64,000 bases of DNA, from positions 1,015,836 to 1,079,835 of the forward strand of contig NZ_GL982513.1 of the NCBI RefSeq assembly GCF_000220255.1. The letters are read 5' to 3'. Below, one piece after another: positions 1-64,000 of the stretch. This DNA comes from Prevotella pallens ATCC 700821 (lineage in GTDB: Bacteria; Bacteroidota; Bacteroidia; Bacteroidales; Bacteroidaceae). The notes under the pieces are model-generated. The model ran no database searches. It was not told the DNA's origin and saw nothing but the letters and a program-made list of their open reading frames with translations. Each line of letters starts with the position of its first letter. Position 1 is the first letter of the stretch. The position numbers and the translations under genes were made by a program.

Positions 1-482
1 TCTAAAAGACTTTTTATATGTTATCTATATATTTGAGTTATTTACATAGAGATATACAAATATAGTTTCAGTTAATCTATTTTATAAATGTGGTGGCGAC
101 GTGAGTCGCTGCCATATATTAAGAAATATCATGAGTGCGAGGAATACTATGGCACAAGTGAAAAACAAATTTGTTGATACAATTGGTTCGAGAATCTACG
201 TGGATATGGGCGAAATGAATCTGCTCTACATCTACTGAATGTCTGTTTGACAAATGCTACTGTTTGTGCTTTAACTTAAAGTGCGAAGATACTTTAACTT
301 AAACAACGAATGGACTTTAAGTTAAACGACAAGAGGACTTTAAATTAAAGTATGAAACTACTTTAGGTTGAACAATAAAACGAATTAGAAATAGAAGGCT
401 AATAGGCTGAATATAGAGTTACTAACAAAGGTGTTACCAAATGTGGTGGACCTTATATTTATTAATCTTTATTTTTTTACGT
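1..482. other. intergenic region upstream of HU-like gene
   Basis: I can support no protein gene here. A possible hairpin (CGAC, loop GTGA, GTCG) lies near 93-106 without a T-run. A 35-codon reading frame at 131-238 has no supporting feature. The right half holds the five-unit 23-bp array described separately. No convincing TAnnTTTG promoter was found between the array and the HU-like gene. Confidence 0.6.
269..383. repeat. array A: five 23-bp units, core CTTTAAnTTAAA
   Basis: Units start at 269, 292, 315, 338 and 361, an exact 23-bp period. Each begins with a near-palindromic 12-mer: CTTTAACTTAAA twice, CTTTAAGTTAAA, CTTTAAATTAAA and the degenerate CTTTAGGTTGAA. The 11-bp remainders are A/G-rich and less conserved. 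The array ends 99 bp before the HU-like start codon. The spacing of about two helical turns would put the palindromes on nearly one face of the DNA, which suggests a protein-binding array; that role is inference. Confidence 0.9.
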
Positions 483-935
483 ATGATAATTTTTAAAGTA
501 AAAGAGAGTATTTTGAAAGTGGGGCCTAGAAAAGGTCAGAAGGCTTACAGTGCTGTGCCTAAAGCACCTAACAGGTTTTCGTCTACATGGTTAGTGGAGC
601 GTATTGTGCGCGAAACATCGTTGAGCGAAGGCGATGTAAGAAATGTGTTGATTACGTTGCGCAACATTGTGAAAGAGATTGTATCGTTGGGTGGAGCCTT
701 AGACTTAGGCGATATTTTCTCGCTTCGCACAGTTATAACCTCGAAGATGGAAGCCAACGAAAAAGATGTTAGCGTAACATCGTTGAAACGTCCACATATA
801 GTGGTAACGTGGAAAGAGTCGGTGCGCAAATCTTTGGGCGATATTAAGGTAGAAGTAGACAATCCTGCACGAAAGAAGCTGAAAGAGACAGAAGAGAAAC
901 CTGCTGGAGGAGGTGGCGGACAGCCACACCCATAA
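483..935 (+). CDS. HU-HIG family DNA-binding protein (histone-like)
   Basis: This is a probable nucleoid protein of the long HU/IHF-like type common in Bacteroidota. Seen: an N-terminal KVKESILKVGPRKGQKAY segment, a helical TSLSEGDVRNVLITLRNIV stretch, the arm-preceding GGALDLGDIFSLR and a Lys/Glu-rich tail that ends in a GGGGG run. I start at the ATG at 483 (150 aa). The ATG at 441 would add a hydrophobic 14-residue leader, which is unexpected for a cytoplasmic DNA binder, although AAGGTG lies just upstream of it. A 23-bp repeat array sits upstream and a strong terminator follows. A second member of the family is encoded at 15299-15907. Family assignment is by pattern; the role is inferred. 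Confidence 0.8.
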   Translation: MIIFKVKESILKVGPRKGQKAYSAVPKAPNRFSSTWLVERIVRETSLSEGDVRNVLITLRNIVKEIVSLGGALDLGDIFSLRTVITSKMEANEKDVSVTSLKRPHIVVTWKESVRKSLGDIKVEVDNPARKKLKETEEKPAGGGGGQPHP

Positions 936-943
936 AGATAATG

Positions 944-975
944 AAAATGGGGCACAAAGAGCGCCCCATTTTTTA
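944..975 (+). terminator. terminator after HU-like gene
   Basis: AAAATGGGGC pairs with GCCCCATTTT across a 9-nt loop and runs into TTTTTT. It is a typical intrinsic terminator just past the HU-like stop codon. Confidence 0.85.
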
Positions 976-1099
976 GTTGTATTTTTTTATTGCTTGTATT
1001 TTTAGAGCTTTAAGCCATTCTCTATATATTCTGGTATTCTTAAACCCAAATTGATAATTAGACCAAAATATGTTTAGACTCTAACGACCGAGATTTGGA

Positions 1100-1510
1100 T
1101 TAAAACGACACAATGCGTGTGCCATCAGGTTGTTCTTCTATGTGTACCTTAATTGCATTTTCGGGTAAAATGTCCTCAATTAGTTCTGGCCATTCTAACA
1201 AACAGAGGTTTCCACTGTAGAAATAGTCTTCGTAGCCCATATCGTAAACCTCTTCTAACTTTTTAATGCGATAGAAATCGAAGTGATAAATAGGGTTGCC
1301 ATTTCCATCGGTATATTCGTTAACAATAGCAAAAGTGGGCGATGTAATAACATCTTGTACACCTAAAACTTCGCAAATGGCTTTGGTAAAGGTGGTTTTA
1401 CCTACGCCCATTTTGCCATAAAAGGCAAAAACTTTGTTGTTACCAATGTTGTTTATAAACAGTTTTGCAGCCTCGTGAATGGTGTCTAAGCTTTCTATTT
1501 TAATTTCCAT
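1100..1510 (-). CDS. tsaE: tRNA t6A biosynthesis ATPase TsaE
   Basis: TsaE is the small P-loop ATPase that works with TsaB/TsaC/TsaD in threonylcarbamoylation of A37 in ANN-decoding tRNAs. Seen: Walker A YGKMGVGKTT at residues 31-40, the conserved TSPTFAIVNEY segment and HFDFYRI. The length of 136 aa is normal for the family. It begins 5 bp after the porX stop codon, so the two are almost surely co-transcribed. The pairing looks like operon economy rather than a functional link. No clear hairpin terminator was found after its stop. Confidence 0.93.
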   Translation of the reverse strand: MEIKIESLDTIHEAAKLFINNIGNNKVFAFYGKMGVGKTTFTKAICEVLGVQDVITSPTFAIVNEYTDGNGNPIYHFDFYRIKKLEEVYDMGYEDYFYSGNLCLLEWPELIEDILPENAIKVHIEEQPDGTRIVSF

Positions 1511-1515
1511 TGTTG

Positions 1516-3111
1516 TTATTTTTTTGTGTTCTTTGTTAGTTTAGCACTTTTTGGTGTTAGTGTTATAAGTGGGACTATCATTTCTTCGATAGAGATGCCA
1601 CCGTGTTGGAATGTATTTTTGTAGTAAGACACATAGTAATTGTAGTTGTTTGGATAGGCAAAGAAGCTATTGCCTGTTGCAAACACATAGCTTGTGCTAA
1701 GGTTTGGTGCAGGGAGTTGTGCTTGTTGTGGATTTTTTATTGTGAACACCTCTTTTGAGCTGTAACTAAGATTTTTGCCTAACTTGTATCGAAGATTGGT
1801 GTTTGTGTTGCGATCGCCAATTATTTTCACAGGTTTAGTTGTACGAATAGAACCGTGGTCGGTGGTGAGAATAATTTTATAATCGGATTTTGCCAATTCT
1901 CTGAAAACGTCTGCCAATACGTTATGTTTGAACCAACTAAGAGTTAAAGAACGGTAGGCGCTCTCGTCGCTTGCCAATTCGCGTATCATTTTCATCTCTG
2001 TACGAGCGTGCGAAAGCATATCGATGAAGTTTACCACTAATACATTCAGATTATTTTGTTGCAGATTGTTAAGCTGCTGCATAAACTTTTCTGCACCATT
2101 AGAATCGAAAACCTTATGATAGGAGAACTTATCGTGTCGTCGATAACGTTCTATTTGTGTCTGAATAAGAGGTTTTTCGTTTAGATTCTTGCCTTCTTCT
2201 TCGTCCTCGTCTACCCATAGGTTTGGAAACATTTGCGCTATCTGTAGAGGCATTAGTCCGCTGAAAATGGCATTGCGAGCATATTGTGTAGCCGTTGGAA
2301 GTATAGTCATATAGAAATCTTCGTCTATATCAAATAGCTCAGCAAGTTCTCCTGATAATATGCGCCACTGGTCTAGCCGAAGATTATCTATTACGATGAG
2401 GAAAACCTTTTCGCCTTTATCTATTGTGGGAAATATACATGTTTTAAATATATCGGGGCTCATTAGTGGGCGTGATACTGTTTCTTTATTTTTTCCATTG
2501 TTTGGCGACACCCAATTCAGATAGTTTTTGGCTATGTATTTTGCGAAACCATTGTTAGCATCTTCTTTTTGCATTGTTAGCATTTCGGTCATATTGCTAT
2601 CTGCGCTACTAAGTTCTAGTTCCCATTTCACCAACTTTTTGTATACTTCTACCCAATCGTTGAAATCTCGGCAATTGCTTATTTGCATTGTAAGCTGCTG
2701 ATATTCCTGTTGGTATCCAGTTTGCGCCACTTCGGTTACAATTTCTCGGCGATGAATATTCTTTTTTAATGTTAGCAATATTTGGCTAGGATTAACGGGT
2801 TTAATTAGGTAGTCGGCAATTTTTGCACCAATAGCTTGGTTCATAATATTTTCTTCTTCACTCTTTGTTACCATAACAATGGGTGTTGCAGGCTGTATTT
2901 CCTTCATTCTCTGTAAGGTCTCAAGTCCTGATAAACCAGGCATCTGCTCGTCTAAGAGAACAAGGTCGAATGTTTGTATGCTACATTGTTCTATAGCATC
3001 GGCGCCGTTACTGACGGTTACTACCTTGTATCCCTTTTTCTCAAGAAATATGATGTGGGCTTTGAGAAGTTCTATTTCGTCATCTACCCATAATAAAAGT
3101 CCGTTGCTCAT
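1516..3111 (-). CDS. porX: PorX-type response regulator with PglZ domain
   Basis: PorX is the response regulator linked to control of the type IX secretion system in Bacteroidota. Seen: an N-terminal receiver domain (residues 1-120) with phospho-acceptor Asp54 in VLLDEQMPG and DYLIKPVNP, a helical linker, then a C-terminal PglZ / alkaline-phosphatase-fold domain with DNLRLDQW, VVNFIDMLSHAR and TTDHGS motifs. It has no DNA-binding domain. The length of 531 aa fits the family. Known: PorX cooperates with a histidine kinase (PorY) and an ECF sigma factor; neither is in this window. It lies 72 bp downstream of the PorW-like gene, which supports the T9SS assignment. Confidence 0.9.
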   Translation of the reverse strand: MSNGLLLWVDDEIELLKAHIIFLEKKGYKVVTVSNGADAIEQCSIQTFDLVLLDEQMPGLSGLETLQRMKEIQPATPIVMVTKSEEENIMNQAIGAKIADYLIKPVNPSQILLTLKKNIHRREIVTEVAQTGYQQEYQQLTMQISNCRDFNDWVEVYKKLVKWELELSSADSNMTEMLTMQKEDANNGFAKYIAKNYLNWVSPNNGKNKETVSRPLMSPDIFKTCIFPTIDKGEKVFLIVIDNLRLDQWRILSGELAELFDIDEDFYMTILPTATQYARNAIFSGLMPLQIAQMFPNLWVDEDEEEGKNLNEKPLIQTQIERYRRHDKFSYHKVFDSNGAEKFMQQLNNLQQNNLNVLVVNFIDMLSHARTEMKMIRELASDESAYRSLTLSWFKHNVLADVFRELAKSDYKIILTTDHGSIRTTKPVKIIGDRNTNTNLRYKLGKNLSYSSKEVFTIKNPQQAQLPAPNLSTSYVFATGNSFFAYPNNYNYYVSYYKNTFQHGGISIEEMIVPLITLTPKSAKLTKNTKK

Positions 3112-3183
3112 ATATTGTTTTTCCTTTCTTTTTCTTTAGAAGCGTTGCTTTATGCAACTCTTTATTTGTAATTTCGTGGTTTG

Positions 3184-6100
3184 TTAAAAACCGCCTAAAT
3201 CGTAGTATTCGTCATCGAAATCGTAATCGAGTGGTTGTTGTTTCTGTGATTCCTTCTTCTTTTTATCTGTTGTTTTAACATCATCATCGAAATATATTAC
3301 AGTACTATCTGTATTCTTTTTCTTTGGTTGTTCTTTCTTTTCAGAAGGCTGTTGAGGCTTCTGAGCATTCTTGCTATTCTGTAGTTTCTTCTTATCAGAA
3401 GTAGTTTCACTATTTTTTGTTTTTACTGTTTTCTGTTTATTTGAAGGCGCACCAACAGTTGTTTGAGGTGAAGAAGTTTCTGAATCTAACGGAATCTCCA
3501 TAACACTATTGTCTATTGTAACAACATTCTGACCAATCTGTTCTATAGTTTTTTGTTCTTTCTTAGGCTCAATTGGCTTTGTTTCTGTTTTTTTGTTAGA
3601 TGTTCCTTCTATCGGTATCACCATTTCTGTATTGTTGATGGTGTTTCCTGTTTTTTTCTTTTTAGAAGAATCTTCTATTGGAACAACTATTTCTGTATTG
3701 TTCACATTGTTCTTCGAATTCTTCTTATTCGTAGTTTCTTCTACGGGAATAATAACTTCGTTGTTATTTGTATTACTCTTTGGTTCTTCCTTTTTAGCAG
3801 GTTCTTCTGCAGGAACAACTATTTCTGTTGGAGCAACTTTTTTGTTTTCTGTTTTTTTCTCATCTTCAATAGGAATGGTCATTCCATTATCTATAGGCTC
3901 TAATCCTTGTTCACGAGCATTAAGGTCGGTTTCTGTTGGATTTTTACTTTCTATTTCTTCTTGCAAATCACGTTCTTTCTCTCGTGGTGTTGCCACTTCA
4001 GCAGGCTCAGACAGTAGATAGTGCTTCGTTACTTGCAATGGAGCAAAGTGTTTAGCATAGAAGTCTTCGTAATCTTTATAGCTAAACGATGTTCCTATGA
4101 GTTGTAAGTTCTTGTTGCTAATAATAATAGCCTTTGTGTCTTTGCTTAACTGAGCTATTACATTCTTATTATTGAAAAGTTGGCGTGCATATTGATATGC
4201 TTCATCGAAACTTCTGAAGCCCGACAAAGCCATTTGGTGTAAACCTTCTATATTTTCAATTTCTATTTCGAAGTTGCGTACATAGAAGCTTGTAAAATTA
4301 AAGCGTGCCATCTCAAAAAGCAGTTTATTCTCTGATAAAGAGTCAGGATTATACACCAACAGGAACTTGAAATCTATGTCCCTATCTGGTGAGAACTTCA
4401 CTTGTTTGATACTGTCGCTATCGTTCAGCACATTGGTACGATAGTTCCAAACATCACCAAGGTCGAACTTGCTATTGTGTATTTTCTTTCCAGCTTTTAC
4501 ACCATTCACAATCATTCCTGCCATTTCGCTGATACGACTTTGTGGATATTTCTCTACAACGGTCTTCATTTCGTCTATGCAACCATTGATGTTACCTTGG
4601 TTAAGTTTGTTTAATCCATCTATAAACAAGAATTTATCGCGATTTGCTCCCATTGGGAAACGTTCATCGGAAATGCGTTTATTGGCAGCAACCTCGCTGA
4701 AACGATTGTTCTTAAATGCCTCGTAAGTAGATGCATATAGTGAATCTTCAATATGTTCTCCAAACTTTGCGTTCTCTTTAAAGTAGGGGTCAGTAAGCAA
4801 CGCTGTCCATTGACTTTTTGGATATTTCGTTTTAAGTTTGTCTATATAGCTATTAGCCAAAGTAGTTTCGCCTTTACGCATATACAAAAGATACAGATGA
4901 TAATACACATCGTCCATTTGTTCGTAGTCAGGATAGTTATCGCTTACACGGCGTAAGGCTTTTTCGGCTAAGCGAAGATTGTCTAACCTATCTTTGAAAA
5001 TGACCCCTGAATGGTGTAAGCCAGCCTCTAAAATTTTATTGCTTGCTGCTAACTGTTCTGGTGTAAATGGTATTTGTGCTAAATAGTATGCACGTTTGTG
5101 TGGATCGTTTTGTGCTGAATCTCGTTTATTACTAATTGAGTCTAACTTTGCCTCTTCTTTTGCAATAGAGTCTCGTTGAGCATTGGAGAGTTCATTTGTG
5201 TTGGTTATGCCTCCAACTACAGTTTTGTTAATACGCTGCCAGTTGTCTATGTTTTCACGTTTACCCCACAATTGTTGGAACGTTGCCTTACCTTGCTGCA
5301 CAGCTATGGGATTGTAGAAATACCATGTAGCATCTTGTTGTTGTCTGTTGGGGCGAGTTGGACGTTGAAGCGGATTGTCGTTGTCTGCATTAATGCCTCC
5401 ATTCTGTGCCATTTGCTGTGTAGCTTCTTGTTCAGCTTGTCGGTTTCGCTCTTCTTTTTCCTTCTTCTTTAGTGCATTTATTACTCTATCAATTGCTGCA
5501 AAACGTTCTGATTCTGGACATTTAGCTAGATATTGCAACGAATCTTGTAGCTGCACAGCCTCTGTATGTGGTGTTAGTTCATCAAGAACCTTTGTACGCT
5601 CCGACAATTGTTCGTAATCTTTACGATCTTTATCTAGTAGACCAAGTGCTTCGTTATAGCAACGACGCGCATCGCTAAACTTTTCCTTTTCCCAATACAA
5701 GTTACCTAATCGCAAAAGTAGTACACCTTTCTCTATTCCGCTGCGTGTAGATTTTTTGTATCCTTGTTCGTAGGCAGCAATAGCATTTATTGTATCTTTG
5801 TTGGTAAGATAAATATTTCCCATTGCATAGAATACCTGGTCTAGATAATCTTTATTCTTGTCAGATGCAACCATACGTTTCAGGCGGTTCACCATTTGTT
5901 TGGTTTGTCCAGCTGCCATCACTTCGGTTGCAGCAACACGTGCATTAAACTCTAACTCATAGGGAGGATTTGAACGAATTACGTGTTGGAAAGCATTGTA
6001 AGCAGCATCTTTATTACCAAGTGCAGCCTGAATTTGTCCCATAAGATACCATTCGCGTGCCTTTTGTTTGCGTCGCATCTCCTGTTTAATAACTCTACGT

Positions 6101-6801
6101 AGATAGGGTACAGCTTTATCTAACTCTCCCGTATGTATATAATAGTCGGCAAAGGTATAGTCCCATTCACGAACAGCACGCCAATCTATCGAATCTCGTT
6201 GTATATTGCGGATAACATCTTCTGCATCGTAAAGCCACCCTGCCTCTATGTACGATTTTGCTAACCATGCTCGGGCTTTACCATAGATGGCAGGTTGTGT
6301 TCGATAGAGTCTGCTCATATAAGAAAAAGTGGTAGCAGCATCTTCGAAGGAACCCTTATAAAATTGCGAACGTCCCATAAGCATCCACGCTTTCCATAGA
6401 AATGGATTGTATTCTCTACGCGATAACCATTCAATATCTTTCTCTGTTTTACGTCTCGACTTATTCCATTCTGGTTTCTTCTTTATGCTGTGGCGTGCAA
6501 TTGCCTTTTCTGCTTTTTCAATTGCGCGTTCAAAGTTAGCTTTTCCTAAGTCTTTGCTAGCTTTGTTGCCTACAGTGTAAAGCGGAATCATCTCAGTGAA
6601 GTTGTCTTTATTGCCATTTTCTTTTTCTATCGATGCATCGATATAAGCTTGTGCACCATTATAATATGTATTGTATTTGGCATTAAAAGCATGCCACCAT
6701 CGTGTTTGCGAGGTGTTATTTTTGGTTGAACAGCTTACTATAAGTATAGTAAGTGCTGCTATGAATGCGATATAGATATATTTTGCGTACTTCAACTTCA
6801 C
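3184..6801 (-). CDS. porW: PorW/SprE-like TPR lipoprotein of type IX secretion
   Basis: This is a large outer-membrane-associated lipoprotein. Seen: a signal sequence with lipobox LIVSC (Cys24), then the RWWHAFNAKYNTYYNG segment typical of PorW/SprE. Many TPR-like helical pairs follow through about residue 850, and then a long Lys/Glu/Thr/Asn-rich tail. Known: PorW/SprE is needed for T9SS secretion and gliding. At 1205 aa it is longer than the family members I know; the excess is mostly the low-complexity tail. That tail repeats an (I/V)xxP(I/V/A)E-type motif about six times between residues 970 and 1110. It sits between the small membrane protein and porX in one transcription direction. The PorW name is likely but rests on N-terminal pattern and context. 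Confidence 0.8.
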   Translation of the reverse strand: MKLKYAKYIYIAFIAALTILIVSCSTKNNTSQTRWWHAFNAKYNTYYNGAQAYIDASIEKENGNKDNFTEMIPLYTVGNKASKDLGKANFERAIEKAEKAIARHSIKKKPEWNKSRRKTEKDIEWLSRREYNPFLWKAWMLMGRSQFYKGSFEDAATTFSYMSRLYRTQPAIYGKARAWLAKSYIEAGWLYDAEDVIRNIQRDSIDWRAVREWDYTFADYYIHTGELDKAVPYLRRVIKQEMRRKQKAREWYLMGQIQAALGNKDAAYNAFQHVIRSNPPYELEFNARVAATEVMAAGQTKQMVNRLKRMVASDKNKDYLDQVFYAMGNIYLTNKDTINAIAAYEQGYKKSTRSGIEKGVLLLRLGNLYWEKEKFSDARRCYNEALGLLDKDRKDYEQLSERTKVLDELTPHTEAVQLQDSLQYLAKCPESERFAAIDRVINALKKKEKEERNRQAEQEATQQMAQNGGINADNDNPLQRPTRPNRQQQDATWYFYNPIAVQQGKATFQQLWGKRENIDNWQRINKTVVGGITNTNELSNAQRDSIAKEEAKLDSISNKRDSAQNDPHKRAYYLAQIPFTPEQLAASNKILEAGLHHSGVIFKDRLDNLRLAEKALRRVSDNYPDYEQMDDVYYHLYLLYMRKGETTLANSYIDKLKTKYPKSQWTALLTDPYFKENAKFGEHIEDSLYASTYEAFKNNRFSEVAANKRISDERFPMGANRDKFLFIDGLNKLNQGNINGCIDEMKTVVEKYPQSRISEMAGMIVNGVKAGKKIHNSKFDLGDVWNYRTNVLNDSDSIKQVKFSPDRDIDFKFLLVYNPDSLSENKLLFEMARFNFTSFYVRNFEIEIENIEGLHQMALSGFRSFDEAYQYARQLFNNKNVIAQLSKDTKAIIISNKNLQLIGTSFSYKDYEDFYAKHFAPLQVTKHYLLSEPAEVATPREKERDLQEEIESKNPTETDLNAREQGLEPIDNGMTIPIEDEKKTENKKVAPTEIVVPAEEPAKKEEPKSNTNNNEVIIPVEETTNKKNSKNNVNNTEIVVPIEDSSKKKKTGNTINNTEMVIPIEGTSNKKTETKPIEPKKEQKTIEQIGQNVVTIDNSVMEIPLDSETSSPQTTVGAPSNKQKTVKTKNSETTSDKKKLQNSKNAQKPQQPSEKKEQPKKKNTDSTVIYFDDDVKTTDKKKKESQKQQPLDYDFDDEYYDLGGF

Positions 6802-6872
6802 GTATTAATAAACTCTTGAAAGTTTGTTTTTATTGTCTTTAAAGTATATTACTTATAGTTTTTTCTTGTTTC

Positions 6873-7271
6873 TTAGCCTTCAATCATTGCAATTAACTCA
6901 TCTTTTATCTGGTTGGGAACATTAATTCCACGAAGAATAAGACTTCTATTCCAACCTTTTACCTCGTCAGGACGCATTGTGTAGAGCACTTCTGCGAACT
7001 CTTCAGCTTCATCGTTTGTATATTTGTTCGATTCTCTTCCTTTGAAACGGTCTAGTTCTTCATCGTTGTAATATTCTACTTCTTTTATAGCAGCCTCCAT
7101 CATACAAGTTTGTTCACAACTTTCATCTAAGCCATTACAAGTAGTGCAATCGCCAGATGCAGGTATAATAATGTCGGGTTCAGCATTGTTGTGCCGACTA
7201 ATTAGAGTTGAGACACCAACAATAATGCCCATTCCTACTATAATCAATATTCCTATAAGTATAATATTCAT
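6873..7271 (-). CDS. small Cys-rich single-pass membrane protein
   Basis: I do not recognise a named family. Seen: an N-terminal membrane helix (residues 2-24), then a cluster of four Cys in CTTCNGLDESCEQTCM at about residues 42-57, which could bind a metal or an Fe-S cluster. An acidic C-terminal domain of about 75 residues follows (DEELDRFKG, EEFAEVLYTMRPDEVKGW). Its start is 12 bp after the aroA stop, and porW begins 71 bp further on, so it is probably part of the aroA-porW-porX-tsaE transcript. A role in envelope or T9SS biology would be a guess from position only. Confidence 0.75.
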   Translation of the reverse strand: MNIILIGILIIVGMGIIVGVSTLISRHNNAEPDIIIPASGDCTTCNGLDESCEQTCMMEAAIKEVEYYNDEELDRFKGRESNKYTNDEAEEFAEVLYTMRPDEVKGWNRSLILRGINVPNQIKDELIAMIEG

Positions 7272-7283
7272 ATAAAGTTTGTT

Positions 7284-8543
7284 CTATTCTTGTTCTATTT
7301 CTTCTATTGAGAAACCTACCTTTCGTAAATCGTCCCAGAAATGTGGATACGATTTTGATACTACTTCTGGATTATTTATGAAGAGTTTACCCAGTTTAAT
7401 GCTTAAAGGCGCAAAGGTCATTGCCATGCGATGGTCTTTATAAGTGTCTATTATTATGGGTTTAGAAACCTCGCAGCGTTCACCATTCCACGTCATTTCA
7501 GAATCATTAGAATCGTGTAATACATAACCTAACTTTGCCATTTCGTTTTTCATAGCCTCTATACGGTCTGTCTCTTTTAGTTTAAGACTGCTTAGCCCCG
7601 TAAACTTAAAGGGAATATTCATTATGGGGCAGAGGGCTATTAGTGTCTGTGCTAAGTCTGGTTGATTTTTAAAATCGTATTCCAAACGAGACAATATTTG
7701 TGGCTTTCTAGTGATGGTTACATCTGTAAGTTCGTCCATCTCTTTATCTGCAAAAATGGTTTTTACACCTAATAACGAAAAGATATATTTTATAGCAGAG
7801 TCGCCCTGACGAGAACCGTTCTTAAGTCCTGTAAAGCGAATGTATGACTTGCTATCATTCATCAGCGTGAGTATGGAATACCAATAACTAGCTGCTGTCC
7901 AATCGTTTTCTATTGTGTAGTTGCGTTCTGTGTAGTGCTTAGGGTAGATAGTTATTGTATCTACATCTGTCCACTCTGCATCTGCACCATATTCGTGCAT
8001 TAAATTCAGTGTGAGATCGATGTATGGTCTAGAAATAATATTACCCACAAGTTTTAGTTTTAAACCTTTTTCGAATGTAGGTCCTATCATTAACAATGCT
8101 GAAATATATTGCGAGCTAACGTTGCCTGCTATTTCTACGTATCCACCTTTTAGTTCTTTGCCTCTGATGCGTATTGGTGGAAATCCCTCTTCTTCTATGT
8201 ATTGAATATCCGCCCCAAGCGAACGGAGAGCATCTACCAATATTTTTATAGGTCGTTGTTTCATTCGTGCAGTTCCTGTAAGAATATGTTCGCCTTTACT
8301 TACAGCTAGATAGGCGGTCATAAAGCGCATTGCAGTGCCTGCAGCTTTGATGTCTATCTCATAAGGATTATTCTTAAAAGCGCGTTCTATAACTACGGTG
8401 TCATCACAGGTAGACAGGTTGTTGGGTACAATTTTTCCACCTGCAAGCGCATGAATAATTAGTGCACGATTGCTAATACTCTTCGATGCAGGGAGTTGTA
8501 TAGTCTCTTCTATATGTGATGGGGGTGTTATTTTGTATTGCAT
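7284..8543 (-). CDS. aroA: 3-phosphoshikimate 1-carboxyvinyltransferase (EPSP synthase)
   Basis: AroA transfers the enolpyruvyl group of PEP to shikimate-3-phosphate, the sixth step of the shikimate pathway. Seen: LPASKSISNRALI near the N-terminus (substrate-binding Lys/Ser), AAGTAMRFMTAYLA, the LKETDRIEAM motif and YKDHRMAM near the C-terminus. The length of 419 aa is normal. It is the first gene of the minus-strand group that continues into porW-porX-tsaE. A TATTTTTG box (8608-8615 on the minus strand) lies about 65 bp upstream, without a clear -33 partner. Confidence 0.95.
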   Translation of the reverse strand: MQYKITPPSHIEETIQLPASKSISNRALIIHALAGGKIVPNNLSTCDDTVVIERAFKNNPYEIDIKAAGTAMRFMTAYLAVSKGEHILTGTARMKQRPIKILVDALRSLGADIQYIEEEGFPPIRIRGKELKGGYVEIAGNVSSQYISALLMIGPTFEKGLKLKLVGNIISRPYIDLTLNLMHEYGADAEWTDVDTITIYPKHYTERNYTIENDWTAASYWYSILTLMNDSKSYIRFTGLKNGSRQGDSAIKYIFSLLGVKTIFADKEMDELTDVTITRKPQILSRLEYDFKNQPDLAQTLIALCPIMNIPFKFTGLSSLKLKETDRIEAMKNEMAKLGYVLHDSNDSEMTWNGERCEVSKPIIIDTYKDHRMAMTFAPLSIKLGKLFINNPEVVSKSYPHFWDDLRKVGFSIEEIEQE

Positions 8544-8655
8544 ATTGTTAATCCATTGGATTTTTAAGACCCTTTTCTATTTGTTCTAAAGTCTTCTTTT
8601 TGCTATACAAAAATACAAATAAAAGTTGGGAATGTTAGAAAAATACTCTTAAAAG

Positions 8656-8687
8656 TTTGCTAATCTCTTAAAAAGTAATTAATTTTG
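8656..8687 (+). promoter_or_regulatory. Bacteroidota promoter of tRNA-Pro
   Basis: TTTG (8656-8659), 20 bp, TAATTTTG (8680-8687). It matches the Bacteroidota sigma-A consensus exactly and ends 16 bp before the tRNA. Confidence 0.85.
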
Positions 8688-8703
8688 CACCGTTAATTCT
8701 AAA

Positions 8704-8778
8704 CGGGATGTAGTTCAGTAGGTTTAGAATGCTGGTCTGGGGGACCAGTGGTCGCTGGTTCGAGTCCAGTCATCCCGA
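8704..8778 (+). tRNA. tRNA-Pro (anticodon GGG)
   Basis: Acceptor stem CGGGATG pairs with CATCCCG, followed by discriminator A. The anticodon stem CTGGT/ACCAG closes the loop CTGGGGG, giving anticodon GGG. The T-arm reads CTGGTTCGAGTCCAG. CCA is not encoded. It has a perfect upstream promoter and its own terminator, so it is a single-gene unit. Confidence 0.96.
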
Positions 8779-8782
8779 CAGC

Positions 8783-8826
8783 AAAGAGTGTAAAGGTGAA
8801 TGGAAAACCTTTGCACTCTTTTTTTA
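8783..8826 (+). terminator. terminator after tRNA-Pro
   Basis: AAAGAGTGTAAAGGT pairs with ACCTTTGCACTCTTT around a 9-nt loop and runs into a T tract. Confidence 0.9.
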
Positions 8827-9252
8827 GCGAGATCTGGTTAAGGAGAACGCAGATTAAGCCTCTATAGAAAATAGGAGAGGATATTCTAAACAGCATCTAC
8901 CGTTTATTCACAAATCAGGCGAAATATCTCAGATGGATATAAAAATAATCAGATTTTAGCTACTCTTGTTTTAGATATCTGTCACGCTCGTTTCAGATAT
9001 CTGTCAGTTGTGTCTCAGATATCTGTCAGTTGCGAATTAGATATCATAACAAATAATAATCTTTGTGGTCTTATATAAAGATAGCAGAAAGCTATTGATT
9101 CTGATGGGGAATATAAGTCCCTTTATTTAAGTTATTATATGAAAACTTTCAATAGCTATAAAAAAGAGTTATTAGCTTTCTTTGTTAAAAAAATAAAATA
9201 TTTTGGAAAACAAATATTCTTTGCGTCTTTTCTTTAAAAGAAGAGCATTCTC
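8827..9252. other. intergenic region with array C
   Basis: Apart from the 22-bp repeat array, I see only a loose inverted repeat (AGCTATTGA near 9091 with TCAATAGCT near 9167). No gene is supported. Confidence 0.6.
8951..9060. repeat. array C: 22-bp units, core AGATATCTGTC
   Basis: AGATATC starts recur at 8973, 8995, 9017 and 9039, an exact 22-bp period. The first three read AGATATCTGTCA. The last decays after AGATATC. A degenerate unit starting AGATTTTAGC occurs one period upstream, at 8951. The core AGATATCT is a perfect palindrome. The same core and period are used by array D at 35270. Confidence 0.9.
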
Positions 9253-9519
9253 TTAGTACTTATTATTTTTAGATTCAGTATTGCTGTCAACGAAATCAAC
9301 GTATTCACCCTCATCGTCGCCAATTATCTTTCTGTCGCGTTTAGATTTTGGGCGATGATCTACGATGGTGTTACCGTTAATATTTATTCCTTCCTCTGTA
9401 TTTTCATGGCGAAATCTGCGTTGAGTACGTGTTATAACTTTATAGAACTTGAAAGCTATAAAGAATAGAATGACAAAGAATGCAATGAATATAAGAAAGA
9501 TAAATTTTAAGAGAATCAT
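9253..9519 (-). CDS. small membrane protein, DUF4834-like
   Basis: This 88-residue protein has one strongly hydrophobic N-terminal helix (residues 2-27), a basic stretch TRTQRRFRHE and an acidic, Asp/Ser/Asn-rich tail. The design resembles DUF4834, a Bacteroidota family often found by phospholipid synthesis genes. It lies 46 bp downstream of pssA, at the end of the psd-pssA group. The function is unknown. The family assignment is from memory of its layout, not from a search. Confidence 0.65.
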   Translation of the reverse strand: MILLKFIFLIFIAFFVILFFIAFKFYKVITRTQRRFRHENTEEGININGNTIVDHRPKSKRDRKIIGDDEGEYVDFVDSNTESKNNKY

Positions 9520-9565
9520 AATTCCTTATTTATAGGTCTTACTTGGAGTTAAAACCCATTGATTT

Positions 9566-10261
9566 TTATTTCTTTATAATGTACGATATAATTACATACC
9601 ACGCTACAATGATGGCAAACCCTGTAATACCAAATATGGCAATTAGAGGAATACAAGTGAGCAAGAATATGTATTTAATCTGATTCTTTTTCCATCCCCA
9701 TTCCTTAAATTTAAGTGCGAACATAGGAATTTCGGAAACCATTAACCATGAGCTTATAAAGATTCCTACGATTATGAAAATGCACATAAGGGGAGAGGAA
9801 TCTATTCTTTTACCCAGTCCGATAAGAAGTGAACCCCAAAAGAGAGCATTAGCAGGAGTTGGTAATCCAATAAATCCGAGAGTCTGTCGTTCATCAAGAT
9901 TGAATTTTGCTAATCGTAGTGCAGAGAATGCAGCCATAATATATGCAATAAAAGGTAGAATGCCACGTAATGATTCAAGAAGGGAAGGATAAGACATTAT
10001 ACCCAGTTTGCTAAACAAAATTGTAGATGGAGCAACACCAAACGTTACTATATCAGCAAGAGAATCAAGCTCTTTCCCTATTGGAGAACTTACTTTTAAT
10101 AATCGTGCAGACATACCATCGAAGAAGTCAAATACAGCTCCTATGATAATCCATGTAAACGATATTTCAATCTTGCCACTGAAAGCGTATGCAATGGCTA
10201 TACAACCTGATATAAGATTGCAACAAGTTATAGTGTTGGGAATGTGCTTCTTAATAGCCAT
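9566..10261 (-). CDS. pssA: CDP-diacylglycerol-serine O-phosphatidyltransferase
   Basis: PssA makes phosphatidylserine from CDP-diacylglycerol and serine in the inner membrane. Seen: the CDP-alcohol phosphotransferase signature spread over FDFFDGMSAR...GKELDSLADIVTFG, with the expected Asp-Gly-Ala/Ser-Arg and paired Asp residues, and several hydrophobic helices. I use the ATG at 10261 (MAIKKHIPN); the reading frame is open upstream, but 10267 is a TTG. It follows psd by 20 bp, so psd and pssA, consecutive steps of phosphatidylethanolamine synthesis, share a transcript. Confidence 0.93.
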   Translation of the reverse strand: MAIKKHIPNTITCCNLISGCIAIAYAFSGKIEISFTWIIIGAVFDFFDGMSARLLKVSSPIGKELDSLADIVTFGVAPSTILFSKLGIMSYPSLLESLRGILPFIAYIMAAFSALRLAKFNLDERQTLGFIGLPTPANALFWGSLLIGLGKRIDSSPLMCIFIIVGIFISSWLMVSEIPMFALKFKEWGWKKNQIKYIFLLTCIPLIAIFGITGFAIIVAWYVIISYIIKK

Positions 10262-10281
10262 ATTCAAAGTATATTTGTTAA

Positions 10282-10974
10282 TTAGCTAAGTCTTGCTATC
10301 ACTGTTTGGTCTCCTACAGTAGATTGTCCCATTTTTACACAAATCTCAGAGTCTATTGGTAAGAAGACATCAACGCGGCTACCTAATTTTATGAAGCCTA
10401 AATGTTCATCAATAAAACATTCTTCTTTCTCTTTCGCATAGGTTACAATACGCCGTGCAACAGCACCTGCTATCTGTCGACATAGAACATCTCTTCCATC
10501 AGGAGTTGTAATGATGATATCGGCATGTTCGTTTTCTTCACTTGCCTTTGGTAACCATGCTTTATGATAATTTCCATTGAAGTGTTTCACAAACTTAACA
10601 GTTCCATCTACAGGGAACCAATTGGCATGTACATTCCAAAGGCTCATAAATATAGATACCATAATTCGTCGTTCATGAAAATATTTATTCTCATCAACTT
10701 CTTCTATAACAACTATATGCCCATCGGCTGGAGCTACAACAATCTTTTCCGTATCTTCTCCATCAAAATAGCGGATAGGACAACGATAGAAGTTTAAAAC
10801 TATACAATAAATAGTTCCAAAGATGGCTATAAATATCCAAAAAGGTATTTTAGAGGCTATACCAAACCATAATAAAAGAGCTATCAGTCCAATGCCGATA
10901 CCTCCATATAGAAGCTGGTCTGTGCCTTCGTGATGTAATCTTATTTTCTTGAGTTTCCTCTTAAATCTTCCCAT
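10282..10974 (-). CDS. psd: phosphatidylserine decarboxylase proenzyme
   Basis: Psd decarboxylates phosphatidylserine to phosphatidylethanolamine. Seen: two N-terminal membrane helices (about residues 20-60), [19 protein letters not shown], and near the C-terminus [13 protein letters not shown] with the LGS self-cleavage site (Gly198-Ser199) that yields the pyruvoyl cofactor. The length of 230 aa is that of the short Psd class. It has a perfect minus-strand promoter (11003-11034), divergent from dnaE. Confidence 0.94.
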
Positions 10975-11002
10975 TCTGTGGTAGTATGGTTTTTAACGAA
11001 TG

Positions 11003-11034
11003 CAAAGATAATTATTTTTTATTACTCTCACAAA
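11003..11034 (-). promoter_or_regulatory. promoter of psd-pssA operon
   Basis: Read on the minus strand: TTTG (11034-11031), 20 bp, TATCTTTG (11010-11003), 29 bp before the psd start codon. Confidence 0.85.
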
Positions 11035-11050
11035 TTTTTACTCTTATTCT

Positions 11051-11081
11051 TTTGGTATCTCGTGTATAAGTAGTATCTTTG
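11051..11081 (+). promoter_or_regulatory. promoter of dnaE
   Basis: TTTG (11051-11054), 19 bp, TATCTTTG (11074-11081), 37 bp before the dnaE start. It is back-to-back with the psd promoter. Confidence 0.85.
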
Positions 11082-11118
11082 AAATCCCAAAAAGAATAGC
11101 AGTATATAATAATAAACA

Positions 11119-14100
11119 ATGGAAGATTTCGTACATTTACACGTTCATACATATTATTCGGTGCTTGACGGACAGTCAAAAATACCTAATCTTGTTGATA
11201 AGGCAATTAAAAATGGTATGAAGGGTATGGCTATTACCGATCATGGTGTAATGTTCGGAATAAAAGAATTCTCAGATTACTGTGCTAATATCAATAAGAA
11301 GCGGAAGAAGAATGGAGAAGAACCTTTTAAACCTATCTTCGGCTGCGAAATGTATGTAGCGCGAAGACGAAAAGAGAATAAGGTAAAGGATATGCACGAT
11401 AATTCTGGTTACCACCTTATAGTGTTAGCAAAGAATTATCAAGGATATAAAAACCTTATAAAATTAGTATCGCGCTCTTGGGTAGATGGCTTTTATTATC
11501 GCCCACGTACTGACCGTGTTGATTTAGAGAAATACCATGAAGGGCTAATAGTATGCTCTGCTTGCTTAGCTGGTGAGATTCCACGTAATATCTTAAAGGG
11601 AGATATGAATGCAGCGCGCGAGACTGTGGAATGGTATAAAAAAGTTTTCGGTGATGATTTTTATCTAGAGTTACAACGCCATGAAGTAAAGGACCCAACG
11701 CTAGTTGCCAATCGAGATGCTTTTCCATTACAACAGAAGGTTAATAGGGTATTGTTGCAATTTGCAAAAGAATATAATATTAAATATGTGTGTACTAACG
11801 ATTGTCACTTTGAAGATAAGGAGACTGCAGAAGCACACGACCACCTTCTTTGTCTTGCAACACAAGAAAGTTTGGACTCGCCTACACGAATGCGTTATTC
11901 GAAACAAGAATGGTTTAAAACACGCGAGGAGATGAACGATGTGTTTGCTGATGTACCAGAAGCACTGATCAACACTTTGGAGATTCTCAATAAGGTAGAG
12001 ATGTATAGTATAGATAATGGACCTATTATGCCTGTCTTTCCAATTCCAGAGAGCTTTGGAACAGAAGAAGAATGGCGTAAAAAGTTCACGGAACAGCAAC
12101 TTTACGAAGAGTTTACTACAGATGAGAATGACGAGAATCCATTATCTCCAGAGGACGGACAAGCAGTAATAAAACGTTTAGGAGGTTATAAAGAGATTTA
12201 TCGTATTAAGTTTGAGGCTGACTATTTATCTAAATTAGCACACGATGGGGCTAAGAAACTCTATGGCGATCCTATCCCAGAAGATGTTCAGAAAGCCATA
12301 ACGTTCGAGTTGCACGTTATGAAAACGATGGGTTTTCCAGGTTACTTTCTTATAGTTCAAGACTTTATTAATGCCGCACGCAATGAACTTGGGGTGATGG
12401 TTGGACCTGGACGTGGCTCTGCTGCTGGATCGGTTGTTGCTTATTGTTTAGGAATAACACGTATAGACCCTTTGAAATATGATTTGCTTTTCGAACGTTT
12501 CTTAAACCCCGACCGTGTAAACCTTCCTGATATTGATACCGACTTCGACGATGATGGACGTGGAAGAGTGTTACAATGGGTAACAGATAAATATGGTGAA
12601 GAGAACTGTGCACACATTATTACTTATGGTACGATGGCAACCAAAAACTCTATTAAAGATGTTGCACGTGTAGAAGGATTACCTATAGAATTAGCAAACC
12701 GACTTTGTAAGGCTATTCCAGAACGTCTCCCAGATGGCTTGAAGATGAATTTAAACAATGCCATTGCTTGCACTCCATTATTGCAAGAAGCTGAAGTAAG
12801 TGAAGATGCGCGCGAACGAAATACTATTAAGTATGCTAAAATGTTAGAAGGTACGGTGCGCACCACTGGTATTCATGCGTGTGGATTCATTATCTGTCGC
12901 GATCCTATTAGCGATTGGGTGCCGGTTTCTACTGCCACTGACCCAGATTTCCCAGAAAAGAAGGTTCCTGTAACGCAGTATGATGGACATGTCATAGAAT
13001 CAACAGGACTTATTAAGATGGACTTCCTTGGTTTGAAAACCCTATCAGAAATAAAGGAAGCGTGTAAAGTTATAAAGCAAACCACAGGCGATATAATAGA
13101 TATTGACAATATTCCTATTGATGATGAACTCACCTATCGGCTTTATCAGCGTGGGCAAACTGTAGGAACGTTCCAGTTTGAATCGGCAGGAATGCAGAAA
13201 TATCTGCGCGAATTGCATCCAACTGTATTCGAAGACCTTATTGCAATGAATGCGCTCTATCGCCCAGGACCGATGGATTATATTCCTGACTTTATTAAGC
13301 GTAAGAATGATCCTTCGTTGGTAAAGTACGATATTCCGTGCATGGAAAAGTATTTAAAAGATACGTATGGCATTACGGTTTATCAGGAGCAAGTGATGTT
13401 GCTTAGTCGTCAGCTTGCTAACTTTACGCGTGGCGAAAGCGATGCTTTGCGTAAGGCGATGGGAAAAAAGAAGAAAGCCATTGTAGACCAAATGAAACCT
13501 AAGTTCCTTGCGCAAGGAAAAGCCAATGGGCACGACCCCGAAGTGTTGGAAAAGATATGGGGCGACTGGGAAAAGTTTGCCAGTTATGCTTTTAACAAGT
13601 CGCATGCTACGTGTTATTCGTGGGTGGCTTACCAAACTGCTTATTTAAAAGCACACTATCCAGCACAATTTATGGCAGCTTTAATGACACGCCGCTTCAG
13701 TCAGATTACCGAAATAACAAAGCTGATGGAAGAGTGTAAGGCTCTTAAAATATTAACGCTTTGTCCTGATGTAAATGAAAGTCAGATAGGGTTCAGCGTG
13801 AATAAAAAGGGAGGCATACGTTTTGGTCTTTCAGCTATAAAGGGAATGGGAACGGGTGCAGCTATGGCTATTGTGAGCGAAAGAGATAAGAATGGACCGT
13901 ATAAAAACATATTCGACTTTGTTGAACGTATAGACCTTAGCAATGTAAACCGGAAGGCTTTTGAAAACTTAGCAAAGAGTGGTAGCTTTGATGGATTAGG
14001 CTTACAGCGCGAAGAATACTTTGGTGTAAATGCAAAAGGTGTGTGTTTTCTCGACTCGTTAATTAAGTATGGACAATTGTTCCAACAAGAAAAGGCACAA

Positions 14101-14835
14101 ATGCAGCACTCGCTTTTTGGTGGAGATGATGCGATAGAGATTGCGCAACCGCCTATTCCAAAAGCCGACCGTTGGCCAAGTGTAGAGAAACTGAACAATG
14201 AACGTGAATTAATTGGCATATACCTTTCAGCCCACCCATTAGATGATTACAGCGTGATAATGAACAATATGTGTAACACGCATATAGAGGAAATTGGACG
14301 AGGGGCTGATTTAGAAAAACTGTCGGAACGCGATGAAATTACGTTTGGCGGAATTATAACTAGCGTAAATGAACGCTTTTCGCAGAAAACGGGCAAACCT
14401 TTTGGTATTGTTACCATTCAGGATTTTAAGAACTCGGGCGAACTTACTTTGTTTGGCGACGACTGGATGCGATGGAATGGACTAATGAAAGAGAATTATA
14501 CTATCTTTATAACGGCAAAATGTCAGCCACGATATCGCAACAGTAATCTGTTTGAACTGAAGATACAGAACGTGGAGCAACTATATGATGTAAAGAAACA
14601 CCGACTGGAAAAGTTTACGATTATGATGGATACATCTACTGTGGACGACCGTACTGTTTCGGAACTGGTTTCGTTGGTAGAGCGAAACGAAGGCGATACG
14701 CAGCTTTACTTTGAGCTACACACGGCAGACCAAGCTTCTGTAACGCTTCACTATCGCAACAAAGGTGTTGATGTAGACCGCTCGTTGCTCGACTTTATTG
14801 CCAACGAAGAGAATATGGAATATAAGATAAACTGA
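11119..14835 (+). CDS. dnaE: DNA polymerase III subunit alpha
   Basis: DnaE is the replicative polymerase catalytic subunit. Seen: an N-terminal PHP domain (LHVHTYYSVLDG, AITDHGVMFG), then the Pol III palm with GPGRGSAAGS and the catalytic acidic motif PDIDTDFDDDGRGR, QEQVMLL and YAFNKSHATCYS. A C-terminal OB-fold region follows (ITFGGIITSVNERFSQKTGK). The length of 1238 aa fits DnaE of this phylum. Its PHP domain keeps the His/Asp pattern, so it may retain metal binding. It is transcribed from its own promoter, with trxA following after 79 bp. Confidence 0.97.
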   Translation: MEDFVHLHVHTYYSVLDGQSKIPNLVDKAIKNGMKGMAITDHGVMFGIKEFSDYCANINKKRKKNGEEPFKPIFGCEMYVARRRKENKVKDMHDNSGYHLIVLAKNYQGYKNLIKLVSRSWVDGFYYRPRTDRVDLEKYHEGLIVCSACLAGEIPRNILKGDMNAARETVEWYKKVFGDDFYLELQRHEVKDPTLVANRDAFPLQQKVNRVLLQFAKEYNIKYVCTNDCHFEDKETAEAHDHLLCLATQESLDSPTRMRYSKQEWFKTREEMNDVFADVPEALINTLEILNKVEMYSIDNGPIMPVFPIPESFGTEEEWRKKFTEQQLYEEFTTDENDENPLSPEDGQAVIKRLGGYKEIYRIKFEADYLSKLAHDGAKKLYGDPIPEDVQKAITFELHVMKTMGFPGYFLIVQDFINAARNELGVMVGPGRGSAAGSVVAYCLGITRIDPLKYDLLFERFLNPDRVNLPDIDTDFDDDGRGRVLQWVTDKYGEENCAHIITYGTMATKNSIKDVARVEGLPIELANRLCKAIPERLPDGLKMNLNNAIACTPLLQEAEVSEDARERNTIKYAKMLEGTVRTTGIHACGFIICRDPISDWVPVSTATDPDFPEKKVPVTQYDGHVIESTGLIKMDFLGLKTLSEIKEACKVIKQTTGDIIDIDNIPIDDELTYRLYQRGQTVGTFQFESAGMQKYLRELHPTVFEDLIAMNALYRPGPMDYIPDFIKRKNDPSLVKYDIPCMEKYLKDTYGITVYQEQVMLLSRQLANFTRGESDALRKAMGKKKKAIVDQMKPKFLAQGKANGHDPEVLEKIWGDWEKFASYAFNKSHATCYSWVAYQTAYLKAHYPAQFMAALMTRRFSQITEITKLMEECKALKILTLCPDVNESQIGFSVNKKGGIRFGLSAIKGMGTGAAMAIVSERDKNGPYKNIFDFVERIDLSNVNRKAFENLAKSGSFDGLGLQREEYFGVNAKGVCFLDSLIKYGQLFQQEKAQMQHSLFGGDDAIEIAQPPIPKADRWPSVEKLNNERELIGIYLSAHPLDDYSVIMNNMCNTHIEEIGRGADLEKLSERDEITFGGIITSVNERFSQKTGKPFGIVTIQDFKNSGELTLFGDDWMRWNGLMKENYTIFITAKCQPRYRNSNLFELKIQNVEQLYDVKKHRLEKFTIMMDTSTVDDRTVSELVSLVERNEGDTQLYFELHTADQASVTLHYRNKGVDVDRSLLDFIANEENMEYKIN

Positions 14836-14914
14836 CAAACTAAGAAAGTTGGCACAGTGTTTGGAGTATTAAATGAAATTTTAAATATAATTGTTTAACA
14901 AAAATCTAAAAGAC

Positions 14915-15229
14915 ATGGAAGTAGAAATTACAACCGAGAACTTCGAGAGTTATAAGAATGGCGAATTGCCATTGGTAGTTGATTTATGGGCAACATGGTG
15001 TGGACCATGCAAGATGATAGGTCCAGTTATATCTGAATTGGCTAACGATTACGACGGCAAAATTGTTGTTGGAAAGTGCAATATAGAAGATAACGACGAC
15101 ATTGCCATTGATTATGGAGTACGCAATATTCCTACAATTCTATTCTTTAAGAATGGTGAATTGGTAGACAAGTTTGTGGGTGCTGCATCTAAAGACAAGC
15201 TCGACGAAAAGTTCAAAACTTTGCTTTAA
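14915..15229 (+). CDS. trxA: thioredoxin
   Basis: This is a cytoplasmic disulfide reductase. Seen: the active site WCGPCKM (Cys29 and Cys32) and the cis-Pro segment RNIPTILFF. I start at the ATG at 14915 (MEVEITTENF, 104 aa); the frame is open to a TTG at 14891 but that is unlikely. It has no signal peptide. A clear terminator follows at 15257. Confidence 0.95.
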   Translation: MEVEITTENFESYKNGELPLVVDLWATWCGPCKMIGPVISELANDYDGKIVVGKCNIEDNDDIAIDYGVRNIPTILFFKNGELVDKFVGAASKDKLDEKFKTLL

Positions 15230-15256
15230 TGTAAGCAGAATTGTACAAATGTTATT

Positions 15257-15291
15257 AAGGCACCGAACGCTAACTGTTTGGTGCCTTTTTC
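15257..15291 (+). terminator. terminator after trxA
   Basis: AAGGCACCGAAC pairs with GTTTGGTGCCTT (one mismatch) and leads into TTTTT. It lies between the convergent trxA and HU-HIG genes. Confidence 0.85.
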
Positions 15292-15298
15292 TGTGCGC

Positions 15299-15907
15299 TT
15301 ACTTTTCTGTTTCTACACGTGTAAACAGTTTGGTGCGACCACGCCCAATGTTGTGTATCTTGCCTTTGCTTTCTAATTTTGACGTGATACGATATGCGTA
15401 CGAACTTGACAAATTAAGCTGAAAGCGAAACTCTTCTACTGTGAAGAAAGTATTTTCGGCAAGCAATGCATTAATGGCTTCGTCTATTTCAGACTCTGTG
15501 GGCACTTTTGTTTTGTTGTATTTATAGGTAGCGTTTACGAATTCGGTGTTTCTGAGTGCCTCCATCATCTCCTTATCGGGACGAAACTTCACCGTGCGAA
15601 CTTTGGCATTGCGCAGCCTGTAGTGATGTGTGCGCGGATCTTCGTACACGTCGCCTTTTACGGAGAGTGAGAAATGACCAAGTCCTGGCAAGTGTACGCT
15701 CTTGCCCGACTGCAGGTTGTGTACTATCTCATCGCACAAACCAGCCACTGCTCCCACAATATCGGCACTTGTAAGCGACATAGCTCCTTCTATGTTTTTG
15801 GCTATTCGCCTTAAGCCAACCTTTTGGTTTTCCACAATCACTGCTCTGTATTCAGTCTTTTTTGCCGATGTACTATAGTTTTTTAATAGCTTGTAATCTA
15901 CACTCAT
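15299..15907 (-). CDS. HU-HIG family DNA-binding protein with C-terminal extension
   Basis: This is the second HU/IHF-like protein of the window. Seen: an N-terminal VDYKLLKNYSTSAKKTEYRA segment, an HU-like helical region TSADIVGAVAGLCDEIVHNL, and arm-type strands SVHLPGLGHFSLSVKG. An extra C-terminal domain of about 60 residues (SEIDEAINALLAENTFFTVE onward) reads like a winged helix-turn-helix. Family members bind DNA with little sequence preference; the extension could add specificity (inference). Upstream of its start, beginning 146 bp away, is array B, a four-unit palindromic 22-bp repeat related to the array in front of the HU-like gene at 483. No consensus promoter was seen. Confidence 0.85.
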   Translation of the reverse strand: MSVDYKLLKNYSTSAKKTEYRAVIVENQKVGLRRIAKNIEGAMSLTSADIVGAVAGLCDEIVHNLQSGKSVHLPGLGHFSLSVKGDVYEDPRTHHYRLRNAKVRTVKFRPDKEMMEALRNTEFVNATYKYNKTKVPTESEIDEAINALLAENTFFTVEEFRFQLNLSSSYAYRITSKLESKGKIHNIGRGRTKLFTRVETEK

Positions 15908-16383
15908 AATTGGTTCTTTTTTATATTTATGGGTTTCTGTTTTGTTTAAATGCGCTTTAATTTGTATTTATCACCGTTGTAATGGTATTTTAATGGTGTT
16001 TTAATGATGATTATATGCTTGATGAATCATAATTATATCCCTATCTAATGTTATTACTTAAATTTAAGTAGACAGTTACTTAAGTTTAAATAGATTATTA
16101 TTTAAGTTTAAGTAGATAGTTGCTTAATTTAAGTAACACAATTTGATAACTACAAAAATACAACAATATCCTGAGAGAAACGAAAGAAAGTAGGGTGAAA
16201 ATTACGGTGTATACGTGCTATCGTGTTTGTTTCCTCGTTATATAGCAAAATCTTGTAGGTGTTTCTGTGTTTTTTGGCGTATGTTTCCATAGCTTGTAAG
16301 TCTGTTTTGTTTAGAAGCGCAAACCTGTTTGCTGTCTGTGTCTGTGCCTTTTTTGTTGCAGTTTTTCTTAGGTCAGCATAAAA
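15908..16383. other. intergenic region with array B
   Basis: It holds array B. The open frame at 16150-16461 overlaps the lpxA terminator and the end of lpxA and has no recognisable features, so I do not call a gene. Confidence 0.55.
16054..16140. repeat. array B: four 22-bp units, core CTTAAnTTTAAG
   Basis: Units start at 16054, 16076, 16098 and 16120, an exact 22-bp period. Cores: ACTTAAATTTAAGT (a perfect palindrome), ACTTAAGTTTAAAT, ATTTAAGTTTAAGT and GCTTAATTTAAGT (one base shorter). The linker TAGAyAG is also conserved in the first three. The core resembles array A. Confidence 0.9.
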
Positions 16384-16431
16384 CAAAAGTCCTGTCAAAC
16401 GCTGGTTAAGGCAGTTGGCAGGACTTTTGTT
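16384..16431 (-). terminator. terminator after lpxA-like gene
   Basis: On the minus strand, ACAAAAGTCCTGCCAA pairs with the inverted copy TTGACAGGACTTTTGT around a 16-nt loop, followed by a T-rich run. It lies just past the lpxA-like stop. Confidence 0.8.
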
Positions 16432-16448
16432 AAGTATCTTTCTTGTGT

Positions 16449-17231
16449 TTACAGTTTGCAAATGATACCTTGTTCTGTTTTCTGAATAAACTCTACTATG
16501 TTTCTAATTTCAGGCGAATCGGGCACCTGGTCGTTCACTTGTATACAAGCATCGAACACAGAAGTTTGTCCGTGGAACACTAATCGGTAAGCATTAGCAA
16601 TGTGTTTTATAACCTTTTCGCTAATTCCCAGTTCTCTACATATAGATGTATTTACGCTGTCGTAAGCAATAGGATTGCCACCTGCTACGATATACGGTGG
16701 AATATCGCGCGCAAAGGTAGTTCCTGCTGTTATATAGGCAGCAGTTCCCACACGTGTATTTGCTTTTTGAATGACGCTTGACGAGAAGATTGCGTGGTCG
16801 GCAATCTCGCAATCGCCTGCAATTTTGGCTCCATAGCTAAATATGCAGTGGTTGCCCACTTTGGTGTCATGGCTAATGTGTACACCTTCCATAAGAAAGT
16901 TGTCTGACCCAATAACGGTGCTACAACCTCTATGTGTAGCACGGTTTATTACTACGTTTTCTCTAATAATATTGTTATCGCCAATAATACATTCGCTTTT
17001 TTCGCCAACGAAATTAAAATCTTGTGGCAATGCACTAATAACAGTGCACTGATGAATTTTGTTTCGGGCCCCAATTCGACTACCATTTAAGATGCTTACG
17101 AACGGGAATATAACACAGTTGTCGCCAATAACAACATCGTCTTCTATATAAACAAATGGAAATATTTTGCAACCGTCGCCTATTTTAGCTTTTGGCGAAA
17201 CATCGGCTTTTGGACTAATCTCACTACTCAT
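16449..17231 (-). CDS. lpxA: acyl-ACP-UDP-GlcNAc O-acyltransferase (LpxA-like)
   Basis: LpxA performs the first step of lipid A synthesis. Seen: left-handed beta-helix hexapeptides throughout residues 5-190 (for example ISPKADVSPKAKIGDGC, VVIGDNCVIFP), the catalytic-type His segment LMEGVHISHDTKVGNHC and a C-terminal helical domain. The length of 260 aa matches LpxA. It starts 25 bp after the efflux outer-membrane gene and appears to be the last gene of the RND operon. Bacteroidota usually also carry an lpxA next to lpxD/lpxC-fabZ, so this may be a second copy; the window cannot show that. A related sugar acyltransferase is the alternative. Confidence 0.8.
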   Translation of the reverse strand: MSSEISPKADVSPKAKIGDGCKIFPFVYIEDDVVIGDNCVIFPFVSILNGSRIGARNKIHQCTVISALPQDFNFVGEKSECIIGDNNIIRENVVINRATHRGCSTVIGSDNFLMEGVHISHDTKVGNHCIFSYGAKIAGDCEIADHAIFSSSVIQKANTRVGTAAYITAGTTFARDIPPYIVAGGNPIAYDSVNTSICRELGISEKVIKHIANAYRLVFHGQTSVFDACIQVNDQVPDSPEIRNIVEFIQKTEQGIICKL

Positions 17232-17256
17232 ACTTGTAAATGTATTTTAAAGAAAC

Positions 17257-18636
17257 TTATTTCGACCCTCCACCAAGTGCATAGTAAAGGTTTACAATGG
17301 CTTGCAACTTAGAGAATTGGTCTTGCACTTGCGATATTTCAGCGTTAAGCAAGTTTTGTTGTGCTGTAATTACTTCGAGATACGAACTTGAACTTTGCGA
17401 GTACAACATTTGTGTTTGTTCTACATTCTTTTTCAGAATATCTATCTGTTGTGTGTAAAGCTGGTTCTTTTCGTTAGCAGCATTGTATGCTACGAGTGCA
17501 TTGCTTACCTCTGAGCCTGCAGTGAGTATGCTGTTTTGCCACTTGTTGTATGCTATTTTGTATTGGTCTTCAGCCACACGTAGCCCGGCTTTAAGTTTTC
17601 CTTGCATAAATATGGGCTGAGTTAAACCTGCAATAGCATTGAAAAGCAACTTTGCTGGATTTACCATTCCATTGCCGTTGCTCCAACCACCAGTTCCTGT
17701 TATGGTGAGCGACGGATAGAAGCGAGCACGTGCTTCGTTCACATTATAAAAACATTGCGCTAATGACATTTCGTAAGCGTGAACATCAGCACGATTGCTT
17801 AATAGCTCTACGCCTACGCCACCAGAAAAGTTAGAAGGTAAATTCTGGTTGTCTAAAGTTCCGCGAGCAATGCTGTGCGCAGGCTCTCCCATTAGTAAAC
17901 TTAGCGAGTTTTCAGCTTCACGAATTTGTCTTTTAATATCAGTTGCCTGTGTCTGAACGCTGTAATATGCCGATTGTGCACTCTGCACGCTGGTAGAACG
18001 TGCTCTGCCATAATCCATTTGCAGTTGCATCATGTCCCATGTGCTTTTGGTGAGTGTAGCCATATCGGTAACAATTTTATTCTGACGGTCGAGCATTAGC
18101 AACGTATAATAAAGGTTAGCAACGTTACAAATAAGTTTTGTTTGCACCGCCACTTTATAGTCTTGCATTTGTATCATAGACATTTGTGCCGCCTTTTTAG
18201 CATTGCGCAACTTACCAAAAAGATCAATCTCCCAACTTGCTGTTATAGGCAACGTGTACGACTTAGTAGCTTCAACGTGTGAACCAAAGTGCGATATGGT
18301 GCCTTGTGGTGTGAGTGCAACCGTTGGCAAGAACGCCAATTTGGCAGAGTTGAGTTGCTGTTCAGCAATATCAATATTAAGTGCAGCATTGAGAAGATCT
18401 GGATTATTAGCCAAAGTCTTTTCTATAATTGCCTGCAGATATGTGTCGGTAAACATACTGCGCCATGGTAGCTGGCCAAAATTGTTAGTTCCCTCTAACG
18501 TTGCTTCATCGTTTACGGGGTCTCGCACAATTCCATTCATCTTAACTTCTGGGCGTTCGTATGTTCCATATAGGCTTTTGCAACCAGTCAGCGACATAGT
18601 TGCAAGTCCTATAATAATTATCTTTCTTATATTCAT
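17257..18636 (-). CDS. RND efflux outer-membrane lipoprotein (OprM/NodT family)
   Basis: This is the TolC-like exit duct of a tripartite pump. Seen: a lipoprotein signal with lipobox SLTGC (Cys19), then two repeats of long helices and strands (for example NPDLLNAALNIDIAEQQL, SNRADVHAYEMSLAQC). The length of 459 aa is normal for the family. It lies 25 bp downstream of the RND permease gene in the same operon. The substrate cannot be predicted. Confidence 0.92.
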   Translation of the reverse strand: MNIRKIIIIGLATMSLTGCKSLYGTYERPEVKMNGIVRDPVNDEATLEGTNNFGQLPWRSMFTDTYLQAIIEKTLANNPDLLNAALNIDIAEQQLNSAKLAFLPTVALTPQGTISHFGSHVEATKSYTLPITASWEIDLFGKLRNAKKAAQMSMIQMQDYKVAVQTKLICNVANLYYTLLMLDRQNKIVTDMATLTKSTWDMMQLQMDYGRARSTSVQSAQSAYYSVQTQATDIKRQIREAENSLSLLMGEPAHSIARGTLDNQNLPSNFSGGVGVELLSNRADVHAYEMSLAQCFYNVNEARARFYPSLTITGTGGWSNGNGMVNPAKLLFNAIAGLTQPIFMQGKLKAGLRVAEDQYKIAYNKWQNSILTAGSEVSNALVAYNAANEKNQLYTQQIDILKKNVEQTQMLYSQSSSSYLEVITAQQNLLNAEISQVQDQFSKLQAIVNLYYALGGGSK

Positions 18637-18661
18637 AACTTTCTTACTTTCTTAGTAATCC

Positions 18662-21600
18662 TTACTCTTCTACCTCGTATTCACTTGCTGGTCCCCCAAG
18701 GAAAGGTTTCAATTCCTTTGCAATTTGCTTGTTTTCTTCGTCTCCAAACTCTATAGGTTTCAGCTTCTCTTGTAGATATTCGAATATCATAAAGAGCGAA
18801 GGCACAATAAACACTTGGCAAAGCGTACCAATAAACATTCCACCTACGGCTGCGGCACCCAGTGTTTGGTTACCATTCTTACCTACACCACTTGCAAACA
18901 TTAGTGGCAACAAACCAACTACCATTGCAAGAGAAGTCATAAGAATAGGGCGCAAACGTGCTCCGGCACCAAGAATAGCAGCATACTTAATAGCCATACC
19001 CGTACGCCGACGTTCCAATGCAAACTCAACAATTAAGATAGCATTCTTTGCCAACAAACCAATAAGCATAATAAGCGATATTTGCATATAGATGTCGTTG
19101 CTGTGGCCAAACAACATTGTAAAGATGAAAGCCCCTGCCAATCCAAACGGAATGGAAAGAATAACAGCCAATGGAAGAATGTAGCTTTCGTATTGTGCAC
19201 TAAGAATAAGGTACACGAAAACAAGACACAGAGCAAAGATAATACCCGTTGAATTAGAAGATTCTTGCTCTGAACGTGTCAAACCAGAGAATTCGTAGGT
19301 ATATCCTGCAGGAAGTTTCTGTTTAGCAACCTCTTCTACAGCCTTAATAGCTTCTCCAGACGAATAGCCATCAGCTGCTTGTGCATTTATTGTGATAGAT
19401 GTAAACAGGTTGAAACGTGCGATGTTAGAAGGACCATATATGCGTTTCAGAGAACAGAATTCGCCTACAGGAGACATTCCACCCTTAGTTCTAACATATA
19501 TATCGTTCAATCCATTTTCGTTGATACGGCTTTCCACTGTTCCTTGAATCATTACACGATACAGCTTGCCATACGCATTGAAGTTAGATGCATACATACC
19601 GCCATAGTAACCTTGCAATACAGAAAGAATGGCTGCAGGCGAAGTTCCTGCTTGTTTAGCCTTAGCTACATCTATATTTACCATATATTGCGGATAGTTC
19701 GGATTGTACGAAGTTTGTGCATTGCTAATCTCTGGTCGTGCATTTAATGCCTTTAAATATTCTTGAGTAATAGTAAAGAATTTATTTAAATCGCCTCCCG
19801 TACGGTCTTCCATAGATATAGTCAAACCGTTCGACATAGCAAAGCCAGGCACCATTGGAGGTCCGAAAGCCAAAACACGTGCACCTTTAATACTTGCTGT
19901 TTGCTTGTAAATCATTCCCAACACCATATTAGACGATGTAGGGTCAATAAATAAACCAGCAATACCTGCGCCATTGAATACAGATTTTATACGATCGAAT
20001 AAACCATACTTTCTTTCTTCGAATGGTTTCAGCTTAATAATAAAGGTTGCCTGATCTGAACCCCGACCAGCAATGAAGTTGTAACCAATGAGCTGCACAC
20101 GGCGTTCTATGTAGGGGTTTGTCTTTAGCATCGCATCAATCTGCTTAGTTACCTTCTGCGTTTCTGCTTGCGACATACCAGGTTCCAAAGAAATAGTTGC
20201 GAAAAGTACACCTGTATCTTCATCGGGGATAAGTCCAGTCTTTGTGGTTGCCATTGTTATAACCAAAGCCACAATACCTACAATAACCGAAATGCCTGTT
20301 ATAACACGGTTGCTAATAATTCTTTCAACCATCTTTTTATACTTAGCATTAATCTTATTGTACTGAGTATTGAATGCAAGATGGAAACGATCGATACGAC
20401 TTAATTTCTTTTTCTCTTCCTCTTTGTGGGGCTTTAAGAATATAGCACACAAGGCAGGAGAAAGCGTTAAGGCATTTATTGCAGATATAACGATAGAAAC
20501 AGCCATTGTTACACCGAACTCACGATAGAACGTACCAGATGTCCCGCTCATAAAAGATACTGGAACAAACACAGCCGCCATTACTAATGTAATAGAAATG
20601 ATAGCGCCAGAAATTTCGTTCATAGCATCAATAGCAGCAGTTAATGCACTCTTATAACCTAAATCGAGCTTTGCATGGACAGCTTCAACTACCACAATGG
20701 CATCGTCTACCACAATCGCAATTGCTAACAATAGTGCTGAAAGTGTAAGTAAGTTGATTGAAAAGCCAAACATCCATAGGAAGAAGAATGCACCTATCAA
20801 TGCTACAGGCACTGCAATCATCGGTATCAATGTTGAACGGAAATCCTGCAAGAATACATAAACAACAAGGAACACCAAACCAAGAGTTAAGAACAATGTG
20901 AAGATTACCTCTTCCATAGATGCAAACAAGAATTCTGTTACATCTTGCTGTATAGTAACCTTCATTCCTGGTGGCATACTCTTTTGTGCATCTGCAAGTG
21001 CAGCCTTTACATCTTTTGCTATTTGTGTAGCATTCGAACCAGCTATTTGTTGAACCATACCTACAACAGATGGTTCTCCATTGTTTAGCATTGACACAGA
21101 ATACATCAATCCTCCGAGTTTTACATCGGCTACATCACGAAGATGAAGCGTCTGACCACTATTATCAGTTGATATAATGATATCGCCATATTCTTTCTCT
21201 GTTTTTAGGCGTCCCTTATATCTCATAGTATATTCATACGTCATATTGCTCTGTTCGCCGAATGAACCTGGTGCCGCTTCTATATTTTGTTCTGCTAATG
21301 CTGCAGAGATGTCACTTGGTACAAGGCCATATTGTTTCATCTTTTCTGGCTTTAGCCATATACGCATAGAGTAGGTTTTCATACCAGGTGTCTGTACATC
21401 ACCTACACCATTTATACGTTTCAGCAATGGAACAATATTTATGGCATTGTAGTTTGTGAGGAATTCATCATCGTAGCGCCCATTATCGGTTGTTAAAGAA
21501 TACATTATTACATTAGACGACTGGCGTTTTGATACGGTTACTCCCGCACGTGTTACTTCTGCTGGTAACAAAGCTTGTGCCTGAGATACACGATTCTGTA

Positions 21601-21922
21601 CATTCACAGCAGCCATATCAGGATTAGAACCTTGCTTAAAGTATACTGTAATCATCGCACTACCAGCATTGGTAGCTGTTGATTGTATATAAGTCATATT
21701 TTCAACACCGTTGATACTCTCTTCCAATGGAGTTACAACAGAGTTTAATACGGTCTGTGCATCAGCTCCTTGATAGTTGGCCATAACCGATATAGTTGGC
21801 GGCGCAATATCAGGATACTGTTCAATTGGCAGCGAAATCAATCCAATTGTACCCAATAACACAAAGAATATAGATACAACTGTTGATAGTACTGGCCGTT
21901 TTATAAAATTAGTGAAAGTCAT
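18662..21922 (-). CDS. RND efflux permease, HAE1 (AcrB/MexB) type
   Basis: This is the inner-membrane proton-driven pump. Seen: FIKRPVLSTVVSIFFVLLG at the N-terminus, two periplasmic porter regions, and transmembrane helix 4 with the proton-relay pair in IAIVVDDAIVVVEAV. The C-terminal half ends in helices containing LAKNAILIVEFA and RPILMTSLAMVVGLLPL. The length of 1086 aa is slightly above AcrB. The HAE1 type exports hydrophobic or amphiphilic compounds such as drugs, bile salts or dyes. The adaptor gene precedes it by 19 bp. Confidence 0.95.
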   Translation of the reverse strand: MTFTNFIKRPVLSTVVSIFFVLLGTIGLISLPIEQYPDIAPPTISVMANYQGADAQTVLNSVVTPLEESINGVENMTYIQSTATNAGSAMITVYFKQGSNPDMAAVNVQNRVSQAQALLPAEVTRAGVTVSKRQSSNVIMYSLTTDNGRYDDEFLTNYNAINIVPLLKRINGVGDVQTPGMKTYSMRIWLKPEKMKQYGLVPSDISAALAEQNIEAAPGSFGEQSNMTYEYTMRYKGRLKTEKEYGDIIISTDNSGQTLHLRDVADVKLGGLMYSVSMLNNGEPSVVGMVQQIAGSNATQIAKDVKAALADAQKSMPPGMKVTIQQDVTEFLFASMEEVIFTLFLTLGLVFLVVYVFLQDFRSTLIPMIAVPVALIGAFFFLWMFGFSINLLTLSALLLAIAIVVDDAIVVVEAVHAKLDLGYKSALTAAIDAMNEISGAIISITLVMAAVFVPVSFMSGTSGTFYREFGVTMAVSIVISAINALTLSPALCAIFLKPHKEEEKKKLSRIDRFHLAFNTQYNKINAKYKKMVERIISNRVITGISVIVGIVALVITMATTKTGLIPDEDTGVLFATISLEPGMSQAETQKVTKQIDAMLKTNPYIERRVQLIGYNFIAGRGSDQATFIIKLKPFEERKYGLFDRIKSVFNGAGIAGLFIDPTSSNMVLGMIYKQTASIKGARVLAFGPPMVPGFAMSNGLTISMEDRTGGDLNKFFTITQEYLKALNARPEISNAQTSYNPNYPQYMVNIDVAKAKQAGTSPAAILSVLQGYYGGMYASNFNAYGKLYRVMIQGTVESRINENGLNDIYVRTKGGMSPVGEFCSLKRIYGPSNIARFNLFTSITINAQAADGYSSGEAIKAVEEVAKQKLPAGYTYEFSGLTRSEQESSNSTGIIFALCLVFVYLILSAQYESYILPLAVILSIPFGLAGAFIFTMLFGHSNDIYMQISLIMLIGLLAKNAILIVEFALERRRTGMAIKYAAILGAGARLRPILMTSLAMVVGLLPLMFASGVGKNGNQTLGAAAVGGMFIGTLCQVFIVPSLFMIFEYLQEKLKPIEFGDEENKQIAKELKPFLGGPASEYEVEE

Positions 21923-21941
21923 AATTCGTTTATTTTACTAT

Positions 21942-23279
21942 CTATTTCTTATCATCGTCGCCTTTCATTGCTTTTAAGAAGCCACCAGCAGAACTTTGGC
22001 TCTCTCCAAGTTTAGCTGCTTTTTTCAATGCTTCGTCGTACTGAGCGGGTGTTAAAGCTTTTATTTCCATACCATCTTGTAATGTGGTTAAGCCTTTAGA
22101 AACAATTCTATCTCCAAGTTTTAAACCAGAAGTAACAACGTAGTTTACACCATCGTTATCTGGATTAACCTTAATTTCTGTGTAGTGTACCTTACCGTTA
22201 TTATCTACCTTGTATACAAATATCTTATCTTGAACTTGCGTGGTAGCTTCTTGTGGAATAACCAAAGCATTGTTACTGTTTTTTGCAATTATGACTTTAC
22301 CGCTACCACCACTTTTCAATAAATGTTCTGGATTAGGGAAATGTGCAATAACGCTTATAGTACCTGTTGTTGCATCTATCATTCCACTAGTTTTAACAAT
22401 GATACCTTCGTGATTATAGATAGAACCATCTACAAGTTGAAGACTTACCTTAGGGAATTTATTGATAGCATTATTTAAGCCGTGGTCGTTGCGTGAGAGT
22501 GCAAGAACGTCGGCTTCTGTCATTGAGAAGAATACTTCCATTGTTGAGATATTGCTAATGGTTGTTACAGGCATTGCCGATGATGGGCTTACCAATGCAC
22601 CTTCTTTATATGGTAAACTACCAACAAAACCATTAGTAGGACTCTTTACATAGCAGAAACTTAGATTATCTTTTGCTGAAGCAAGTCCTGCCTGAGCTTG
22701 TTTTAGGGCAGCTTGGGCTTGCTTAATGCCAGAATGAGCAGATTCTATACCACTTCTTGCTTGGTTTACAGATGCCTGTGCTGTTTCGTAAGCATTCTTT
22801 GCACTTTGTAGCTCATAATCGCCAATAACCTTATTGCTATATAAGTTTTTGCTGTTGTTGTAGGTGAGCTGTGCTGTTGCAGCTTGTGCTTGTGCAGAAT
22901 TTAAGGCGGCCTGTGCCTGAACAACTGTTGCTTGCGCACGACTAATGCCGCTTTGCGCAGATGCTACAGCAGCTTCTGCCTGACGAACTGCAGCTTGGTA
23001 TGTTGTATTATCAATAACAAACAAAACCTGCCCAGCACGGACTGCTTCTCCCTCGTGGATATAGAGTTTTGTAATGAGTCCACTAACTTTCGGACGAATC
23101 TCTACATCTTGGATTCCTTTGAGTATTGCAGGATAGGTTGTTTTCATTTGTGCATTTGCTGCACCAATTGTTATCACTGGATATTCGTTGCTTGTTGGTA
23201 ATTGATGTTTATTACCTCCACAACTTGAGAGCAGAGTTATAGTCAATGCTGCTAATAGTAAAAATTTACTTCTAATCAT
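21942..23279 (-). CDS. RND efflux periplasmic adaptor lipoprotein
   Basis: This is the membrane-fusion subunit bridging permease and outer-membrane duct. Seen: lipobox TLLSSC (Cys20), a barrel-sandwich entry (IRPKVSGLITKLYIHEGEAV), and an Ala/Gln-rich coiled-coil hairpin (residues 85-200) with repeated AQA/QAQ units. The second lipoyl half and beta-barrel follow. The length of 445 aa is a little above AcrA because of the long hairpin. It is the first gene of the operon adaptor-permease-duct-lpxA-like. Confidence 0.93.
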   Translation of the reverse strand: MIRSKFLLLAALTITLLSSCGGNKHQLPTSNEYPVITIGAANAQMKTTYPAILKGIQDVEIRPKVSGLITKLYIHEGEAVRAGQVLFVIDNTTYQAAVRQAEAAVASAQSGISRAQATVVQAQAALNSAQAQAATAQLTYNNSKNLYSNKVIGDYELQSAKNAYETAQASVNQARSGIESAHSGIKQAQAALKQAQAGLASAKDNLSFCYVKSPTNGFVGSLPYKEGALVSPSSAMPVTTISNISTMEVFFSMTEADVLALSRNDHGLNNAINKFPKVSLQLVDGSIYNHEGIIVKTSGMIDATTGTISVIAHFPNPEHLLKSGGSGKVIIAKNSNNALVIPQEATTQVQDKIFVYKVDNNGKVHYTEIKVNPDNDGVNYVVTSGLKLGDRIVSKGLTTLQDGMEIKALTPAQYDEALKKAAKLGESQSSAGGFLKAMKGDDDKK

Positions 23280-23604
23280 ATTTCTGTTTGTGTATTATTG
23301 TCTCTTCTTATTTTATCTACTGTTTATAGACAACTCCTTAAATAATATTCTTTTATAAAAACCGAAATAATAAAACGAGTTTCCGTACTGCAAAGGTAAT
23401 ACTTTTACCTCTATTATATTTAAATCTACTCATACATTTAACAATAATTATGCTTAGTGTGTCGAATTTATTATATTCCAGATAATTAAATCCTATACTA
23501 ATGGAAGTGAAGAGTATTTGTATTGTTGTTCGAAGACTTTTATATGAATAAGATACCTTAATATATATAAGCCGCTTTAATATATTTAATATGGATGAAA
23601 TACT
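23280..23604. other. intergenic region upstream of RND operon
   Basis: It contains a minus-strand TACCTTTG box (23398-23391) as a candidate -7 element for the pump operon, inside a small inverted repeat GGTAAtactTTTACC. No -33 TTTG is at the right distance, and no regulator gene is adjacent. The rest is AT-rich without recognisable structure. Confidence 0.5.
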
Positions 23605-25029
23605 CTACATCAAGCCCATTTCAGATGCCTTTTTCTTCAGTAGTTCCATTAGTGGCTCGCGTTCGTTAGGTACACTGTTGTCTAAGACAGAATCTTTTAA
23701 TGTTTTCTTTAATTCTCCAACCTCACGACACGGTTTCAAATTAAATAAAGTCATAATCTCGTTTCCATCAATGCATGGTTGTAACAACCGTTTATAATCG
23801 CGCTCTTTAAGGTCGTTTAGTTTCTCGCGAACAATTTTAAAATTATCAAGAAAACGCTGTTTACGTGCAGCATTTTTACTTGTAATATCGGCCTCGCAAA
23901 GTGTCATTAAGTCGTCAATGTCATCGCCAGCATCGTTCATTAATCGTCTAACAGCAGAGTCTGTAACCTCTTCATCTGCTATAATAATAGGTCGCATGTG
24001 CAGGTCTACCAACTTGCGCACGTATTTCATCTTGGCGTCCATTGGGAATTTCAGACGTTTAAAGATTGGCGTTATCATCTTTGCACCTATTATATTATGA
24101 TTATGGAAGGTCCAGCCTGCAATAGGATCCCATCGTTTGCTTTTAGGCTTACCTATGTCATGGAACAGCGCAGCCCATCGCAACCAAATATTATTGTTTT
24201 TTTGCGATATATTATCGAGGACTTCTAATGTGTGATAGAAATTATTTTTATGTGCTCTACCGTTACGAGTTTCTACTATATCCAATGCTACGAGTTCGGG
24301 TAAAATAATCTGAAGCAATCCACACCGATACAAATCTATAAAACCTTTGCTCGGTGTAGGTGTTGCCATTATTTTGTTTAGTTCGTCGGCAATACGCTCC
24401 CCACTTACGATTTTTATGCGTTCGGCATTACGTTCTAATGCATCGAATGTTTCATCTTCTATGAAAAAATTTAGCTGTGTAGCAAATCTCACACAACGCA
24501 TCATACGCAGTGGATCATCTGAAAAAGTAATATCAGGATCTAAAGGTGTACGAATAATGCCGTCCCAAAGATCGTCTATGCCACCGAATGGGTCTACCAA
24601 TTCGCCGAAATGGGATTTGTTCAAACATACTGCCATTGCGTTAATAGTGAAATCACGTCGGTTTTGGTCGTCTTCCAGTGTACCGTCTTCCACGATAGGC
24701 TTACGGCTGTCGTGGCTGTAGCTCTCTTTGCGTGCACCGACAAACTCCACTTCCATACCGCCAAATTTCACTTGTGCTGTGCCAAAGTTGTGGAAAACCG
24801 ATATATGCGCCCGCTTTCCAAATGTTTTTTTTAGTTCGTTGGCAACGCTGATACCGCTCCCCACCACCACGACATCAATGTCGTTAGAGGGTCGTTCAAG
24901 AAATAAGTCACGGACATAACCACCCACAACGTAACATTCCACGCCGAGTTTGTCAGCAGCATCAGAAATTTTATGAAATATATCCTTGTCTATCAGCTTT
25001 GCCAATTCGGCATCAGTCAAGTCTCGCAT
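23605..25029 (-). CDS. cca: tRNA nucleotidyltransferase (CCA-adding type) with HD domain
   Basis: This is a class II poly(A) polymerase/CCA-type nucleotidyltransferase. It probably adds or repairs the tRNA 3-prime CCA, which is needed here because tRNA-Pro does not encode it. Seen: GGYVRDLFLERPSNDIDVVV with the catalytic Asp pair, RRDFTINAMAV, FATQLNFFIEDETFDAL, and an HD domain with LRWAALFHDIGKP. I start at the ATG at 25029 (MRDLTDAELAKL); an in-frame alternative at 25056 lies inside the promoter-like TAACTTTG region. The upstream region holds the left copy of a 47-bp direct repeat. Confidence 0.92.
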   Translation of the reverse strand: MRDLTDAELAKLIDKDIFHKISDAADKLGVECYVVGGYVRDLFLERPSNDIDVVVVGSGISVANELKKTFGKRAHISVFHNFGTAQVKFGGMEVEFVGARKESYSHDSRKPIVEDGTLEDDQNRRDFTINAMAVCLNKSHFGELVDPFGGIDDLWDGIIRTPLDPDITFSDDPLRMMRCVRFATQLNFFIEDETFDALERNAERIKIVSGERIADELNKIMATPTPSKGFIDLYRCGLLQIILPELVALDIVETRNGRAHKNNFYHTLEVLDNISQKNNNIWLRWAALFHDIGKPKSKRWDPIAGWTFHNHNIIGAKMITPIFKRLKFPMDAKMKYVRKLVDLHMRPIIIADEEVTDSAVRRLMNDAGDDIDDLMTLCEADITSKNAARKQRFLDNFKIVREKLNDLKERDYKRLLQPCIDGNEIMTLFNLKPCREVGELKKTLKDSVLDNSVPNEREPLMELLKKKASEMGLM

Positions 25030-25059
25030 ACTACATTTAACTATTTGATAATGCAAAGT

Positions 25060-25106
25060 TACACATTTTTAGCTTAGCATTTGCACAAACCAAAGCATAT
25101 TTAATT
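25060..25106. repeat. 47-bp direct repeat, left copy
   Basis: It begins TACACATTTTTAGCTTAGCA and ends CATATTTAATT, and is identical base for base to 26642-26688. It lies immediately upstream of the cca start, overlapping the candidate cca promoter. Flanking bases differ on both sides, so the repeat is exactly 47 bp. Confidence 0.93.
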
Positions 25107-25206
25107 ATTAGCGTTGTTTTCACAATTTGACAAAGGTAGTATCAATATCCTATTTTGTTTGAGAAGAACTTTTTGTCTGAAACTTGATACCTTAGAAAGT
25201 AAGGAA

Positions 25207-25249
25207 AGAACCCTGTCAGAACTCTAATACAGAGTTTGATAGGGCTCTT
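25207..25249 (-). terminator. terminator after STAS-like gene
   Basis: On the minus strand, AGAGCCCTATCA pairs with TGACAGGGTTCT (wobbles allowed), with an inner ACTCT/AGAGT stem, followed by a T-rich run. It separates the cassette from cca. Confidence 0.7.
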
Positions 25250-25289
25250 TTATGCATAGCTGTTATAATCTGTAATTTTGAGGAATACT

Positions 25290-25601
25290 TTATTTTAACT
25301 CTGATACACTCTCTGGATTTTGGTCATAACGTAATAAGTAATCTTTTAATCTATCAGCTTGGTGTCTTGTTATTTTAGAGAACATAATATGGCTTTTTAA
25401 AGTTTCCATATCATATTCATCAATAATCTTTCCAATAGACACATTTAAGAATACAGAAGGTAAAGAACTGACCCCTTCCATATTTGCAACAACCTTATCA
25501 TCAGATGCAATTGCATCAACAATTGTATTATAAAGGATTTTACCAGCATCTGGTAAGCTATTGTGAGAAGCTAAAATCTCTTTTATATTTATTGTACACA
25601 T
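25290..25601 (-). CDS. STAS-like protein (DUF4325 type)
   Basis: This 103-residue protein has the look of the STAS-like DUF4325 family: a preceding helix (PDAGKILYNTIVDAI), strand KVVANMEG, then SLPSVFLNVSIGKIIDEY, which corresponds to the conserved serine-containing loop and helix. A second strand-helix follows. Such proteins are typically encoded right after a GHKL-fold ATPase, as here (24-bp gap). By analogy with SpoIIAA/SpoIIAB they may form a kinase/anti-sigma and antagonist pair; that is inference. The output of this pair is unknown. It lies inside the segment bracketed by a 47-bp direct repeat. Confidence 0.75.
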   Translation of the reverse strand: MCTINIKEILASHNSLPDAGKILYNTIVDAIASDDKVVANMEGVSSLPSVFLNVSIGKIIDEYDMETLKSHIMFSKITRHQADRLKDYLLRYDQNPESVSELK

Positions 25602-25625
25602 AACAGTCTTAAATTAGTTAAACAT

Positions 25626-26495
25626 CTAAAATTCAAACGAATCAAGAACTTCTTCGTCTTCCATTTGAGAAAGATTTACCTCAAAATAGATTAATGTACC
25701 TGGAAAATTAAAGTTAATATCGTAGACCTTTCTTTCGCCTTTTATATCCACTAACAAAGCTTTTCCACTACATAACCTTCCAATATCTGCACACGAGAGT
25801 ATATTATCAAGTCCTTTGCCCTTATTTCTGTCAGTCGACTTGACGGTAAAATTATACTCAGCAGCTTTAAACAAAGCTTCTTTATCGCAGCTAATAGATG
25901 GGATATAATTCTTCACTGACTGGATAATTCCAATTCCAAAATCGGCTATTGCAGCATGCAAAATATGCTTATCCTCATCGTACATGATCAATGAAAATGC
26001 ATTATCATTTGCAGAAGCATGGTCAAACACATTATAAAAAGCCTCTGTCAAACTTAAATGGATAACACTTAAATCTTTATTCTTGAAGTAAGTTTTCTTG
26101 AAATATGCTTCTACATTATTTGCATACAGGTCTTTTTCTTGGTCTTTAATCCTCCATAAATTAAAAACATGAGTGGATTGATTGGCATCAACATGATTCT
26201 TTTGCCCTAACCAATATTCCGAAAATTGTAGGTCATTGTAAATATAATTATCAACGGCTTGATTATTATGTGATAAAAAAGCCTTCCATCCTTGGTCGGA
26301 AAGGAATTGGATCAGGCATGCTAAGGTTACTAAATGCATTGGTGTCAATCCTTTTACAGATATTGAATCTGAAAATGAAATGTAAACAGAAACATTATTT
26401 CCTACAGCATTATATTTTTGGTAAGAGTTTACAATTAGCTCTAACCATTTAGTCTTATCGAGTGTAGTGAAAATAATGTTATTTTCTTGAGACAT
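25626..26495 (-). CDS. GHKL-fold ATPase / anti-sigma-kinase-like protein
   Basis: Seen: a C-terminal HATPase domain with N-box SLTEAFYNVFDHA, G1 box IADFGIGI and G2 box NKGKGLDNIL. There is no phospho-acceptor His domain and no membrane helix. The N-terminal 120 residues (KGLTPMHLVTLACLIQFLSD) have a STAS-like strand-helix rhythm, so the protein may join a STAS-like and an ATPase module (inference). I use the ATG at 26495 (289 aa). The frame is open to a TTG at 26513, but that lies in a TATCTTTG promoter box. It pairs with the STAS-like gene downstream. I recognise no specific named system. Confidence 0.8.
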   Translation of the reverse strand: MSQENNIIFTTLDKTKWLELIVNSYQKYNAVGNNVSVYISFSDSISVKGLTPMHLVTLACLIQFLSDQGWKAFLSHNNQAVDNYIYNDLQFSEYWLGQKNHVDANQSTHVFNLWRIKDQEKDLYANNVEAYFKKTYFKNKDLSVIHLSLTEAFYNVFDHASANDNAFSLIMYDEDKHILHAAIADFGIGIIQSVKNYIPSISCDKEALFKAAEYNFTVKSTDRNKGKGLDNILSCADIGRLCSGKALLVDIKGERKVYDINFNFPGTLIYFEVNLSQMEDEEVLDSFEF

Positions 26496-26510
26496 AAAGA
26501 TACGTTTTTG

Positions 26511-26518
26511 CAAAGATA
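26511..26518 (-). promoter_or_regulatory. -7 box of GHKL/STAS cassette
   Basis: TATCTTTG on the minus strand, 16 bp before the chosen ATG. No TTTG at the usual distance, so a weak or regulated promoter. It decides the start in favour of 26495. Confidence 0.6.
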
Positions 26519-26603
26519 ATAATAATAATCAATTTTCTCTCATTTAATTCAAAATAATATTCCTTTTCTCTGTAATATTAGCTTTGTCTATATAAAAAGA
26601 CAT

Positions 26604-26644
26604 CGTACAAAGTCTTTTAACGTTGCAGAACAGATAGTTTATAC
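26604..26644. repeat. imperfect repeat R1
   Basis: TACAAAGTCTTTTAACGTTG and the following CAGAACAGATAGTTTAT match the segment at 29174-29210 at 30 of 37 positions by hand alignment. The two copies flank the outer-membrane barrel gene in the same orientation. Confidence 0.6.
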
Positions 26645-26688
26645 ACATTTTTAGCTTAGCATTTGCACAAACCAAAGCATATTTAATT
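26642..26688. repeat. 47-bp direct repeat, right copy
   Basis: Identical to 25060-25106. It lies between the ATPase gene and the barrel gene, and its end (AATT) forms the base of that gene's terminator stem. The two copies are 1582 bp apart start to start. Confidence 0.93.
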
Positions 26689-26714
26689 CCAAAAGAAACA
26701 TTTCTTTCGGAATT
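26685..26714 (-). terminator. terminator after outer-membrane barrel gene
   Basis: AATTCC, then AAAGAAA, loop TG, TTTCTTT, then GGAATT gives a nearly perfect 14-bp stem on the minus strand. It is not followed by a long T tract. Confidence 0.6.
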
Positions 26715-26756
26715 GCATAAAACTGCCAATACTGTAGTTTTCTTTCCTTTTTATTC

Positions 26757-29063
26757 CTACAAACGGTTGATTTCGCTGTTGCCTGCACCCTTTCCTTTAT
26801 ACTTGCTACGTGCTGTATTGAAACTGTAACGAAGGGTTAGGGTGAAAGATTGTGTATCGCCTTTCAACCATTTGGTAGCTTCAATATCTGGTGTTTTCAC
26901 CATCCAACGTTCTCGCGAGGTGTGGAATATGTCCTCTATACTTAATGCCACCATCAAGCCGAAAGGGAAACTCTTGATTAATGATGCTGATGTCGTGAAG
27001 TTATGTTTATAGTAAAGCAGTCCGTCGTTGCCTGCTGTACATCCCGAAAAGTTCAATGTGGCAGTGTAAGACTTTGGAAATGAAAATAAATTCTTGAAAG
27101 AATACTTTGCTATTGGTTTTGTATACTTCATACCATTGTATTCAAGCTGTTGGAAATAAGCCTGTAATGTTACCGACGGTTTCCATATTCCGAATGTTGG
27201 AGCATAAGATGCCATAAGGTTGAAACTTTGGTAGTCAATGTTTATAAATGAATTTAATCGAACCGGTTTGTCTTCTAATACTTGTTCGTAAAACGATATT
27301 GCGTTTTTATAAATAATGTAGTTTGAACTCAAGACCAAGTCTTTATAGCGCAGAAGTAACCCCAAATCGTAGATATTTGCAGGCTGCAAGGACGGATTTC
27401 CACCCTCATAGGCATAGCGATTGTTATAAGCTCGGCTGGCTCTTAACTGCATATACGACGGACGTGCAATGATGGAGCGGAGCGATAAAGTAGTTTCGAA
27501 ACTGCTCTTAGAATAGTTTAAAGAAAGCGTTGGCAATAAGTTGCCGTACTTTTTCGATTGTGCATCTTGTTTAACACCATTCAATCTATAATCGAAAGCT
27601 ACCCACTCGTACCGTAAGCCAACATTGGTACTCCAATGTTTCCACGCTTTACTGTACTCACTGAATAGTGCCAACGAGTTTTGTTTTGCCTGATTGCCAT
27701 TCGATGTCAAGGAAGAAGTGTGGTCAGGGTCGGTTAATTCAAAGGCTTGTGTATTGTTGGTGTAAGTGTATTCCTCGCCAAATGTAAACTTACCGATAGG
27801 CATTGATTTTGATAACATTACGTTTTCGGCAAACATATCTGTCTTTCGATAGCTCTTGCTACCAACTGTTATTGTTTTGTTGTGTTCTATTTCGGTTGTA
27901 TTCAAATCGGTTGTAAAGTCGATACGAGTATAAGTGGTATTCGTTTCCATCTCCCATTTGTTCTTGAAAGTCTTCAGAAGATAGGCTGTTGCATTATGTC
28001 TTCCACCATAATTGTTTTGGAAATAATAGCTGTTAAATGTATGATTGCCTTCCAAGTCGGACGATGTTAGCGTAGAATAAAGGTTAAAGGGGATTTTTAT
28101 GGTGCGAGAATATATATACTTCAGTCCTGCATAAAAGCTGTTATCGAGCGATACATAGTTTGTACCAGCCTGCGAAACAAGAAACCTACCCCTGCTATTT
28201 TGTTTGTTTGAATTATGCGATACAATCGTTGTCCCTTTATAATTAAACGCAACATCGTTGGTTTGCTCCTCGTCTGATTTGTTTTCTTGGTAATAAACAG
28301 AGCCGAAAATATCAAATGCCCCCTTGCGATAGTTGAGCTTGAGAAAGTCGTTTTGACCAAAATTATGGTTTACTTTTCCGTTCCATTGCATTGTCCCCGA
28401 CAAACCATCGCCTTGTGTACGAATTGTTGTAATGCGTATCACTGCTCCCACATTTGACGGGTAACGGCTACCAGGGTTCATTATTACCTGCACGTTTCTT
28501 ATTTGATTGCCTTTTAACCCTACTAGTTCCGTATTACTTGTTATTTTCCTTCCGTCAAGATAAACAAGCGGTTTACCTTTCCCTAATACGGTGATTGCAT
28601 TGTCCGAAGCACTAAGGAAAGGCAGCTGGTTGAGTACGTCGGAGAGTGAAGGCAGTTTCGCTAACGCACTGCCTTGTATGGTAGACGTAAGTCCTCCTGC
28701 ATTCATTGTATAAAGACGCCTGTTGCCTTTCACCACAACTTCAGCCATTTCGTTACTGCTTGGCATTAATATAATGGTGCCTGCATCGGCAGAATGGCAG
28801 TCTGAGTATTTTGTTTCGTAGCCCATACACGAAACTCTCAAAATGCCATCAATACTTTTTGTTTCAATGGTAAATACTCCATCAGCTTTGCTTGCTGCAC
28901 CGCTAATAAACGAAGAGTCGGCTTTTGAAAGCAGACAAACGTTCGCCAATTCAAGGGGCGTACCTTGTGTGTCTACAACTTTTCCTTTAATACTTTGCGC
29001 CATCATATCTAATGATGTAAAGAAAAACAATAGTAGTAGAGTTGTTTGGATATTTTTCCTCAT
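26757..29063 (-). CDS. TonB-dependent-receptor-like outer-membrane barrel protein
   Basis: This is an outer-membrane protein with an N-terminal signal peptide ending near MMAQS, a carboxypeptidase-regulatory-like beta domain (IKGKVVDTQGTPLELANVCL), and a plug-like domain (LAKLPSLSDVLNQLPFLS, GKPLVYLDGRKI). A long C-terminal barrel rich in aromatic strands follows. The C-terminal half resembles the Bacteroidota outer-membrane barrel family often listed as OMP_b-brl_3. I use the ATG at 29063 (768 aa) because a perfect promoter (29122-29091) would lie inside a longer version. It has no SusD partner, so it is not a classical glycan-uptake pair; the ligand is unknown. Imperfect repeats lie on both sides. 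Confidence 0.85.
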   Translation of the reverse strand: MRKNIQTTLLLLFFFTSLDMMAQSIKGKVVDTQGTPLELANVCLLSKADSSFISGAASKADGVFTIETKSIDGILRVSCMGYETKYSDCHSADAGTIILMPSSNEMAEVVVKGNRRLYTMNAGGLTSTIQGSALAKLPSLSDVLNQLPFLSASDNAITVLGKGKPLVYLDGRKITSNTELVGLKGNQIRNVQVIMNPGSRYPSNVGAVIRITTIRTQGDGLSGTMQWNGKVNHNFGQNDFLKLNYRKGAFDIFGSVYYQENKSDEEQTNDVAFNYKGTTIVSHNSNKQNSRGRFLVSQAGTNYVSLDNSFYAGLKYIYSRTIKIPFNLYSTLTSSDLEGNHTFNSYYFQNNYGGRHNATAYLLKTFKNKWEMETNTTYTRIDFTTDLNTTEIEHNKTITVGSKSYRKTDMFAENVMLSKSMPIGKFTFGEEYTYTNNTQAFELTDPDHTSSLTSNGNQAKQNSLALFSEYSKAWKHWSTNVGLRYEWVAFDYRLNGVKQDAQSKKYGNLLPTLSLNYSKSSFETTLSLRSIIARPSYMQLRASRAYNNRYAYEGGNPSLQPANIYDLGLLLRYKDLVLSSNYIIYKNAISFYEQVLEDKPVRLNSFINIDYQSFNLMASYAPTFGIWKPSVTLQAYFQQLEYNGMKYTKPIAKYSFKNLFSFPKSYTATLNFSGCTAGNDGLLYYKHNFTTSASLIKSFPFGLMVALSIEDIFHTSRERWMVKTPDIEATKWLKGDTQSFTLTLRYSFNTARSKYKGKGAGNSEINRL

Positions 29064-29090
29064 CTTATAAGTTGCGTTAGTTGTTAGTTG

Positions 29091-29122
29091 CAAAAGTAAT
29101 TATATTTCATTAAAATGCCAAA
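29091..29122 (-). promoter_or_regulatory. promoter of outer-membrane barrel gene
   Basis: On the minus strand: TTTG (29122-29119), 20 bp, TACTTTTG (29098-29091), 28 bp before the ATG at 29063. Confidence 0.85.
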
Positions 29123-29730
29123 TAAATAACAAATAATTTACTATTAAACCGTAATGTATTAAAAAAAAGCACTTTACAATGTTTCTTAACATCGCAGAAT
29201 AGATAGTTTCTGGATTCAAAAGCGGAGTATTTGCGTTTTTGGCAGTTCGTATTTATTGTTCTAAAATCCAGTAAATGACGCGATAAATTTAACACAACTG
29301 AAAAGGGTGAAATAGAGAAAAAGAAAGCGATAAAAAAGGAATGAATTTATAAAATAGATTGTTTTACTTTGTGAAAGTATGGCTCTTACCGACCAAAAGC
29401 GGCACTTTTGCACTATAAAACAGCCGCTTTCACAAGCTATTTAGACCATATAGATGTTGAAATTGTGTGCAAAATAAGGCGAAAGACCCTTGTTTTGCCA
29501 AACAAACAAGCTGTATTTGTTGCACAGCACTACCCAATAAGTGTGCAACAGCTTGCTTTTCAGAGGTTTAAAGTAGCACGTAAAAAGAGCAAGAATTTGA
29601 AGGAACTTTTGTTGTAGTGCAGAAAAGTGCCCGTAATTTCGGTGCTGAGACGAGTAGATTTAACGAAAAAGTTGTTCATTTATTGTTTATTAGCAAATGA
29701 TAAATGAACGCTAAAATCTCCTCGTTTTAT
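29123..29730. other. intergenic region with repeat R2 and nested hairpins
   Basis: Seen: imperfect repeat R2 (29174-29210), then nested inverted repeats (GTGAAAG 29371 with CTTTCAC 29427; AAAGCGGC 29396 with GCCGCTTT 29423), and GTTGCACA with TGTGCAAC near 29520-29555. A 69-codon frame overlaps the hairpins but has no family features. It looks like a degraded dispersed repeat rather than a gene. Confidence 0.5.
29174..29210. repeat. imperfect repeat R2
   Basis: TACAATGTTTCTTAACATCG followed by CAGAATAGATAGTTTCT, about 81 % identical to R1 at 26604. It lies upstream of the barrel gene promoter. Confidence 0.6.
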
Positions 29731-30513
29731 TTAATAGGAAGCCGAACATGGTATTCCCATAGCCTTCACACGTTCGCAAATAGCATCAAGCTCACTTTTT
29801 GTTGCCTTCTTAAGATTTGGATCTGGTGTTTCACGATCAATAGTGTAAATCATTACTTCGCGTGGAGCGATGGTCTTTACAGCATCAAGCCATGGAACTA
29901 TGAAGTCTTCTTTCACGTTGTTAACATCATCTCCGTCGGTTGAAATCCCCTTTAAGAACATAGTCTGCACAATAAGTCTCCCATTAAAGGTTTTCATTTC
30001 TTCAACAATTTTACTAACTTGATAAGTTGGGTAAGTAGGTCGGTCCACCTTATTTATATATTTATTATCAATAGTATCAAGTTTTAGAATGTTGTTATCA
30101 ACCTTCATTAAGGCGTTATGCACCTTTGTTCGGTGAATGAAAGTTGCGTTGCTGAGCACAGATACCTTTGCTTTTGGACAATATTGGTTACGTAGTCGAA
30201 TTGTATCATCAATTATTTCTGCAAACTGTGGGTTAGCAGTCGGTTCCCCATTTCCTGCAAAAGTAAGAACGTCTGGTTGTTCATTTGTTTCTTTCATTGT
30301 TTTTAGCTTAGCTTCAAGCTTAGCTGCAACCTCTTCACGAGTAGGGAAAGGCGACTTTGTTCGATAGTCTTTATTGAATCCACATTCACAATAAATGCAA
30401 TCGAATGTACATACCTTTCCATCATTCGGCATAAGATTAATACCAAGCGATATACCAAGTCGACGACTTTTCACCGGACCGAAAATAGGCGAATCGTATA
30501 TAATAGTGCTCAT
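29731..30513 (-). CDS. radical SAM protein
   Basis: Seen: the 4Fe-4S motif CTFDCIYC (Cys35, Cys39, Cys42), preceded by GISLGINLMPNDGKV. It also has the SAM-binding strand LTFAGNGEPTANPQF and the strand series SVLSNATF, LKLDTID and RLIVQTMF of the partial TIM barrel. The length of 260 aa shows no extra cluster domain. The GNGEPT motif and length resemble the COG0731-like group of radical SAM proteins, whose bacterial roles are poorly defined. It is a single gene, convergent with nothing close. Function cannot be assigned. Confidence 0.88.
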   Translation of the reverse strand: MSTIIYDSPIFGPVKSRRLGISLGINLMPNDGKVCTFDCIYCECGFNKDYRTKSPFPTREEVAAKLEAKLKTMKETNEQPDVLTFAGNGEPTANPQFAEIIDDTIRLRNQYCPKAKVSVLSNATFIHRTKVHNALMKVDNNILKLDTIDNKYINKVDRPTYPTYQVSKIVEEMKTFNGRLIVQTMFLKGISTDGDDVNNVKEDFIVPWLDAVKTIAPREVMIYTIDRETPDPNLKKATKSELDAICERVKAMGIPCSASY

Positions 30514-30615
30514 TTCATTTGTTTTTGTTTGGTAGACAAAGTTAAATGTTTTTATTTGGAAATGGATATGAGTATATCAGAATTTTTATTATCATGTAAA
30601 TAAAATATAATTTCT

Positions 30616-30646
30616 TTTGGTATTACTTTATTTTGCAGTATCTTTG
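30616..30646 (+). promoter_or_regulatory. promoter of ftsX operon
   Basis: TTTG (30616-30619), 19 bp, TATCTTTG (30639-30646). It decides the ftsX start: an upstream in-frame start at 30633 would lie within the promoter. Confidence 0.85.
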
Positions 30647-30683
30647 CAACCTAATTGTGATATTATTCCAAAAGAATTTCATA

Positions 30684-31562
30684 ATGGTGAAAAGACATAG
30701 AAGGGCAGGAAAGCCTCATAGTTTGCAAATAATAACACTCTGTATAAGCACTGCAATGGTACTAATTTTAATTGGTATGGTTGTTTTAACGGTGTTTACA
30801 GGTCGTAATCTTAGTCAATTCGTAAAAGAGAAGCTAACAATAACAATGATTCTTCAGCCCGATATGAGCGATGAAGAGAGTGCGGCACTCTGCGAACGTG
30901 TAGATCGGTTGCATTATATAAGTAGCCTAAACTTTATATCTAAAGAAGAAGTTCTAAAAGAAGGTACACGCGAGTTAGGAGCTAATCCTGCAGAATTTGC
31001 AGGCGAAAACCCTTTCACTGCAGAGATAGAAGTTAGATTGAAGGCTAATTATGCCAATAACGACTCTATAAAAGCCATTGCCACACAGTTGAAAGCATTT
31101 AAAGGAGTTTACGAAATAAGATATCGTAAAGACCTTGTGGAGAGTGTAAATCAAACATTGGGTAAAATCAGTATAGTGCTATTAATTATAGCAGCCCTAC
31201 TGACGGTAGTTTCATTCGCCTTGATAAATAATACAATTCGTTTGAGTATGTATTCTCGACGATTTACCATACATACAATGAAATTGGTAGGAGCATCGTG
31301 GAATTTCATACGTATGCCATTTTTGCGAAGAGCGGTGTTACAAGGCTTTGTGTCTGCATTGATTGCCATAATTATACTTGGTATATGTATGTACCTATTG
31401 TATAATAACGACCCAGAGATAGCTGTGGTTCTGAATATGAATGTTATGGTAACTACAGCTATTATAATGATGGCTTTTGGTATACTTATAACATTCTTAT
31501 GTTCATGGCTTTCTGTGAACAAGTTCTTGCGAATGAAGGCAAGTTCATTGTATAAAATTTAA
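30684..31562 (+). CDS. ftsX: cell division protein FtsX
   Basis: FtsX is the membrane partner of FtsE that activates cell-wall hydrolases at the septum. Seen: a basic N-terminus (MVKRHRRAGK), membrane helix 1 (residues 13-40), a periplasmic domain with MILQPDMSDEESAALCERV, and three C-terminal helices in the FtsX/MacB layout. The length is 292 aa. FtsE is not adjacent, as is common in this phylum. It starts the string ftsX-DUF3098-uppP-truB-queA-folK. Confidence 0.93.
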   Translation: MVKRHRRAGKPHSLQIITLCISTAMVLILIGMVVLTVFTGRNLSQFVKEKLTITMILQPDMSDEESAALCERVDRLHYISSLNFISKEEVLKEGTRELGANPAEFAGENPFTAEIEVRLKANYANNDSIKAIATQLKAFKGVYEIRYRKDLVESVNQTLGKISIVLLIIAALLTVVSFALINNTIRLSMYSRRFTIHTMKLVGASWNFIRMPFLRRAVLQGFVSALIAIIILGICMYLLYNNDPEIAVVLNMNVMVTTAIIMMAFGILITFLCSWLSVNKFLRMKASSLYKI

Positions 31563-31628
31563 GGAGAAATGTATTTTTCATTTCGTTATCTGTTTATAAT
31601 TAGATAGCGTTTCACAAGTTGTAATAGA

Positions 31629-31871
31629 ATGGATAAAAAGAATTTAGCTTTTGGTAAAATCAATTTTATAATGTTAGCTATTAGTGTAGCTATTGTTATC
31701 ATAGGTTTTATATTAATGAGTGGTAGTGGTTCTACAGAAACAAAGTACGACCCAGAAATTTTTAGCGCTATGCGTATAAAGGTAGCCCCAGTGGTTACTT
31801 TTATTGGCTTTATTTCTATTATAGGTGCTATAATGTATCAACCACGACATAAAGACGATACAGAAGCGTAA
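31629..31871 (+). CDS. DUF3098 small membrane protein
   Basis: This 80-residue protein has two membrane helices (residues 12-32 and 52-70) and the GKINFIMLAISVAIVIIGF start typical of DUF3098, a Bacteroidota family found between ftsX and uppP. Its stop codon overlaps the uppP start as TAATG. The function is unknown; the fixed position suggests a link to division or envelope synthesis. Confidence 0.88.
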   Translation: MDKKNLAFGKINFIMLAISVAIVIIGFILMSGSGSTETKYDPEIFSAMRIKVAPVVTFIGFISIIGAIMYQPRHKDDTEA

Positions 31872-32686
31872 TGGACTTATTTCAAACAATTATTATCGCT
31901 ATCGTTGAAGGATTAACAGAGTTCTTACCAGTTTCTTCAACAGGACACATGATAATAACTCAACATTTATTAGGTGTAGAGCAGGGTAATCCTTTTGTTC
32001 ATGCTTTTACTTTCATCATTCAGTTTGGAGCTATTCTTTCAGTTGTTTGTTTGTATTGGAAGAAGTTTTTTTCTTTTAAGCCTGAGATGTGGAAACTGTA
32101 TGGCTTGCTTATAATTGGTGTGTTGCCGGTAGTTGTTGTAGGTTTGGCAGCTAAGAGGAGTGGCTTGCTCGATTGGTTGTTAGATTCTATTTGGGTGGTA
32201 GCAATAACACTGGTGGTGGGCGGTATATTTATGCTTTTCTGCGATAATATATTCAATAAGGGGAAAGAAGAAAACGAAGTAACGCCTAAACGTGCATTCC
32301 TTATAGGTTTGTTCCAGTGTCTTTCGGTAATTCCAGGTATGAGTCGCTCTATGTCTACTATTGTGGGTGGTATGGCAAACAAGCTTACGCGCAAGAAAGC
32401 AGCAGAATTCTCGTTCTTCCTTGCTGTGCCTACTATGGCAGGAGCAACTATTCTTGATGTACACGATATGATGAGTGAAAAGGTAGAATGGGCTACAAGC
32501 AACAACCTTTTCTTATTAGGTATTGGTTGTGTAGTATCTTTTGTGGTAGCCATATTTGCAATGAAGTGGTTTGTAAACGTTCTTGCGAAATATGGTTTTA
32601 AAGCTTTTGGCTGGTATCGTATCATTGTAGGTATAATTCTTTTGGTGATGTTGCTTTCTAGAGTCTCTCTAAATATGGTTGATTAA
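31871..32686 (+). CDS. uppP: undecaprenyl-diphosphatase UppP/BacA
   Basis: It recycles undecaprenyl pyrophosphate to the monophosphate carrier used in peptidoglycan and glycan synthesis; overproduction gives bacitracin resistance. Seen: motif 1 EGLTEFLPVSSTGHM, motif 2 PGMSRSMSTIVGG and about eight membrane helices. The length of 271 aa is normal. Its start is translationally coupled to the DUF3098 gene. Confidence 0.96.
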   Translation: MDLFQTIIIAIVEGLTEFLPVSSTGHMIITQHLLGVEQGNPFVHAFTFIIQFGAILSVVCLYWKKFFSFKPEMWKLYGLLIIGVLPVVVVGLAAKRSGLLDWLLDSIWVVAITLVVGGIFMLFCDNIFNKGKEENEVTPKRAFLIGLFQCLSVIPGMSRSMSTIVGGMANKLTRKKAAEFSFFLAVPTMAGATILDVHDMMSEKVEWATSNNLFLLGIGCVVSFVVAIFAMKWFVNVLAKYGFKAFGWYRIIVGIILLVMLLSRVSLNMVD

Positions 32687-32712
32687 CGTTTAAACGCTTC
32701 GGTCAGAAACGT

Positions 32713-33420
32713 ATGAATTTCAAAGAAGGTGTAATTATTCCTATTGATAAACCGTATGGAATAACGAGTTTTAAAGCATTAGCACACGTACGTTATCTTT
32801 GCTCTAAAATGCAAGGAGGACGTGTGAAAATTGGTCATGCAGGTACGCTCGATCCATTAGCTACAGGTGTTCTCATTCTTGCAACTGGTAAAATGACTAA
32901 GCAAATAGAGAAATTGCAAACACATACCAAAGAGTATGTAGCCACAATACAGTTGGGCGCAACTACACCAAGTTACGATATGGAGCACGAGGAAAACGAG
33001 ACTTTTCCCACAGAACATATCACGAGAGAATTGATAGAAACAGCATTGCAGCAATTTATTGGCGATATAGAACAAGTGCCACCCACTTATAGTGCAGTGA
33101 AAGTGAATGGACAACGAGCTTTTGATTATCGTAGAAATGGTGAAGATATTGTTCTGAAGCCTAAGAATATAAGGATTGATGAAATAGAAATTACCCACTT
33201 CGATGCCGATAGAATGCAACTCACATTGCGAGTTGTTTGTGGTAAAGGAACCTACATACGTGCATTAGCACGCGATTTAGGGCGTGCTATTAATAGCGGT
33301 GCTTATCTTGTTGCACTCCGACGTACTCGTGTAGGTAATATAAAAGTAGAAGAATGTATAAATTACGACCATTTTAATGAATGGTTGAACCAACAGAATA
33401 TAGAAATAGTAGATAAATGA
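32713..33420 (+). CDS. truB: tRNA pseudouridine(55) synthase
   Basis: TruB forms pseudouridine 55 in the T-loop of tRNAs. Seen: [14 protein letters not shown], the catalytic Asp in [30 protein letters not shown], and [15 protein letters not shown]. The length of 235 aa is near the usual size. Its stop overlaps the queA start as ATGA. Confidence 0.96.
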
Positions 33421-34604
33421 AGCTTTCGCAATTTAAATTTAACTTGCCAGAAGAGCAAGTTGCTTTGTATCCGCATTCATCAGAGCGAGTGTTAAACCGT
33501 GCCGATGGAACAAGTCAAGTATTCAAAGTAACACGTAGAGACGAAGCCCGCTTAATGGTTGTGCATAAGAAATCAGGAACGATTGATATGTATAACAAAG
33601 ATATAGATGGGAAAGAACCTACAGAAGAAGACTATATCCGTTTTAAAGATGTAGTGAATTATTTTGATGAAGGCGATACTTTTATATTCAATGATACAAA
33701 GGTTTTCCCTGCTCGACTTTATGGAACAAAAGAGAAAACCGATGCAAAGATAGAGGTATTTCTGTTGAGAGAGTTAAACCAAGAAATGCGTTTGTGGGAC
33801 GTTTTGGTAGAACCTGCACGTAAGATACGTATCGGAAATAAACTCTTCTTTGATGAATCAGGCTCTATGGTTGCTGAAGTGATTGATAACACAACATCGC
33901 GTGGACGTACACTTCGCTTCCTTTATGACTGTTCGCACGAAGAATTTAAACGTGAGCTTTATGCATTAGGCGAAGCTCCACTGCCTCGATACATAATAGA
34001 TAACCGTCCGAAGAATGCTGGCGAAGACTTTGCTCATGCCGATGCAGACGACTTAGAGAATTTCCAAACAGTATTTGCCAAGTACGAAGGAGCTGTAACT
34101 GCTCCAGGAACAAATCTCCATTTCTCAGAGCATCTTATGAAAATGTTGGAGATAAAAGGTATTCATGCAGCTTATATTACTTTGCATTGTGGATTAGGTA
34201 ACTTCCACGACATAGAGGTAGAAGATCTTACGAAGCACAAGATGGATTCTGAAGAAATGCATATATCTGCTGAAGCCTGTAAAATAGTGAACGAAACAAA
34301 GCAGGCTGGACACCATGTTTGTGCTGTTGGAGCAAGTGTGGTTAAGGCAACAGAGACTGCTGTGGGAACTGATGGTATGCTGAAAGAGTATGAGGGTTGG
34401 ACTAATAAGTTTATCTTCCCACCTTACGATTTTGGATTAGCAGACTCTATGCTTGTAAACTTCTATCACCCATATTCTACTTTGTTAATGGAGACTGCTG
34501 CATTTGGAGGATATGATCTTGTTATGGAAGCTTACGATAAAGCAGTTAAGGCAGGATATAAATTCGGTTGCTTTGGAGATGCGTTGCTCATCTTAAACGA
34601 TTAA
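33417..34604 (+). CDS. queA: S-adenosylmethionine:tRNA ribosyltransferase-isomerase
   Basis: QueA transfers and rearranges the ribose of SAM onto the 7-aminomethyl-7-deazaguanine of tRNA, making epoxyqueuosine. Seen: [35 protein letters not shown] and the C-terminal [10 protein letters not shown]. At 395 aa it is longer than the common 340-350. The extra residues lie near the N-terminus (around [19 protein letters not shown]) and near [18 protein letters not shown]. It overlaps truB by 4 bp, coupling two tRNA-modification genes. Confidence 0.95.
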
Positions 34605-34622
34605 ATTCTTATTTCAGATTTT

Positions 34623-35048
34623 TTGAAACCTATAGATAATGAAAGCCATAAGGTGTATCTGGGGTTAGGTTCTAACCTTGGTAACCGTAAGGCTATATTA
34701 AACGAAGCCATTTCCCTTATTCAAAAAAGAGTGGGGGAAGTGGTTCGACAATCTTCATTTTTAGAAACTGAACCGTGGGGATTCACAAGTCATAATAAAT
34801 TTCTAAATGCTTGTATATGTGTGAACACACAATACAGTCCACACCAGATCTTGAAAACCACACAAGCTATAGAAAAGGATATGGGGCGTTGCCATAAAAC
34901 TGTTAATCATCAATATCACGACCGTATTATTGATATTGATATCTTGATGATTGATGACCTGAATATAGATGATTCAGATCTTAAAGTGCCTCACCCATTA
35001 ATGAAAGAACGCGACTTCGTTATGATTCCTCTAAAAGAAATAATGTAG
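34623..35048 (+). CDS. folK: 2-amino-4-hydroxy-6-hydroxymethyldihydropteridine pyrophosphokinase
   Basis: FolK activates the pterin for folate synthesis. Seen: VYLGLGSNLGNRKAIL at the N-terminus, FLETEPWGF and HDRIIDIDILMID. The length is 141 aa. No in-frame ATG precedes the first motif; TTG at 34623 is the best start available, which is unusual in this window. It is the last gene of the ftsX string, 18 bp after queA. Confidence 0.9.
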   Translation: MKPIDNESHKVYLGLGSNLGNRKAILNEAISLIQKRVGEVVRQSSFLETEPWGFTSHNKFLNACICVNTQYSPHQILKTTQAIEKDMGRCHKTVNHQYHDRIIDIDILMIDDLNIDDSDLKVPHPLMKERDFVMIPLKEIM

Positions 35049-35269
35049 CAAACAAGTTCTCGTTTCTCGTTTAGAAGCAGAACGTTGATATATGTCTAAT
35101 ATTACACACGAAAGCACTCTTTTGATTTGTACCAATAAGAAAAATACAAATTTATTTCTATAGTACATAATATTTGTTGTTTTTTATTGATATTCAGATG
35201 GATATCATTCTTTTAGCAGCCTTTCTATAGGTAGATAATTTAAGCTTATTTATTAACCTAGATAGGAAT

Positions 35270-35379
35270 AGATATCTGTCTCGACAAAATTAGATATCTG
35301 TAAGCTTCGTTTTAGATATCTGTAAGTTTCGTTTTAGATATCTATCTTGATAGAATTAGATATCTGTCTTTTTTCACTC
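35270..35379. repeat. array D: five 22-bp units, core AGATATCTGTC
   Basis: Units start at 35270, 35292, 35314, 35336 and 35358, an exact 22-bp period. All begin AGATATCT, four continue GT and one AT; the linkers end in TT or TTTT. This is the same core and period as array C, 26 kb away, while linkers differ. Confidence 0.92.
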
Positions 35380-35604
35380 ACACAATCTATAACTTTTTCA
35401 TTGTAATATAGTTCTAAATTTTTAGTTAGTTTTCTGTGGAAGGTAGTATCCAAATCCTTGTGCTCTTATGCTATTGTTGCCTCTGTAAGAGCATAGTCTA
35501 TCACGCTCCTTATGCTTGTAAGTAAATGGTTTATTTTCTCTGTATTATATTCGAATGATTTTTACACAAATAAGCAATATAAAACACATAATATACTTAT
35601 GAAC

Positions 35605-35661
35605 AAATAGTCGTATTTATTCAGTAAACGTAAATTAAAACGACTATTTCGAAAAATAGTC
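35605..35661 (+). promoter_or_regulatory. mutually exclusive hairpins upstream of holB
   Basis: AAATAGTCGT (35605-35614), ACGACTATTT (35640-35649) and AAATAGTC (35654-35661). The middle segment can pair with either neighbour. It lies about 65 bp upstream of the likely -7 box, so it may act as a DNA element or belong to another transcript. Confidence 0.4.
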
Positions 35662-35724
35662 CTCACATATTAATAACCTTTGCCGAATACTTTATTTTTT
35701 CATTTATTATTCGCTTTTATTTAT

Positions 35725-35732
35725 TAACTTTG
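35725..35732 (+). promoter_or_regulatory. -7 box of holB operon
   Basis: TAACTTTG, 75 bp before the holB start. No clear TTTG at the -33 position. Confidence 0.6.
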
Positions 35733-35807
35733 CAACTTAAAGATAAAAAAGAAGAATAGTAAAGGCTTTAGGATATAGCAATATTCTATAGTGGTATAAA
35801 TGTAGAG

Positions 35808-36932
35808 ATGGACTTTTCGGAAGTTATAGGACAAGAAGAAACAAAGCAGCGATTGCTGAAAATGGCAAAAGATAAGCACGTTCCGCATGCTTTGCTCTTT
35901 TGTGGACCTTATGGCTCAGGCAAAATGGCTTTGGCTATGAGCTTTGCAAGCTATTTGCTTGAAACTTCTTCAACTTCGCCTGAAAAAGCAAAATCTATGC
36001 TGAAGAGATGGGAACACCCTGATCTGCATTTTACCTATCCTACGATAAAATTACCAAATACAAGCTCAGATCACCAGCCTACAAGTAATGATTTTGCAAA
36101 AGAATGGCATAAAATGATAATGGAAGAAGGGGCCTATTTTGATATTTCTAAATGGATGAACGAAATGGGAGCAACAACTCAACAAGCCATTATAACAGCG
36201 GCTGAGAGCGATAATATTTCAAGACAACTTTCTTTGAAATCGAGTCAGGGTGGATACAAAGTTTCCATAATATGGCTACCTGAACGAATGAATTTAACCT
36301 CAGCAAATAAAATTCTAAAGGTATTGGAAGAACCTACTGAGGGTACCATATTCTTAATGGTGAGCGAAGAACCAGAGAAACTATTAGAAACTATAATTAG
36401 TAGGACACAGCGAATAGATGTTAAACGTATAGAAGACGAGGCTATAGAGAAAGCATTGATAGCTCAACGTGGATTAGACATAGATGTTGCACACCGTATA
36501 GCAAGACGTGCCAGGGGAAGCTGGTTGAATGCAATTTATGAATTGAGGAGTAATAAAGAAACCGAAGAATTTCTACAACTCTTCCAACAGCTTATGCGAG
36601 CATGTTATGCACGTGATATAAAGGCATTAAAGCAATGGAGCGAAACTGTATGTGCATTTGGTAGAGAGAAACAAAGACGAATGTTGGTCTACTTTCAACA
36701 ACAAGTTAGAGAGAACTTTATGTTTAATTTTCGCAATCCAGAGCTTGTCTATATGTCGTTAGAAGAAGAAGAATTTGCTAAAAAGTTCTCACGCTTCATA
36801 AACGAGAAAAATGTAATAGAGATAAATGAACTATTTCAGAAATGTTACAAAGCTATAGGACAGAATGCTAATGGAAAAATAGTATTCTACGATATGACTC
36901 TGAAACTAATAGTTCTGCTTTTAAGAAAATAA
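35808..36932 (+). CDS. holB: DNA polymerase III subunit delta-prime
   Basis: HolB is a clamp-loader AAA+ subunit. Seen: an N-terminal FSEVIGQEETKQRLL, a P-loop-like GPYGSGKMALA, and the sensor-type segment KVSIIWLPERMNLTSANKIL followed by KVLEEPTEGTIFLMVSE. SRTQRIDVKRI corresponds to the SRC region. The length of 374 aa is typical of this phylum. It heads holB-ricT-gldH. Confidence 0.92.
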   Translation: MDFSEVIGQEETKQRLLKMAKDKHVPHALLFCGPYGSGKMALAMSFASYLLETSSTSPEKAKSMLKRWEHPDLHFTYPTIKLPNTSSDHQPTSNDFAKEWHKMIMEEGAYFDISKWMNEMGATTQQAIITAAESDNISRQLSLKSSQGGYKVSIIWLPERMNLTSANKILKVLEEPTEGTIFLMVSEEPEKLLETIISRTQRIDVKRIEDEAIEKALIAQRGLDIDVAHRIARRARGSWLNAIYELRSNKETEEFLQLFQQLMRACYARDIKALKQWSETVCAFGREKQRRMLVYFQQQVRENFMFNFRNPELVYMSLEEEEFAKKFSRFINEKNVIEINELFQKCYKAIGQNANGKIVFYDMTLKLIVLLLRK

Positions 36933-37017
36933 TTATTTGCACATTACAAACAATATATACCCTTGCGAGAGACAGTAAAAATGAAATCTCAGAAGAGCAA
37001 GGTCTCAGAATTAGATA

Positions 37018-38292
37018 ATGGATTATAAAGATATGAAATTTAAGATGTGGACAGGTTGCGATCGTGGCCTGTGCCATCGTGGCTGTGGACGTTCAGACAA
37101 ACAGTTGAATACATACGACTGGTTAGAAGACGTTCCAGGGAATATAAATACTACGGATCTCGTAGAAGTACAGTTTAAAAATACACGTAAGGGGTATTAC
37201 CATAATGTAAATAACATAGAACTGAATAAAGGAGACATTGTAGCTGTAGAAGCAAATCCTGGACACGATATTGGTGTTGTTACACTTACAGGCAAATTAG
37301 TGAAGTTACAACTTAAAAAAGCTTGTGGCATTAAGTCGCCAGACGATATTAAACGTGTGTACAGAATTGCACGAGAGGCAGATATGGAAAAATATAAGGA
37401 GGCCAAAGCAAAGGAACACAGCACAATGATTGAAAGTAGGCAGATAGCAAAAGCATTGAATCTGCAAATGAAAATAGGCGATGTAGAGTATCAAGGCGAT
37501 GGAAACAAAGCAATATTCTATTATATAGCAGACGAACGAGTAGATTTTCGACAGCTTATAAAGGATCTTGCTGCGGCTTTCCACGTCCGTATTGAAATGA
37601 AGCAAATAGGCGCTCGACAGGAAGCTGGTCGTATTGGTGGAACAGGTCCTTGTGGTAGGGAACTTTGTTGTGCTACGTGGATGAAGAGTTTTTCAAGCGT
37701 TTCAACAAATGCTGCACGCTGTCAAGACATATCATTAAATCCTACCAAATTAGCAGGTATGTGTGCTAAATTGAAATGCTGTCTAAACTATGAAGTAGAT
37801 GACTATATGGAAGCAAGTAGAAAACTTCCGGGGAAAGATATTCATTTACATACTATGGACGCAGAGTATTTCTTGTTTAAGACAGATATTCTCAACGGTC
37901 TTTGTACGTATTCTACCGATAAAAACTTAGCAGTAAATTTGGAAACTATTTCTGCAGAGCGAGCAAAAGAGATTATAGAAATGAATCGTCAGGGAGAAAA
38001 GCCGCTTTCGTTATTGCATAACGGACAAGTTAAGCCAGTTAAAAAGTCTATCGACTTGTTGGCAGAAGCAGATTTGAGTCGCTTTGATAAAGAAAAAACA
38101 AACAAGAAAAATAATCGCCGGAATGGTAAACGAAATGCGCAACCACGTCCTCAAGAACGAAGCCAGCAAGTGGTAGATACAAACGAACAAAAAATACAGC
38201 CACGTCAGCGACGGAGTGGAAAGCCTAATAAGCAGCCAACACAACAAAGAAATCAGCAACCGAAATCAACAAACGAGAATAAAAATGAATAG
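37018..38292 (+). CDS. ricT: RicT/YaaT-like PSP1-domain protein
   Basis: Seen: a PSP1 domain with VEVQFKNTRKGYYHN, and two Cys-rich patches, GPCGRELCCATWMKSF and GMCAKLKCCLNYE, that bind Fe-S clusters in the RicAFT complex of Firmicutes. A Lys/Asn/Gln-rich tail of about 75 residues follows. Known: RicT acts with RicA and RicF to help RNase Y cleave mRNA; RNase Y is encoded at 49804 in this window, while RicA/RicF are not seen. An extra N-terminal Cys group (TGCDRGLCHRGCG) is notable. The family call is firm; the molecular role in Bacteroidota is inferred. Confidence 0.88.
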   Translation: MDYKDMKFKMWTGCDRGLCHRGCGRSDKQLNTYDWLEDVPGNINTTDLVEVQFKNTRKGYYHNVNNIELNKGDIVAVEANPGHDIGVVTLTGKLVKLQLKKACGIKSPDDIKRVYRIAREADMEKYKEAKAKEHSTMIESRQIAKALNLQMKIGDVEYQGDGNKAIFYYIADERVDFRQLIKDLAAAFHVRIEMKQIGARQEAGRIGGTGPCGRELCCATWMKSFSSVSTNAARCQDISLNPTKLAGMCAKLKCCLNYEVDDYMEASRKLPGKDIHLHTMDAEYFLFKTDILNGLCTYSTDKNLAVNLETISAERAKEIIEMNRQGEKPLSLLHNGQVKPVKKSIDLLAEADLSRFDKEKTNKKNNRRNGKRNAQPRPQERSQQVVDTNEQKIQPRQRRSGKPNKQPTQQRNQQPKSTNENKNE

Positions 38293-38782
38293 GAAGCAGT
38301 TTTCCTTTTCAAACCTAGTAATGTTTGTTATCATTGTACTAGCATTGGTAGCATGCAATGATTCACGTGTATACGATAAGTATCAATCTCTATCTATTGA
38401 TGGGTGGGGACGCACAGACACTGTAACCTTTAATGTTCCACGCCAGGAAGAGGGAATATACAATATGGATTTGGGAATGAGAGTATTTCAAAATTATCCA
38501 TATAAGAGCATTACGCTTATAGTGGAACGTACAGTTATACGTACGCAACACAAAAAGCAAACAAGTCAAAGTTATCAAGATACAGTTGTGTGCAACGTTA
38601 TTGATAATGAAGGACGATTGGTAGGAAAACGAGGCATAACAACAAGTGCAATCGAACAGCGCATAGGAATATTTCCATTACAACGCAACGACTCACTAAA
38701 AGTCTCTGTCTATCACATTATGAGCAAAGAATTGCTTCCAGGAATAAGCGATATAGGAATACAAATTCTTAAACGAAAATAA
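38285..38782 (+). CDS. gldH: gliding motility lipoprotein GldH
   Basis: Seen: a lipoprotein signal with lipobox LALVAC, then SRVYDKYQSLSIDGWGRTD and MDLGMRVFQNYPYKSITLIVE, which match the GldH pattern. I start at the ATG at 38285 (165 aa), overlapping the end of ricT by 8 bp. A longer frame from 38216 would lack a proper signal sequence. Known: GldH is needed for gliding in flavobacteria and is widespread in non-gliding Bacteroidales as part of the T9SS-associated set. Confidence 0.87.
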   Translation: MNRKQFSFSNLVMFVIIVLALVACNDSRVYDKYQSLSIDGWGRTDTVTFNVPRQEEGIYNMDLGMRVFQNYPYKSITLIVERTVIRTQHKKQTSQSYQDTVVCNVIDNEGRLVGKRGITTSAIEQRIGIFPLQRNDSLKVSVYHIMSKELLPGISDIGIQILKRK

Positions 38783-38883
38783 ATAAAAAGGAGTTCATAA
38801 GTGTAGATAATCCGTTAGGTAAAAAGGAAAGCAATAGGGAGAGTACTATAAAAACGAAAAAAACATAGATTATTCTATATTTC

Positions 38884-38915
38884 TTTGTCTAACTCGTTGT
38901 TTTTATGTATATTTG
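38884..38915 (+). promoter_or_regulatory. promoter of primary sigma factor gene
   Basis: TTTG (38884-38887), 20 bp, TATATTTG (38908-38915), 28 bp before the start codon. Confidence 0.85.
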
Positions 38916-38943
38916 CCATACCTAATGTCAATCCACCTTATAG

Positions 38944-39807
38944 ATGAGACAACTGAAAATCACTCAGTCGATTACAAATCGCGAAAGTACGGCACTTGAA
39001 AAATACCTTCAAGATATAAGTCATGAGGGTCTTATAAGTGTAGAAGAAGAGATAGAATTAGCACGAAAGATAAAACAGGGCGATGTAAAAGCACTCGAAA
39101 AACTAACGAAAGCTAACTTACGCTTTGTGGTATCTGTTGCAAAACAGTATCAAAATCAAGGTTTATCACTTCCTGATTTAATCAACGAAGGAAATCTCGG
39201 ACTAATAAAAGCAGCGAAGAAATATGATGAGACAAGAGGGTTTAAGTTTATCTCGTATGCAGTATGGTGGATAAGGCAAAGTATAATGCAAGCCATTTCA
39301 GAGCAAAGCAGACTAGTTCGTGTTCCAATAAACCAAATGGGAATAATACATAAGCTGCGAAAGGTAGTACAACAATTCGAACAAACGCATCAACGATTAC
39401 CCAGCGTAGATGAAATGGCAGAACAAATAGACCTGCCTAAGGAAAGGATAGTAGAAATAATGTCTATGATAACAAAGAAAATATCTATGGACGCTCCAAT
39501 TTCTACAAGCGATGATGGAAGTTTGCTTGATGTCTTACCAAATAAAAATTCTCCAGATGCAGATGCAGAATTATTAGAAGCTGGGTTAAAGAAAGAAATA
39601 GAACGAGCATTAGTGGCTCTTCCAGAGCGTGAACAGATTATTCTTAGAGGATATTTTGGAATAAACCAAAGAGAAATGTCTCTCGAAGAGATTGGTGCAC
39701 AAACAGGCCTAACGCGCGAACGTGTTCGTCAGTTAAAAGAGAAAGCAATTAGACGTCTACGTTGCAATGCAATAGGCAATTCTTTAAAAGGATATTTAGG
39801 AAAATAA
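38944..39807 (+). CDS. rpoD: primary sigma factor (RpoD/SigA)
   Basis: This is the housekeeping sigma-70 of Bacteroidota, which recognises the TTTG/TAnnTTTG promoters seen through this window. Seen: region 1.2 (ALEKYLQDISHEGLISVEEE), region 2 (NLRFVVSVAKQYQNQGLSL, GFKFISYAVWWIRQSI), region 3 and region 4 (EIGAQTGLTRERVRQLKEKA). The length of 287 aa without region 1.1 is typical for the phylum. Confidence 0.95.
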   Translation: MRQLKITQSITNRESTALEKYLQDISHEGLISVEEEIELARKIKQGDVKALEKLTKANLRFVVSVAKQYQNQGLSLPDLINEGNLGLIKAAKKYDETRGFKFISYAVWWIRQSIMQAISEQSRLVRVPINQMGIIHKLRKVVQQFEQTHQRLPSVDEMAEQIDLPKERIVEIMSMITKKISMDAPISTSDDGSLLDVLPNKNSPDADAELLEAGLKKEIERALVALPEREQIILRGYFGINQREMSLEEIGAQTGLTRERVRQLKEKAIRRLRCNAIGNSLKGYLGK

Positions 39808-39815
39808 AAAGAAAT

Positions 39816-40292
39816 ATGAAATACTGTAAATTTGTTTTTATAACTTTAATGCTATTTAGTTTTACAACAACTATAACAGCAAAAGAAGATTACAAGGCTG
39901 CAAAGGTTTATATGTTTGGCTTATCAGAATCATTCAACGATTCTACTGTAAACTTCACTGATATACAAGCAGTAGATGCTTTCGTTGAAAATAATCACAC
40001 ACACTTTTTGATAAACCGTGATGAATATTCTTATCAGTTGCGCTATTATATTGAGAGCCGACAGCTTAATAGCAATCCTACGTGTATTGTGATTTATGCA
40101 TTTACCGAGAAAGAGGCTATGAAGAAGTATATAAAGTTGCAAGAGCGATATACAAAAAAGGCAAAACAAAAGTATATTGTAAATGCAATCCCATCATCAC
40201 AATTCAAATTTAAAACAGTTTTACCCGATGAATTAAGGAAAGAACTGATACAGCGACAAGACGAAACAGAGGAAAAAGTAGAAAAGCCATAA
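39816..40292 (+). CDS. secreted protein of unknown function
   Basis: I recognise no family. Seen: a signal peptide (KFVFITLMLFSFTTTITA), then about 135 residues with a basic helical centre (KKYIKLQERYTKKAKQKY) and a Glu/Lys-rich end. I start at the ATG at 39816 (158 aa), 8 bp after the sigma factor stop. The next gene (HprK-like) starts 4 bp after its stop, so it belongs to the same transcript as the triad that follows. Confidence 0.75.
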   Translation: MKYCKFVFITLMLFSFTTTITAKEDYKAAKVYMFGLSESFNDSTVNFTDIQAVDAFVENNHTHFLINRDEYSYQLRYYIESRQLNSNPTCIVIYAFTEKEAMKKYIKLQERYTKKAKQKYIVNAIPSSQFKFKTVLPDELRKELIQRQDETEEKVEKP

Positions 40293-40296
40293 CTAA

Positions 40297-41187
40297 ATGC
40301 AAGTACATAACTTTAGAGTTGCTGAACTAAGTATACGTATTGCCTTTGCTGAAAGCGAAAAAAATAATATTAAATTATTACCGTCGTTTCTTCCTTTCAG
40401 TGCAGAGGTATCTAACAACGACTTGTTTTTTCAGCTAACTGTAGATGATAGTATTAGACCTATATCTAAGGAACAACGAAGAACCATTCGAAATTTTGAT
40501 ACAGGAAATGGCGATACTGTTGTTGATAAATTGGAAGATGGAGGATATCAGTATATTATAAAAGATATAACAGGTGCAGAATGCTGTTTGTTAATCACTA
40601 ATAAAGACTTTACTAACTGTTCATGTGCACTGAATGGAAATTATAATATGCGTAGCTTTGGATTAAATAATGCGCTTATGCTAATTTTTGCTTTTGCAGG
40701 CGCGCATAAGCAAACTTTACTTATTCACGCTTCGCTAGTGCGTAACAATAATTATGGATATGCATTTATAGCAAAAAGTGGGACAGGTAAATCTACTCAA
40801 GTTAGTATGTGGTTACGATATATAGCAGGTTCCGATCTCATGAACGATGATAATCCTATTGTTCGTTTTATTGATAATGAATTTTGGATATTCGGAAGTC
40901 CGTGGAGTGGTAAAACACCATGTTATAGAAATGTGAAAGCAAAGTTAGGTGCAATAACACGTATAGATAGAGCTTCTACCAATTCGGTAGAAAAGCTTCC
41001 ACCTATTCAGGCTTTCGCCTCATTACTCCCATCGTGCTCAAGTATGAAGTGGGATACTGATATTTACAATGCCGTTTGCGACATTATAACTAAGCTGGTA
41101 GAAACAACAAATATCTATACCTTGCATTGTTTACCAAATAAAGAGGCGGCAGAAGTGTGTTATGCAACCATTAGTAAAGGTTTATAA
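40297..41187 (+). CDS. HPr-kinase-like P-loop protein
   Basis: Seen: a P-loop AKSGTGKSTQ in the middle, then DLMNDDNPIVRF and GSPWSGKTPCYRN, the pattern of the HprK-like kinases often annotated in peptide-modification loci. The N-terminal 130 residues are of an unassigned type. Known relatives occur beside PqqD-like proteins in RiPP-type clusters, where some phosphorylate precursor peptides. Here a PqqD-like protein and an S26-like peptidase follow directly. The target is unknown. Confidence 0.8.
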   Translation: MQVHNFRVAELSIRIAFAESEKNNIKLLPSFLPFSAEVSNNDLFFQLTVDDSIRPISKEQRRTIRNFDTGNGDTVVDKLEDGGYQYIIKDITGAECCLLITNKDFTNCSCALNGNYNMRSFGLNNALMLIFAFAGAHKQTLLIHASLVRNNNYGYAFIAKSGTGKSTQVSMWLRYIAGSDLMNDDNPIVRFIDNEFWIFGSPWSGKTPCYRNVKAKLGAITRIDRASTNSVEKLPPIQAFASLLPSCSSMKWDTDIYNAVCDIITKLVETTNIYTLHCLPNKEAAEVCYATISKGL

Positions 41188-41672
41188 TGTCCACAAGAAC
41201 TACTGAGACAGCTAAAATACAATTCGAGAATGCAGTGTTTTTACCAGAAATTGTAAAGATGCTGAACGAAGGGCATACTGTTACTCTTACACTGAAAGGC
41301 TATTCTATGCGCCCATTTTTAGAAGATGGTCGCGATAAAGCTCTTTTTATAAAACCATCAACTATAACCGTTGGAGATCCAGTTTTAGCAGAAATTGCTC
41401 CACAACACTATGTACTCCACCGAATTATACATATTGATGGCGAAAAGGTTACACTGTTAGGCGATGGTAATTTATCCACAGAACATTGTTTAAAGTCTAA
41501 TGTTGTGGGAGCTGTTATAGGTTTTTATAGAAAGGGAAGAAACACATTAGATCGTACCGATGGCAGAAAATGGCGACTTTATAGTTTTGTATGGACACGC
41601 CTTTATCCCATACGGCGTTATCTTTTAGGAATATATAGACGAATATGGATTCCCATCTTCGGAGTCATTTAA
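41187..41672 (+). CDS. S24/S26-type peptidase-like protein
   Basis: Seen: the catalytic Ser region LKGYSMRPFLEDG, a His in HYVLHRIIHIDGE where ER-type signal peptidases carry their base, and LLGDGNLSTE. The strand order fits the S24/S26 fold. The only possible membrane segment is near the C-terminus (LYPIRRYLLGIYRRIWIPIF). The start overlaps the HprK-like stop as TAATG. It could process a peptide substrate of the neighbouring genes (inference). Confidence 0.8.
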   Translation: MSTRTTETAKIQFENAVFLPEIVKMLNEGHTVTLTLKGYSMRPFLEDGRDKALFIKPSTITVGDPVLAEIAPQHYVLHRIIHIDGEKVTLLGDGNLSTEHCLKSNVVGAVIGFYRKGRNTLDRTDGRKWRLYSFVWTRLYPIRRYLLGIYRRIWIPIFGVI

Positions 41673-41700
41673 GTAAAATAATTCAATAAAACAGTAATAA

Positions 41701-42093
41701 ATGAAAACAAAAGTAGGGTTTAACTTACGGCAAGTATGTGGCGAAAACATTATTGTAGCCGAAGGAGAAGAGAATATAGACTTCAGTAATATTATATCGA
41801 TGAACGAAAGTTCTGCCTTTCTTTGGCGTGAAGCGCAGAAGTTGGATAATTTTACAGTAGCTGATTTAGTGAAAATTTTGACAGATGAATATGAAGTGGA
41901 CGAGGCTACTGCCACTTCTGATATACTGAAACTAACAGCACAGTGGGGAATTGCTGGTATTCTTGAAGGAGATGATATTCCTGTGCTTAAAGAAAAAACG
42001 AATAACGAAATATCTCCCAAAGAATCAACAAAGCCTGCTGTAAAAGAAGAGAAAAAAGAAAGGAAAGGCTTCTTTAAAAAGCTTTTCAAATAA
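41701..42093 (+). CDS. PqqD-like peptide chaperone
   Basis: Seen: an N-terminal half with FNLRQVCGENIIVAEGEE, SSAFLWREAQKLDNFTVADL and LTDEYEVDEATATSDILKL, the winged-helix pattern of PqqD-like RiPP-recognition proteins. A Lys/Glu-rich tail follows, ending in a basic GFFKKLFK helix. In known clusters PqqD domains present a precursor peptide to a maturase; no maturase is next to it here. It is the last gene of the sigma factor-led string; a terminator lies about 125 bp downstream. Confidence 0.8.
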   Translation: MKTKVGFNLRQVCGENIIVAEGEENIDFSNIISMNESSAFLWREAQKLDNFTVADLVKILTDEYEVDEATATSDILKLTAQWGIAGILEGDDIPVLKEKTNNEISPKESTKPAVKEEKKERKGFFKKLFK

Positions 42094-42216
42094 ATTGCTT
42101 CCATTATTACTGATTTTCACAGTATACTCATATTTCGTACAGCAAGCAAATAGATAACAGAATGTTACTTGTTGCGAAACTTACTATTATCTTATATTAA
42201 GATATTCTATATGTTG

Positions 42217-42251
42217 GTGGGTGTGTTCATATTTGAATATACCCACTTATT
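42217..42251 (+). terminator. terminator of the triad operon
   Basis: GTGGGT plus a wobble-paired extension TTCA/TGAA pairs with ATACCCAC, followed by TTATTTTT. Confidence 0.75.
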
Positions 42252-42508
42252 TTTCTTCCTGTTTCTATGGTCGTGTGGTGTTTCGCAACCATTTATCTGG
42301 TCCTCTTCTGGTTCCTTTCCTTCCTTTCGTACAAATTATCTATTTCTGTTGGCATATTGTGCTATACAATAGGCATTTTTAATATTATTTTTCTTTACCG
42401 AAATCTCACACGCAATGCGTTCTACCATACGCATAGATAAAAAATAGAAATAAATAGGACGAAAAGTTTATACTTTTTCATTCCTAACGACATTTATTTG
42501 TATAGTTT

Positions 42509-42540
42509 TTTGGCTGTAAAATAAAATTATATTAACTTTG
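42509..42540 (+). promoter_or_regulatory. promoter of lipoprotein gene
   Basis: TTTG (42509-42512), 20 bp, TAACTTTG (42533-42540), 41 bp before the ATG at 42582. Confidence 0.85.
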
Positions 42541-42581
42541 TAGCACTAAATAATTGCATTAACAATCTAATTAAACCTATT

Positions 42582-43541
42582 ATGAATAAATTAGTATGTT
42601 CGTTATTAACTATTGTTCTGGCATTTGCTTTTGCAAGTTGCGAGAAAGAAATAATAAATAACGGGGGTAAAGAAAAGCAAGGAAAAAGCAAGTTTAAAAC
42701 TATTTCGTTTCGAATAAACGAGGAAATAACGACGTCTGAAACTCCATTGTTTGCATATACACGTGGAGCGGGAAAGAAATTGTATGGTATTAATGTTTAT
42801 CAGAAACGTGCTAATAGTAATTCTTATTCTAAATTTGCATACGGATTGTTTGACGATCCTTCGAAGATTAGTATTGCTCTGAACGAGAATTGTCTCTATC
42901 GTTTTGAATGCTTAATTGTAGAAGAAGGCGAAGATGGTATCTATCTTTCAGCAGATGGTTATATGGAGCCTTTTGTAACAACCAATGCAAAACCAGTAAT
43001 GGCAACTAATTCGTTTACAAAGTCAAGTTCTGTTTGTTTTGCTTTTCCACCACAAGGACAAACTACTGTAACAGGAAATAAACAAGTGTGGTCTCCTAAA
43101 CTTGTTAAACAATATGGCACGCTAATAGATTTTGACCCTAAAACTTCAGATTCTGTTTTGTTAAAAGTAAAACGAGCAGTATTTGGGATCCATTTAACCA
43201 TTACACCGCCCGAAGATGGAACGCTCGAAGTTTCTTATTTAGATGATTATACTGAAACTGTAAAGGCATCAGATCCTATATTCGACCATCAAGCTATTTA
43301 TTCTTTCTCTCAAGTAGCAAAAGCAATAGAAGATTCATATAGTGGAGAAGTCGATTTTATAGTGAAATGGACAAAGAACGATGGGACAATAAGGAGCGAA
43401 ATTAAAAAGGTTGTGTTAAAACGCAACGTAATGACAAATATAAAGATAGTTGTTAAAACTCCGACACCTTCGAGTATTGCTATTGAGGAAGAAGGCAATG
43501 AAATGTCAAATGAGAATGTAGAGTGGACAATAAACGAATAA
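42582..43541 (+). CDS. surface lipoprotein of unknown function
   Basis: Seen: a lipoprotein signal (LAFAFASC, Cys20), a Lys/Gly-rich linker, and a beta-rich body of about 280 residues (VYQKRANSNSYSKFAYGLFD, VKRAVFGIHLTI). The body layout recalls fimbrillin-like or FimB-type surface lipoproteins of Bacteroidales, but I see no diagnostic motif. It is a single-gene transcript with a perfect promoter and a strong terminator. Confidence 0.75.
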   Translation: MNKLVCSLLTIVLAFAFASCEKEIINNGGKEKQGKSKFKTISFRINEEITTSETPLFAYTRGAGKKLYGINVYQKRANSNSYSKFAYGLFDDPSKISIALNENCLYRFECLIVEEGEDGIYLSADGYMEPFVTTNAKPVMATNSFTKSSSVCFAFPPQGQTTVTGNKQVWSPKLVKQYGTLIDFDPKTSDSVLLKVKRAVFGIHLTITPPEDGTLEVSYLDDYTETVKASDPIFDHQAIYSFSQVAKAIEDSYSGEVDFIVKWTKNDGTIRSEIKKVVLKRNVMTNIKIVVKTPTPSSIAIEEEGNEMSNENVEWTINE

Positions 43542-43563
43542 CCTTAATTCTATATATATAAAT

Positions 43564-43600
43564 GAACCACCTTTCTTTATGCGAAGGTGGTTCTTTGTAT
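43564..43600 (+). terminator. terminator after lipoprotein gene
   Basis: GAACCACCTT pairs with AAGGTGGTTC around a 10-nt loop, then a T-rich run. It lies between convergent genes. Confidence 0.85.
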
Positions 43601-43672
43601 TTTCTTTTTTTATCAATGTGTCTTATATGTATAAGGTGTAATTTTGTATATAAGATAAGGTGGCAATTAAGG

Positions 43673-44098
43673 CTAAAAATTCCACCAATGTTTTTTTCGT
43701 TTTGGTTGTCCGTATTCAGAGTTATGATGATTATAACGCATACTTTCCCACGTTTCATTATGTTTAATCATTTGGTAAATTGTTCCCCAATCAGGCAAAC
43801 CACCAACATTCCGGTCGTCTATAAACATATCTACCTTTAGTTTTCGTGAGAAATGGTTGTTTTTAGAACGCTCTTCTTCTGGATAATCTTTATTTACTGC
43901 CCAGAAATCTACTCCACGTTTATGACACCAATCTACAGCTTCTTGTAAAAGTTCGTTCTCCCTAACACTCCAAAGAATTAATTGATGTCCATCTTTTATT
44001 AGTTCTTTTAAAGTATCTGTTGCAAATGGAATTTCGTTTCCAATTTTAGGATACATGTGTTCTACTATAGTTCCATCAAAATCTACTGCTATTACCAT
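43673..44098 (-). CDS. HAD-superfamily hydrolase-like protein
   Basis: Seen: motif I VIAVDFDGTI at the N-terminus, motif II-like LILWSVREN, and motif IV-like VDMFIDDRNVGG. The length of about 141 aa with no cap domain matches the small BT0820-like Bacteroidota phosphatases. I start at the ATG at 44098 because upstream codons run through the terminator of the wzc-like gene. The C-terminus is basic and aromatic (PKRKKHWWNF). The substrate is unknown. Confidence 0.85.
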   Translation of the reverse strand: MVIAVDFDGTIVEHMYPKIGNEIPFATDTLKELIKDGHQLILWSVRENELLQEAVDWCHKRGVDFWAVNKDYPEEERSKNNHFSRKLKVDMFIDDRNVGGLPDWGTIYQMIKHNETWESMRYNHHNSEYGQPKRKKHWWNF

Positions 44099-44116
44099 AA
44101 TTACATAAAGAAAAAA

Positions 44117-44152
44117 GAAGTGTGGCAAGTTTTTCCATTGGCACACTTCTTA
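44117..44152 (-). terminator. terminator after Wzc-like gene
   Basis: AAGAAGTGTG pairs with CACACTTCTT. On the minus strand the stem is followed by TTTTTC. Confidence 0.8.
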
Positions 44153-44169
44153 TTCACCACTTATTATTG

Positions 44170-46674
44170 TTATCGTTTTATAGAATTATCGTTTTTATTT
44201 CCATATTTACTGTTATGGTAGTTACCAAAACTTCCATAATTTCCGTAGGCACCATATTTTCCATATTTTCCAGTTCCATATCGTCCATACTTTCCATATC
44301 GTCCATAGCCGTAATAGTAACCATATTTCTTTTTAGACATATCGACACCATTAAGCACAATATTCATTTTGGGAAGTTTCTTTTCGGCTGAAAGTTCATT
44401 AATCATATCGAAAGAAGACTTCAGGGTATAATCGGCGCGACACATATAAACAGTTGCATCTACGATTCTTCCAATTTGTAAAGTATCGGTAACAAGACCA
44501 ACTGGTGCGGTATCTACAATAACATAATCGTACTCTTGACGTAATTGTTCGAATACTGTATTTAAAGAATGGCGTGCTATTAACTCTGTTGGGTTTGGTG
44601 GAATAGGACCAGCCATTAATAAATCTAAGTATTGATTTACACCAGAAGGAATAATTTGTTCTTTTAAATCTTCTAATGTTGGATCGTTCTTTATAAGCAA
44701 GTTTGTGATACCATGTTTATGGTCGTTTATTTTAAATTGTTCGGCAAGACGTGGTCTACGAATATCGAGACCAACAAAGATAACTTTTTTGCCTAACAAT
44801 GCAAAACTTACTGCAAGGTTAGCTGCTGTAAAGGTTTTACCTTCACCCGAAGTAGACGATGTAAAGAGAATAACTTTTTGTTTCTCCTCCAATATAAATT
44901 GTATATTGGTACGCATTGCACGGAACACTTCTTCCATTTGGTTATTCTGATTTTCGTGTACCACAATATCGGCTTTTCCTTTGGCTGCATCGTTTGCAAC
45001 AGGAACATCGGCAATAATAGGCAATTTGGTAAGTCGTGCTACATCGTCGTGTCCTTCAATCTTATATCTAAATAGCTGAATGAGGAATAGAATAAGTGAA
45101 GGTAAAAGAAGTCCGATAAAAAATGCTACCAAATATATCATTTTTGTATTTGGACTTACAATGCCTGCAAATTGTGGATCATCAATAAGTTTACCTTTGT
45201 CTACTGTAGCTGCAAGCGACATACTATTTTCTTCTCGCTTTTGTAGCAGCATAGAGAACAAATTAGACATAACATCTTTCTCACGATCGATAGATTGTAT
45301 CATTCGTTCTTGCACAGGAGCTTCAGCAACTTGTGTGTTATATTTTTGGAATTGACTTACAACAGCATCACGTTGTATCTCCAAATTATTACGTGCTGTT
45401 TCAATTGCACGTCTAATATTCTTGTTAAGTGTTCTTATCTGATCGGTAAGTGGTTCTACTACAGGTGAATTTACTGATGCGCTACGAAGAAGACGATTTC
45501 TTTCTAACACCAACTCATTATATTTATTAATAAGACTTGATGCAGTTGCATCGCTTAATCCAACATCAGAAGGTATTACTTGTGTGAAATCTCTTGATGA
45601 ATTTTTTACTTCTGATGCAACGCTATTAAATAGTTGGATTTGGGTTTCCATATCCGTTAGCTTTTGTTCAGATGTAGTTTGATTTGTGAAACTACTTGCT
45701 GCATTCATTTGTTGTTCTACAACACCATTTCGTTGTTTGTATTTTTGCAACTTTCCTTCACTTGCGCCTAATTCCTGGCTAATTTTGCCAAGGCGTGAAC
45801 TTATAAAACGTTCAGTACTAAGCGCAATTGTATTTTTATCTTCGTTTGCCTGACGGTTATAAGCCACAACAAGTTGCTTTAAATAGTCGATACTTCTATT
45901 TGGAATTTCGTCTATCATTTTAAGATAAGCAATGCTTGTTCCTTGTGTACTTTTTGATATCTGAATGTTGTTTACATATTGTCCACACGCATCTCTTGGC
46001 GATTGCAACACAACTTCTAGTTCTTCTCCTTTTCTTAAAATTTTACCTTGATTAGAAGATATTGTAATTATGCCGGCACGTGTTGCTATAGAATGTGGCA
46101 ATGAGTAGAATTTAGTATTCAATGTAAATGGTCCTTCTGCATCGCGTTCATTAGTTGGTACATAATAAGTACCTGTCAGAATGAAAGTATTGCTATCGCG
46201 TTTAATAGAAAGCTCTATTGGTCTATTCAGATTTTCCAAATGTTTACTATCTACATCTACACTTAGTGGTTGGTCTCTATAGAGCGTTATAGTTTTAAGT
46301 CGCCCTTTTGTTATGTAATTAACATAAAGTTTTAAGTCGCGCACTGCATCTTGAGCAACTGATCTGGAACCAAGTATTTCTATTTCGTTATCAATACCTT
46401 CTGAATTAGACATAGTTCCAAGATTTGACGAATATTTAATTCCCGATTTTTTGTTATCGTCTTGGTCTTTAATAAGCAATTTTGCTACAGTCTGATAAGT
46501 AGGTGTTGTATAGCGCAAATAAATGGCAGCTAAACCAACACAGATAATTACAGATAGTATGAACCAATACCAATTTAGGATTACAGTACGATAAATTAAC
46601 TGAAAATCTATAAACGATTTTTCGTTTTCTTCCTGACCGTATTCTTTTTCTATATTTTTATTTTCTTCTATCAT
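44170..46674 (-). CDS. wzc: Wzc-type polysaccharide tyrosine autokinase
   Basis: This is a chain-length regulator and BY-kinase for capsule or exopolysaccharide export. Seen: a first membrane helix (LNWYWFILSVIICVGLAAIY), a long periplasmic coiled-coil part, and a second helix (MIYLVAFFIGLLLPSLILFL). A cytoplasmic kinase follows with Walker A TSGEGKTFTAANLA, Walker A-prime VIFVGLDIRRP and Walker B YVIVDTAP. The C-terminus is a Tyr/Gly tail (YGRYGKYGRYGTGKYGKYG and on) that would be autophosphorylated. It lies 12 bp after rfbA. The exporter Wza/Wzx genes are not in the window. Confidence 0.93.
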   Translation of the reverse strand: MIEENKNIEKEYGQEENEKSFIDFQLIYRTVILNWYWFILSVIICVGLAAIYLRYTTPTYQTVAKLLIKDQDDNKKSGIKYSSNLGTMSNSEGIDNEIEILGSRSVAQDAVRDLKLYVNYITKGRLKTITLYRDQPLSVDVDSKHLENLNRPIELSIKRDSNTFILTGTYYVPTNERDAEGPFTLNTKFYSLPHSIATRAGIITISSNQGKILRKGEELEVVLQSPRDACGQYVNNIQISKSTQGTSIAYLKMIDEIPNRSIDYLKQLVVAYNRQANEDKNTIALSTERFISSRLGKISQELGASEGKLQKYKQRNGVVEQQMNAASSFTNQTTSEQKLTDMETQIQLFNSVASEVKNSSRDFTQVIPSDVGLSDATASSLINKYNELVLERNRLLRSASVNSPVVEPLTDQIRTLNKNIRRAIETARNNLEIQRDAVVSQFQKYNTQVAEAPVQERMIQSIDREKDVMSNLFSMLLQKREENSMSLAATVDKGKLIDDPQFAGIVSPNTKMIYLVAFFIGLLLPSLILFLIQLFRYKIEGHDDVARLTKLPIIADVPVANDAAKGKADIVVHENQNNQMEEVFRAMRTNIQFILEEKQKVILFTSSTSGEGKTFTAANLAVSFALLGKKVIFVGLDIRRPRLAEQFKINDHKHGITNLLIKNDPTLEDLKEQIIPSGVNQYLDLLMAGPIPPNPTELIARHSLNTVFEQLRQEYDYVIVDTAPVGLVTDTLQIGRIVDATVYMCRADYTLKSSFDMINELSAEKKLPKMNIVLNGVDMSKKKYGYYYGYGRYGKYGRYGTGKYGKYGAYGNYGSFGNYHNSKYGNKNDNSIKR

Positions 46675-46686
46675 AATAGTATTCTT

Positions 46687-47571
46687 CTATTGATTGTTTT
46701 CGTCTGCAAGACAAAGGAGATATTGTCCATATTCGTTTTTCTTCATTGGTTCTGCATTTTCTCTTAACTGTTGGTTATTTATCCAACCTCTTTTATATGC
46801 AATTTCTTCTAAACAAGCAACTTTTAAACCTTGACGTTTCTCTATACATTCTATAAATGTGCTTGCCTCCGATAAACTATTGTGCGTACCTGTATCTAAC
46901 CATGCAAAGCCTCGTTGCAATGTTTGAACTTTTAGTTCTTGCTTTGCCAAATATTCTTGATTTACAGTGGTTATTTCTAATTCTCCTCGTGCTGAAGGTT
47001 TTATATTCTTTGCAATTTCCACAACACTATTAGGATAGAAATATAATCCTACAACAGCGTAATTACTTTTCGGGTGTTCGGGCTTTTCTTCAATACTAAG
47101 ACAGTTTCCTTTTTTATCAAATTCTGCTACGCCATAGCGTTCAGGGTCGTTCACAAAATAGCCAAATACAGTAGCTTTACCATCTTCTTCTGCTGTTTTT
47201 ACGCTTTCTTTCAGCATACCTGAAAAGCCTGCACCATAAAAAATATTATCGCCTAACACTAAACAAACAGAATCGTTTCCAATAAATTTCTCTCCAATAA
47301 TAAATGCTTGTGCTAATCCGTCTGGAGAAGGTTGTTCTGCATACTCAAAATTCACGCCTAATTCATGTCCATCACCTAAGAGTCGCTTAAAACCTGGTAA
47401 ATCGTATGGAGTTGATATTATCAATATTTCTTTTATACCTGCAAGCATTAATACTGAAATAGGATAATAAATCATGGGCTTATCGTAAATAGGTATTAAC
47501 TGTTTGCTAATGCCTTTAGTAATAGGATAAAGACGTGTGCCTGAGCCTCCTGCTAAAACGATACCTTTCAT
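46687..47571 (-). CDS. rfbA: glucose-1-phosphate thymidylyltransferase
   Basis: RfbA makes dTDP-glucose, the first step toward dTDP-rhamnose. Seen: [20 protein letters not shown] at the very start, [25 protein letters not shown] and [12 protein letters not shown] use the ATG at 47571 (294 aa, the family's usual length); the frame is open upstream but that stretch is not conserved-looking. The partners rfbB, rfbC and rfbD are not nearby. It is first in the rfbA-wzc transcript. Confidence 0.95.
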
Positions 47572-47734
47572 ATTCGTATTTTTTAAGTGCTTTATTATAT
47601 TGAAGTTATACTCGGCTAGAATAGGCAAATAATATGCTTTTCTCAATCTTCACATCTCGTTGAAACATTCCAATAGTTACTTGCAAATAGTTATCACCTT
47701 TTATTCCAATTCCGAGTTATTCTGTTTTTGTTCG

Positions 47735-47763
47735 CAAAGGTAATCAATAAAATTGATATTCAA
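47735..47763 (-). promoter_or_regulatory. promoter of rfbA-wzc
   Basis: On the minus strand: TTG (47763-47761), 18 bp, TACCTTTG (47742-47735), with a leader of about 160 bp to rfbA. Confidence 0.65.
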
Positions 47764-47850
47764 GGCATCTACAATAAAAAATGTTATTATATGTACCTTT
47801 TTATCTCAAATATTCTAAAACATACGATACATTTATATATCTTCATTTTT

Positions 47851-47938
47851 CTTATTATTGTTTCTCTAATTTCTAATTATATTTTTCTTGTTTTCTTATT
47901 ATAATTTTTTATTTTTTTATTATAAAATGAGAAGACTA
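47851..47938. repeat. array F: four AT-rich 22-bp units
   Basis: Units start at 47851, 47873, 47895 and 47917, an exact 22-bp period. Starts read CTTATTATTG, CTAATTATAT, CTTATTATAA and TTATTATAAA; linkers are T-rich in the first three. Low sequence complexity makes this the weakest array. Confidence 0.6.
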
Positions 47939-48384
47939 TATAAATATCTGGTAATAAGTGGTTTATGGAACTGCATTTTTACTTATTTTTCATATTTAGA
48001 TACGATTGATTTATTTGCTAAATAGCTGTAAAATGCAAGTGAAAGATTCTATTATTAGTTGTATTAAATTAGACTCATTTTAAGATGGTAAAATTTTGTA
48101 CCCCCCCATAGAAGGTTAGATAGCAATGTGTTTATTAATTTTATAAAGAGATTGCTCTCAAATCTCTTCTATTTTCTTGTAATTATTTTGTTGATTCATT
48201 TTTTTGATAATGTAGTTCGCTATATTTCACCACAAAAATAGACGGTTTGTTTAGCAATTATGCAATACACATATTCTCTAATGTTCCATTTTTTGTTTAA
48301 TTTAGCTAATTCTAATGAATGTGGATAGGGTGAATTATCAACTAAAAAAAACAAGTTATATGTCCCAATCTTATTTTATTTTCT

Positions 48385-48392
48385 TAACTTTG
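48385..48392 (+). promoter_or_regulatory. -7 box upstream of the 48446 gene
   Basis: TAACTTTG, 53 bp before the ATG. No clear -33 element. Confidence 0.55.
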
Positions 48393-48445
48393 CACGCACA
48401 AAGAGCAATGGCTCAATTATTAATCAAAATTATTTATAGATTAAA

Positions 48446-49081
48446 ATGGGAATATTTTCGAAAATATTTAATAGAAATAACGAAGACCAGGAAAAAGTTG
48501 GTGGAATGAACGACTATATGACCTTAGTTCGTGTATATTTTCAGGCAGTTCTTGCCTCTCGATTAGGAATAACCAACCTGTCAATGTTACCAGACCTCCG
48601 TACTTATAAGCAAACTTTCCGAGTTCCAACTGTTAATAATAAATTAGGAGTAGGAGAGAAGAATAGTGTAAAGAAAACAATGAAAAACTTGTATGGTACT
48701 AGCGATTTGTTTTTTGATGAAATAGATAATAGTATAAAAAAACAATGCAAAAAGGTGCAAGATGCGCAAGGTTATCTTTATCAATTCCAAGCTTATACAC
48801 AAGATTTAATGATGTTAATAGGCAACTTAATGAAATTTAAATTGCGTATGCCTGGTTTCTTTAAGAAGCTTATTTATAGTATGACGGAGAAAACCGTAAA
48901 CGATATATATAATAAGAACGATTATAGCGATCCAGGTGTTGTTAAAACAGTATTGTCGGTTCGCCAACTATCACAACGGCTTGGATTTTCGCAGAAATGG
49001 GCTACAGAATTTGTCTATCAAATAGTTTTATTAGCCAAAAAAGAACCCAAACAAAATGCCGATGTAACGGCAAAGACATAG
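48446..49081 (+). CDS. conserved-looking protein of unknown function
   Basis: I recognise no family. Seen: a 211-residue protein with a short basic N-terminus (GIFSKIFNRNNED), no signal peptide, and mostly helical amphipathic sequence, including KFKLRMPGFFKKLIYSMTEK, which may contact membrane. Codon use is like its neighbours. It precedes the ZapB-like/ZapA/RNase Y genes on the same strand but is separated by a promoter, so a division role is only a guess. Confidence 0.7.
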   Translation: MGIFSKIFNRNNEDQEKVGGMNDYMTLVRVYFQAVLASRLGITNLSMLPDLRTYKQTFRVPTVNNKLGVGEKNSVKKTMKNLYGTSDLFFDEIDNSIKKQCKKVQDAQGYLYQFQAYTQDLMMLIGNLMKFKLRMPGFFKKLIYSMTEKTVNDIYNKNDYSDPGVVKTVLSVRQLSQRLGFSQKWATEFVYQIVLLAKKEPKQNADVTAKT

Positions 49082-49121
49082 CTTTGTATTGTTGAGAAAA
49101 GAAAATAATTAAGCGAAAAAT

Positions 49122-49152
49122 TTTGTTAAATTAAAACTTTAACGTAAATTTG
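49122..49152 (+). promoter_or_regulatory. promoter of zapA-rny operon
   Basis: TTTG (49122-49125), 19 bp, TAAATTTG (49145-49152), 20 bp before the ATG at 49173. Confidence 0.85.
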
Positions 49153-49172
49153 TAGCCAAAATGATATAGAAA

Positions 49173-49466
49173 ATGAATGCGAATGAAAAGGCCCTAAATA
49201 CTTTTGCGACTCGTGTTAGACAAATGATTCTTCAATATGAAGAAATGAAAAAGGAAAACAACGACTTGTATGAATTAGTGGACCAACGTGAAAAAGAGAT
49301 AGAAAAGCTCGAAGCACAACTAAAACAAGCACGAAACGACTATAATTCATTGAAAATGGCTAAGATGATAGAAATTTCTGATAGCGATATGGAAAATGCT
49401 CAGAAACGTATATCAAAACTTATCCGAGATGTAAATAAGTGCATCACACTCATTAGTGAGAAATAA
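49173..49466 (+). CDS. ZapB-like coiled-coil protein
   Basis: This 97-residue protein is almost wholly coiled coil (EEMKKENNDLYELVDQREKE, then heptads to about residue 70). Its size and position immediately upstream of zapA fit a division-associated coiled-coil partner of ZapA. ZapB proper is a gammaproteobacterial family, so only resemblance is claimed. The next gene starts 9 bp after its stop. Confidence 0.75.
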   Translation: MNANEKALNTFATRVRQMILQYEEMKKENNDLYELVDQREKEIEKLEAQLKQARNDYNSLKMAKMIEISDSDMENAQKRISKLIRDVNKCITLISEK

Positions 49467-49475
49467 CTAGAAAGA

Positions 49476-49769
49476 ATGGCTGACGATAAATTACATATAA
49501 GGTTACATGTATACGATACTGAACTATCGGTAAATATTCCTCGCGAAGACGAAGAATATTATCGAGCTGCTTCTAAACTTATAACAGATACTGTAAATAC
49601 ATATTCCACCTATTTTAAAGGTAAAAAAAGCGATAAAGACATACTATATATGGCTATGTTGGATATAACGCTTCATTACAAAAAAGAAGGTGCACTCAAC
49701 GACACAGCTCCATTCACAGATGTTCTTGGTAAACTCACTGCAGAGATAGAAGAAGCTTTAAAAAAATAA
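49476..49769 (+). CDS. zapA: cell division protein ZapA
   Basis: ZapA bundles FtsZ filaments. Seen: LHIRLHVYDTELSVNIPRED, EEYYRAASKLITDTVNTY, and a C-terminal helix for tetramer formation. The length of 97 aa is normal. It lies in the operon ZapB-like, zapA, rny. Confidence 0.9.
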   Translation: MADDKLHIRLHVYDTELSVNIPREDEEYYRAASKLITDTVNTYSTYFKGKKSDKDILYMAMLDITLHYKKEGALNDTAPFTDVLGKLTAEIEEALKK

Positions 49770-49803
49770 CCAAGATAAAAATAATATATAGAAATAATTT
49801 TAG

Positions 49804-51342
49804 ATGAGTTTTATAACAATAATAGTAGCCCTCGGTTGTCTCGCAGTAGGTTGTATAATTGGTTATGCTACATTCCGTTACATAATCGATAAACAATACA
49901 AAGAATCTATGGCAAAAGCCGAAAGAGATACTGAGGTATTGAAGGAGAAAAAACTACTCGAGGTAAAAGAAAAGTTCTTAAATAAGAAAAGCGAATTAGA
50001 AAAGGAAGTACAACAGCGAAATCATAAATTTCAGCAGAACGAAAACCGCTTAAAGCAAAAAGAAATTACGCTAAATCAGCGGTTAGACGAAATAAATCGC
50101 CGCAAGCAAGAAATAGAACAGCAGCAACAACGTGTAGATAACGAGAAAAAGTTGCTGATGGTAAAGGAACAAGAGTTAGAAAAACAAAAAGAGTTAGAGC
50201 GTGCAAAACTTGAAGAACTCTCTGGTTTGAGCGCAGACGAAGCGAAAAACCGACTTGTTGAGAGTTTGAAAGACCAAGCAAAACTGGATGCAGCATCATA
50301 TATTAATGAAATTGTTGACGAAGCAAAGCTAAACGCAAATCAACAAGCAAAGAAAATTGTTATTCAAACAATTCAACGTGTTGCAACAGAAACAGCAATA
50401 GAAAATTCTGTTAGTGTTTTCCACATTGAAAACGATGAAGTAAAAGGTAGAATTATTGGTAGAGAAGGCAGAAACATTCGTGCACTCGAAGCAGCTACAG
50501 GTGTAGAAATTGTAGTAGATGATACACCTGAAGCAATTGTTATTTCAGGTTTCGATCCTGTTCGTCGCGAAATTTGTCGTTTGGCTCTTCACCAATTAGT
50601 TTCTGATGGACGTATTCACCCAGCACGTATAGAAGAAATAGTTGCTAAAGTGAAAAAACAATTAGACAACGAGATAATTGAAACAGGAAAACGTACAGCA
50701 ATCGATTTAGGTATCCACGGTTTGCATCCAGAACTAATTCGTATTGTTGGAAAAATGAAGTATCGCTCATCATACGGACAAAATCTTTTGCAACATGCAA
50801 GAGAAACTGCAAATCTTTGTGGTATAATGGCAAGCGAACTAGGGTTAAATCCTAAGAAAGCAAAACGTGCCGGACTATTGCACGATATAGGAAAAGTACC
50901 CGATGAAGAGACCGAACTTCCTCACGCATTATATGGAGCTCGTATTGCTGAAAAATATAAAGAAAAACCTGAAATTTGTAATGCTATAGCAGCTCACCAC
51001 GACGAAACAGAAATGACCAGTCTTATTGCGCCAATTGTGCAAGTTTGTGATGCAATTTCTGGTGCTCGTCCAGGTGCTCGTCGCGAAATAGTAGAGGCTT
51101 ATATAAAACGTTTGAACGATTTAGAGGCAATTGCTATGAGCTATCCAGGTGTAACAAAAACTTATGCTATACAAGCAGGTAGAGAACTACGTGTTATTGT
51201 GGGCGCCGATAAGATGGACGATGCACAAAGCGAACAATTAAGTACAGAGATAGCTGAAAAGATTCAGAACGAAATGACTTATCCTGGACAAGTTAAAATT
51301 ACGGTTATTCGCGAAATACGCAGTGTTTCTTATGCAAAGTAA
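49804..51342 (+). CDS. rny: ribonuclease Y
   Basis: RNase Y is a membrane-anchored endoribonuclease that starts mRNA decay. Seen: an N-terminal membrane helix ([19 protein letters not shown]), a long Gln/Glu/Lys coiled coil (residues 30-150), a KH domain with [15 protein letters not shown], and an HD domain with [14 protein letters not shown] and AAHHDETE. The length of 512 aa is typical. The window also encodes RicT, an RNase Y helper in other phyla. A terminator follows. Confidence 0.96.
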
Positions 51343-51382
51343 AAACAACAGATAAAACGCTCTATAAATAAAACTAATAAAG

Positions 51383-51419
51383 AAAGGTGGACCCTTGTAA
51401 GAAGAGTCCACCTTTTATT
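51383..51419 (+). terminator. terminator after rny
   Basis: AAAGGTGGAC pairs with GTCCACCTTT around a 12-nt loop, followed by TTATTATA. It lies between convergent rny and copA-like genes. Confidence 0.85.
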
Positions 51420-51467
51420 ATATATGCACTACAAACAGTGCAGTTTAGATACTGAGAGTTTGTGTGT

Positions 51468-53387
51468 TTATTTCATCAACTTTAAGCGTAAACTATTTAG
51501 AACAACGCTAACACTTGAGAAAGCCATTAAAGCACTTGCCCAAGATGGAGTTATTTGCCAGTCAATGCCAAATATGTATAATACACCAGCTGCGAGCGGA
51601 ATACAAACAATGTTATATATAAACGCCCAAAACAGATTTTCCCAAATCATACGTACAGTGCGACGGCTTAATTGTAATGCCTCTGGTAAGGTACGAAGAT
51701 CGTCGCCCATAAGTGTAATTTGCGCAACGTCCATTGCAACATCAGTTCCTTTTCCTATCGCAATGCTAACATCAGCTAAAGCCAATGCTTGCGTATCGTT
51801 TATACCATCGCCAACCATTGCAACATGTTTTCCTTCTGCTTGTAAACGTCTAACTAAGTTCTCTTTATCTTGTGGCAGAACTTTGCTTTGATAATGTTTT
51901 ATTCCTGCTTTTTCTGCCCAATATTTAGCAGCTTCTTCCTTGTCTCCACTCATCATATAGACTTCCACACCATTTTTTTGCAATGTCTCCATTGCTTCGC
52001 GTGCATTTGGTTTTAGAGTTTCGCGTTCTTCTAAAGCCAGATTATCCGATTTGGTGAAGTCTATGTTTTTGTTTGGTATGGTTAGTGTGCCGGTTTTATC
52101 AGTTACGAGCGCATTAATCTTGCGCAAGTTTTCTAATGCCGAAGCATCTTTTATCAGTATTTGTTCTTCGGCAGCCTTACCTATACCTACCATTAGTGCT
52201 GTTGGTGTGGCTAATCCCATTGCACATGGACAAGCAATTACCAACACTGCAATTGCCGATAAGATGGCTTGTGGCAAATAAGCATTACCTCCAATAATCC
52301 ACCAAGCTAAGAAAGTAACGAGAGCTATTGTTGAAACAACAGGAACGAACACCAATGCAGCTTTATCTACGATGCGTTGAACAGGAGCTTTAGAACCCTG
52401 TGCTTCTTGAACCATACGTATAATTTGTGCTAACATAGTGTCTTTCCCTATTTGGCGAGCACGCATTCTTAATTTTCCTTGATTTGGAATAGTGCCTGCC
52501 AAAACTCTATCGCCTTTTTCCTTCTTTGCCGGATTAGGTTCGCCCGTAATCATACTTTCGTCAATGTAAGCTGCATTTGGAGTCATAAAACTTTCTGCCC
52601 AAACCACTTCTCCGTCTACAGGAATTTTCTCTCCAGTACGTACTTCTAGCAAATCGCCTACTTCAATTGTAGATATTGGCACTTCTTCTACCTTGTCGCC
52701 ATCTACAATATGTGCTGTCTTAGGTGTCATTCCCATCATCTCTCTAATAGACGATGCGGTTCCGTCTTTGGCTTTTTCTTCCAAAAGTTTACCTGTAAGC
52801 ACAAAGGTGATAATCATTACCGATGCATCGAAATATGTATGCCACACAATTCCTCTACTGCTCCACACGGATTCTCCCCAGAATGTATTGAAAACGCTGA
52901 ACAAGAAAGCTATTAAAGTAGACAAGGCAACAAGCGTATCCATATTTGCCAAACCATTTTTTAGCTGTTTCCATGCCGAAACATAGAACTGTTTGCCACA
53001 ATACAGCATATTGCCCAGCGCAACAAGCAAAGCCACCTGATTGCTGGTATTGTTATTTCCAAGATTAATCCAATGCATTGATATTGCCATAACACCAATG
53101 GCAAATATCCACGATAGAATAGCTTTACGCTTTAAAAGTGTGTAAGCTTGTTTTTCTATTTCAACTGCCGATCTTCCTTCTTCAATAACAAGGTCGTAGC
53201 CAATTGCGTTGATAGCTGCTTTCATATCTGTCAGCGAAACTTCGTCTGGATTGAAGTCTACTAATGCTGAACGCGATGGTAACGACACTGAAGCCGACGT
53301 TATTCCGTTTAAGCTATTTAGTTTCTTCTCTATATTGGCAGAACATGCCGAACATGCCATACCTATTACTGGAATGGTCCTTTTCAT
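51468..53387 (-). CDS. copA: CopA-like P1B-type ATPase lacking the N-domain
   Basis: This is a heavy-metal pump, probably for Cu+. Seen: one N-terminal HMA domain with GMACSAC (residues 9-15), the actuator motif MITGEPNP, the CPC membrane motif IACPCAMGLATP (residues 384-395), the phosphorylation site DKTGTLT (Asp430), SGDKEEAA (480-487) and VGDGINDTQALALADV. Odd: only about 43 residues separate DKTGTLT from SGD, whereas classical members have roughly 130-150 there, holding the nucleotide-binding domain and its HP motif. That domain is absent without a frameshift. The length of 639 aa reflects it. It is last in the MATE-copZ-copA string. Whether it hydrolyses ATP is open. Confidence 0.88.
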   Translation of the reverse strand: MKRTIPVIGMACSACSANIEKKLNSLNGITSASVSLPSRSALVDFNPDEVSLTDMKAAINAIGYDLVIEEGRSAVEIEKQAYTLLKRKAILSWIFAIGVMAISMHWINLGNNNTSNQVALLVALGNMLYCGKQFYVSAWKQLKNGLANMDTLVALSTLIAFLFSVFNTFWGESVWSSRGIVWHTYFDASVMIITFVLTGKLLEEKAKDGTASSIREMMGMTPKTAHIVDGDKVEEVPISTIEVGDLLEVRTGEKIPVDGEVVWAESFMTPNAAYIDESMITGEPNPAKKEKGDRVLAGTIPNQGKLRMRARQIGKDTMLAQIIRMVQEAQGSKAPVQRIVDKAALVFVPVVSTIALVTFLAWWIIGGNAYLPQAILSAIAVLVIACPCAMGLATPTALMVGIGKAAEEQILIKDASALENLRKINALVTDKTGTLTIPNKNIDFTKSDNLALEERETLKPNAREAMETLQKNGVEVYMMSGDKEEAAKYWAEKAGIKHYQSKVLPQDKENLVRRLQAEGKHVAMVGDGINDTQALALADVSIAIGKGTDVAMDVAQITLMGDDLRTLPEALQLSRRTVRMIWENLFWAFIYNIVCIPLAAGVLYIFGIDWQITPSWASALMAFSSVSVVLNSLRLKLMK

Positions 53388-53408
53388 TTTTCTTTCTCCT
53401 TATAATTC

Positions 53409-53621
53409 TTATAAAATTAGTTCGAAGCGACCTATTGCATCTACTGCCGCTTTTATTTTGTCGGGACTTACCAAATTGCTGTCGTACGAAACCTTTACTG
53501 TTTTGTTTGCTAAGTCTACTTCTGCAGTTTCTACACCTGCTATTTCTTTTATTGCGTTTTCTACACTTGCCTTGCAATGTTCGCAACGCATACCATTTAC
53601 TGTGAAAAATCTATTTTCCAT
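53409..53621 (-). CDS. copZ: CopZ-like metal-binding chaperone
   Basis: This 70-residue single HMA domain has the metal site GMRCEHC (residues 10-16), followed by VENAIKEIAGVETAEVDLAN and KTVKVSYD, the ferredoxin-like HMA fold. Known: such proteins deliver Cu+ to CopA-type ATPases. It lies 21 bp upstream of copA and 3 bp after the MATE gene. Confidence 0.9.
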   Translation of the reverse strand: MENRFFTVNGMRCEHCKASVENAIKEIAGVETAEVDLANKTVKVSYDSNLVSPDKIKAAVDAIGRFELIL

Positions 53622-53624
53622 AAT

Positions 53625-54995
53625 CTAATTGTTTTTTTGTTGATTAAACTCTATTTGTTCTTTCTTAAATTCTCTGAAAGTATAAATCATTATTGGGATT
53701 GTTGCCAACAGCGAGAAAGTATCGCTCACTGCTTGACACATCTCCACGCCTAAAAGTCCGAAAAATTGTGGAAGTATAAATATTAAAGGAATGAAGAAGA
53801 GTCCCTGTCGTGCTGCTGCCAAGAAGTTAGCTCGCCACGGCTTTCGGCAGGTTTGCGATAGCATATTGCTTACAACTATTGCTGCATTGAACGGATAAGT
53901 GCACAGTTGCCAACGCAGGGCAACAACGCCTATGCTTATAACTTTGGCATCGTTGCGGAACAATTCGATGAGCGACCCACTGAAAATCCAACCTATAATG
54001 GTACAAGCGAGCAAGAAGAGTGTGCCCGTTTTAACGGTAAACATATAGCCTTCTCTCAATCTGTCGTAAAGTTTTGCGCCGTAACAGAAACCACATAATG
54101 GTTGAAACCCTTGTCCCAACCCAATAACTGTTGCAAGCACAAGCATTGATATACGTGTAACTATGCTCATTGCAGCAATAGCTTCGTCGCCATAATGAGC
54201 TGCTGCTATGTTTAACGACATTGTTGCCAAGCACGCTAAGCCCTGACGCGACAGCGATGGACTACCTCCCAAGAAAATTTCTTTAAGTGCATTCCACGAC
54301 GGAGCGAAGTTTTTAAGATATATTCCGATGTTCTCTCCCTGCCGAGCCATATAGAAAAGAATGATAAACGAAACTATCTGTCCAACTACGGTTGCAATGG
54401 CTGCACCCGTTATTCCCATATCGAAGGTGAAAATAAGAAGTGGGTCGAGCGCAACATTCAATACTGCCCCCGCCACAATGCCATACATTGCATAAGTGGC
54501 ATTGCCTTGCAAACGCATCTGGTTGTTCAGCGTGAGCGATGATGTTAAGAATGGAGCTCCGAGCAACACAACACCTAAATATTTCTCGGTATAGGGCAAA
54601 ATGGTTGGTGTGCTTCCCAATAAAACCGATAGTGGCTTAAGATTAAGCAGCCCCACAATCATAATTACTATACCAAATGCGAACGAAAAGAAAAAACCAT
54701 TCGATGCCATACGTACGGCATTATTGTGGCGTTTTGCACCCAATTCGCGTGAAATGTAGTTTCCCGAACCGTGTCCGAAGAAGAAACCAAACGACTGTAT
54801 GAAGAACATCACCGAAAACACAATGCCCACGGCTGCCGTAGCTTGCGTGTTTATTTGTCCCACAAAATAAGTGTCGGCAATATTGTACAAGCTGGTTACC
54901 AACATCGAAATTATGGTAGGTACAGCCATTGTTATCACAACCTTATGAATTGGTTCCGCTGTAAGGAACGTATAGTTATCTTTACCTTTATGCAT
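53625..54995 (-). CDS. MATE-family efflux transporter
   Basis: Seen: about twelve membrane helices, an N-terminal HKVVITMAVPTIISMLVTSLYN, GHGSGNYISRELGAKR in the first lobe and the matching GLGQGFQPLCGFCYGAK in the second, the MATE two-lobe pattern. I start at the ATG at 54995 (456 aa); an upstream start at 55013 would sit on the TATTTTTG box. It is first in the string with copZ and copA; the substrate is unknown and need not be metal. Confidence 0.92.
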   Translation of the reverse strand: MHKGKDNYTFLTAEPIHKVVITMAVPTIISMLVTSLYNIADTYFVGQINTQATAAVGIVFSVMFFIQSFGFFFGHGSGNYISRELGAKRHNNAVRMASNGFFFSFAFGIVIMIVGLLNLKPLSVLLGSTPTILPYTEKYLGVVLLGAPFLTSSLTLNNQMRLQGNATYAMYGIVAGAVLNVALDPLLIFTFDMGITGAAIATVVGQIVSFIILFYMARQGENIGIYLKNFAPSWNALKEIFLGGSPSLSRQGLACLATMSLNIAAAHYGDEAIAAMSIVTRISMLVLATVIGLGQGFQPLCGFCYGAKLYDRLREGYMFTVKTGTLFLLACTIIGWIFSGSLIELFRNDAKVISIGVVALRWQLCTYPFNAAIVVSNMLSQTCRKPWRANFLAAARQGLFFIPLIFILPQFFGLLGVEMCQAVSDTFSLLATIPIMIYTFREFKKEQIEFNQQKNN

Positions 54996-55002
54996 ACGAT
55001 TG

Positions 55003-55010
55003 CAAAAATA
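55003..55010 (-). promoter_or_regulatory. -7 box of MATE-copZ-copA
   Basis: TATTTTTG on the minus strand, only 7 bp before the chosen ATG, so the transcript would be leaderless or nearly so. A TTTG lies 22 bp upstream of it. Confidence 0.55.
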
Positions 55011-55182
55011 CAAAAAACGAAGCGATAAATAGCAAAATAATGTTCTAATTAGAATTAAAGAGCGAAATAGTTGATATGTGCTATGTTAATTGATCCAATT
55101 ATGGTTTGCATAGCGTGTTTTTATATCAAACCGAATTATATCTTCTGCTAAAACCACTGCAAACACTTATCTAATTGCAAAA

Positions 55183-55336
55183 AGCTTATAAGCTTTTCCT
55201 AAATAGCTTATAAGCTTTTCTCAAATAGCTTATAAGCTTTCTGCAAATAGCTTATAAGCTTTTTATAGATAGCTTATAAGCTTTTTAATCATAACTTATA
55301 AGTTTTTTGTGTATAACTTATAAGCTTTGCTTAGTT
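55183..55336. repeat. array E: seven 22-bp units, core AGCTTATAAGCT
   Basis: Units start at 55183, 55205, 55227, 55249, 55271, 55293 and 55315, an exact 22-bp period. Five begin AGCTTATAAGCTTT, the sixth AACTTATAAGTTTT, the seventh AACTTATAAGCTTT. The sixth carries compensating changes that keep the palindrome (AACTTATAAGTT). Linkers are variable and mostly end in AT. This is the clearest array of the window. Confidence 0.95.
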
Positions 55337-55468
55337 TGTAAGGTCTGTTAGACCACGAAATCAATGCACTTTCTCTGCAAATTGATACAATCAGCATCAC
55401 TTAATCGGCAATGAAATACAAGTTAATTGCAACATAAACGGTTGCCAACCATTTACGAATCATCAGTT

Positions 55469-55512
55469 ATTCACACCTAACTAATCCGTAATTCACACCT
55501 AACTGTGTAGAC
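55469..55512. repeat. two 22-bp units, ATTCACACCTAACT
   Basis: ATTCACACCTAACT occurs at 55469 and 55491, 22 bp apart. The first start is exactly 7 x 22 bp after the last start of array E, so it is in register with that array. Confidence 0.8.
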
Positions 55513-55713
55513 GCTCATACCAAGCGTCCCTATATTAAGAATATTTGCAAACCGTTCGAAGGGTGTTTGTTTGCTGTTCGTAAGCCGTTCGCATCGTGCA
55601 TTCCTTATGTGTAGGGAGCCTATTCATCGTGCCCATATCCACGAATACCCAACACCATCTAATCTGCAACAGATAATATTGCAAACTTAGACTACTAATG
55701 AACGCAAATAAAA

Positions 55714-55742
55714 AAGGCGTGCTCAATATTGAACACGCCTTC
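55714..55742 (-). terminator. terminator after OPT transporter gene
   Basis: AAGGCGTG with AT-rich palindromic centre and CACGCCTT. On the minus strand it runs into TTTTTTATTT. Confidence 0.85.
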
Positions 55743-55768
55743 TATCTTTCGTTATTTACTGAATGTCT

Positions 55769-57757
55769 CTACGCTTCTTTGTCTTTGTCAGAAACTTTTG
55801 TTGCCGTGATAAAGTAGAGTATCAGAGCTGTGTAAGCAACAAGTGCGAGAAGTTCAGAAAGATGGTTCTGCCACCATGCAGCATGGTCGAACTCAACACC
55901 AAAGAACTTAATCAGTGCCGAAACAACACCCATAAGTGCACCACCCGCAATAAAGCCCGATGCAATAAGTGTTCCTTTATCGGCACGTAGATTGTTAATT
56001 TGTTCGTCCTTAGAACGAGTTGTAACATACCAGTTCACCGCACCACCTATAATTAGAGGAATATTCAGCTGAATAGGAATAAACATACCAAGCGAGAAAG
56101 CCAGTGCAGGCACCTTGCAACGGTCTAACACCAATGCAAGGACAGCACCTATACCGTAAAGAATCCAAGGTGCACCCTGTCCGCTCATTAATGGTTTAAT
56201 AACGGCAGCCATAGCGTTTGCCTGCGGTGCTGCCAACTGTCCAGAATTGAAACCGTAAGTCTTGTCCAACACAATCATTACACCTGCAACGGTTGCTGCC
56301 GATACAATGGTGCCAAGGAACTTCCACGTTTCCTGCTTCTTAGGTGTGGTACCGAGCCAATAACCAATCTTCAGGTCGGTGATAAACGAACCTGCCATCG
56401 ACAAGGCTGTACATACAACACCACCCATAAGCAATGCTGCCAACATACCCGAATTGCCTTTCAGTCCAACACCTACCATTACAACAGAAGCCAAAATAAG
56501 AGTCATTAGAGTCATACCCGATACAGGGTTTGAACCCACAATGGCAATGGCATTTGCTGCAACCGTTGTAAAGAGAAAAGCAATTATTGCAACCAGCAAG
56601 ATACCAACAACAGTGTGTATTAAGTTGAATTGCATTACACCAAAGTAGAAGAATAAGAAGATAATGATTAAAGTAATAATACTGCCAAATGCAATAATCT
56701 TAAACGAAATGTCGCGTTGTGTTCTTATCGCTTCTTCTTGACTTGCTCCTTTGCCCTTCATCTCTCTTGAAGCTAAGCTAACAGCACTTTTAATAATGCC
56801 CCACGACTTTACAATGCCAATAATGCCCGACATTGCAATACCACCAATACCAATAGAACGAGCGTAGTTCTTGAAAATCTCTTCTGCCGACATACTGCCA
56901 ACTGTGGTAACAATACTTGCGTCCCATTGGTTCAGTATAGTGTCTGGAAATATAAGTGCCATGCCTGGAACAACTACCCACCATATAGTGAGCGACCCCA
57001 TACATATAATGAAGGCATATTTTAAACCAATAATGTAGCCCAAACCCAAAACAGCAGCACCTGTATTTACCTTGAATACAAGCTTTGCCTTGTCGGCAAT
57101 GGTTTCGCCAAAACCAATCATACGGCTTGTAACGGTTTCGTTCCACCAGCCAAATGTAGCCACGCTGAAGTCGTAAAGACCCCCCACCAAACCAGCAAGC
57201 AACAATGGTTTCGCCTGGCTGCCACCTTTCTCGCCACTCACAAGCACCTGTGTTGTGGCTGTAGCCTCTGGGAAAGGATATTTGCCGTGCTGTTCCTTAA
57301 CAAAATACTTGCGGAAGGGTATTAAGAAGAGTATTCCTAAAATGCCACCTAATGCTGCTGCAATGAATATTTGAAAGAAGCCAGCTTGTAAATCGAGCAT
57401 ATAAATGGCAGGTATTACGAAGATACCGCCTGCAACAACAGCACCCGAACAAGCACCAATGCTCTGAATAATGACATTTTCGCCCAATGCATTCTTGCGT
57501 TTAGTTGCCGACGACATACCAATGGCTATAATGGCAATTGGTATGGCTGCCTCGAATACCTGTCCAACTTTAAGACCTAAGTAGGCAGCAGCTGCCGAAA
57601 ACAGCACAACCATTACTAATCCCCAAGTTACAGACCACGTACTTACTTCTGGATAAACCTTATTAGGGCTCATCACGGGTTGATACTCCTCGCCTTCTTT
57701 CAGTTCACGAAAGGCGTTCTCAGGAAGTTCAATGTTTTGTTTTTCTTTATTTTCCAT
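55769..57757 (-). CDS. OPT-family oligopeptide transporter
   Basis: Seen: an N-terminal cytoplasmic stretch (ELPENAFRELKEGEEYQPVM), then about fifteen membrane helices, with SVTWGLVMVVLFSAAAAYLG, the FPEATATTQVLVSGEKG motif common in OPT proteins, and VTTRSKDEQINN near the end. The length of 662 aa is normal. Known members import small peptides or metal complexes; the substrate cannot be told. It has a minus-strand TATCTTTG box at 57836-57829 and its own terminator, so it appears monocistronic. Confidence 0.93.
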   Translation of the reverse strand: MENKEKQNIELPENAFRELKEGEEYQPVMSPNKVYPEVSTWSVTWGLVMVVLFSAAAAYLGLKVGQVFEAAIPIAIIAIGMSSATKRKNALGENVIIQSIGACSGAVVAGGIFVIPAIYMLDLQAGFFQIFIAAALGGILGILFLIPFRKYFVKEQHGKYPFPEATATTQVLVSGEKGGSQAKPLLLAGLVGGLYDFSVATFGWWNETVTSRMIGFGETIADKAKLVFKVNTGAAVLGLGYIIGLKYAFIICMGSLTIWWVVVPGMALIFPDTILNQWDASIVTTVGSMSAEEIFKNYARSIGIGGIAMSGIIGIVKSWGIIKSAVSLASREMKGKGASQEEAIRTQRDISFKIIAFGSIITLIIIFLFFYFGVMQFNLIHTVVGILLVAIIAFLFTTVAANAIAIVGSNPVSGMTLMTLILASVVMVGVGLKGNSGMLAALLMGGVVCTALSMAGSFITDLKIGYWLGTTPKKQETWKFLGTIVSAATVAGVMIVLDKTYGFNSGQLAAPQANAMAAVIKPLMSGQGAPWILYGIGAVLALVLDRCKVPALAFSLGMFIPIQLNIPLIIGGAVNWYVTTRSKDEQINNLRADKGTLIASGFIAGGALMGVVSALIKFFGVEFDHAAWWQNHLSELLALVAYTALILYFITATKVSDKDKEA

Positions 57758-57922
57758 ATCTTTAGTTGTATGTTATTCTTAAGGTAAAGTTTTGTTGTAG
57801 CATTGTATGCTTCAGCCTAAAACAGTCGCAAAGATAAGTAAAAAATAGCAAAGGCACTACTAACTGTCAATAAAATCACCATTAATTCAGGCATAGTTGC
57901 CTAATATTGTACATATTTTATG

Positions 57923-57930
57923 TAATTTTG
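57923..57930 (+). promoter_or_regulatory. -7 box of trmO (leaderless)
   Basis: TAATTTTG ends 4 bp before the ATG at 57935, so transcription would begin at or next to the start codon. No TTTG at the normal -33 distance (a TTG lies 23 bp upstream). Confidence 0.5.
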
Positions 57931-57934
57931 TGCT

Positions 57935-58621
57935 ATGAAAGAAATAGAACCTATAGCCTATTTTCGTTCCCCGTTTACCACAAAGTTTGGCATTCCACGC
58001 CAGAGTGGCTTAGTTAGCGAACTGCGAGGACACATTGTGTTTGAGCCAAAGTTCAGCAATGCAGATGCTTTGCGTGGTTTGGAAGGCTTCGATTATATTT
58101 GGTTGATATGGGGGTTCTCGGCGAACGAGCCTGTTGGTGGCAAGAAGTGGAACAAGAACGACAACCTTATGGTGCGTCCACCACGTTTGGGAGGCAACGA
58201 AAGGGTAGGGGTGTTTGCTTCTCGCTCGTCCTATCGCCCTAATGGTTTGGGCTTGTCGTCGGTGCGCATAGTAAATATTGGCAAAAATGGTGTCATAGAA
58301 GTTTCGGGAGCCGACCTTATGGACGGAACGCCTATATACGATGTAAAACCTTATTTGCCATACGCCGATGCACATGTAGAAGCACGTGGTGGATATACCG
58401 ATTCAAGCATTTGGCAATCTTTAGATGTAGAATTGCCCGATGACATAGGCAATTTCTTTAATCACGACGAAATAAAGGCATTGTCGGAAGTACTTGCTCA
58501 AGACCCTCGTCCGCACTATCAGCATAATTCCAATCGTATTTACGGTATGGCATTTAGAAATAAAGACGTCCGCTTTCGGGTAGAAAACGGACGTTGTATA
58601 GTTCTGGATATAATTGTTTAA
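57935..58621 (+). CDS. trmO: tRNA (N6-threonylcarbamoyl-A37)-N6 methyltransferase TrmO
   Basis: TrmO methylates t6A37 to m6t6A in threonine tRNA using SAM. Seen: PIAYFRSPFTTKFGIPRQSG at the N-terminus, GFDYIWLIWGF, RPPRLGGNERVGVFASRSSY with RPNGLGLSSV, and DVKPYLPYADA. The length of 228 aa is normal. The substrate depends on the t6A pathway, to which TsaE in this window contributes. It is convergent with the zinc-ribbon gene. Confidence 0.94.
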   Translation: MKEIEPIAYFRSPFTTKFGIPRQSGLVSELRGHIVFEPKFSNADALRGLEGFDYIWLIWGFSANEPVGGKKWNKNDNLMVRPPRLGGNERVGVFASRSSYRPNGLGLSSVRIVNIGKNGVIEVSGADLMDGTPIYDVKPYLPYADAHVEARGGYTDSSIWQSLDVELPDDIGNFFNHDEIKALSEVLAQDPRPHYQHNSNRIYGMAFRNKDVRFRVENGRCIVLDIIV

Positions 58622-58643
58622 ATGCTTCTTTTGCGTACTATAA

Positions 58644-59150
58644 CTATTTCACTTCTATTTTCTCTACACGTGGTTTTGAAACAGTAGGCGCAATAGGTGC
58701 AACATTGGGTGCAGTGTTGCCATCCTCTGGGGTGGAAGGAACAGTTACAGGAGCCACTTCTTCGTCTTGTTCTTCTTTGTTGTTCCTGCTGTTATGTTTG
58801 TTTCGTTTCCCTCGAATACTGTTAAGCACCTTTTCGGCTTGCTTTGCTTCCTCTTTGTCTAACGAATCTTTGTTAAGCGTATCAAGAGCAATCGTGTCCA
58901 GCTTTACAGCATTCTTTTCTGCCAAGTTAGAGTCAGGCTCTATTGAAGTAAGTGTATATTTAGGGTCGTGCATGTGGTTGAAATAATAGAAAAATCCGAA
59001 GCCTACAAGGAAGATAGTACCAATAACTATGAATATTACCAGTCCACGACCAATAGTGGGTTCGTCGTTGTCGTTGTGTAAAGGTGCACCACAATTAGTA
59101 CATTGCTGCTCGTTTTCATTCACTTCTGTATGGCAATTCCTACATTTCAT
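58644..59150 (-). CDS. zinc-ribbon membrane protein of unknown function
   Basis: Seen: an N-terminal zinc ribbon with paired Cys (CRNCHTEV...CTNCGAP, residues 3-22), one membrane helix (LVIFIVIGTIFLVGFGFFYY), then an extracytoplasmic low-complexity tail rich in Lys, Asp, Pro and Thr. I recognise no specific family. It has a perfect promoter (59271-59241). Confidence 0.8.
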   Translation of the reverse strand: MKCRNCHTEVNENEQQCTNCGAPLHNDNDEPTIGRGLVIFIVIGTIFLVGFGFFYYFNHMHDPKYTLTSIEPDSNLAEKNAVKLDTIALDTLNKDSLDKEEAKQAEKVLNSIRGKRNKHNSRNNKEEQDEEVAPVTVPSTPEDGNTAPNVAPIAPTVSKPRVEKIEVK

Positions 59151-59240
59151 ATTGTTCCTATTATTTTGTTGTTAGTTCTTTTCCTATTGTTTTAGCATTC
59201 AAATGCACTTATCCTTGTTGTTTGTATTACTAAAACATCG

Positions 59241-59271
59241 CAAAGGTACGCTAATTCGAACGTTCGTCAAA
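59241..59271 (-). promoter_or_regulatory. promoter of zinc-ribbon protein gene
   Basis: On the minus strand: TTTG (59271-59268), 19 bp, TACCTTTG (59248-59241). The leader is about 85 bp. Confidence 0.8.
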
Positions 59272-59655
59272 ATAAAATAGAAGTTTTCATTCCTTTTTGC
59301 TTTTAATGTATTGTTAAGGAATCGAACTAACAGTAGATATTTTTTTTGTAACTGAGGAAAGGAAAACCCAGTAGCTTCGCACTGTAGGCACAATCCCGGC
59401 AAGCGTGAATATGTTTTCGGTAGCAAGCAGATGTACATCAATAAATTTCCAAGCAAAGTAGCCAAACTTCTGGCAACGTACACCTGATGCTTGGAGATTC
59501 AAGCATACTTACAAGTAGCTTATTTGTGATGCTATCATCTGCAAGGATTTTCTATTTAATTGTTCCCGAAGCCAACACAGCATTATAAAGGTTCTAATTA
59601 TTTTGATACGAATAAAGAAAATTTCGACACGAAGATGAATTTAAGATGACTGAAA

Positions 59656-59690
59656 GAGGGTATATCGAATTGAGTCATCGATATACCCTC
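59656..59690 (-). terminator. terminator after fumarase gene
   Basis: GAGGGTATATCGA pairs perfectly with TCGATATACCCTC around a 9-nt loop. On the minus strand a short TTTC follows. Confidence 0.75.
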
Positions 59691-59711
59691 ACAGTTAATA
59701 ATTTAGTTTAT

Positions 59712-61355
59712 TTATTTCTTTGGGCAGCCTGTCCAAGGTTTCAGCTGCTTAAAGAAATCGTTTCCTTTGTCGTCTACAAGAATAAATGCGGGGAAGTCTT
59801 CTACCTTAATTTTATAAACGGCTTCCATACCAAGTTCAGGATATTCCACACACTCTATACTTTTGATGCTACTTTGCGATAATACGGCAGCCACACCACC
59901 TATTGTACCAAGATAGAAACCACCATGCTTCTTACAAGCATCGGTAACCACTTGCGTACGATTACCTTTAGCAATCATAACAAGCGACCCGCCATTAGCT
60001 TGGAATTCATCTACGTATGGGTCCATACGGTTGGCAGTTGTAGGTCCCATAGAACCACAAGGTAGTCCGTTTGGTGTTTTTGCAGGACCAGCATACAACA
60101 CTGGATAATCTTTGATGTATTGTGGCAATGGTTCTCCTGCATCGAGACGAGCCTTGAGTTTTGCGTGTGCAATATCGCGTGCTACAATAATAGTTCCCTT
60201 CAGACTTACACGAGTAGAGACAGGATATTTAGTAAGTTCGGCACGCACAGCATCAATGCCCTTGTCTAAGTCGATTTCTATACCCTTACTTCCTTCACCA
60301 GGCTTACGATACTCTTCAGGAATAAGTTCACCAGGATTAGTATCTAACTTCTCCAACCAAATACCATCTTTATTGATTTTGCCCTTTATATTGCGATCGG
60401 CAGAGCAAGATACACCCATACCGATAGGAACGCTGGCACCATGACGTGGCAGGCGAATGATACGAATATCGTGTGCAAGATACTTGCCACCAAACTGTGC
60501 ACCGAGTCCAATTTTATGTGCTTCTTCGAGAAGTTTCTTCTCTAATTCGATATCACGAAATGCACGACCTGTTTCATCGCCAGTTGTAGGGAGTGCATCG
60601 TAGTATTTGATACTTCCAAGTTTGACAGTGAGCAAATTCTTTTCAGCTGATGTTCCACCAATAACAAAGCAGATATGATATGGAGGACAGGCAGCTGTAC
60701 CTAAAGTCTTCATCTTTTCTACTAAGAAAGGAATGAGTGTACCCTCGTTCTGAATAGTAGCCTTAGTCATTGGATAGAAGTAGGTCTTATTTGCAGAGCC
60801 TCCACCTTTCGCCACCATTACGAATTTGTATTCTGCACCTTCGGTTGCTTCGATATCAATCTGTGCAGGAAGGTTGCATTTGGTGTTCACTTCTTCGAAC
60901 ATAGTAAGTGGGGCATTTTGAGAATAGCGCAAACTTTCTTGTGTAAACGTATTGAATACACCACGCGAAAGAGCCTCTTCGTCTTCGTATCCTGTCCATA
61001 TCTGCTGACCTTTTTCGCCATGAATAATAGCAGTTCCTGTATCTTGACAGAAAGGTAAAACTCCTTTTGCAGCTGTTTCGGCATTGCGAAGGAACTGGAG
61101 TGCAACATACTTGTCGTTTTCAGAAGCCTCATTATCGTTTAGAATAGCGGCAACCTGCTTATTGTGTGCACGACGTAGATAAAATTCGCAATCGTGAAAT
61201 GCCTCTTGTGCCAATAATGTTAATGCTTCTGGTGCTACCTTTACAATCTCTTTTCCTTCAAAGTTCGCTACTGTAATTCCTTCTTTAGAAACCAGTCTGT
61301 ACTCTGTTTCATCTTTTCCCAATTGAAACATTGGGGCATACTTAAATTCAGTCAT
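59712..61355 (-). CDS. fum: fumarate hydratase class I (iron-sulfur)
   Basis: It interconverts fumarate and malate, in this phylum mostly as part of the reductive branch leading to succinate. Seen: [66 protein letters not shown], and the C-terminal domain with [20 protein letters not shown]. Cys residues in these motifs fit the 4Fe-4S ligands of class I enzymes. The length of 547 aa is that of the fused alpha-beta form. It has its own terminator and stands apart from the upstream peptidase gene. Confidence 0.95.
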
Positions 61356-61370
61356 AATGTTTTTAAAAAT

Positions 61371-61424
61371 AACCTGACATCATGTTATAAGGCATTATTG
61401 TCTTACACTTCATGGTGTCAGGTT
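61371..61424 (-). terminator. terminator after M16 peptidase gene
   Basis: AACCTGAC plus CATG on one side pairs with CATG plus GTCAGGTT on the other. On the minus strand the stem is followed by ATTTTTAAAA. The loop is long (about 26 nt). Confidence 0.65.
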
Positions 61425-61501
61425 TCTATTAATATTTTAATCTGTTGTTGCTTCGAACTTACGTTTTAGGCGTAACTAAGCTAGATAATTATTATGCTAA
61501 C

Positions 61502-64000
61502 TTAATATCCAAAGATTTCTTCTGTTGTAACACGCTTTATAGGAGCTATCTTCTCTAAAGCTTTCATATCAAGTTCTTTCTCATCTCCAAGGATAAGATA
61601 CTTGAATGTTTTATGGCCTATATTAGTTTTTTCGAAGTTGATAATATCATCGAATGTTACACTGGGTAAATCGTTATATATCTTTTCGCTCAATGTACAA
61701 TTTAAGCCCATCTTTTGTGCATTCATATAAGCAGAAAGAATAGAGAACTTGGTTGTACGAGTTGAAGCAAGACTCTTCAATAAGTTCTGCTTAGCCAAAT
61801 CGAAATTAGCTAGTCGTACAGGCATATTATTGAGAAGTTCGTTAAACTGTGCGATACAGTCCATCATCTTATCATTCTGTGTGATTATGAATGTGTTGAA
61901 GTAATCTTTATCGCCCAAACGATTTGGCATGTGATAGCTTGCGCTGGCTGTATATGCTAATGCACGAGCCTCGCGCATTTCTTGGAACACAATAGCATTC
62001 ATACCACCACCAAAGTACTCGTTGAAGAGTGAAATCTTTGCAGCATCGTTAGGATTCCATTCCTTATTTTCGTTATGGAATTGAACCATATAGATGTTCT
62101 TTGCGTTGTAAGGTGCGATAATAACTTCGTTTTGAGGTGTTGTTTGCAGAGTATAACGTTTTTCCTTTGGCAATGGTGCAAACTTCTTAGCTGTTTTGAA
62201 AGTCTTAGCCAAAAGATTATCAATATCTTTTATAGATGATGGACCATAGTAGAGTACTGTTTGCTTGTAGTTCTTCAAGTTTTTAAGTACGTTCAATAGT
62301 TTTTGTGGGTCCATACTCTTCAGCTGCTGTTCGCTCAAAATATTACGTGTAGAGTTATATGGGCCATACATACCATAATTTTGTAAAGCTCTAAAGTTGC
62401 CTTTTTGGTCTGCCTTATTATCTTTTTGCGATTTAATAAGTAAATCTACAGCAGCATTGTAAGCAGCTTTATCTACCTTTGCATTGTCAATTACATAATT
62501 TATAAGAGCTAAAGCTTTTGGAAGATTTTCGTTCAAACCTGTCATATAGAAGTAGGTCTCATCTTCTGATTGTTCAATATCGTAGTCGCAAGCTAGCTTA
62601 TACAGTTCTTGTTTTATTTGTGCATTGGTCATCTTATCAGTACCAAGATAGTCAAGATACATTTTTGCATAAGTCGGTAATATATCGCTTTCTTTTCCAA
62701 AAGGAATTTGCAAGTAGAGTGTAAATAAGTCGTCTTGTGTATTCTGTTTGTAAAGTATAGGCCAACCTTTCTTTGTCATACCCTTAGTAAGGTCTTTCTT
62801 GAAATCAACAAATACGGGTTTGATAGGTTCTACCTTATTATTTACTATTGTTTGTAAGAAAGTAGAATGTTTATCGTTATTTGTTGGGATTGGCGTTATT
62901 TTTGGTTTATCAACCTTATGTATTGTCGTATCTGTTCCCTGCACTTTATAGATTGCGGCATAACCATTTGTGAAGAAACGATTTGCAAAGCTAACTATTT
63001 CTGCTTTTGTCATCTTTGAAATACGGTCAAGTTGTCCAACTTCCTGCTTCCAATCAACATTATTAATGAAGGCATTTACAAAAGCCTTTGCTCGGAACTG
63101 ATTGTTGTCGAGATTTTTATAATAACTGCGTTTGTAGTTGTTTATAACAGAAGGTAGCAAGTCGTCAGAGAATTCTCCTTTTTTTAACTTCTCTATTTCG
63201 GCAAGCAATAAATTGCGAACCTCTTGCAAAGTTTGTCCTTTTTTAGGTGTACCCAATGCAATAAACATTGAGTAGTCTGTTAAATCTGAGAAACCTGCAC
63301 CAGCAGATTGAACCTTCATAGTTTGATTCAAATCTAAATCGAAAAGACCTGCATGTCCGTTACTCAACAAATTACTAATAATATTGAGTGTATCGCATTG
63401 TAACGAGTTTCCTCTTTCACCTCTCCAACCCAAATAAACAGTTTCAGCTTCTAAACCTACTACAGTAGTATCTACTGGATGTGTGAACTTAGGTTGGGCA
63501 CCGTATTGAGGGATGCTTAGAGTTTCACTCTTTTTCCAGTTTCCAAAATACTTTTCAATGGTAGCTACAGTCTCGTCTGGGTTAAGATCACCTGATAAAC
63601 ATATAGCAATATTATTTGGCACATAGTATCGGTGATAATAGTTCATAATATTTGTGATAGAAGGATTCTTCAAATGTTCGCCTCTACCAATTGTAGTCTG
63701 TGTACCGTATGGGTGGTTAGGGAAAAGCTTTGCCATTAAAGCTGTAAATAGCTTTCTTCCATCGCTTGTTAACCCCATATTATACTCTTCATATACAGCT
63801 TCAAGCTCTGTATGAAAGCCTCGAATAACCATATTTTGGAAACGGTCGCCTTGCACTTTTGCCCAAGAATCTATTTCATTACTTGGTATATTCTCTACAT
63901 AACAAGTAACATCGTTAGAGGTATAAGCATTTGTACCCTGACTTCCAATAGCAGCCATTAACTTGTCGTACTCATTAGGTATATTGTATTGTGCAGCTAT
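61502..64000 (-). CDS. M16-family (insulinase-like) peptidase, 5-prime end cut
   Basis: The reading frame stays open to the window edge, 14 codons past an internal ATG at 63958. The N-terminus with the HxxEH zinc motif is therefore outside. Seen: the post-motif region YDKLMAAIGSQGTNAYTSND, FHTELEAVYEEYNMG with the third zinc ligand Glu, and HPYGTQTTIGRGEHLKNPS. The second, inactive-type M16 half ends with EYFGGGMNAIVFQEMREARA. The visible length is 833 codons. Known homologues are periplasmic zinc peptidases of about 930-970 aa. Confidence 0.9.
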   Translation of the reverse strand: MAAQYNIPNEYDKLMAAIGSQGTNAYTSNDVTCYVENIPSNEIDSWAKVQGDRFQNMVIRGFHTELEAVYEEYNMGLTSDGRKLFTALMAKLFPNHPYGTQTTIGRGEHLKNPSITNIMNYYHRYYVPNNIAICLSGDLNPDETVATIEKYFGNWKKSETLSIPQYGAQPKFTHPVDTTVVGLEAETVYLGWRGERGNSLQCDTLNIISNLLSNGHAGLFDLDLNQTMKVQSAGAGFSDLTDYSMFIALGTPKKGQTLQEVRNLLLAEIEKLKKGEFSDDLLPSVINNYKRSYYKNLDNNQFRAKAFVNAFINNVDWKQEVGQLDRISKMTKAEIVSFANRFFTNGYAAIYKVQGTDTTIHKVDKPKITPIPTNNDKHSTFLQTIVNNKVEPIKPVFVDFKKDLTKGMTKKGWPILYKQNTQDDLFTLYLQIPFGKESDILPTYAKMYLDYLGTDKMTNAQIKQELYKLACDYDIEQSEDETYFYMTGLNENLPKALALINYVIDNAKVDKAAYNAAVDLLIKSQKDNKADQKGNFRALQNYGMYGPYNSTRNILSEQQLKSMDPQKLLNVLKNLKNYKQTVLYYGPSSIKDIDNLLAKTFKTAKKFAPLPKEKRYTLQTTPQNEVIIAPYNAKNIYMVQFHNENKEWNPNDAAKISLFNEYFGGGMNAIVFQEMREARALAYTASASYHMPNRLGDKDYFNTFIITQNDKMMDCIAQFNELLNNMPVRLANFDLAKQNLLKSLASTRTTKFSILSAYMNAQKMGLNCTLSEKIYNDLPSVTFDDIINFEKTNIGHKTFKYLILGDEKELDMKALEKIAPIKRVTTEEIFGY

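Follow-up and report, generated by a model that had tools for sequence, protein, structure and literature searches.

A GHKL/DUF4325 gene pair between perfect 47-bp direct repeats in Prevotella pallens: a probable case of insertion with long target duplication

Small gene units travel between bacterial chromosomes even when they carry no recombinase, by routes that still lack a good explanation. One locus in the window analysed here, a stretch of 64,000 nucleotides (64 kb) from Prevotella pallens ATCC 700821 (contig NZ_GL982513.1), raises this question in a compact form: a gene for a GHKL ATPase and a gene for a STAS-like protein stand between two copies of a 47-bp sequence, in the intergenic DNA between a barrel gene and cca. 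In the accessible portions of the literature, long target duplications are tied to restriction-modification (RM) genes, chiefly of Helicobacter (PMC1643837, PMC3031569, PMC3874152). We ask whether the P. pallens cassette is an insertion, where its repeat comes from, and by which route the gene pair may have entered.

A previous reading made from the letters alone (hereinafter the sequence-only reading) had placed exactly one unit between the two copies, and our analysis confirms this: the GHKL gene, the STAS-like gene and a terminator-like hairpin all lie on the minus strand (Table 1). As that reading also held, neither an integrase nor a transposase is found among the open reading frames of the unit, nor is a sigma factor. 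The cassette has a G+C content of 30.9%, compared with 41.4% for cca, 40.0% for the barrel gene and 37.3% for the window. A degenerate MITE probably supplies the last codons of the STAS-like gene, its stop codon and the hairpin behind it; repeats similar to this MITE-like stretch stand between genes in two records of Bacteroides finegoldii and in a phage contig. An Rfam search over positions 24900-26900 gave a single match (E 0.22), far under the gathering score. The GHKL frame also has a longer, TTG-start version that begins at 26513.

Table 1 Features of the cassette and its flanks, in positions of the window
Feature	Coordinates	Strand	Remarks
Left copy of the 47-bp direct repeat	25060..25106		Native upstream part of the cca promoter
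Inserted cassette, 1535 bp	25107..26641		Missing from the empty site in the related genomes G108, G361 and G017
Probable degenerate MITE	25133..25317		Similar to intergenic repeats elsewhere; ends and MITE nature judged by eye
Hairpin behind the STAS-like gene, likely terminator	25195..25260	-	Fold -22.8 kcal/mol, z -4.7
STAS-like protein, 103 aa, DUF4325	25290..25601	-	PF14213, E 2.9e-9, above the curated cut-off
GHKL ATPase, 289 aa from ATG	25626..26495	-	ATG at 26495, stop codon at 25626
Right copy of the 47-bp direct repeat	26642..26688		Beside the 3' hairpin of the barrel gene

Pairwise comparison within the 64-kb window verifies that the two copies of the repeat are identical (47/47 bases), as had been reported. 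Under an independent-base model about 1e-18 exact 47-bp repeats would be expected in the window, and a repeat scan seeded with exact 16-base words found the 47-mer and one 22-bp tandem array as the only direct repeats of at least 24 nt. The sequence-only reading had suggested looking for the 47-mer elsewhere; a search of all 40 contigs of the same genome with positions 25040-25110 placed it at exactly two sites with no third full copy, the extra match (26 bp, 92%) touching only its first 8 bases. The left copy had been described as abutting the start of cca, which is inexact: the ATG start codon is at 25029, and the near edge of the copy lies 30 bp upstream of it. Within the cca promoter the copy occupies the upstream portion, and the element TAACTTTG, which by eye we take to be a -7-like box, straddles its edge. 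Judged by eye, the right copy has no -7-like box and is therefore not simply a second cca promoter. It retains the terminal part of the barrel gene's 3' hairpin (hairpin z -5.5).

The origin of the repeat becomes apparent on comparison of the cca-promoter region (25010-25110) with 398 genomes of the genus. Matches at E ≤ 0.001 occur in 40 of the 398. Besides the genome itself, three relatives give long matches (95-97 of 101 bases), at one place each: G108 (97%), G017 (96%) and G361 (94%). The remaining matches are short (at most 57 query bases, E 2e-5 or worse). In G108 (L067), positions 23598-25106 of the window align with 8292-9800 and positions 26642-29715 with 9754-12827; the stretch common to the two matches is the 47-mer itself, which makes this an empty, unbroken site. 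G361 agrees on the left side and, on the right, over the 140 bp next to the site, but it lacks the barrel gene. Beyond its single 47-mer, G017 has an unrelated element of roughly 0.5 kb, to which we assign inverted ends and a 6-bp duplication by eye. Each of the three genomes has the 47-mer once, in the corresponding position upstream of cca, and tblastn (E ≤ 1e-3) detects no GHKL homologue at their loci.

The check for an empty site in related strains, which the sequence-only reading had proposed, thus yields three relatives with one copy of the 47-mer and no cassette. That reading would have abandoned the insertion if all relatives were filled, which is not the state of the genus, because G108, G361 and G017 are empty. 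Genome comparison thereby supports its view that the cassette is an insertion into the Prevotella chromosome. Its suggestion that the repeat is target sequence also gains support, since the 47-mer is native cca-promoter DNA in the relatives. One position of the 47-mer is T in all three relatives and C in both window copies, so both copies seem to derive from the target of the window's own lineage.

Precise excision from an ancestral filled state, with loss of the cassette in the relatives through recombination between the repeats, would leave exactly the site seen in G108. We consider such a history most improbable: three related genomes lack the cassette at the site, of the 398 genomes of the genus only 6, the own genome among them, have a GHKL homologue with E 6e-40 or better (9 of 398 at E ≤ 0.001), the other five strong homologues sit at different loci, and an ancestral cassette gives no origin for the repeat. 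Loss of the present cassette via recombination between its repeats is possible.

Identity between the window and G108 is uneven. In 100-bp bins with the cassette left out, it amounts to 0.93-1.00 with one bin of 0.87 across the tract 24700..29580, and outside this tract mostly to 0.70-0.90, with single bins from 0.52 to 0.96. From this profile the tract is probably an import by interspecies recombination; homologous exchange then acted here, before or after the insertion, and the cassette, lying within the tract, may have arrived already inserted. The position of the cassette in this tract favours a route in which transforming DNA recombined homologously at one end and illegitimately at the other, the crossover in the recipient, within the shared region, producing the 47-bp duplication. 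The process is named homology-facilitated illegitimate recombination. We regard it as an unlikely origin of the repeat, because it requires a donor whose cca promoter is already interrupted by the cassette and because both copies carry the base of the window's lineage and not that of G108, G361 and G017. The collinear alignment of the window with G108 contains three further gaps longer than 400 bp (window 8.8-9.3, 15.2-16.4 and 29.7-30.6 kb), none of which shows a long direct repeat in the window repeat scan.

We compared 12 non-redundant loci in which a GHKL homologue adjoins a STAS-like gene: the window, G148 (Prevotella multiformis DSM 16608), G403 (P. histicola JCM 15637), G099, G209 (Segatella baroniae B14), G010, L156, L157, L158, L159, L160 and L162. 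The pair in G010 is degenerate, and L162 is a prophage contig. Duplicates were removed (L163 of L162; L154, L155 and L161 of G148, G403 and G209, respectively). The weak GHKL matches in G284, G175 and G188 (E 1.6e-4 to 7.9e-4) were left out of the count, G188 for its weak score alone; at the loci of G284 and G175 (L083 and L084) neither protein is matched by tblastn. The relatives in genome contigs and viral contigs were recovered with an alignment query, and scans of the same contigs with the single proteins returned no relative. Plasmids hold two distant GHKL matches, in Hymenobacter (28%), and a search of phages with the GHKL protein gave none at E ≤ 1e-5. Gene neighbours differ among the 11 loci with listed open reading frames (all except L159), and the G+C content of the pair is below that of its surroundings at each of the 11 loci measured out of 12. 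Low G+C content and patchy distribution speak for horizontal movement of the pair.

Direct repeats were sought in flanks of up to 1200 bp or 900 bp, the downstream flank of L159 measuring only about 200 bp. A long bracketing repeat is present at three of the 12 loci, with lengths of 47 bp (window), 37 bp (L158) and 74 bp (G099), and absent at eight, including L159. The twelfth, L160, has a 68-bp, 87% repeat around the pair and is counted as ambiguous, because the repeat lies inside remnants of genes that are presumably RhuM-like. At the G099 locus (L081) the 74-bp repeat is 84% (83.8%) identical (E 9e-19), contains a terminator-like hairpin and occurs at only two places in that genome (E ≤ 0.001; 14 of 15 candidates scored). 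In P. histicola (L080), a Fur-like gene plus the cassette stands between the copies of a 24-nt, 88% repeat (E 0.001), which can be read as two promoters. Empty sites were also sought for G099, P. multiformis and G010, for which the genomes searched contain no near relative, and for P. histicola, where divergence between fur and ileS in the nearest genomes prevents placement of the ends.

A second empty site comes from a Barnesiella MAG. Its contig L158 carries a homologous pair bracketed by a 37-bp repeat (36/37 identical) in the 3' end of a gene that, judged from its sequence, encodes a HAD-like hydrolase. The left copy keeps the HAD-like reading frame up to a new stop, the right copy is followed by the same sequence as the single 37-mer of the empty allele, and the stop codon of the STAS-like gene falls inside the right copy. 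The empty allele is on L174, a second contig of the same MAG, which has one 37-mer and contiguous flanks (97.7 and 97.9% identical) and shows no GHKL match in the 8 kb analysed. The other 33 genomes of the genus of this MAG contain no near relative of the stretch (best long match 71%). The empty allele likely comes from a co-binned strain, with an assembly fault as the alternative, the two being inseparable because both alleles are contigs of one MAG. Between L158 and L174, identity is even at 0.96-0.99 on both sides of the insert (300-bp steps, 1.8 kb each) and has no recombination-tract pattern, which is a further argument against a crossover with one illegitimate end as the source of such repeats.

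The prophage pair (L162/L187) is a counter-case. Compared with the relatives L188 and L189, which lack the pair, its insert shows no long duplication and is placed between the stop of the upstream gene and a downstream terminator-like stretch. A long duplication therefore accompanies two of the three insertions with a known empty site, those of the window and of Barnesiella, the prophage being the exception. On these alignments, the pair's relatives apparently reached at least one further genome by the same unusual route as in P. pallens.

The three bracketed inserts have no features in common at their ends. The repeats of the window, L158 and G099 are unrelated, sharing at most 6 bp. The distance from the 5' insert end to the GHKL ATG is 146, 85 and 101 bp, respectively, and the 3' insert end lies at +183, -6 and +52 bp relative to the STAS stop codon. 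Neither a terminal inverted repeat nor a common end sequence of more than 7 bp is found in the three inserts. These comparisons bear on the suggestion that the repeat is an attachment-like site, at which a site-specific recombinase acting in trans would move the cassette as a cis-mobilisable element. A perfect direct repeat, a compact cargo and a recombinase absent from the inside all suit that proposal, as does the pair of Segatella baroniae, which adjoins a gene resembling those for tyrosine recombinases, the family being judged from sequence. It is nonetheless very unlikely. The repeats at the two other bracketed pairs differ from the 47-mer in sequence and length, so that the common core of integrase-dependent att elements is missing. 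An exact search of viral contigs with a 34-base part of the 47-mer and a search of plasmids with 25040-25106 (E ≤ 0.01) gave no match, and the P. pallens genome has no third copy. The suggestion of an attachment-like site is thus not sustained; movement in trans by some machinery is possible, hardly by a site-specific integrase that recognises the repeat.

A composite transposon or insertion sequence was considered and rejected, as there are no matching repeats or inverted ends on both sides. The cassette differs from insertion sequences and transposons in that terminal inverted repeats and a short, fixed target duplication are both absent. That an insertion sequence or MITE brought the cassette, the 47-bp repeat being its target-site duplication, is prompted by the STAS-side tail, which seems to be formed by the degenerate MITE. 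This origin is scarcely credible, however, because the MITE stops 26 bp inside the cassette end (by eye), the junctions lack terminal inverted repeats, and 37-74 bp exceeds the 4-10 bp duplications given for IS1 and IS5 in the available text of PMC3031569.

How rare such repeats are around other DNA was gauged on 403,852 bases in 23 loci. Three direct repeats of at least 30 nt, at least 84% identity and a spacing of 0.8-2.5 kb qualify, and all three bracket this pair (window, L158 and L160), the G099 repeat falling just under the identity threshold (83.8%). The loci overlap in part and were in part chosen for the pair, so the control shows rarity elsewhere, not a rate.

Taken as a whole, the comparisons make insertion with long target duplication the probable route by which the gene pair, acquired horizontally, came to lie in the spacer between the barrel gene and cca. 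In such an event, a long stagger would open the target, either through two nicks separated by tens of bases or in a comparable intermediate of repair or replication. The protruding ends would then be joined to a linear fragment with the gene pair, and gap filling of these ends would create the duplication. The duplication preserves the cca promoter and the 3' hairpin of the barrel gene in the window, nearly all of the end of the HAD-like gene in Barnesiella, and the hairpin sequence at both ends in G099. By sparing the neighbours, such insertions would do little harm and so survive; that these are the events observed may reflect selection for insertions after which both neighbours still function.

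A bolder version, to which we attach little probability, is that the GHKL/DUF4325 pair is itself a minimal mobile element, inserting its own coding DNA either directly or via a partner recruited in trans. If true, it would imply a target-opening reaction that makes long, variable duplications and needs no end sequence, and hence a transposition route that involves no recognised recombinase.

The signature has precedents among RM genes. Furuta et al. 2010 (NAR 38:2428) reportedly described insertion with long target duplication of RM genes. The term goes back to Nobusato et al. 2000 (Gene 259:99), whose title is cited in PMC1643837, and PMC1643837 itself reports the pattern for RM genes of H. 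pylori. The corresponding excerpts of two other papers describe the target duplications of RM genes as 'in the order of 100 bp' (PMC3874152) and as 'long and variable' (PMC3031569). Like these RM insertions, our cassette is a unit devoid of transposase and integrase that is recognised by comparing related genomes, has an empty site with one repeat copy (in G108 fully, in G361 and G017 partly, and in L174 for Barnesiella), shows long, variable duplications of the local target (37, 47 and 74 bp, the 74-bp case standing without an empty site) and lacks inverted terminal repeats. It differs in its cargo, a GHKL/DUF4325 pair in which Pfam, NCBIfam and PADLOC scans of the two proteins found no RM family, in its Bacteroidales hosts, in its shorter repeats, and in that one pair is bracketed at three unrelated loci, two of them with an empty site. 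As the cargo is not an RM gene, the case is a variant and not a strict member of insertion with long target duplication.

As far as open-access literature searches show, the duplication signature is thus known, whereas its occurrence with this cargo and in these hosts, and its recurrence around a single gene pair, are new; titles and opening lines of abstracts, among the open-access papers listed as matches, revealed no earlier treatment of the GHKL/DUF4325 pair. An unrelated two-gene unit bears in Bacteroidales, at three bracketed loci, the signature otherwise associated with RM genes, which hints that defence-like or selfish modules may more generally use this route. With the bracketed loci and two empty sites to hand, one of them a near-identical allele, the mechanism is testable.

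The proteins themselves offer a lead to the function of the little-studied DUF4325 family. The GHKL protein matches HATPase_c_2 at E 0.0024, below the cut-off of that family, and a PDB sequence search with its profile returned 0 matches. Its AlphaFold model (pLDDT 83.5) finds its best Foldseek match in SpoIIAB (1l0o, E 4.6e-6), with a TM score of 0.68 on the target and 0.36 on the query, a protein roughly double the length of the target; the five best PDB fold matches are all SpoIIAB entries (1l0o, 1til, 1tid, 1thn and 1th8). The GHKL domain is thus predicted to fold like the anti-sigma kinase SpoIIAB. Residues E151, N155, H159, D185, G187, G189, G226 and G228 are invariant in 10 of 10 homologues. 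As in SpoIIAB/SpoIIAA and RsbW/RsbV, a SpoIIAB-type GHKL fold is encoded beside a small STAS-like protein. Compared with SpoIIAB and RsbW, the cassette ATPase is extended at its N terminus by about 135 aa, estimated from motif positions, and compared with both known pairs the unit has no sigma factor and the model of the DUF4325 partner no PDB fold match at E ≤ 0.001. Ser49 of the STAS-like protein is conserved (Ser in 9 of 10 homologues, Thr in L160).

Similar pairs are borne by phages. Both proteins match phage protein families over most of their length (GHKL, phrog_3364, E 5e-23; STAS-like, phrog_9989, E 1.3e-8), and two IMG/VR viral contigs carry the pair (L162 and its duplicate L163), with a phage GHKL protein 47% identical to that of the window. 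In Francisella phage KIRK, according to the portion of PMC7924643 at hand, Fhv_0046 (293 aa) lies beside Fhv_0047 (112 aa, STAS-like/DUF4325). The window pair resembles those of L162, L163 and KIRK in consisting of two adjacent genes of the same sizes, Fhv_0046 being compared by size and position only; unlike them, it stands between chromosomal genes and has no phage gene inside. PADLOC-DB 2.0.0 contains 0 families that match either protein up to E 0.1. The cargo probably works as a switch made of a SpoIIAB-like ATPase/kinase and a STAS-like partner, in a phage-defence or other selfish module, and we give about even odds to our proposal that the pair is a horizontally moving partner-switch module, perhaps for phage defence. 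A search of a viral fold library returned a match to a 233-aa protein (E 1.5e-9).

Identity to G108, a related genome with one copy of the 47-bp repeat and no cassette, reaches 0.93-1.00 in 100-bp bins across window positions 24700-29580, with one bin at 0.87, whereas bins outside this tract mostly fall at 0.70-0.90. This difference suggests that the tract, barrel gene included, is probably the product of recent between-species recombination.

The neighbourhood of the barrel and radical-SAM-like genes is, as judged from these alignments, variable. The radical-SAM-like gene is absent from G108, and G361, a second cassette-free genome, aligns across its region and lacks the barrel gene. In a comparison with 100 kb of G108, window positions 35044-59653 (about 24.6 kb) gave no alignment and positions 59653-64000 aligned in inverted orientation; these two segments are read as an island or rearrangement.

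Features in and around the cassette locus and related loci
Feature	Location	Basis
MITE-like repeat	window 25133-25317; L115 about 5967-6150; L116 from about 5965	by eye
Radical-SAM-like gene	window 29731-30513	family read from sequence
Tandem array, 22-bp unit with core GCTTATAAGCTTTT	window 55154-55329	
Element of about 0.5 kb, unlike the cassette	L066 about 2995-3536 (G017)	by eye
Fur-like gene	L080 9425-9814 (P. histicola)	

By eye, the MITE-like repeat has ends resembling AGGGTGTGTCAAAAC and encloses a terminator-like hairpin, and the last STAS codons, the stop and the terminator in the window seem to have come from it. One record carrying it, L115 (NZ_OY725917.1), is labelled a Bacteroides finegoldii plasmid; it has topA and argS aboard and looks like a chromosome piece.

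In cassette-free G017, the 0.5-kb element borders the single copy of the 47-mer on its outer side, with inverted ends ACGTGAGTTCGG and an accompanying TATTTA duplication, both read by eye.

Beside the homologous gene pair of P. histicola (L080), the Fur-like protein has 129 aa versus 143 aa in G170 and G334. The gene was apparently shortened by a frameshift close to its end, and this putative frameshift lies about 150 bp ahead of the GHKL gene.

The cca-promoter query (window 25010-25110) also hit an array at G003:C17:323524-324931, where 28 bp of it match at each of 19 sites with a spacing of about 77 bp.
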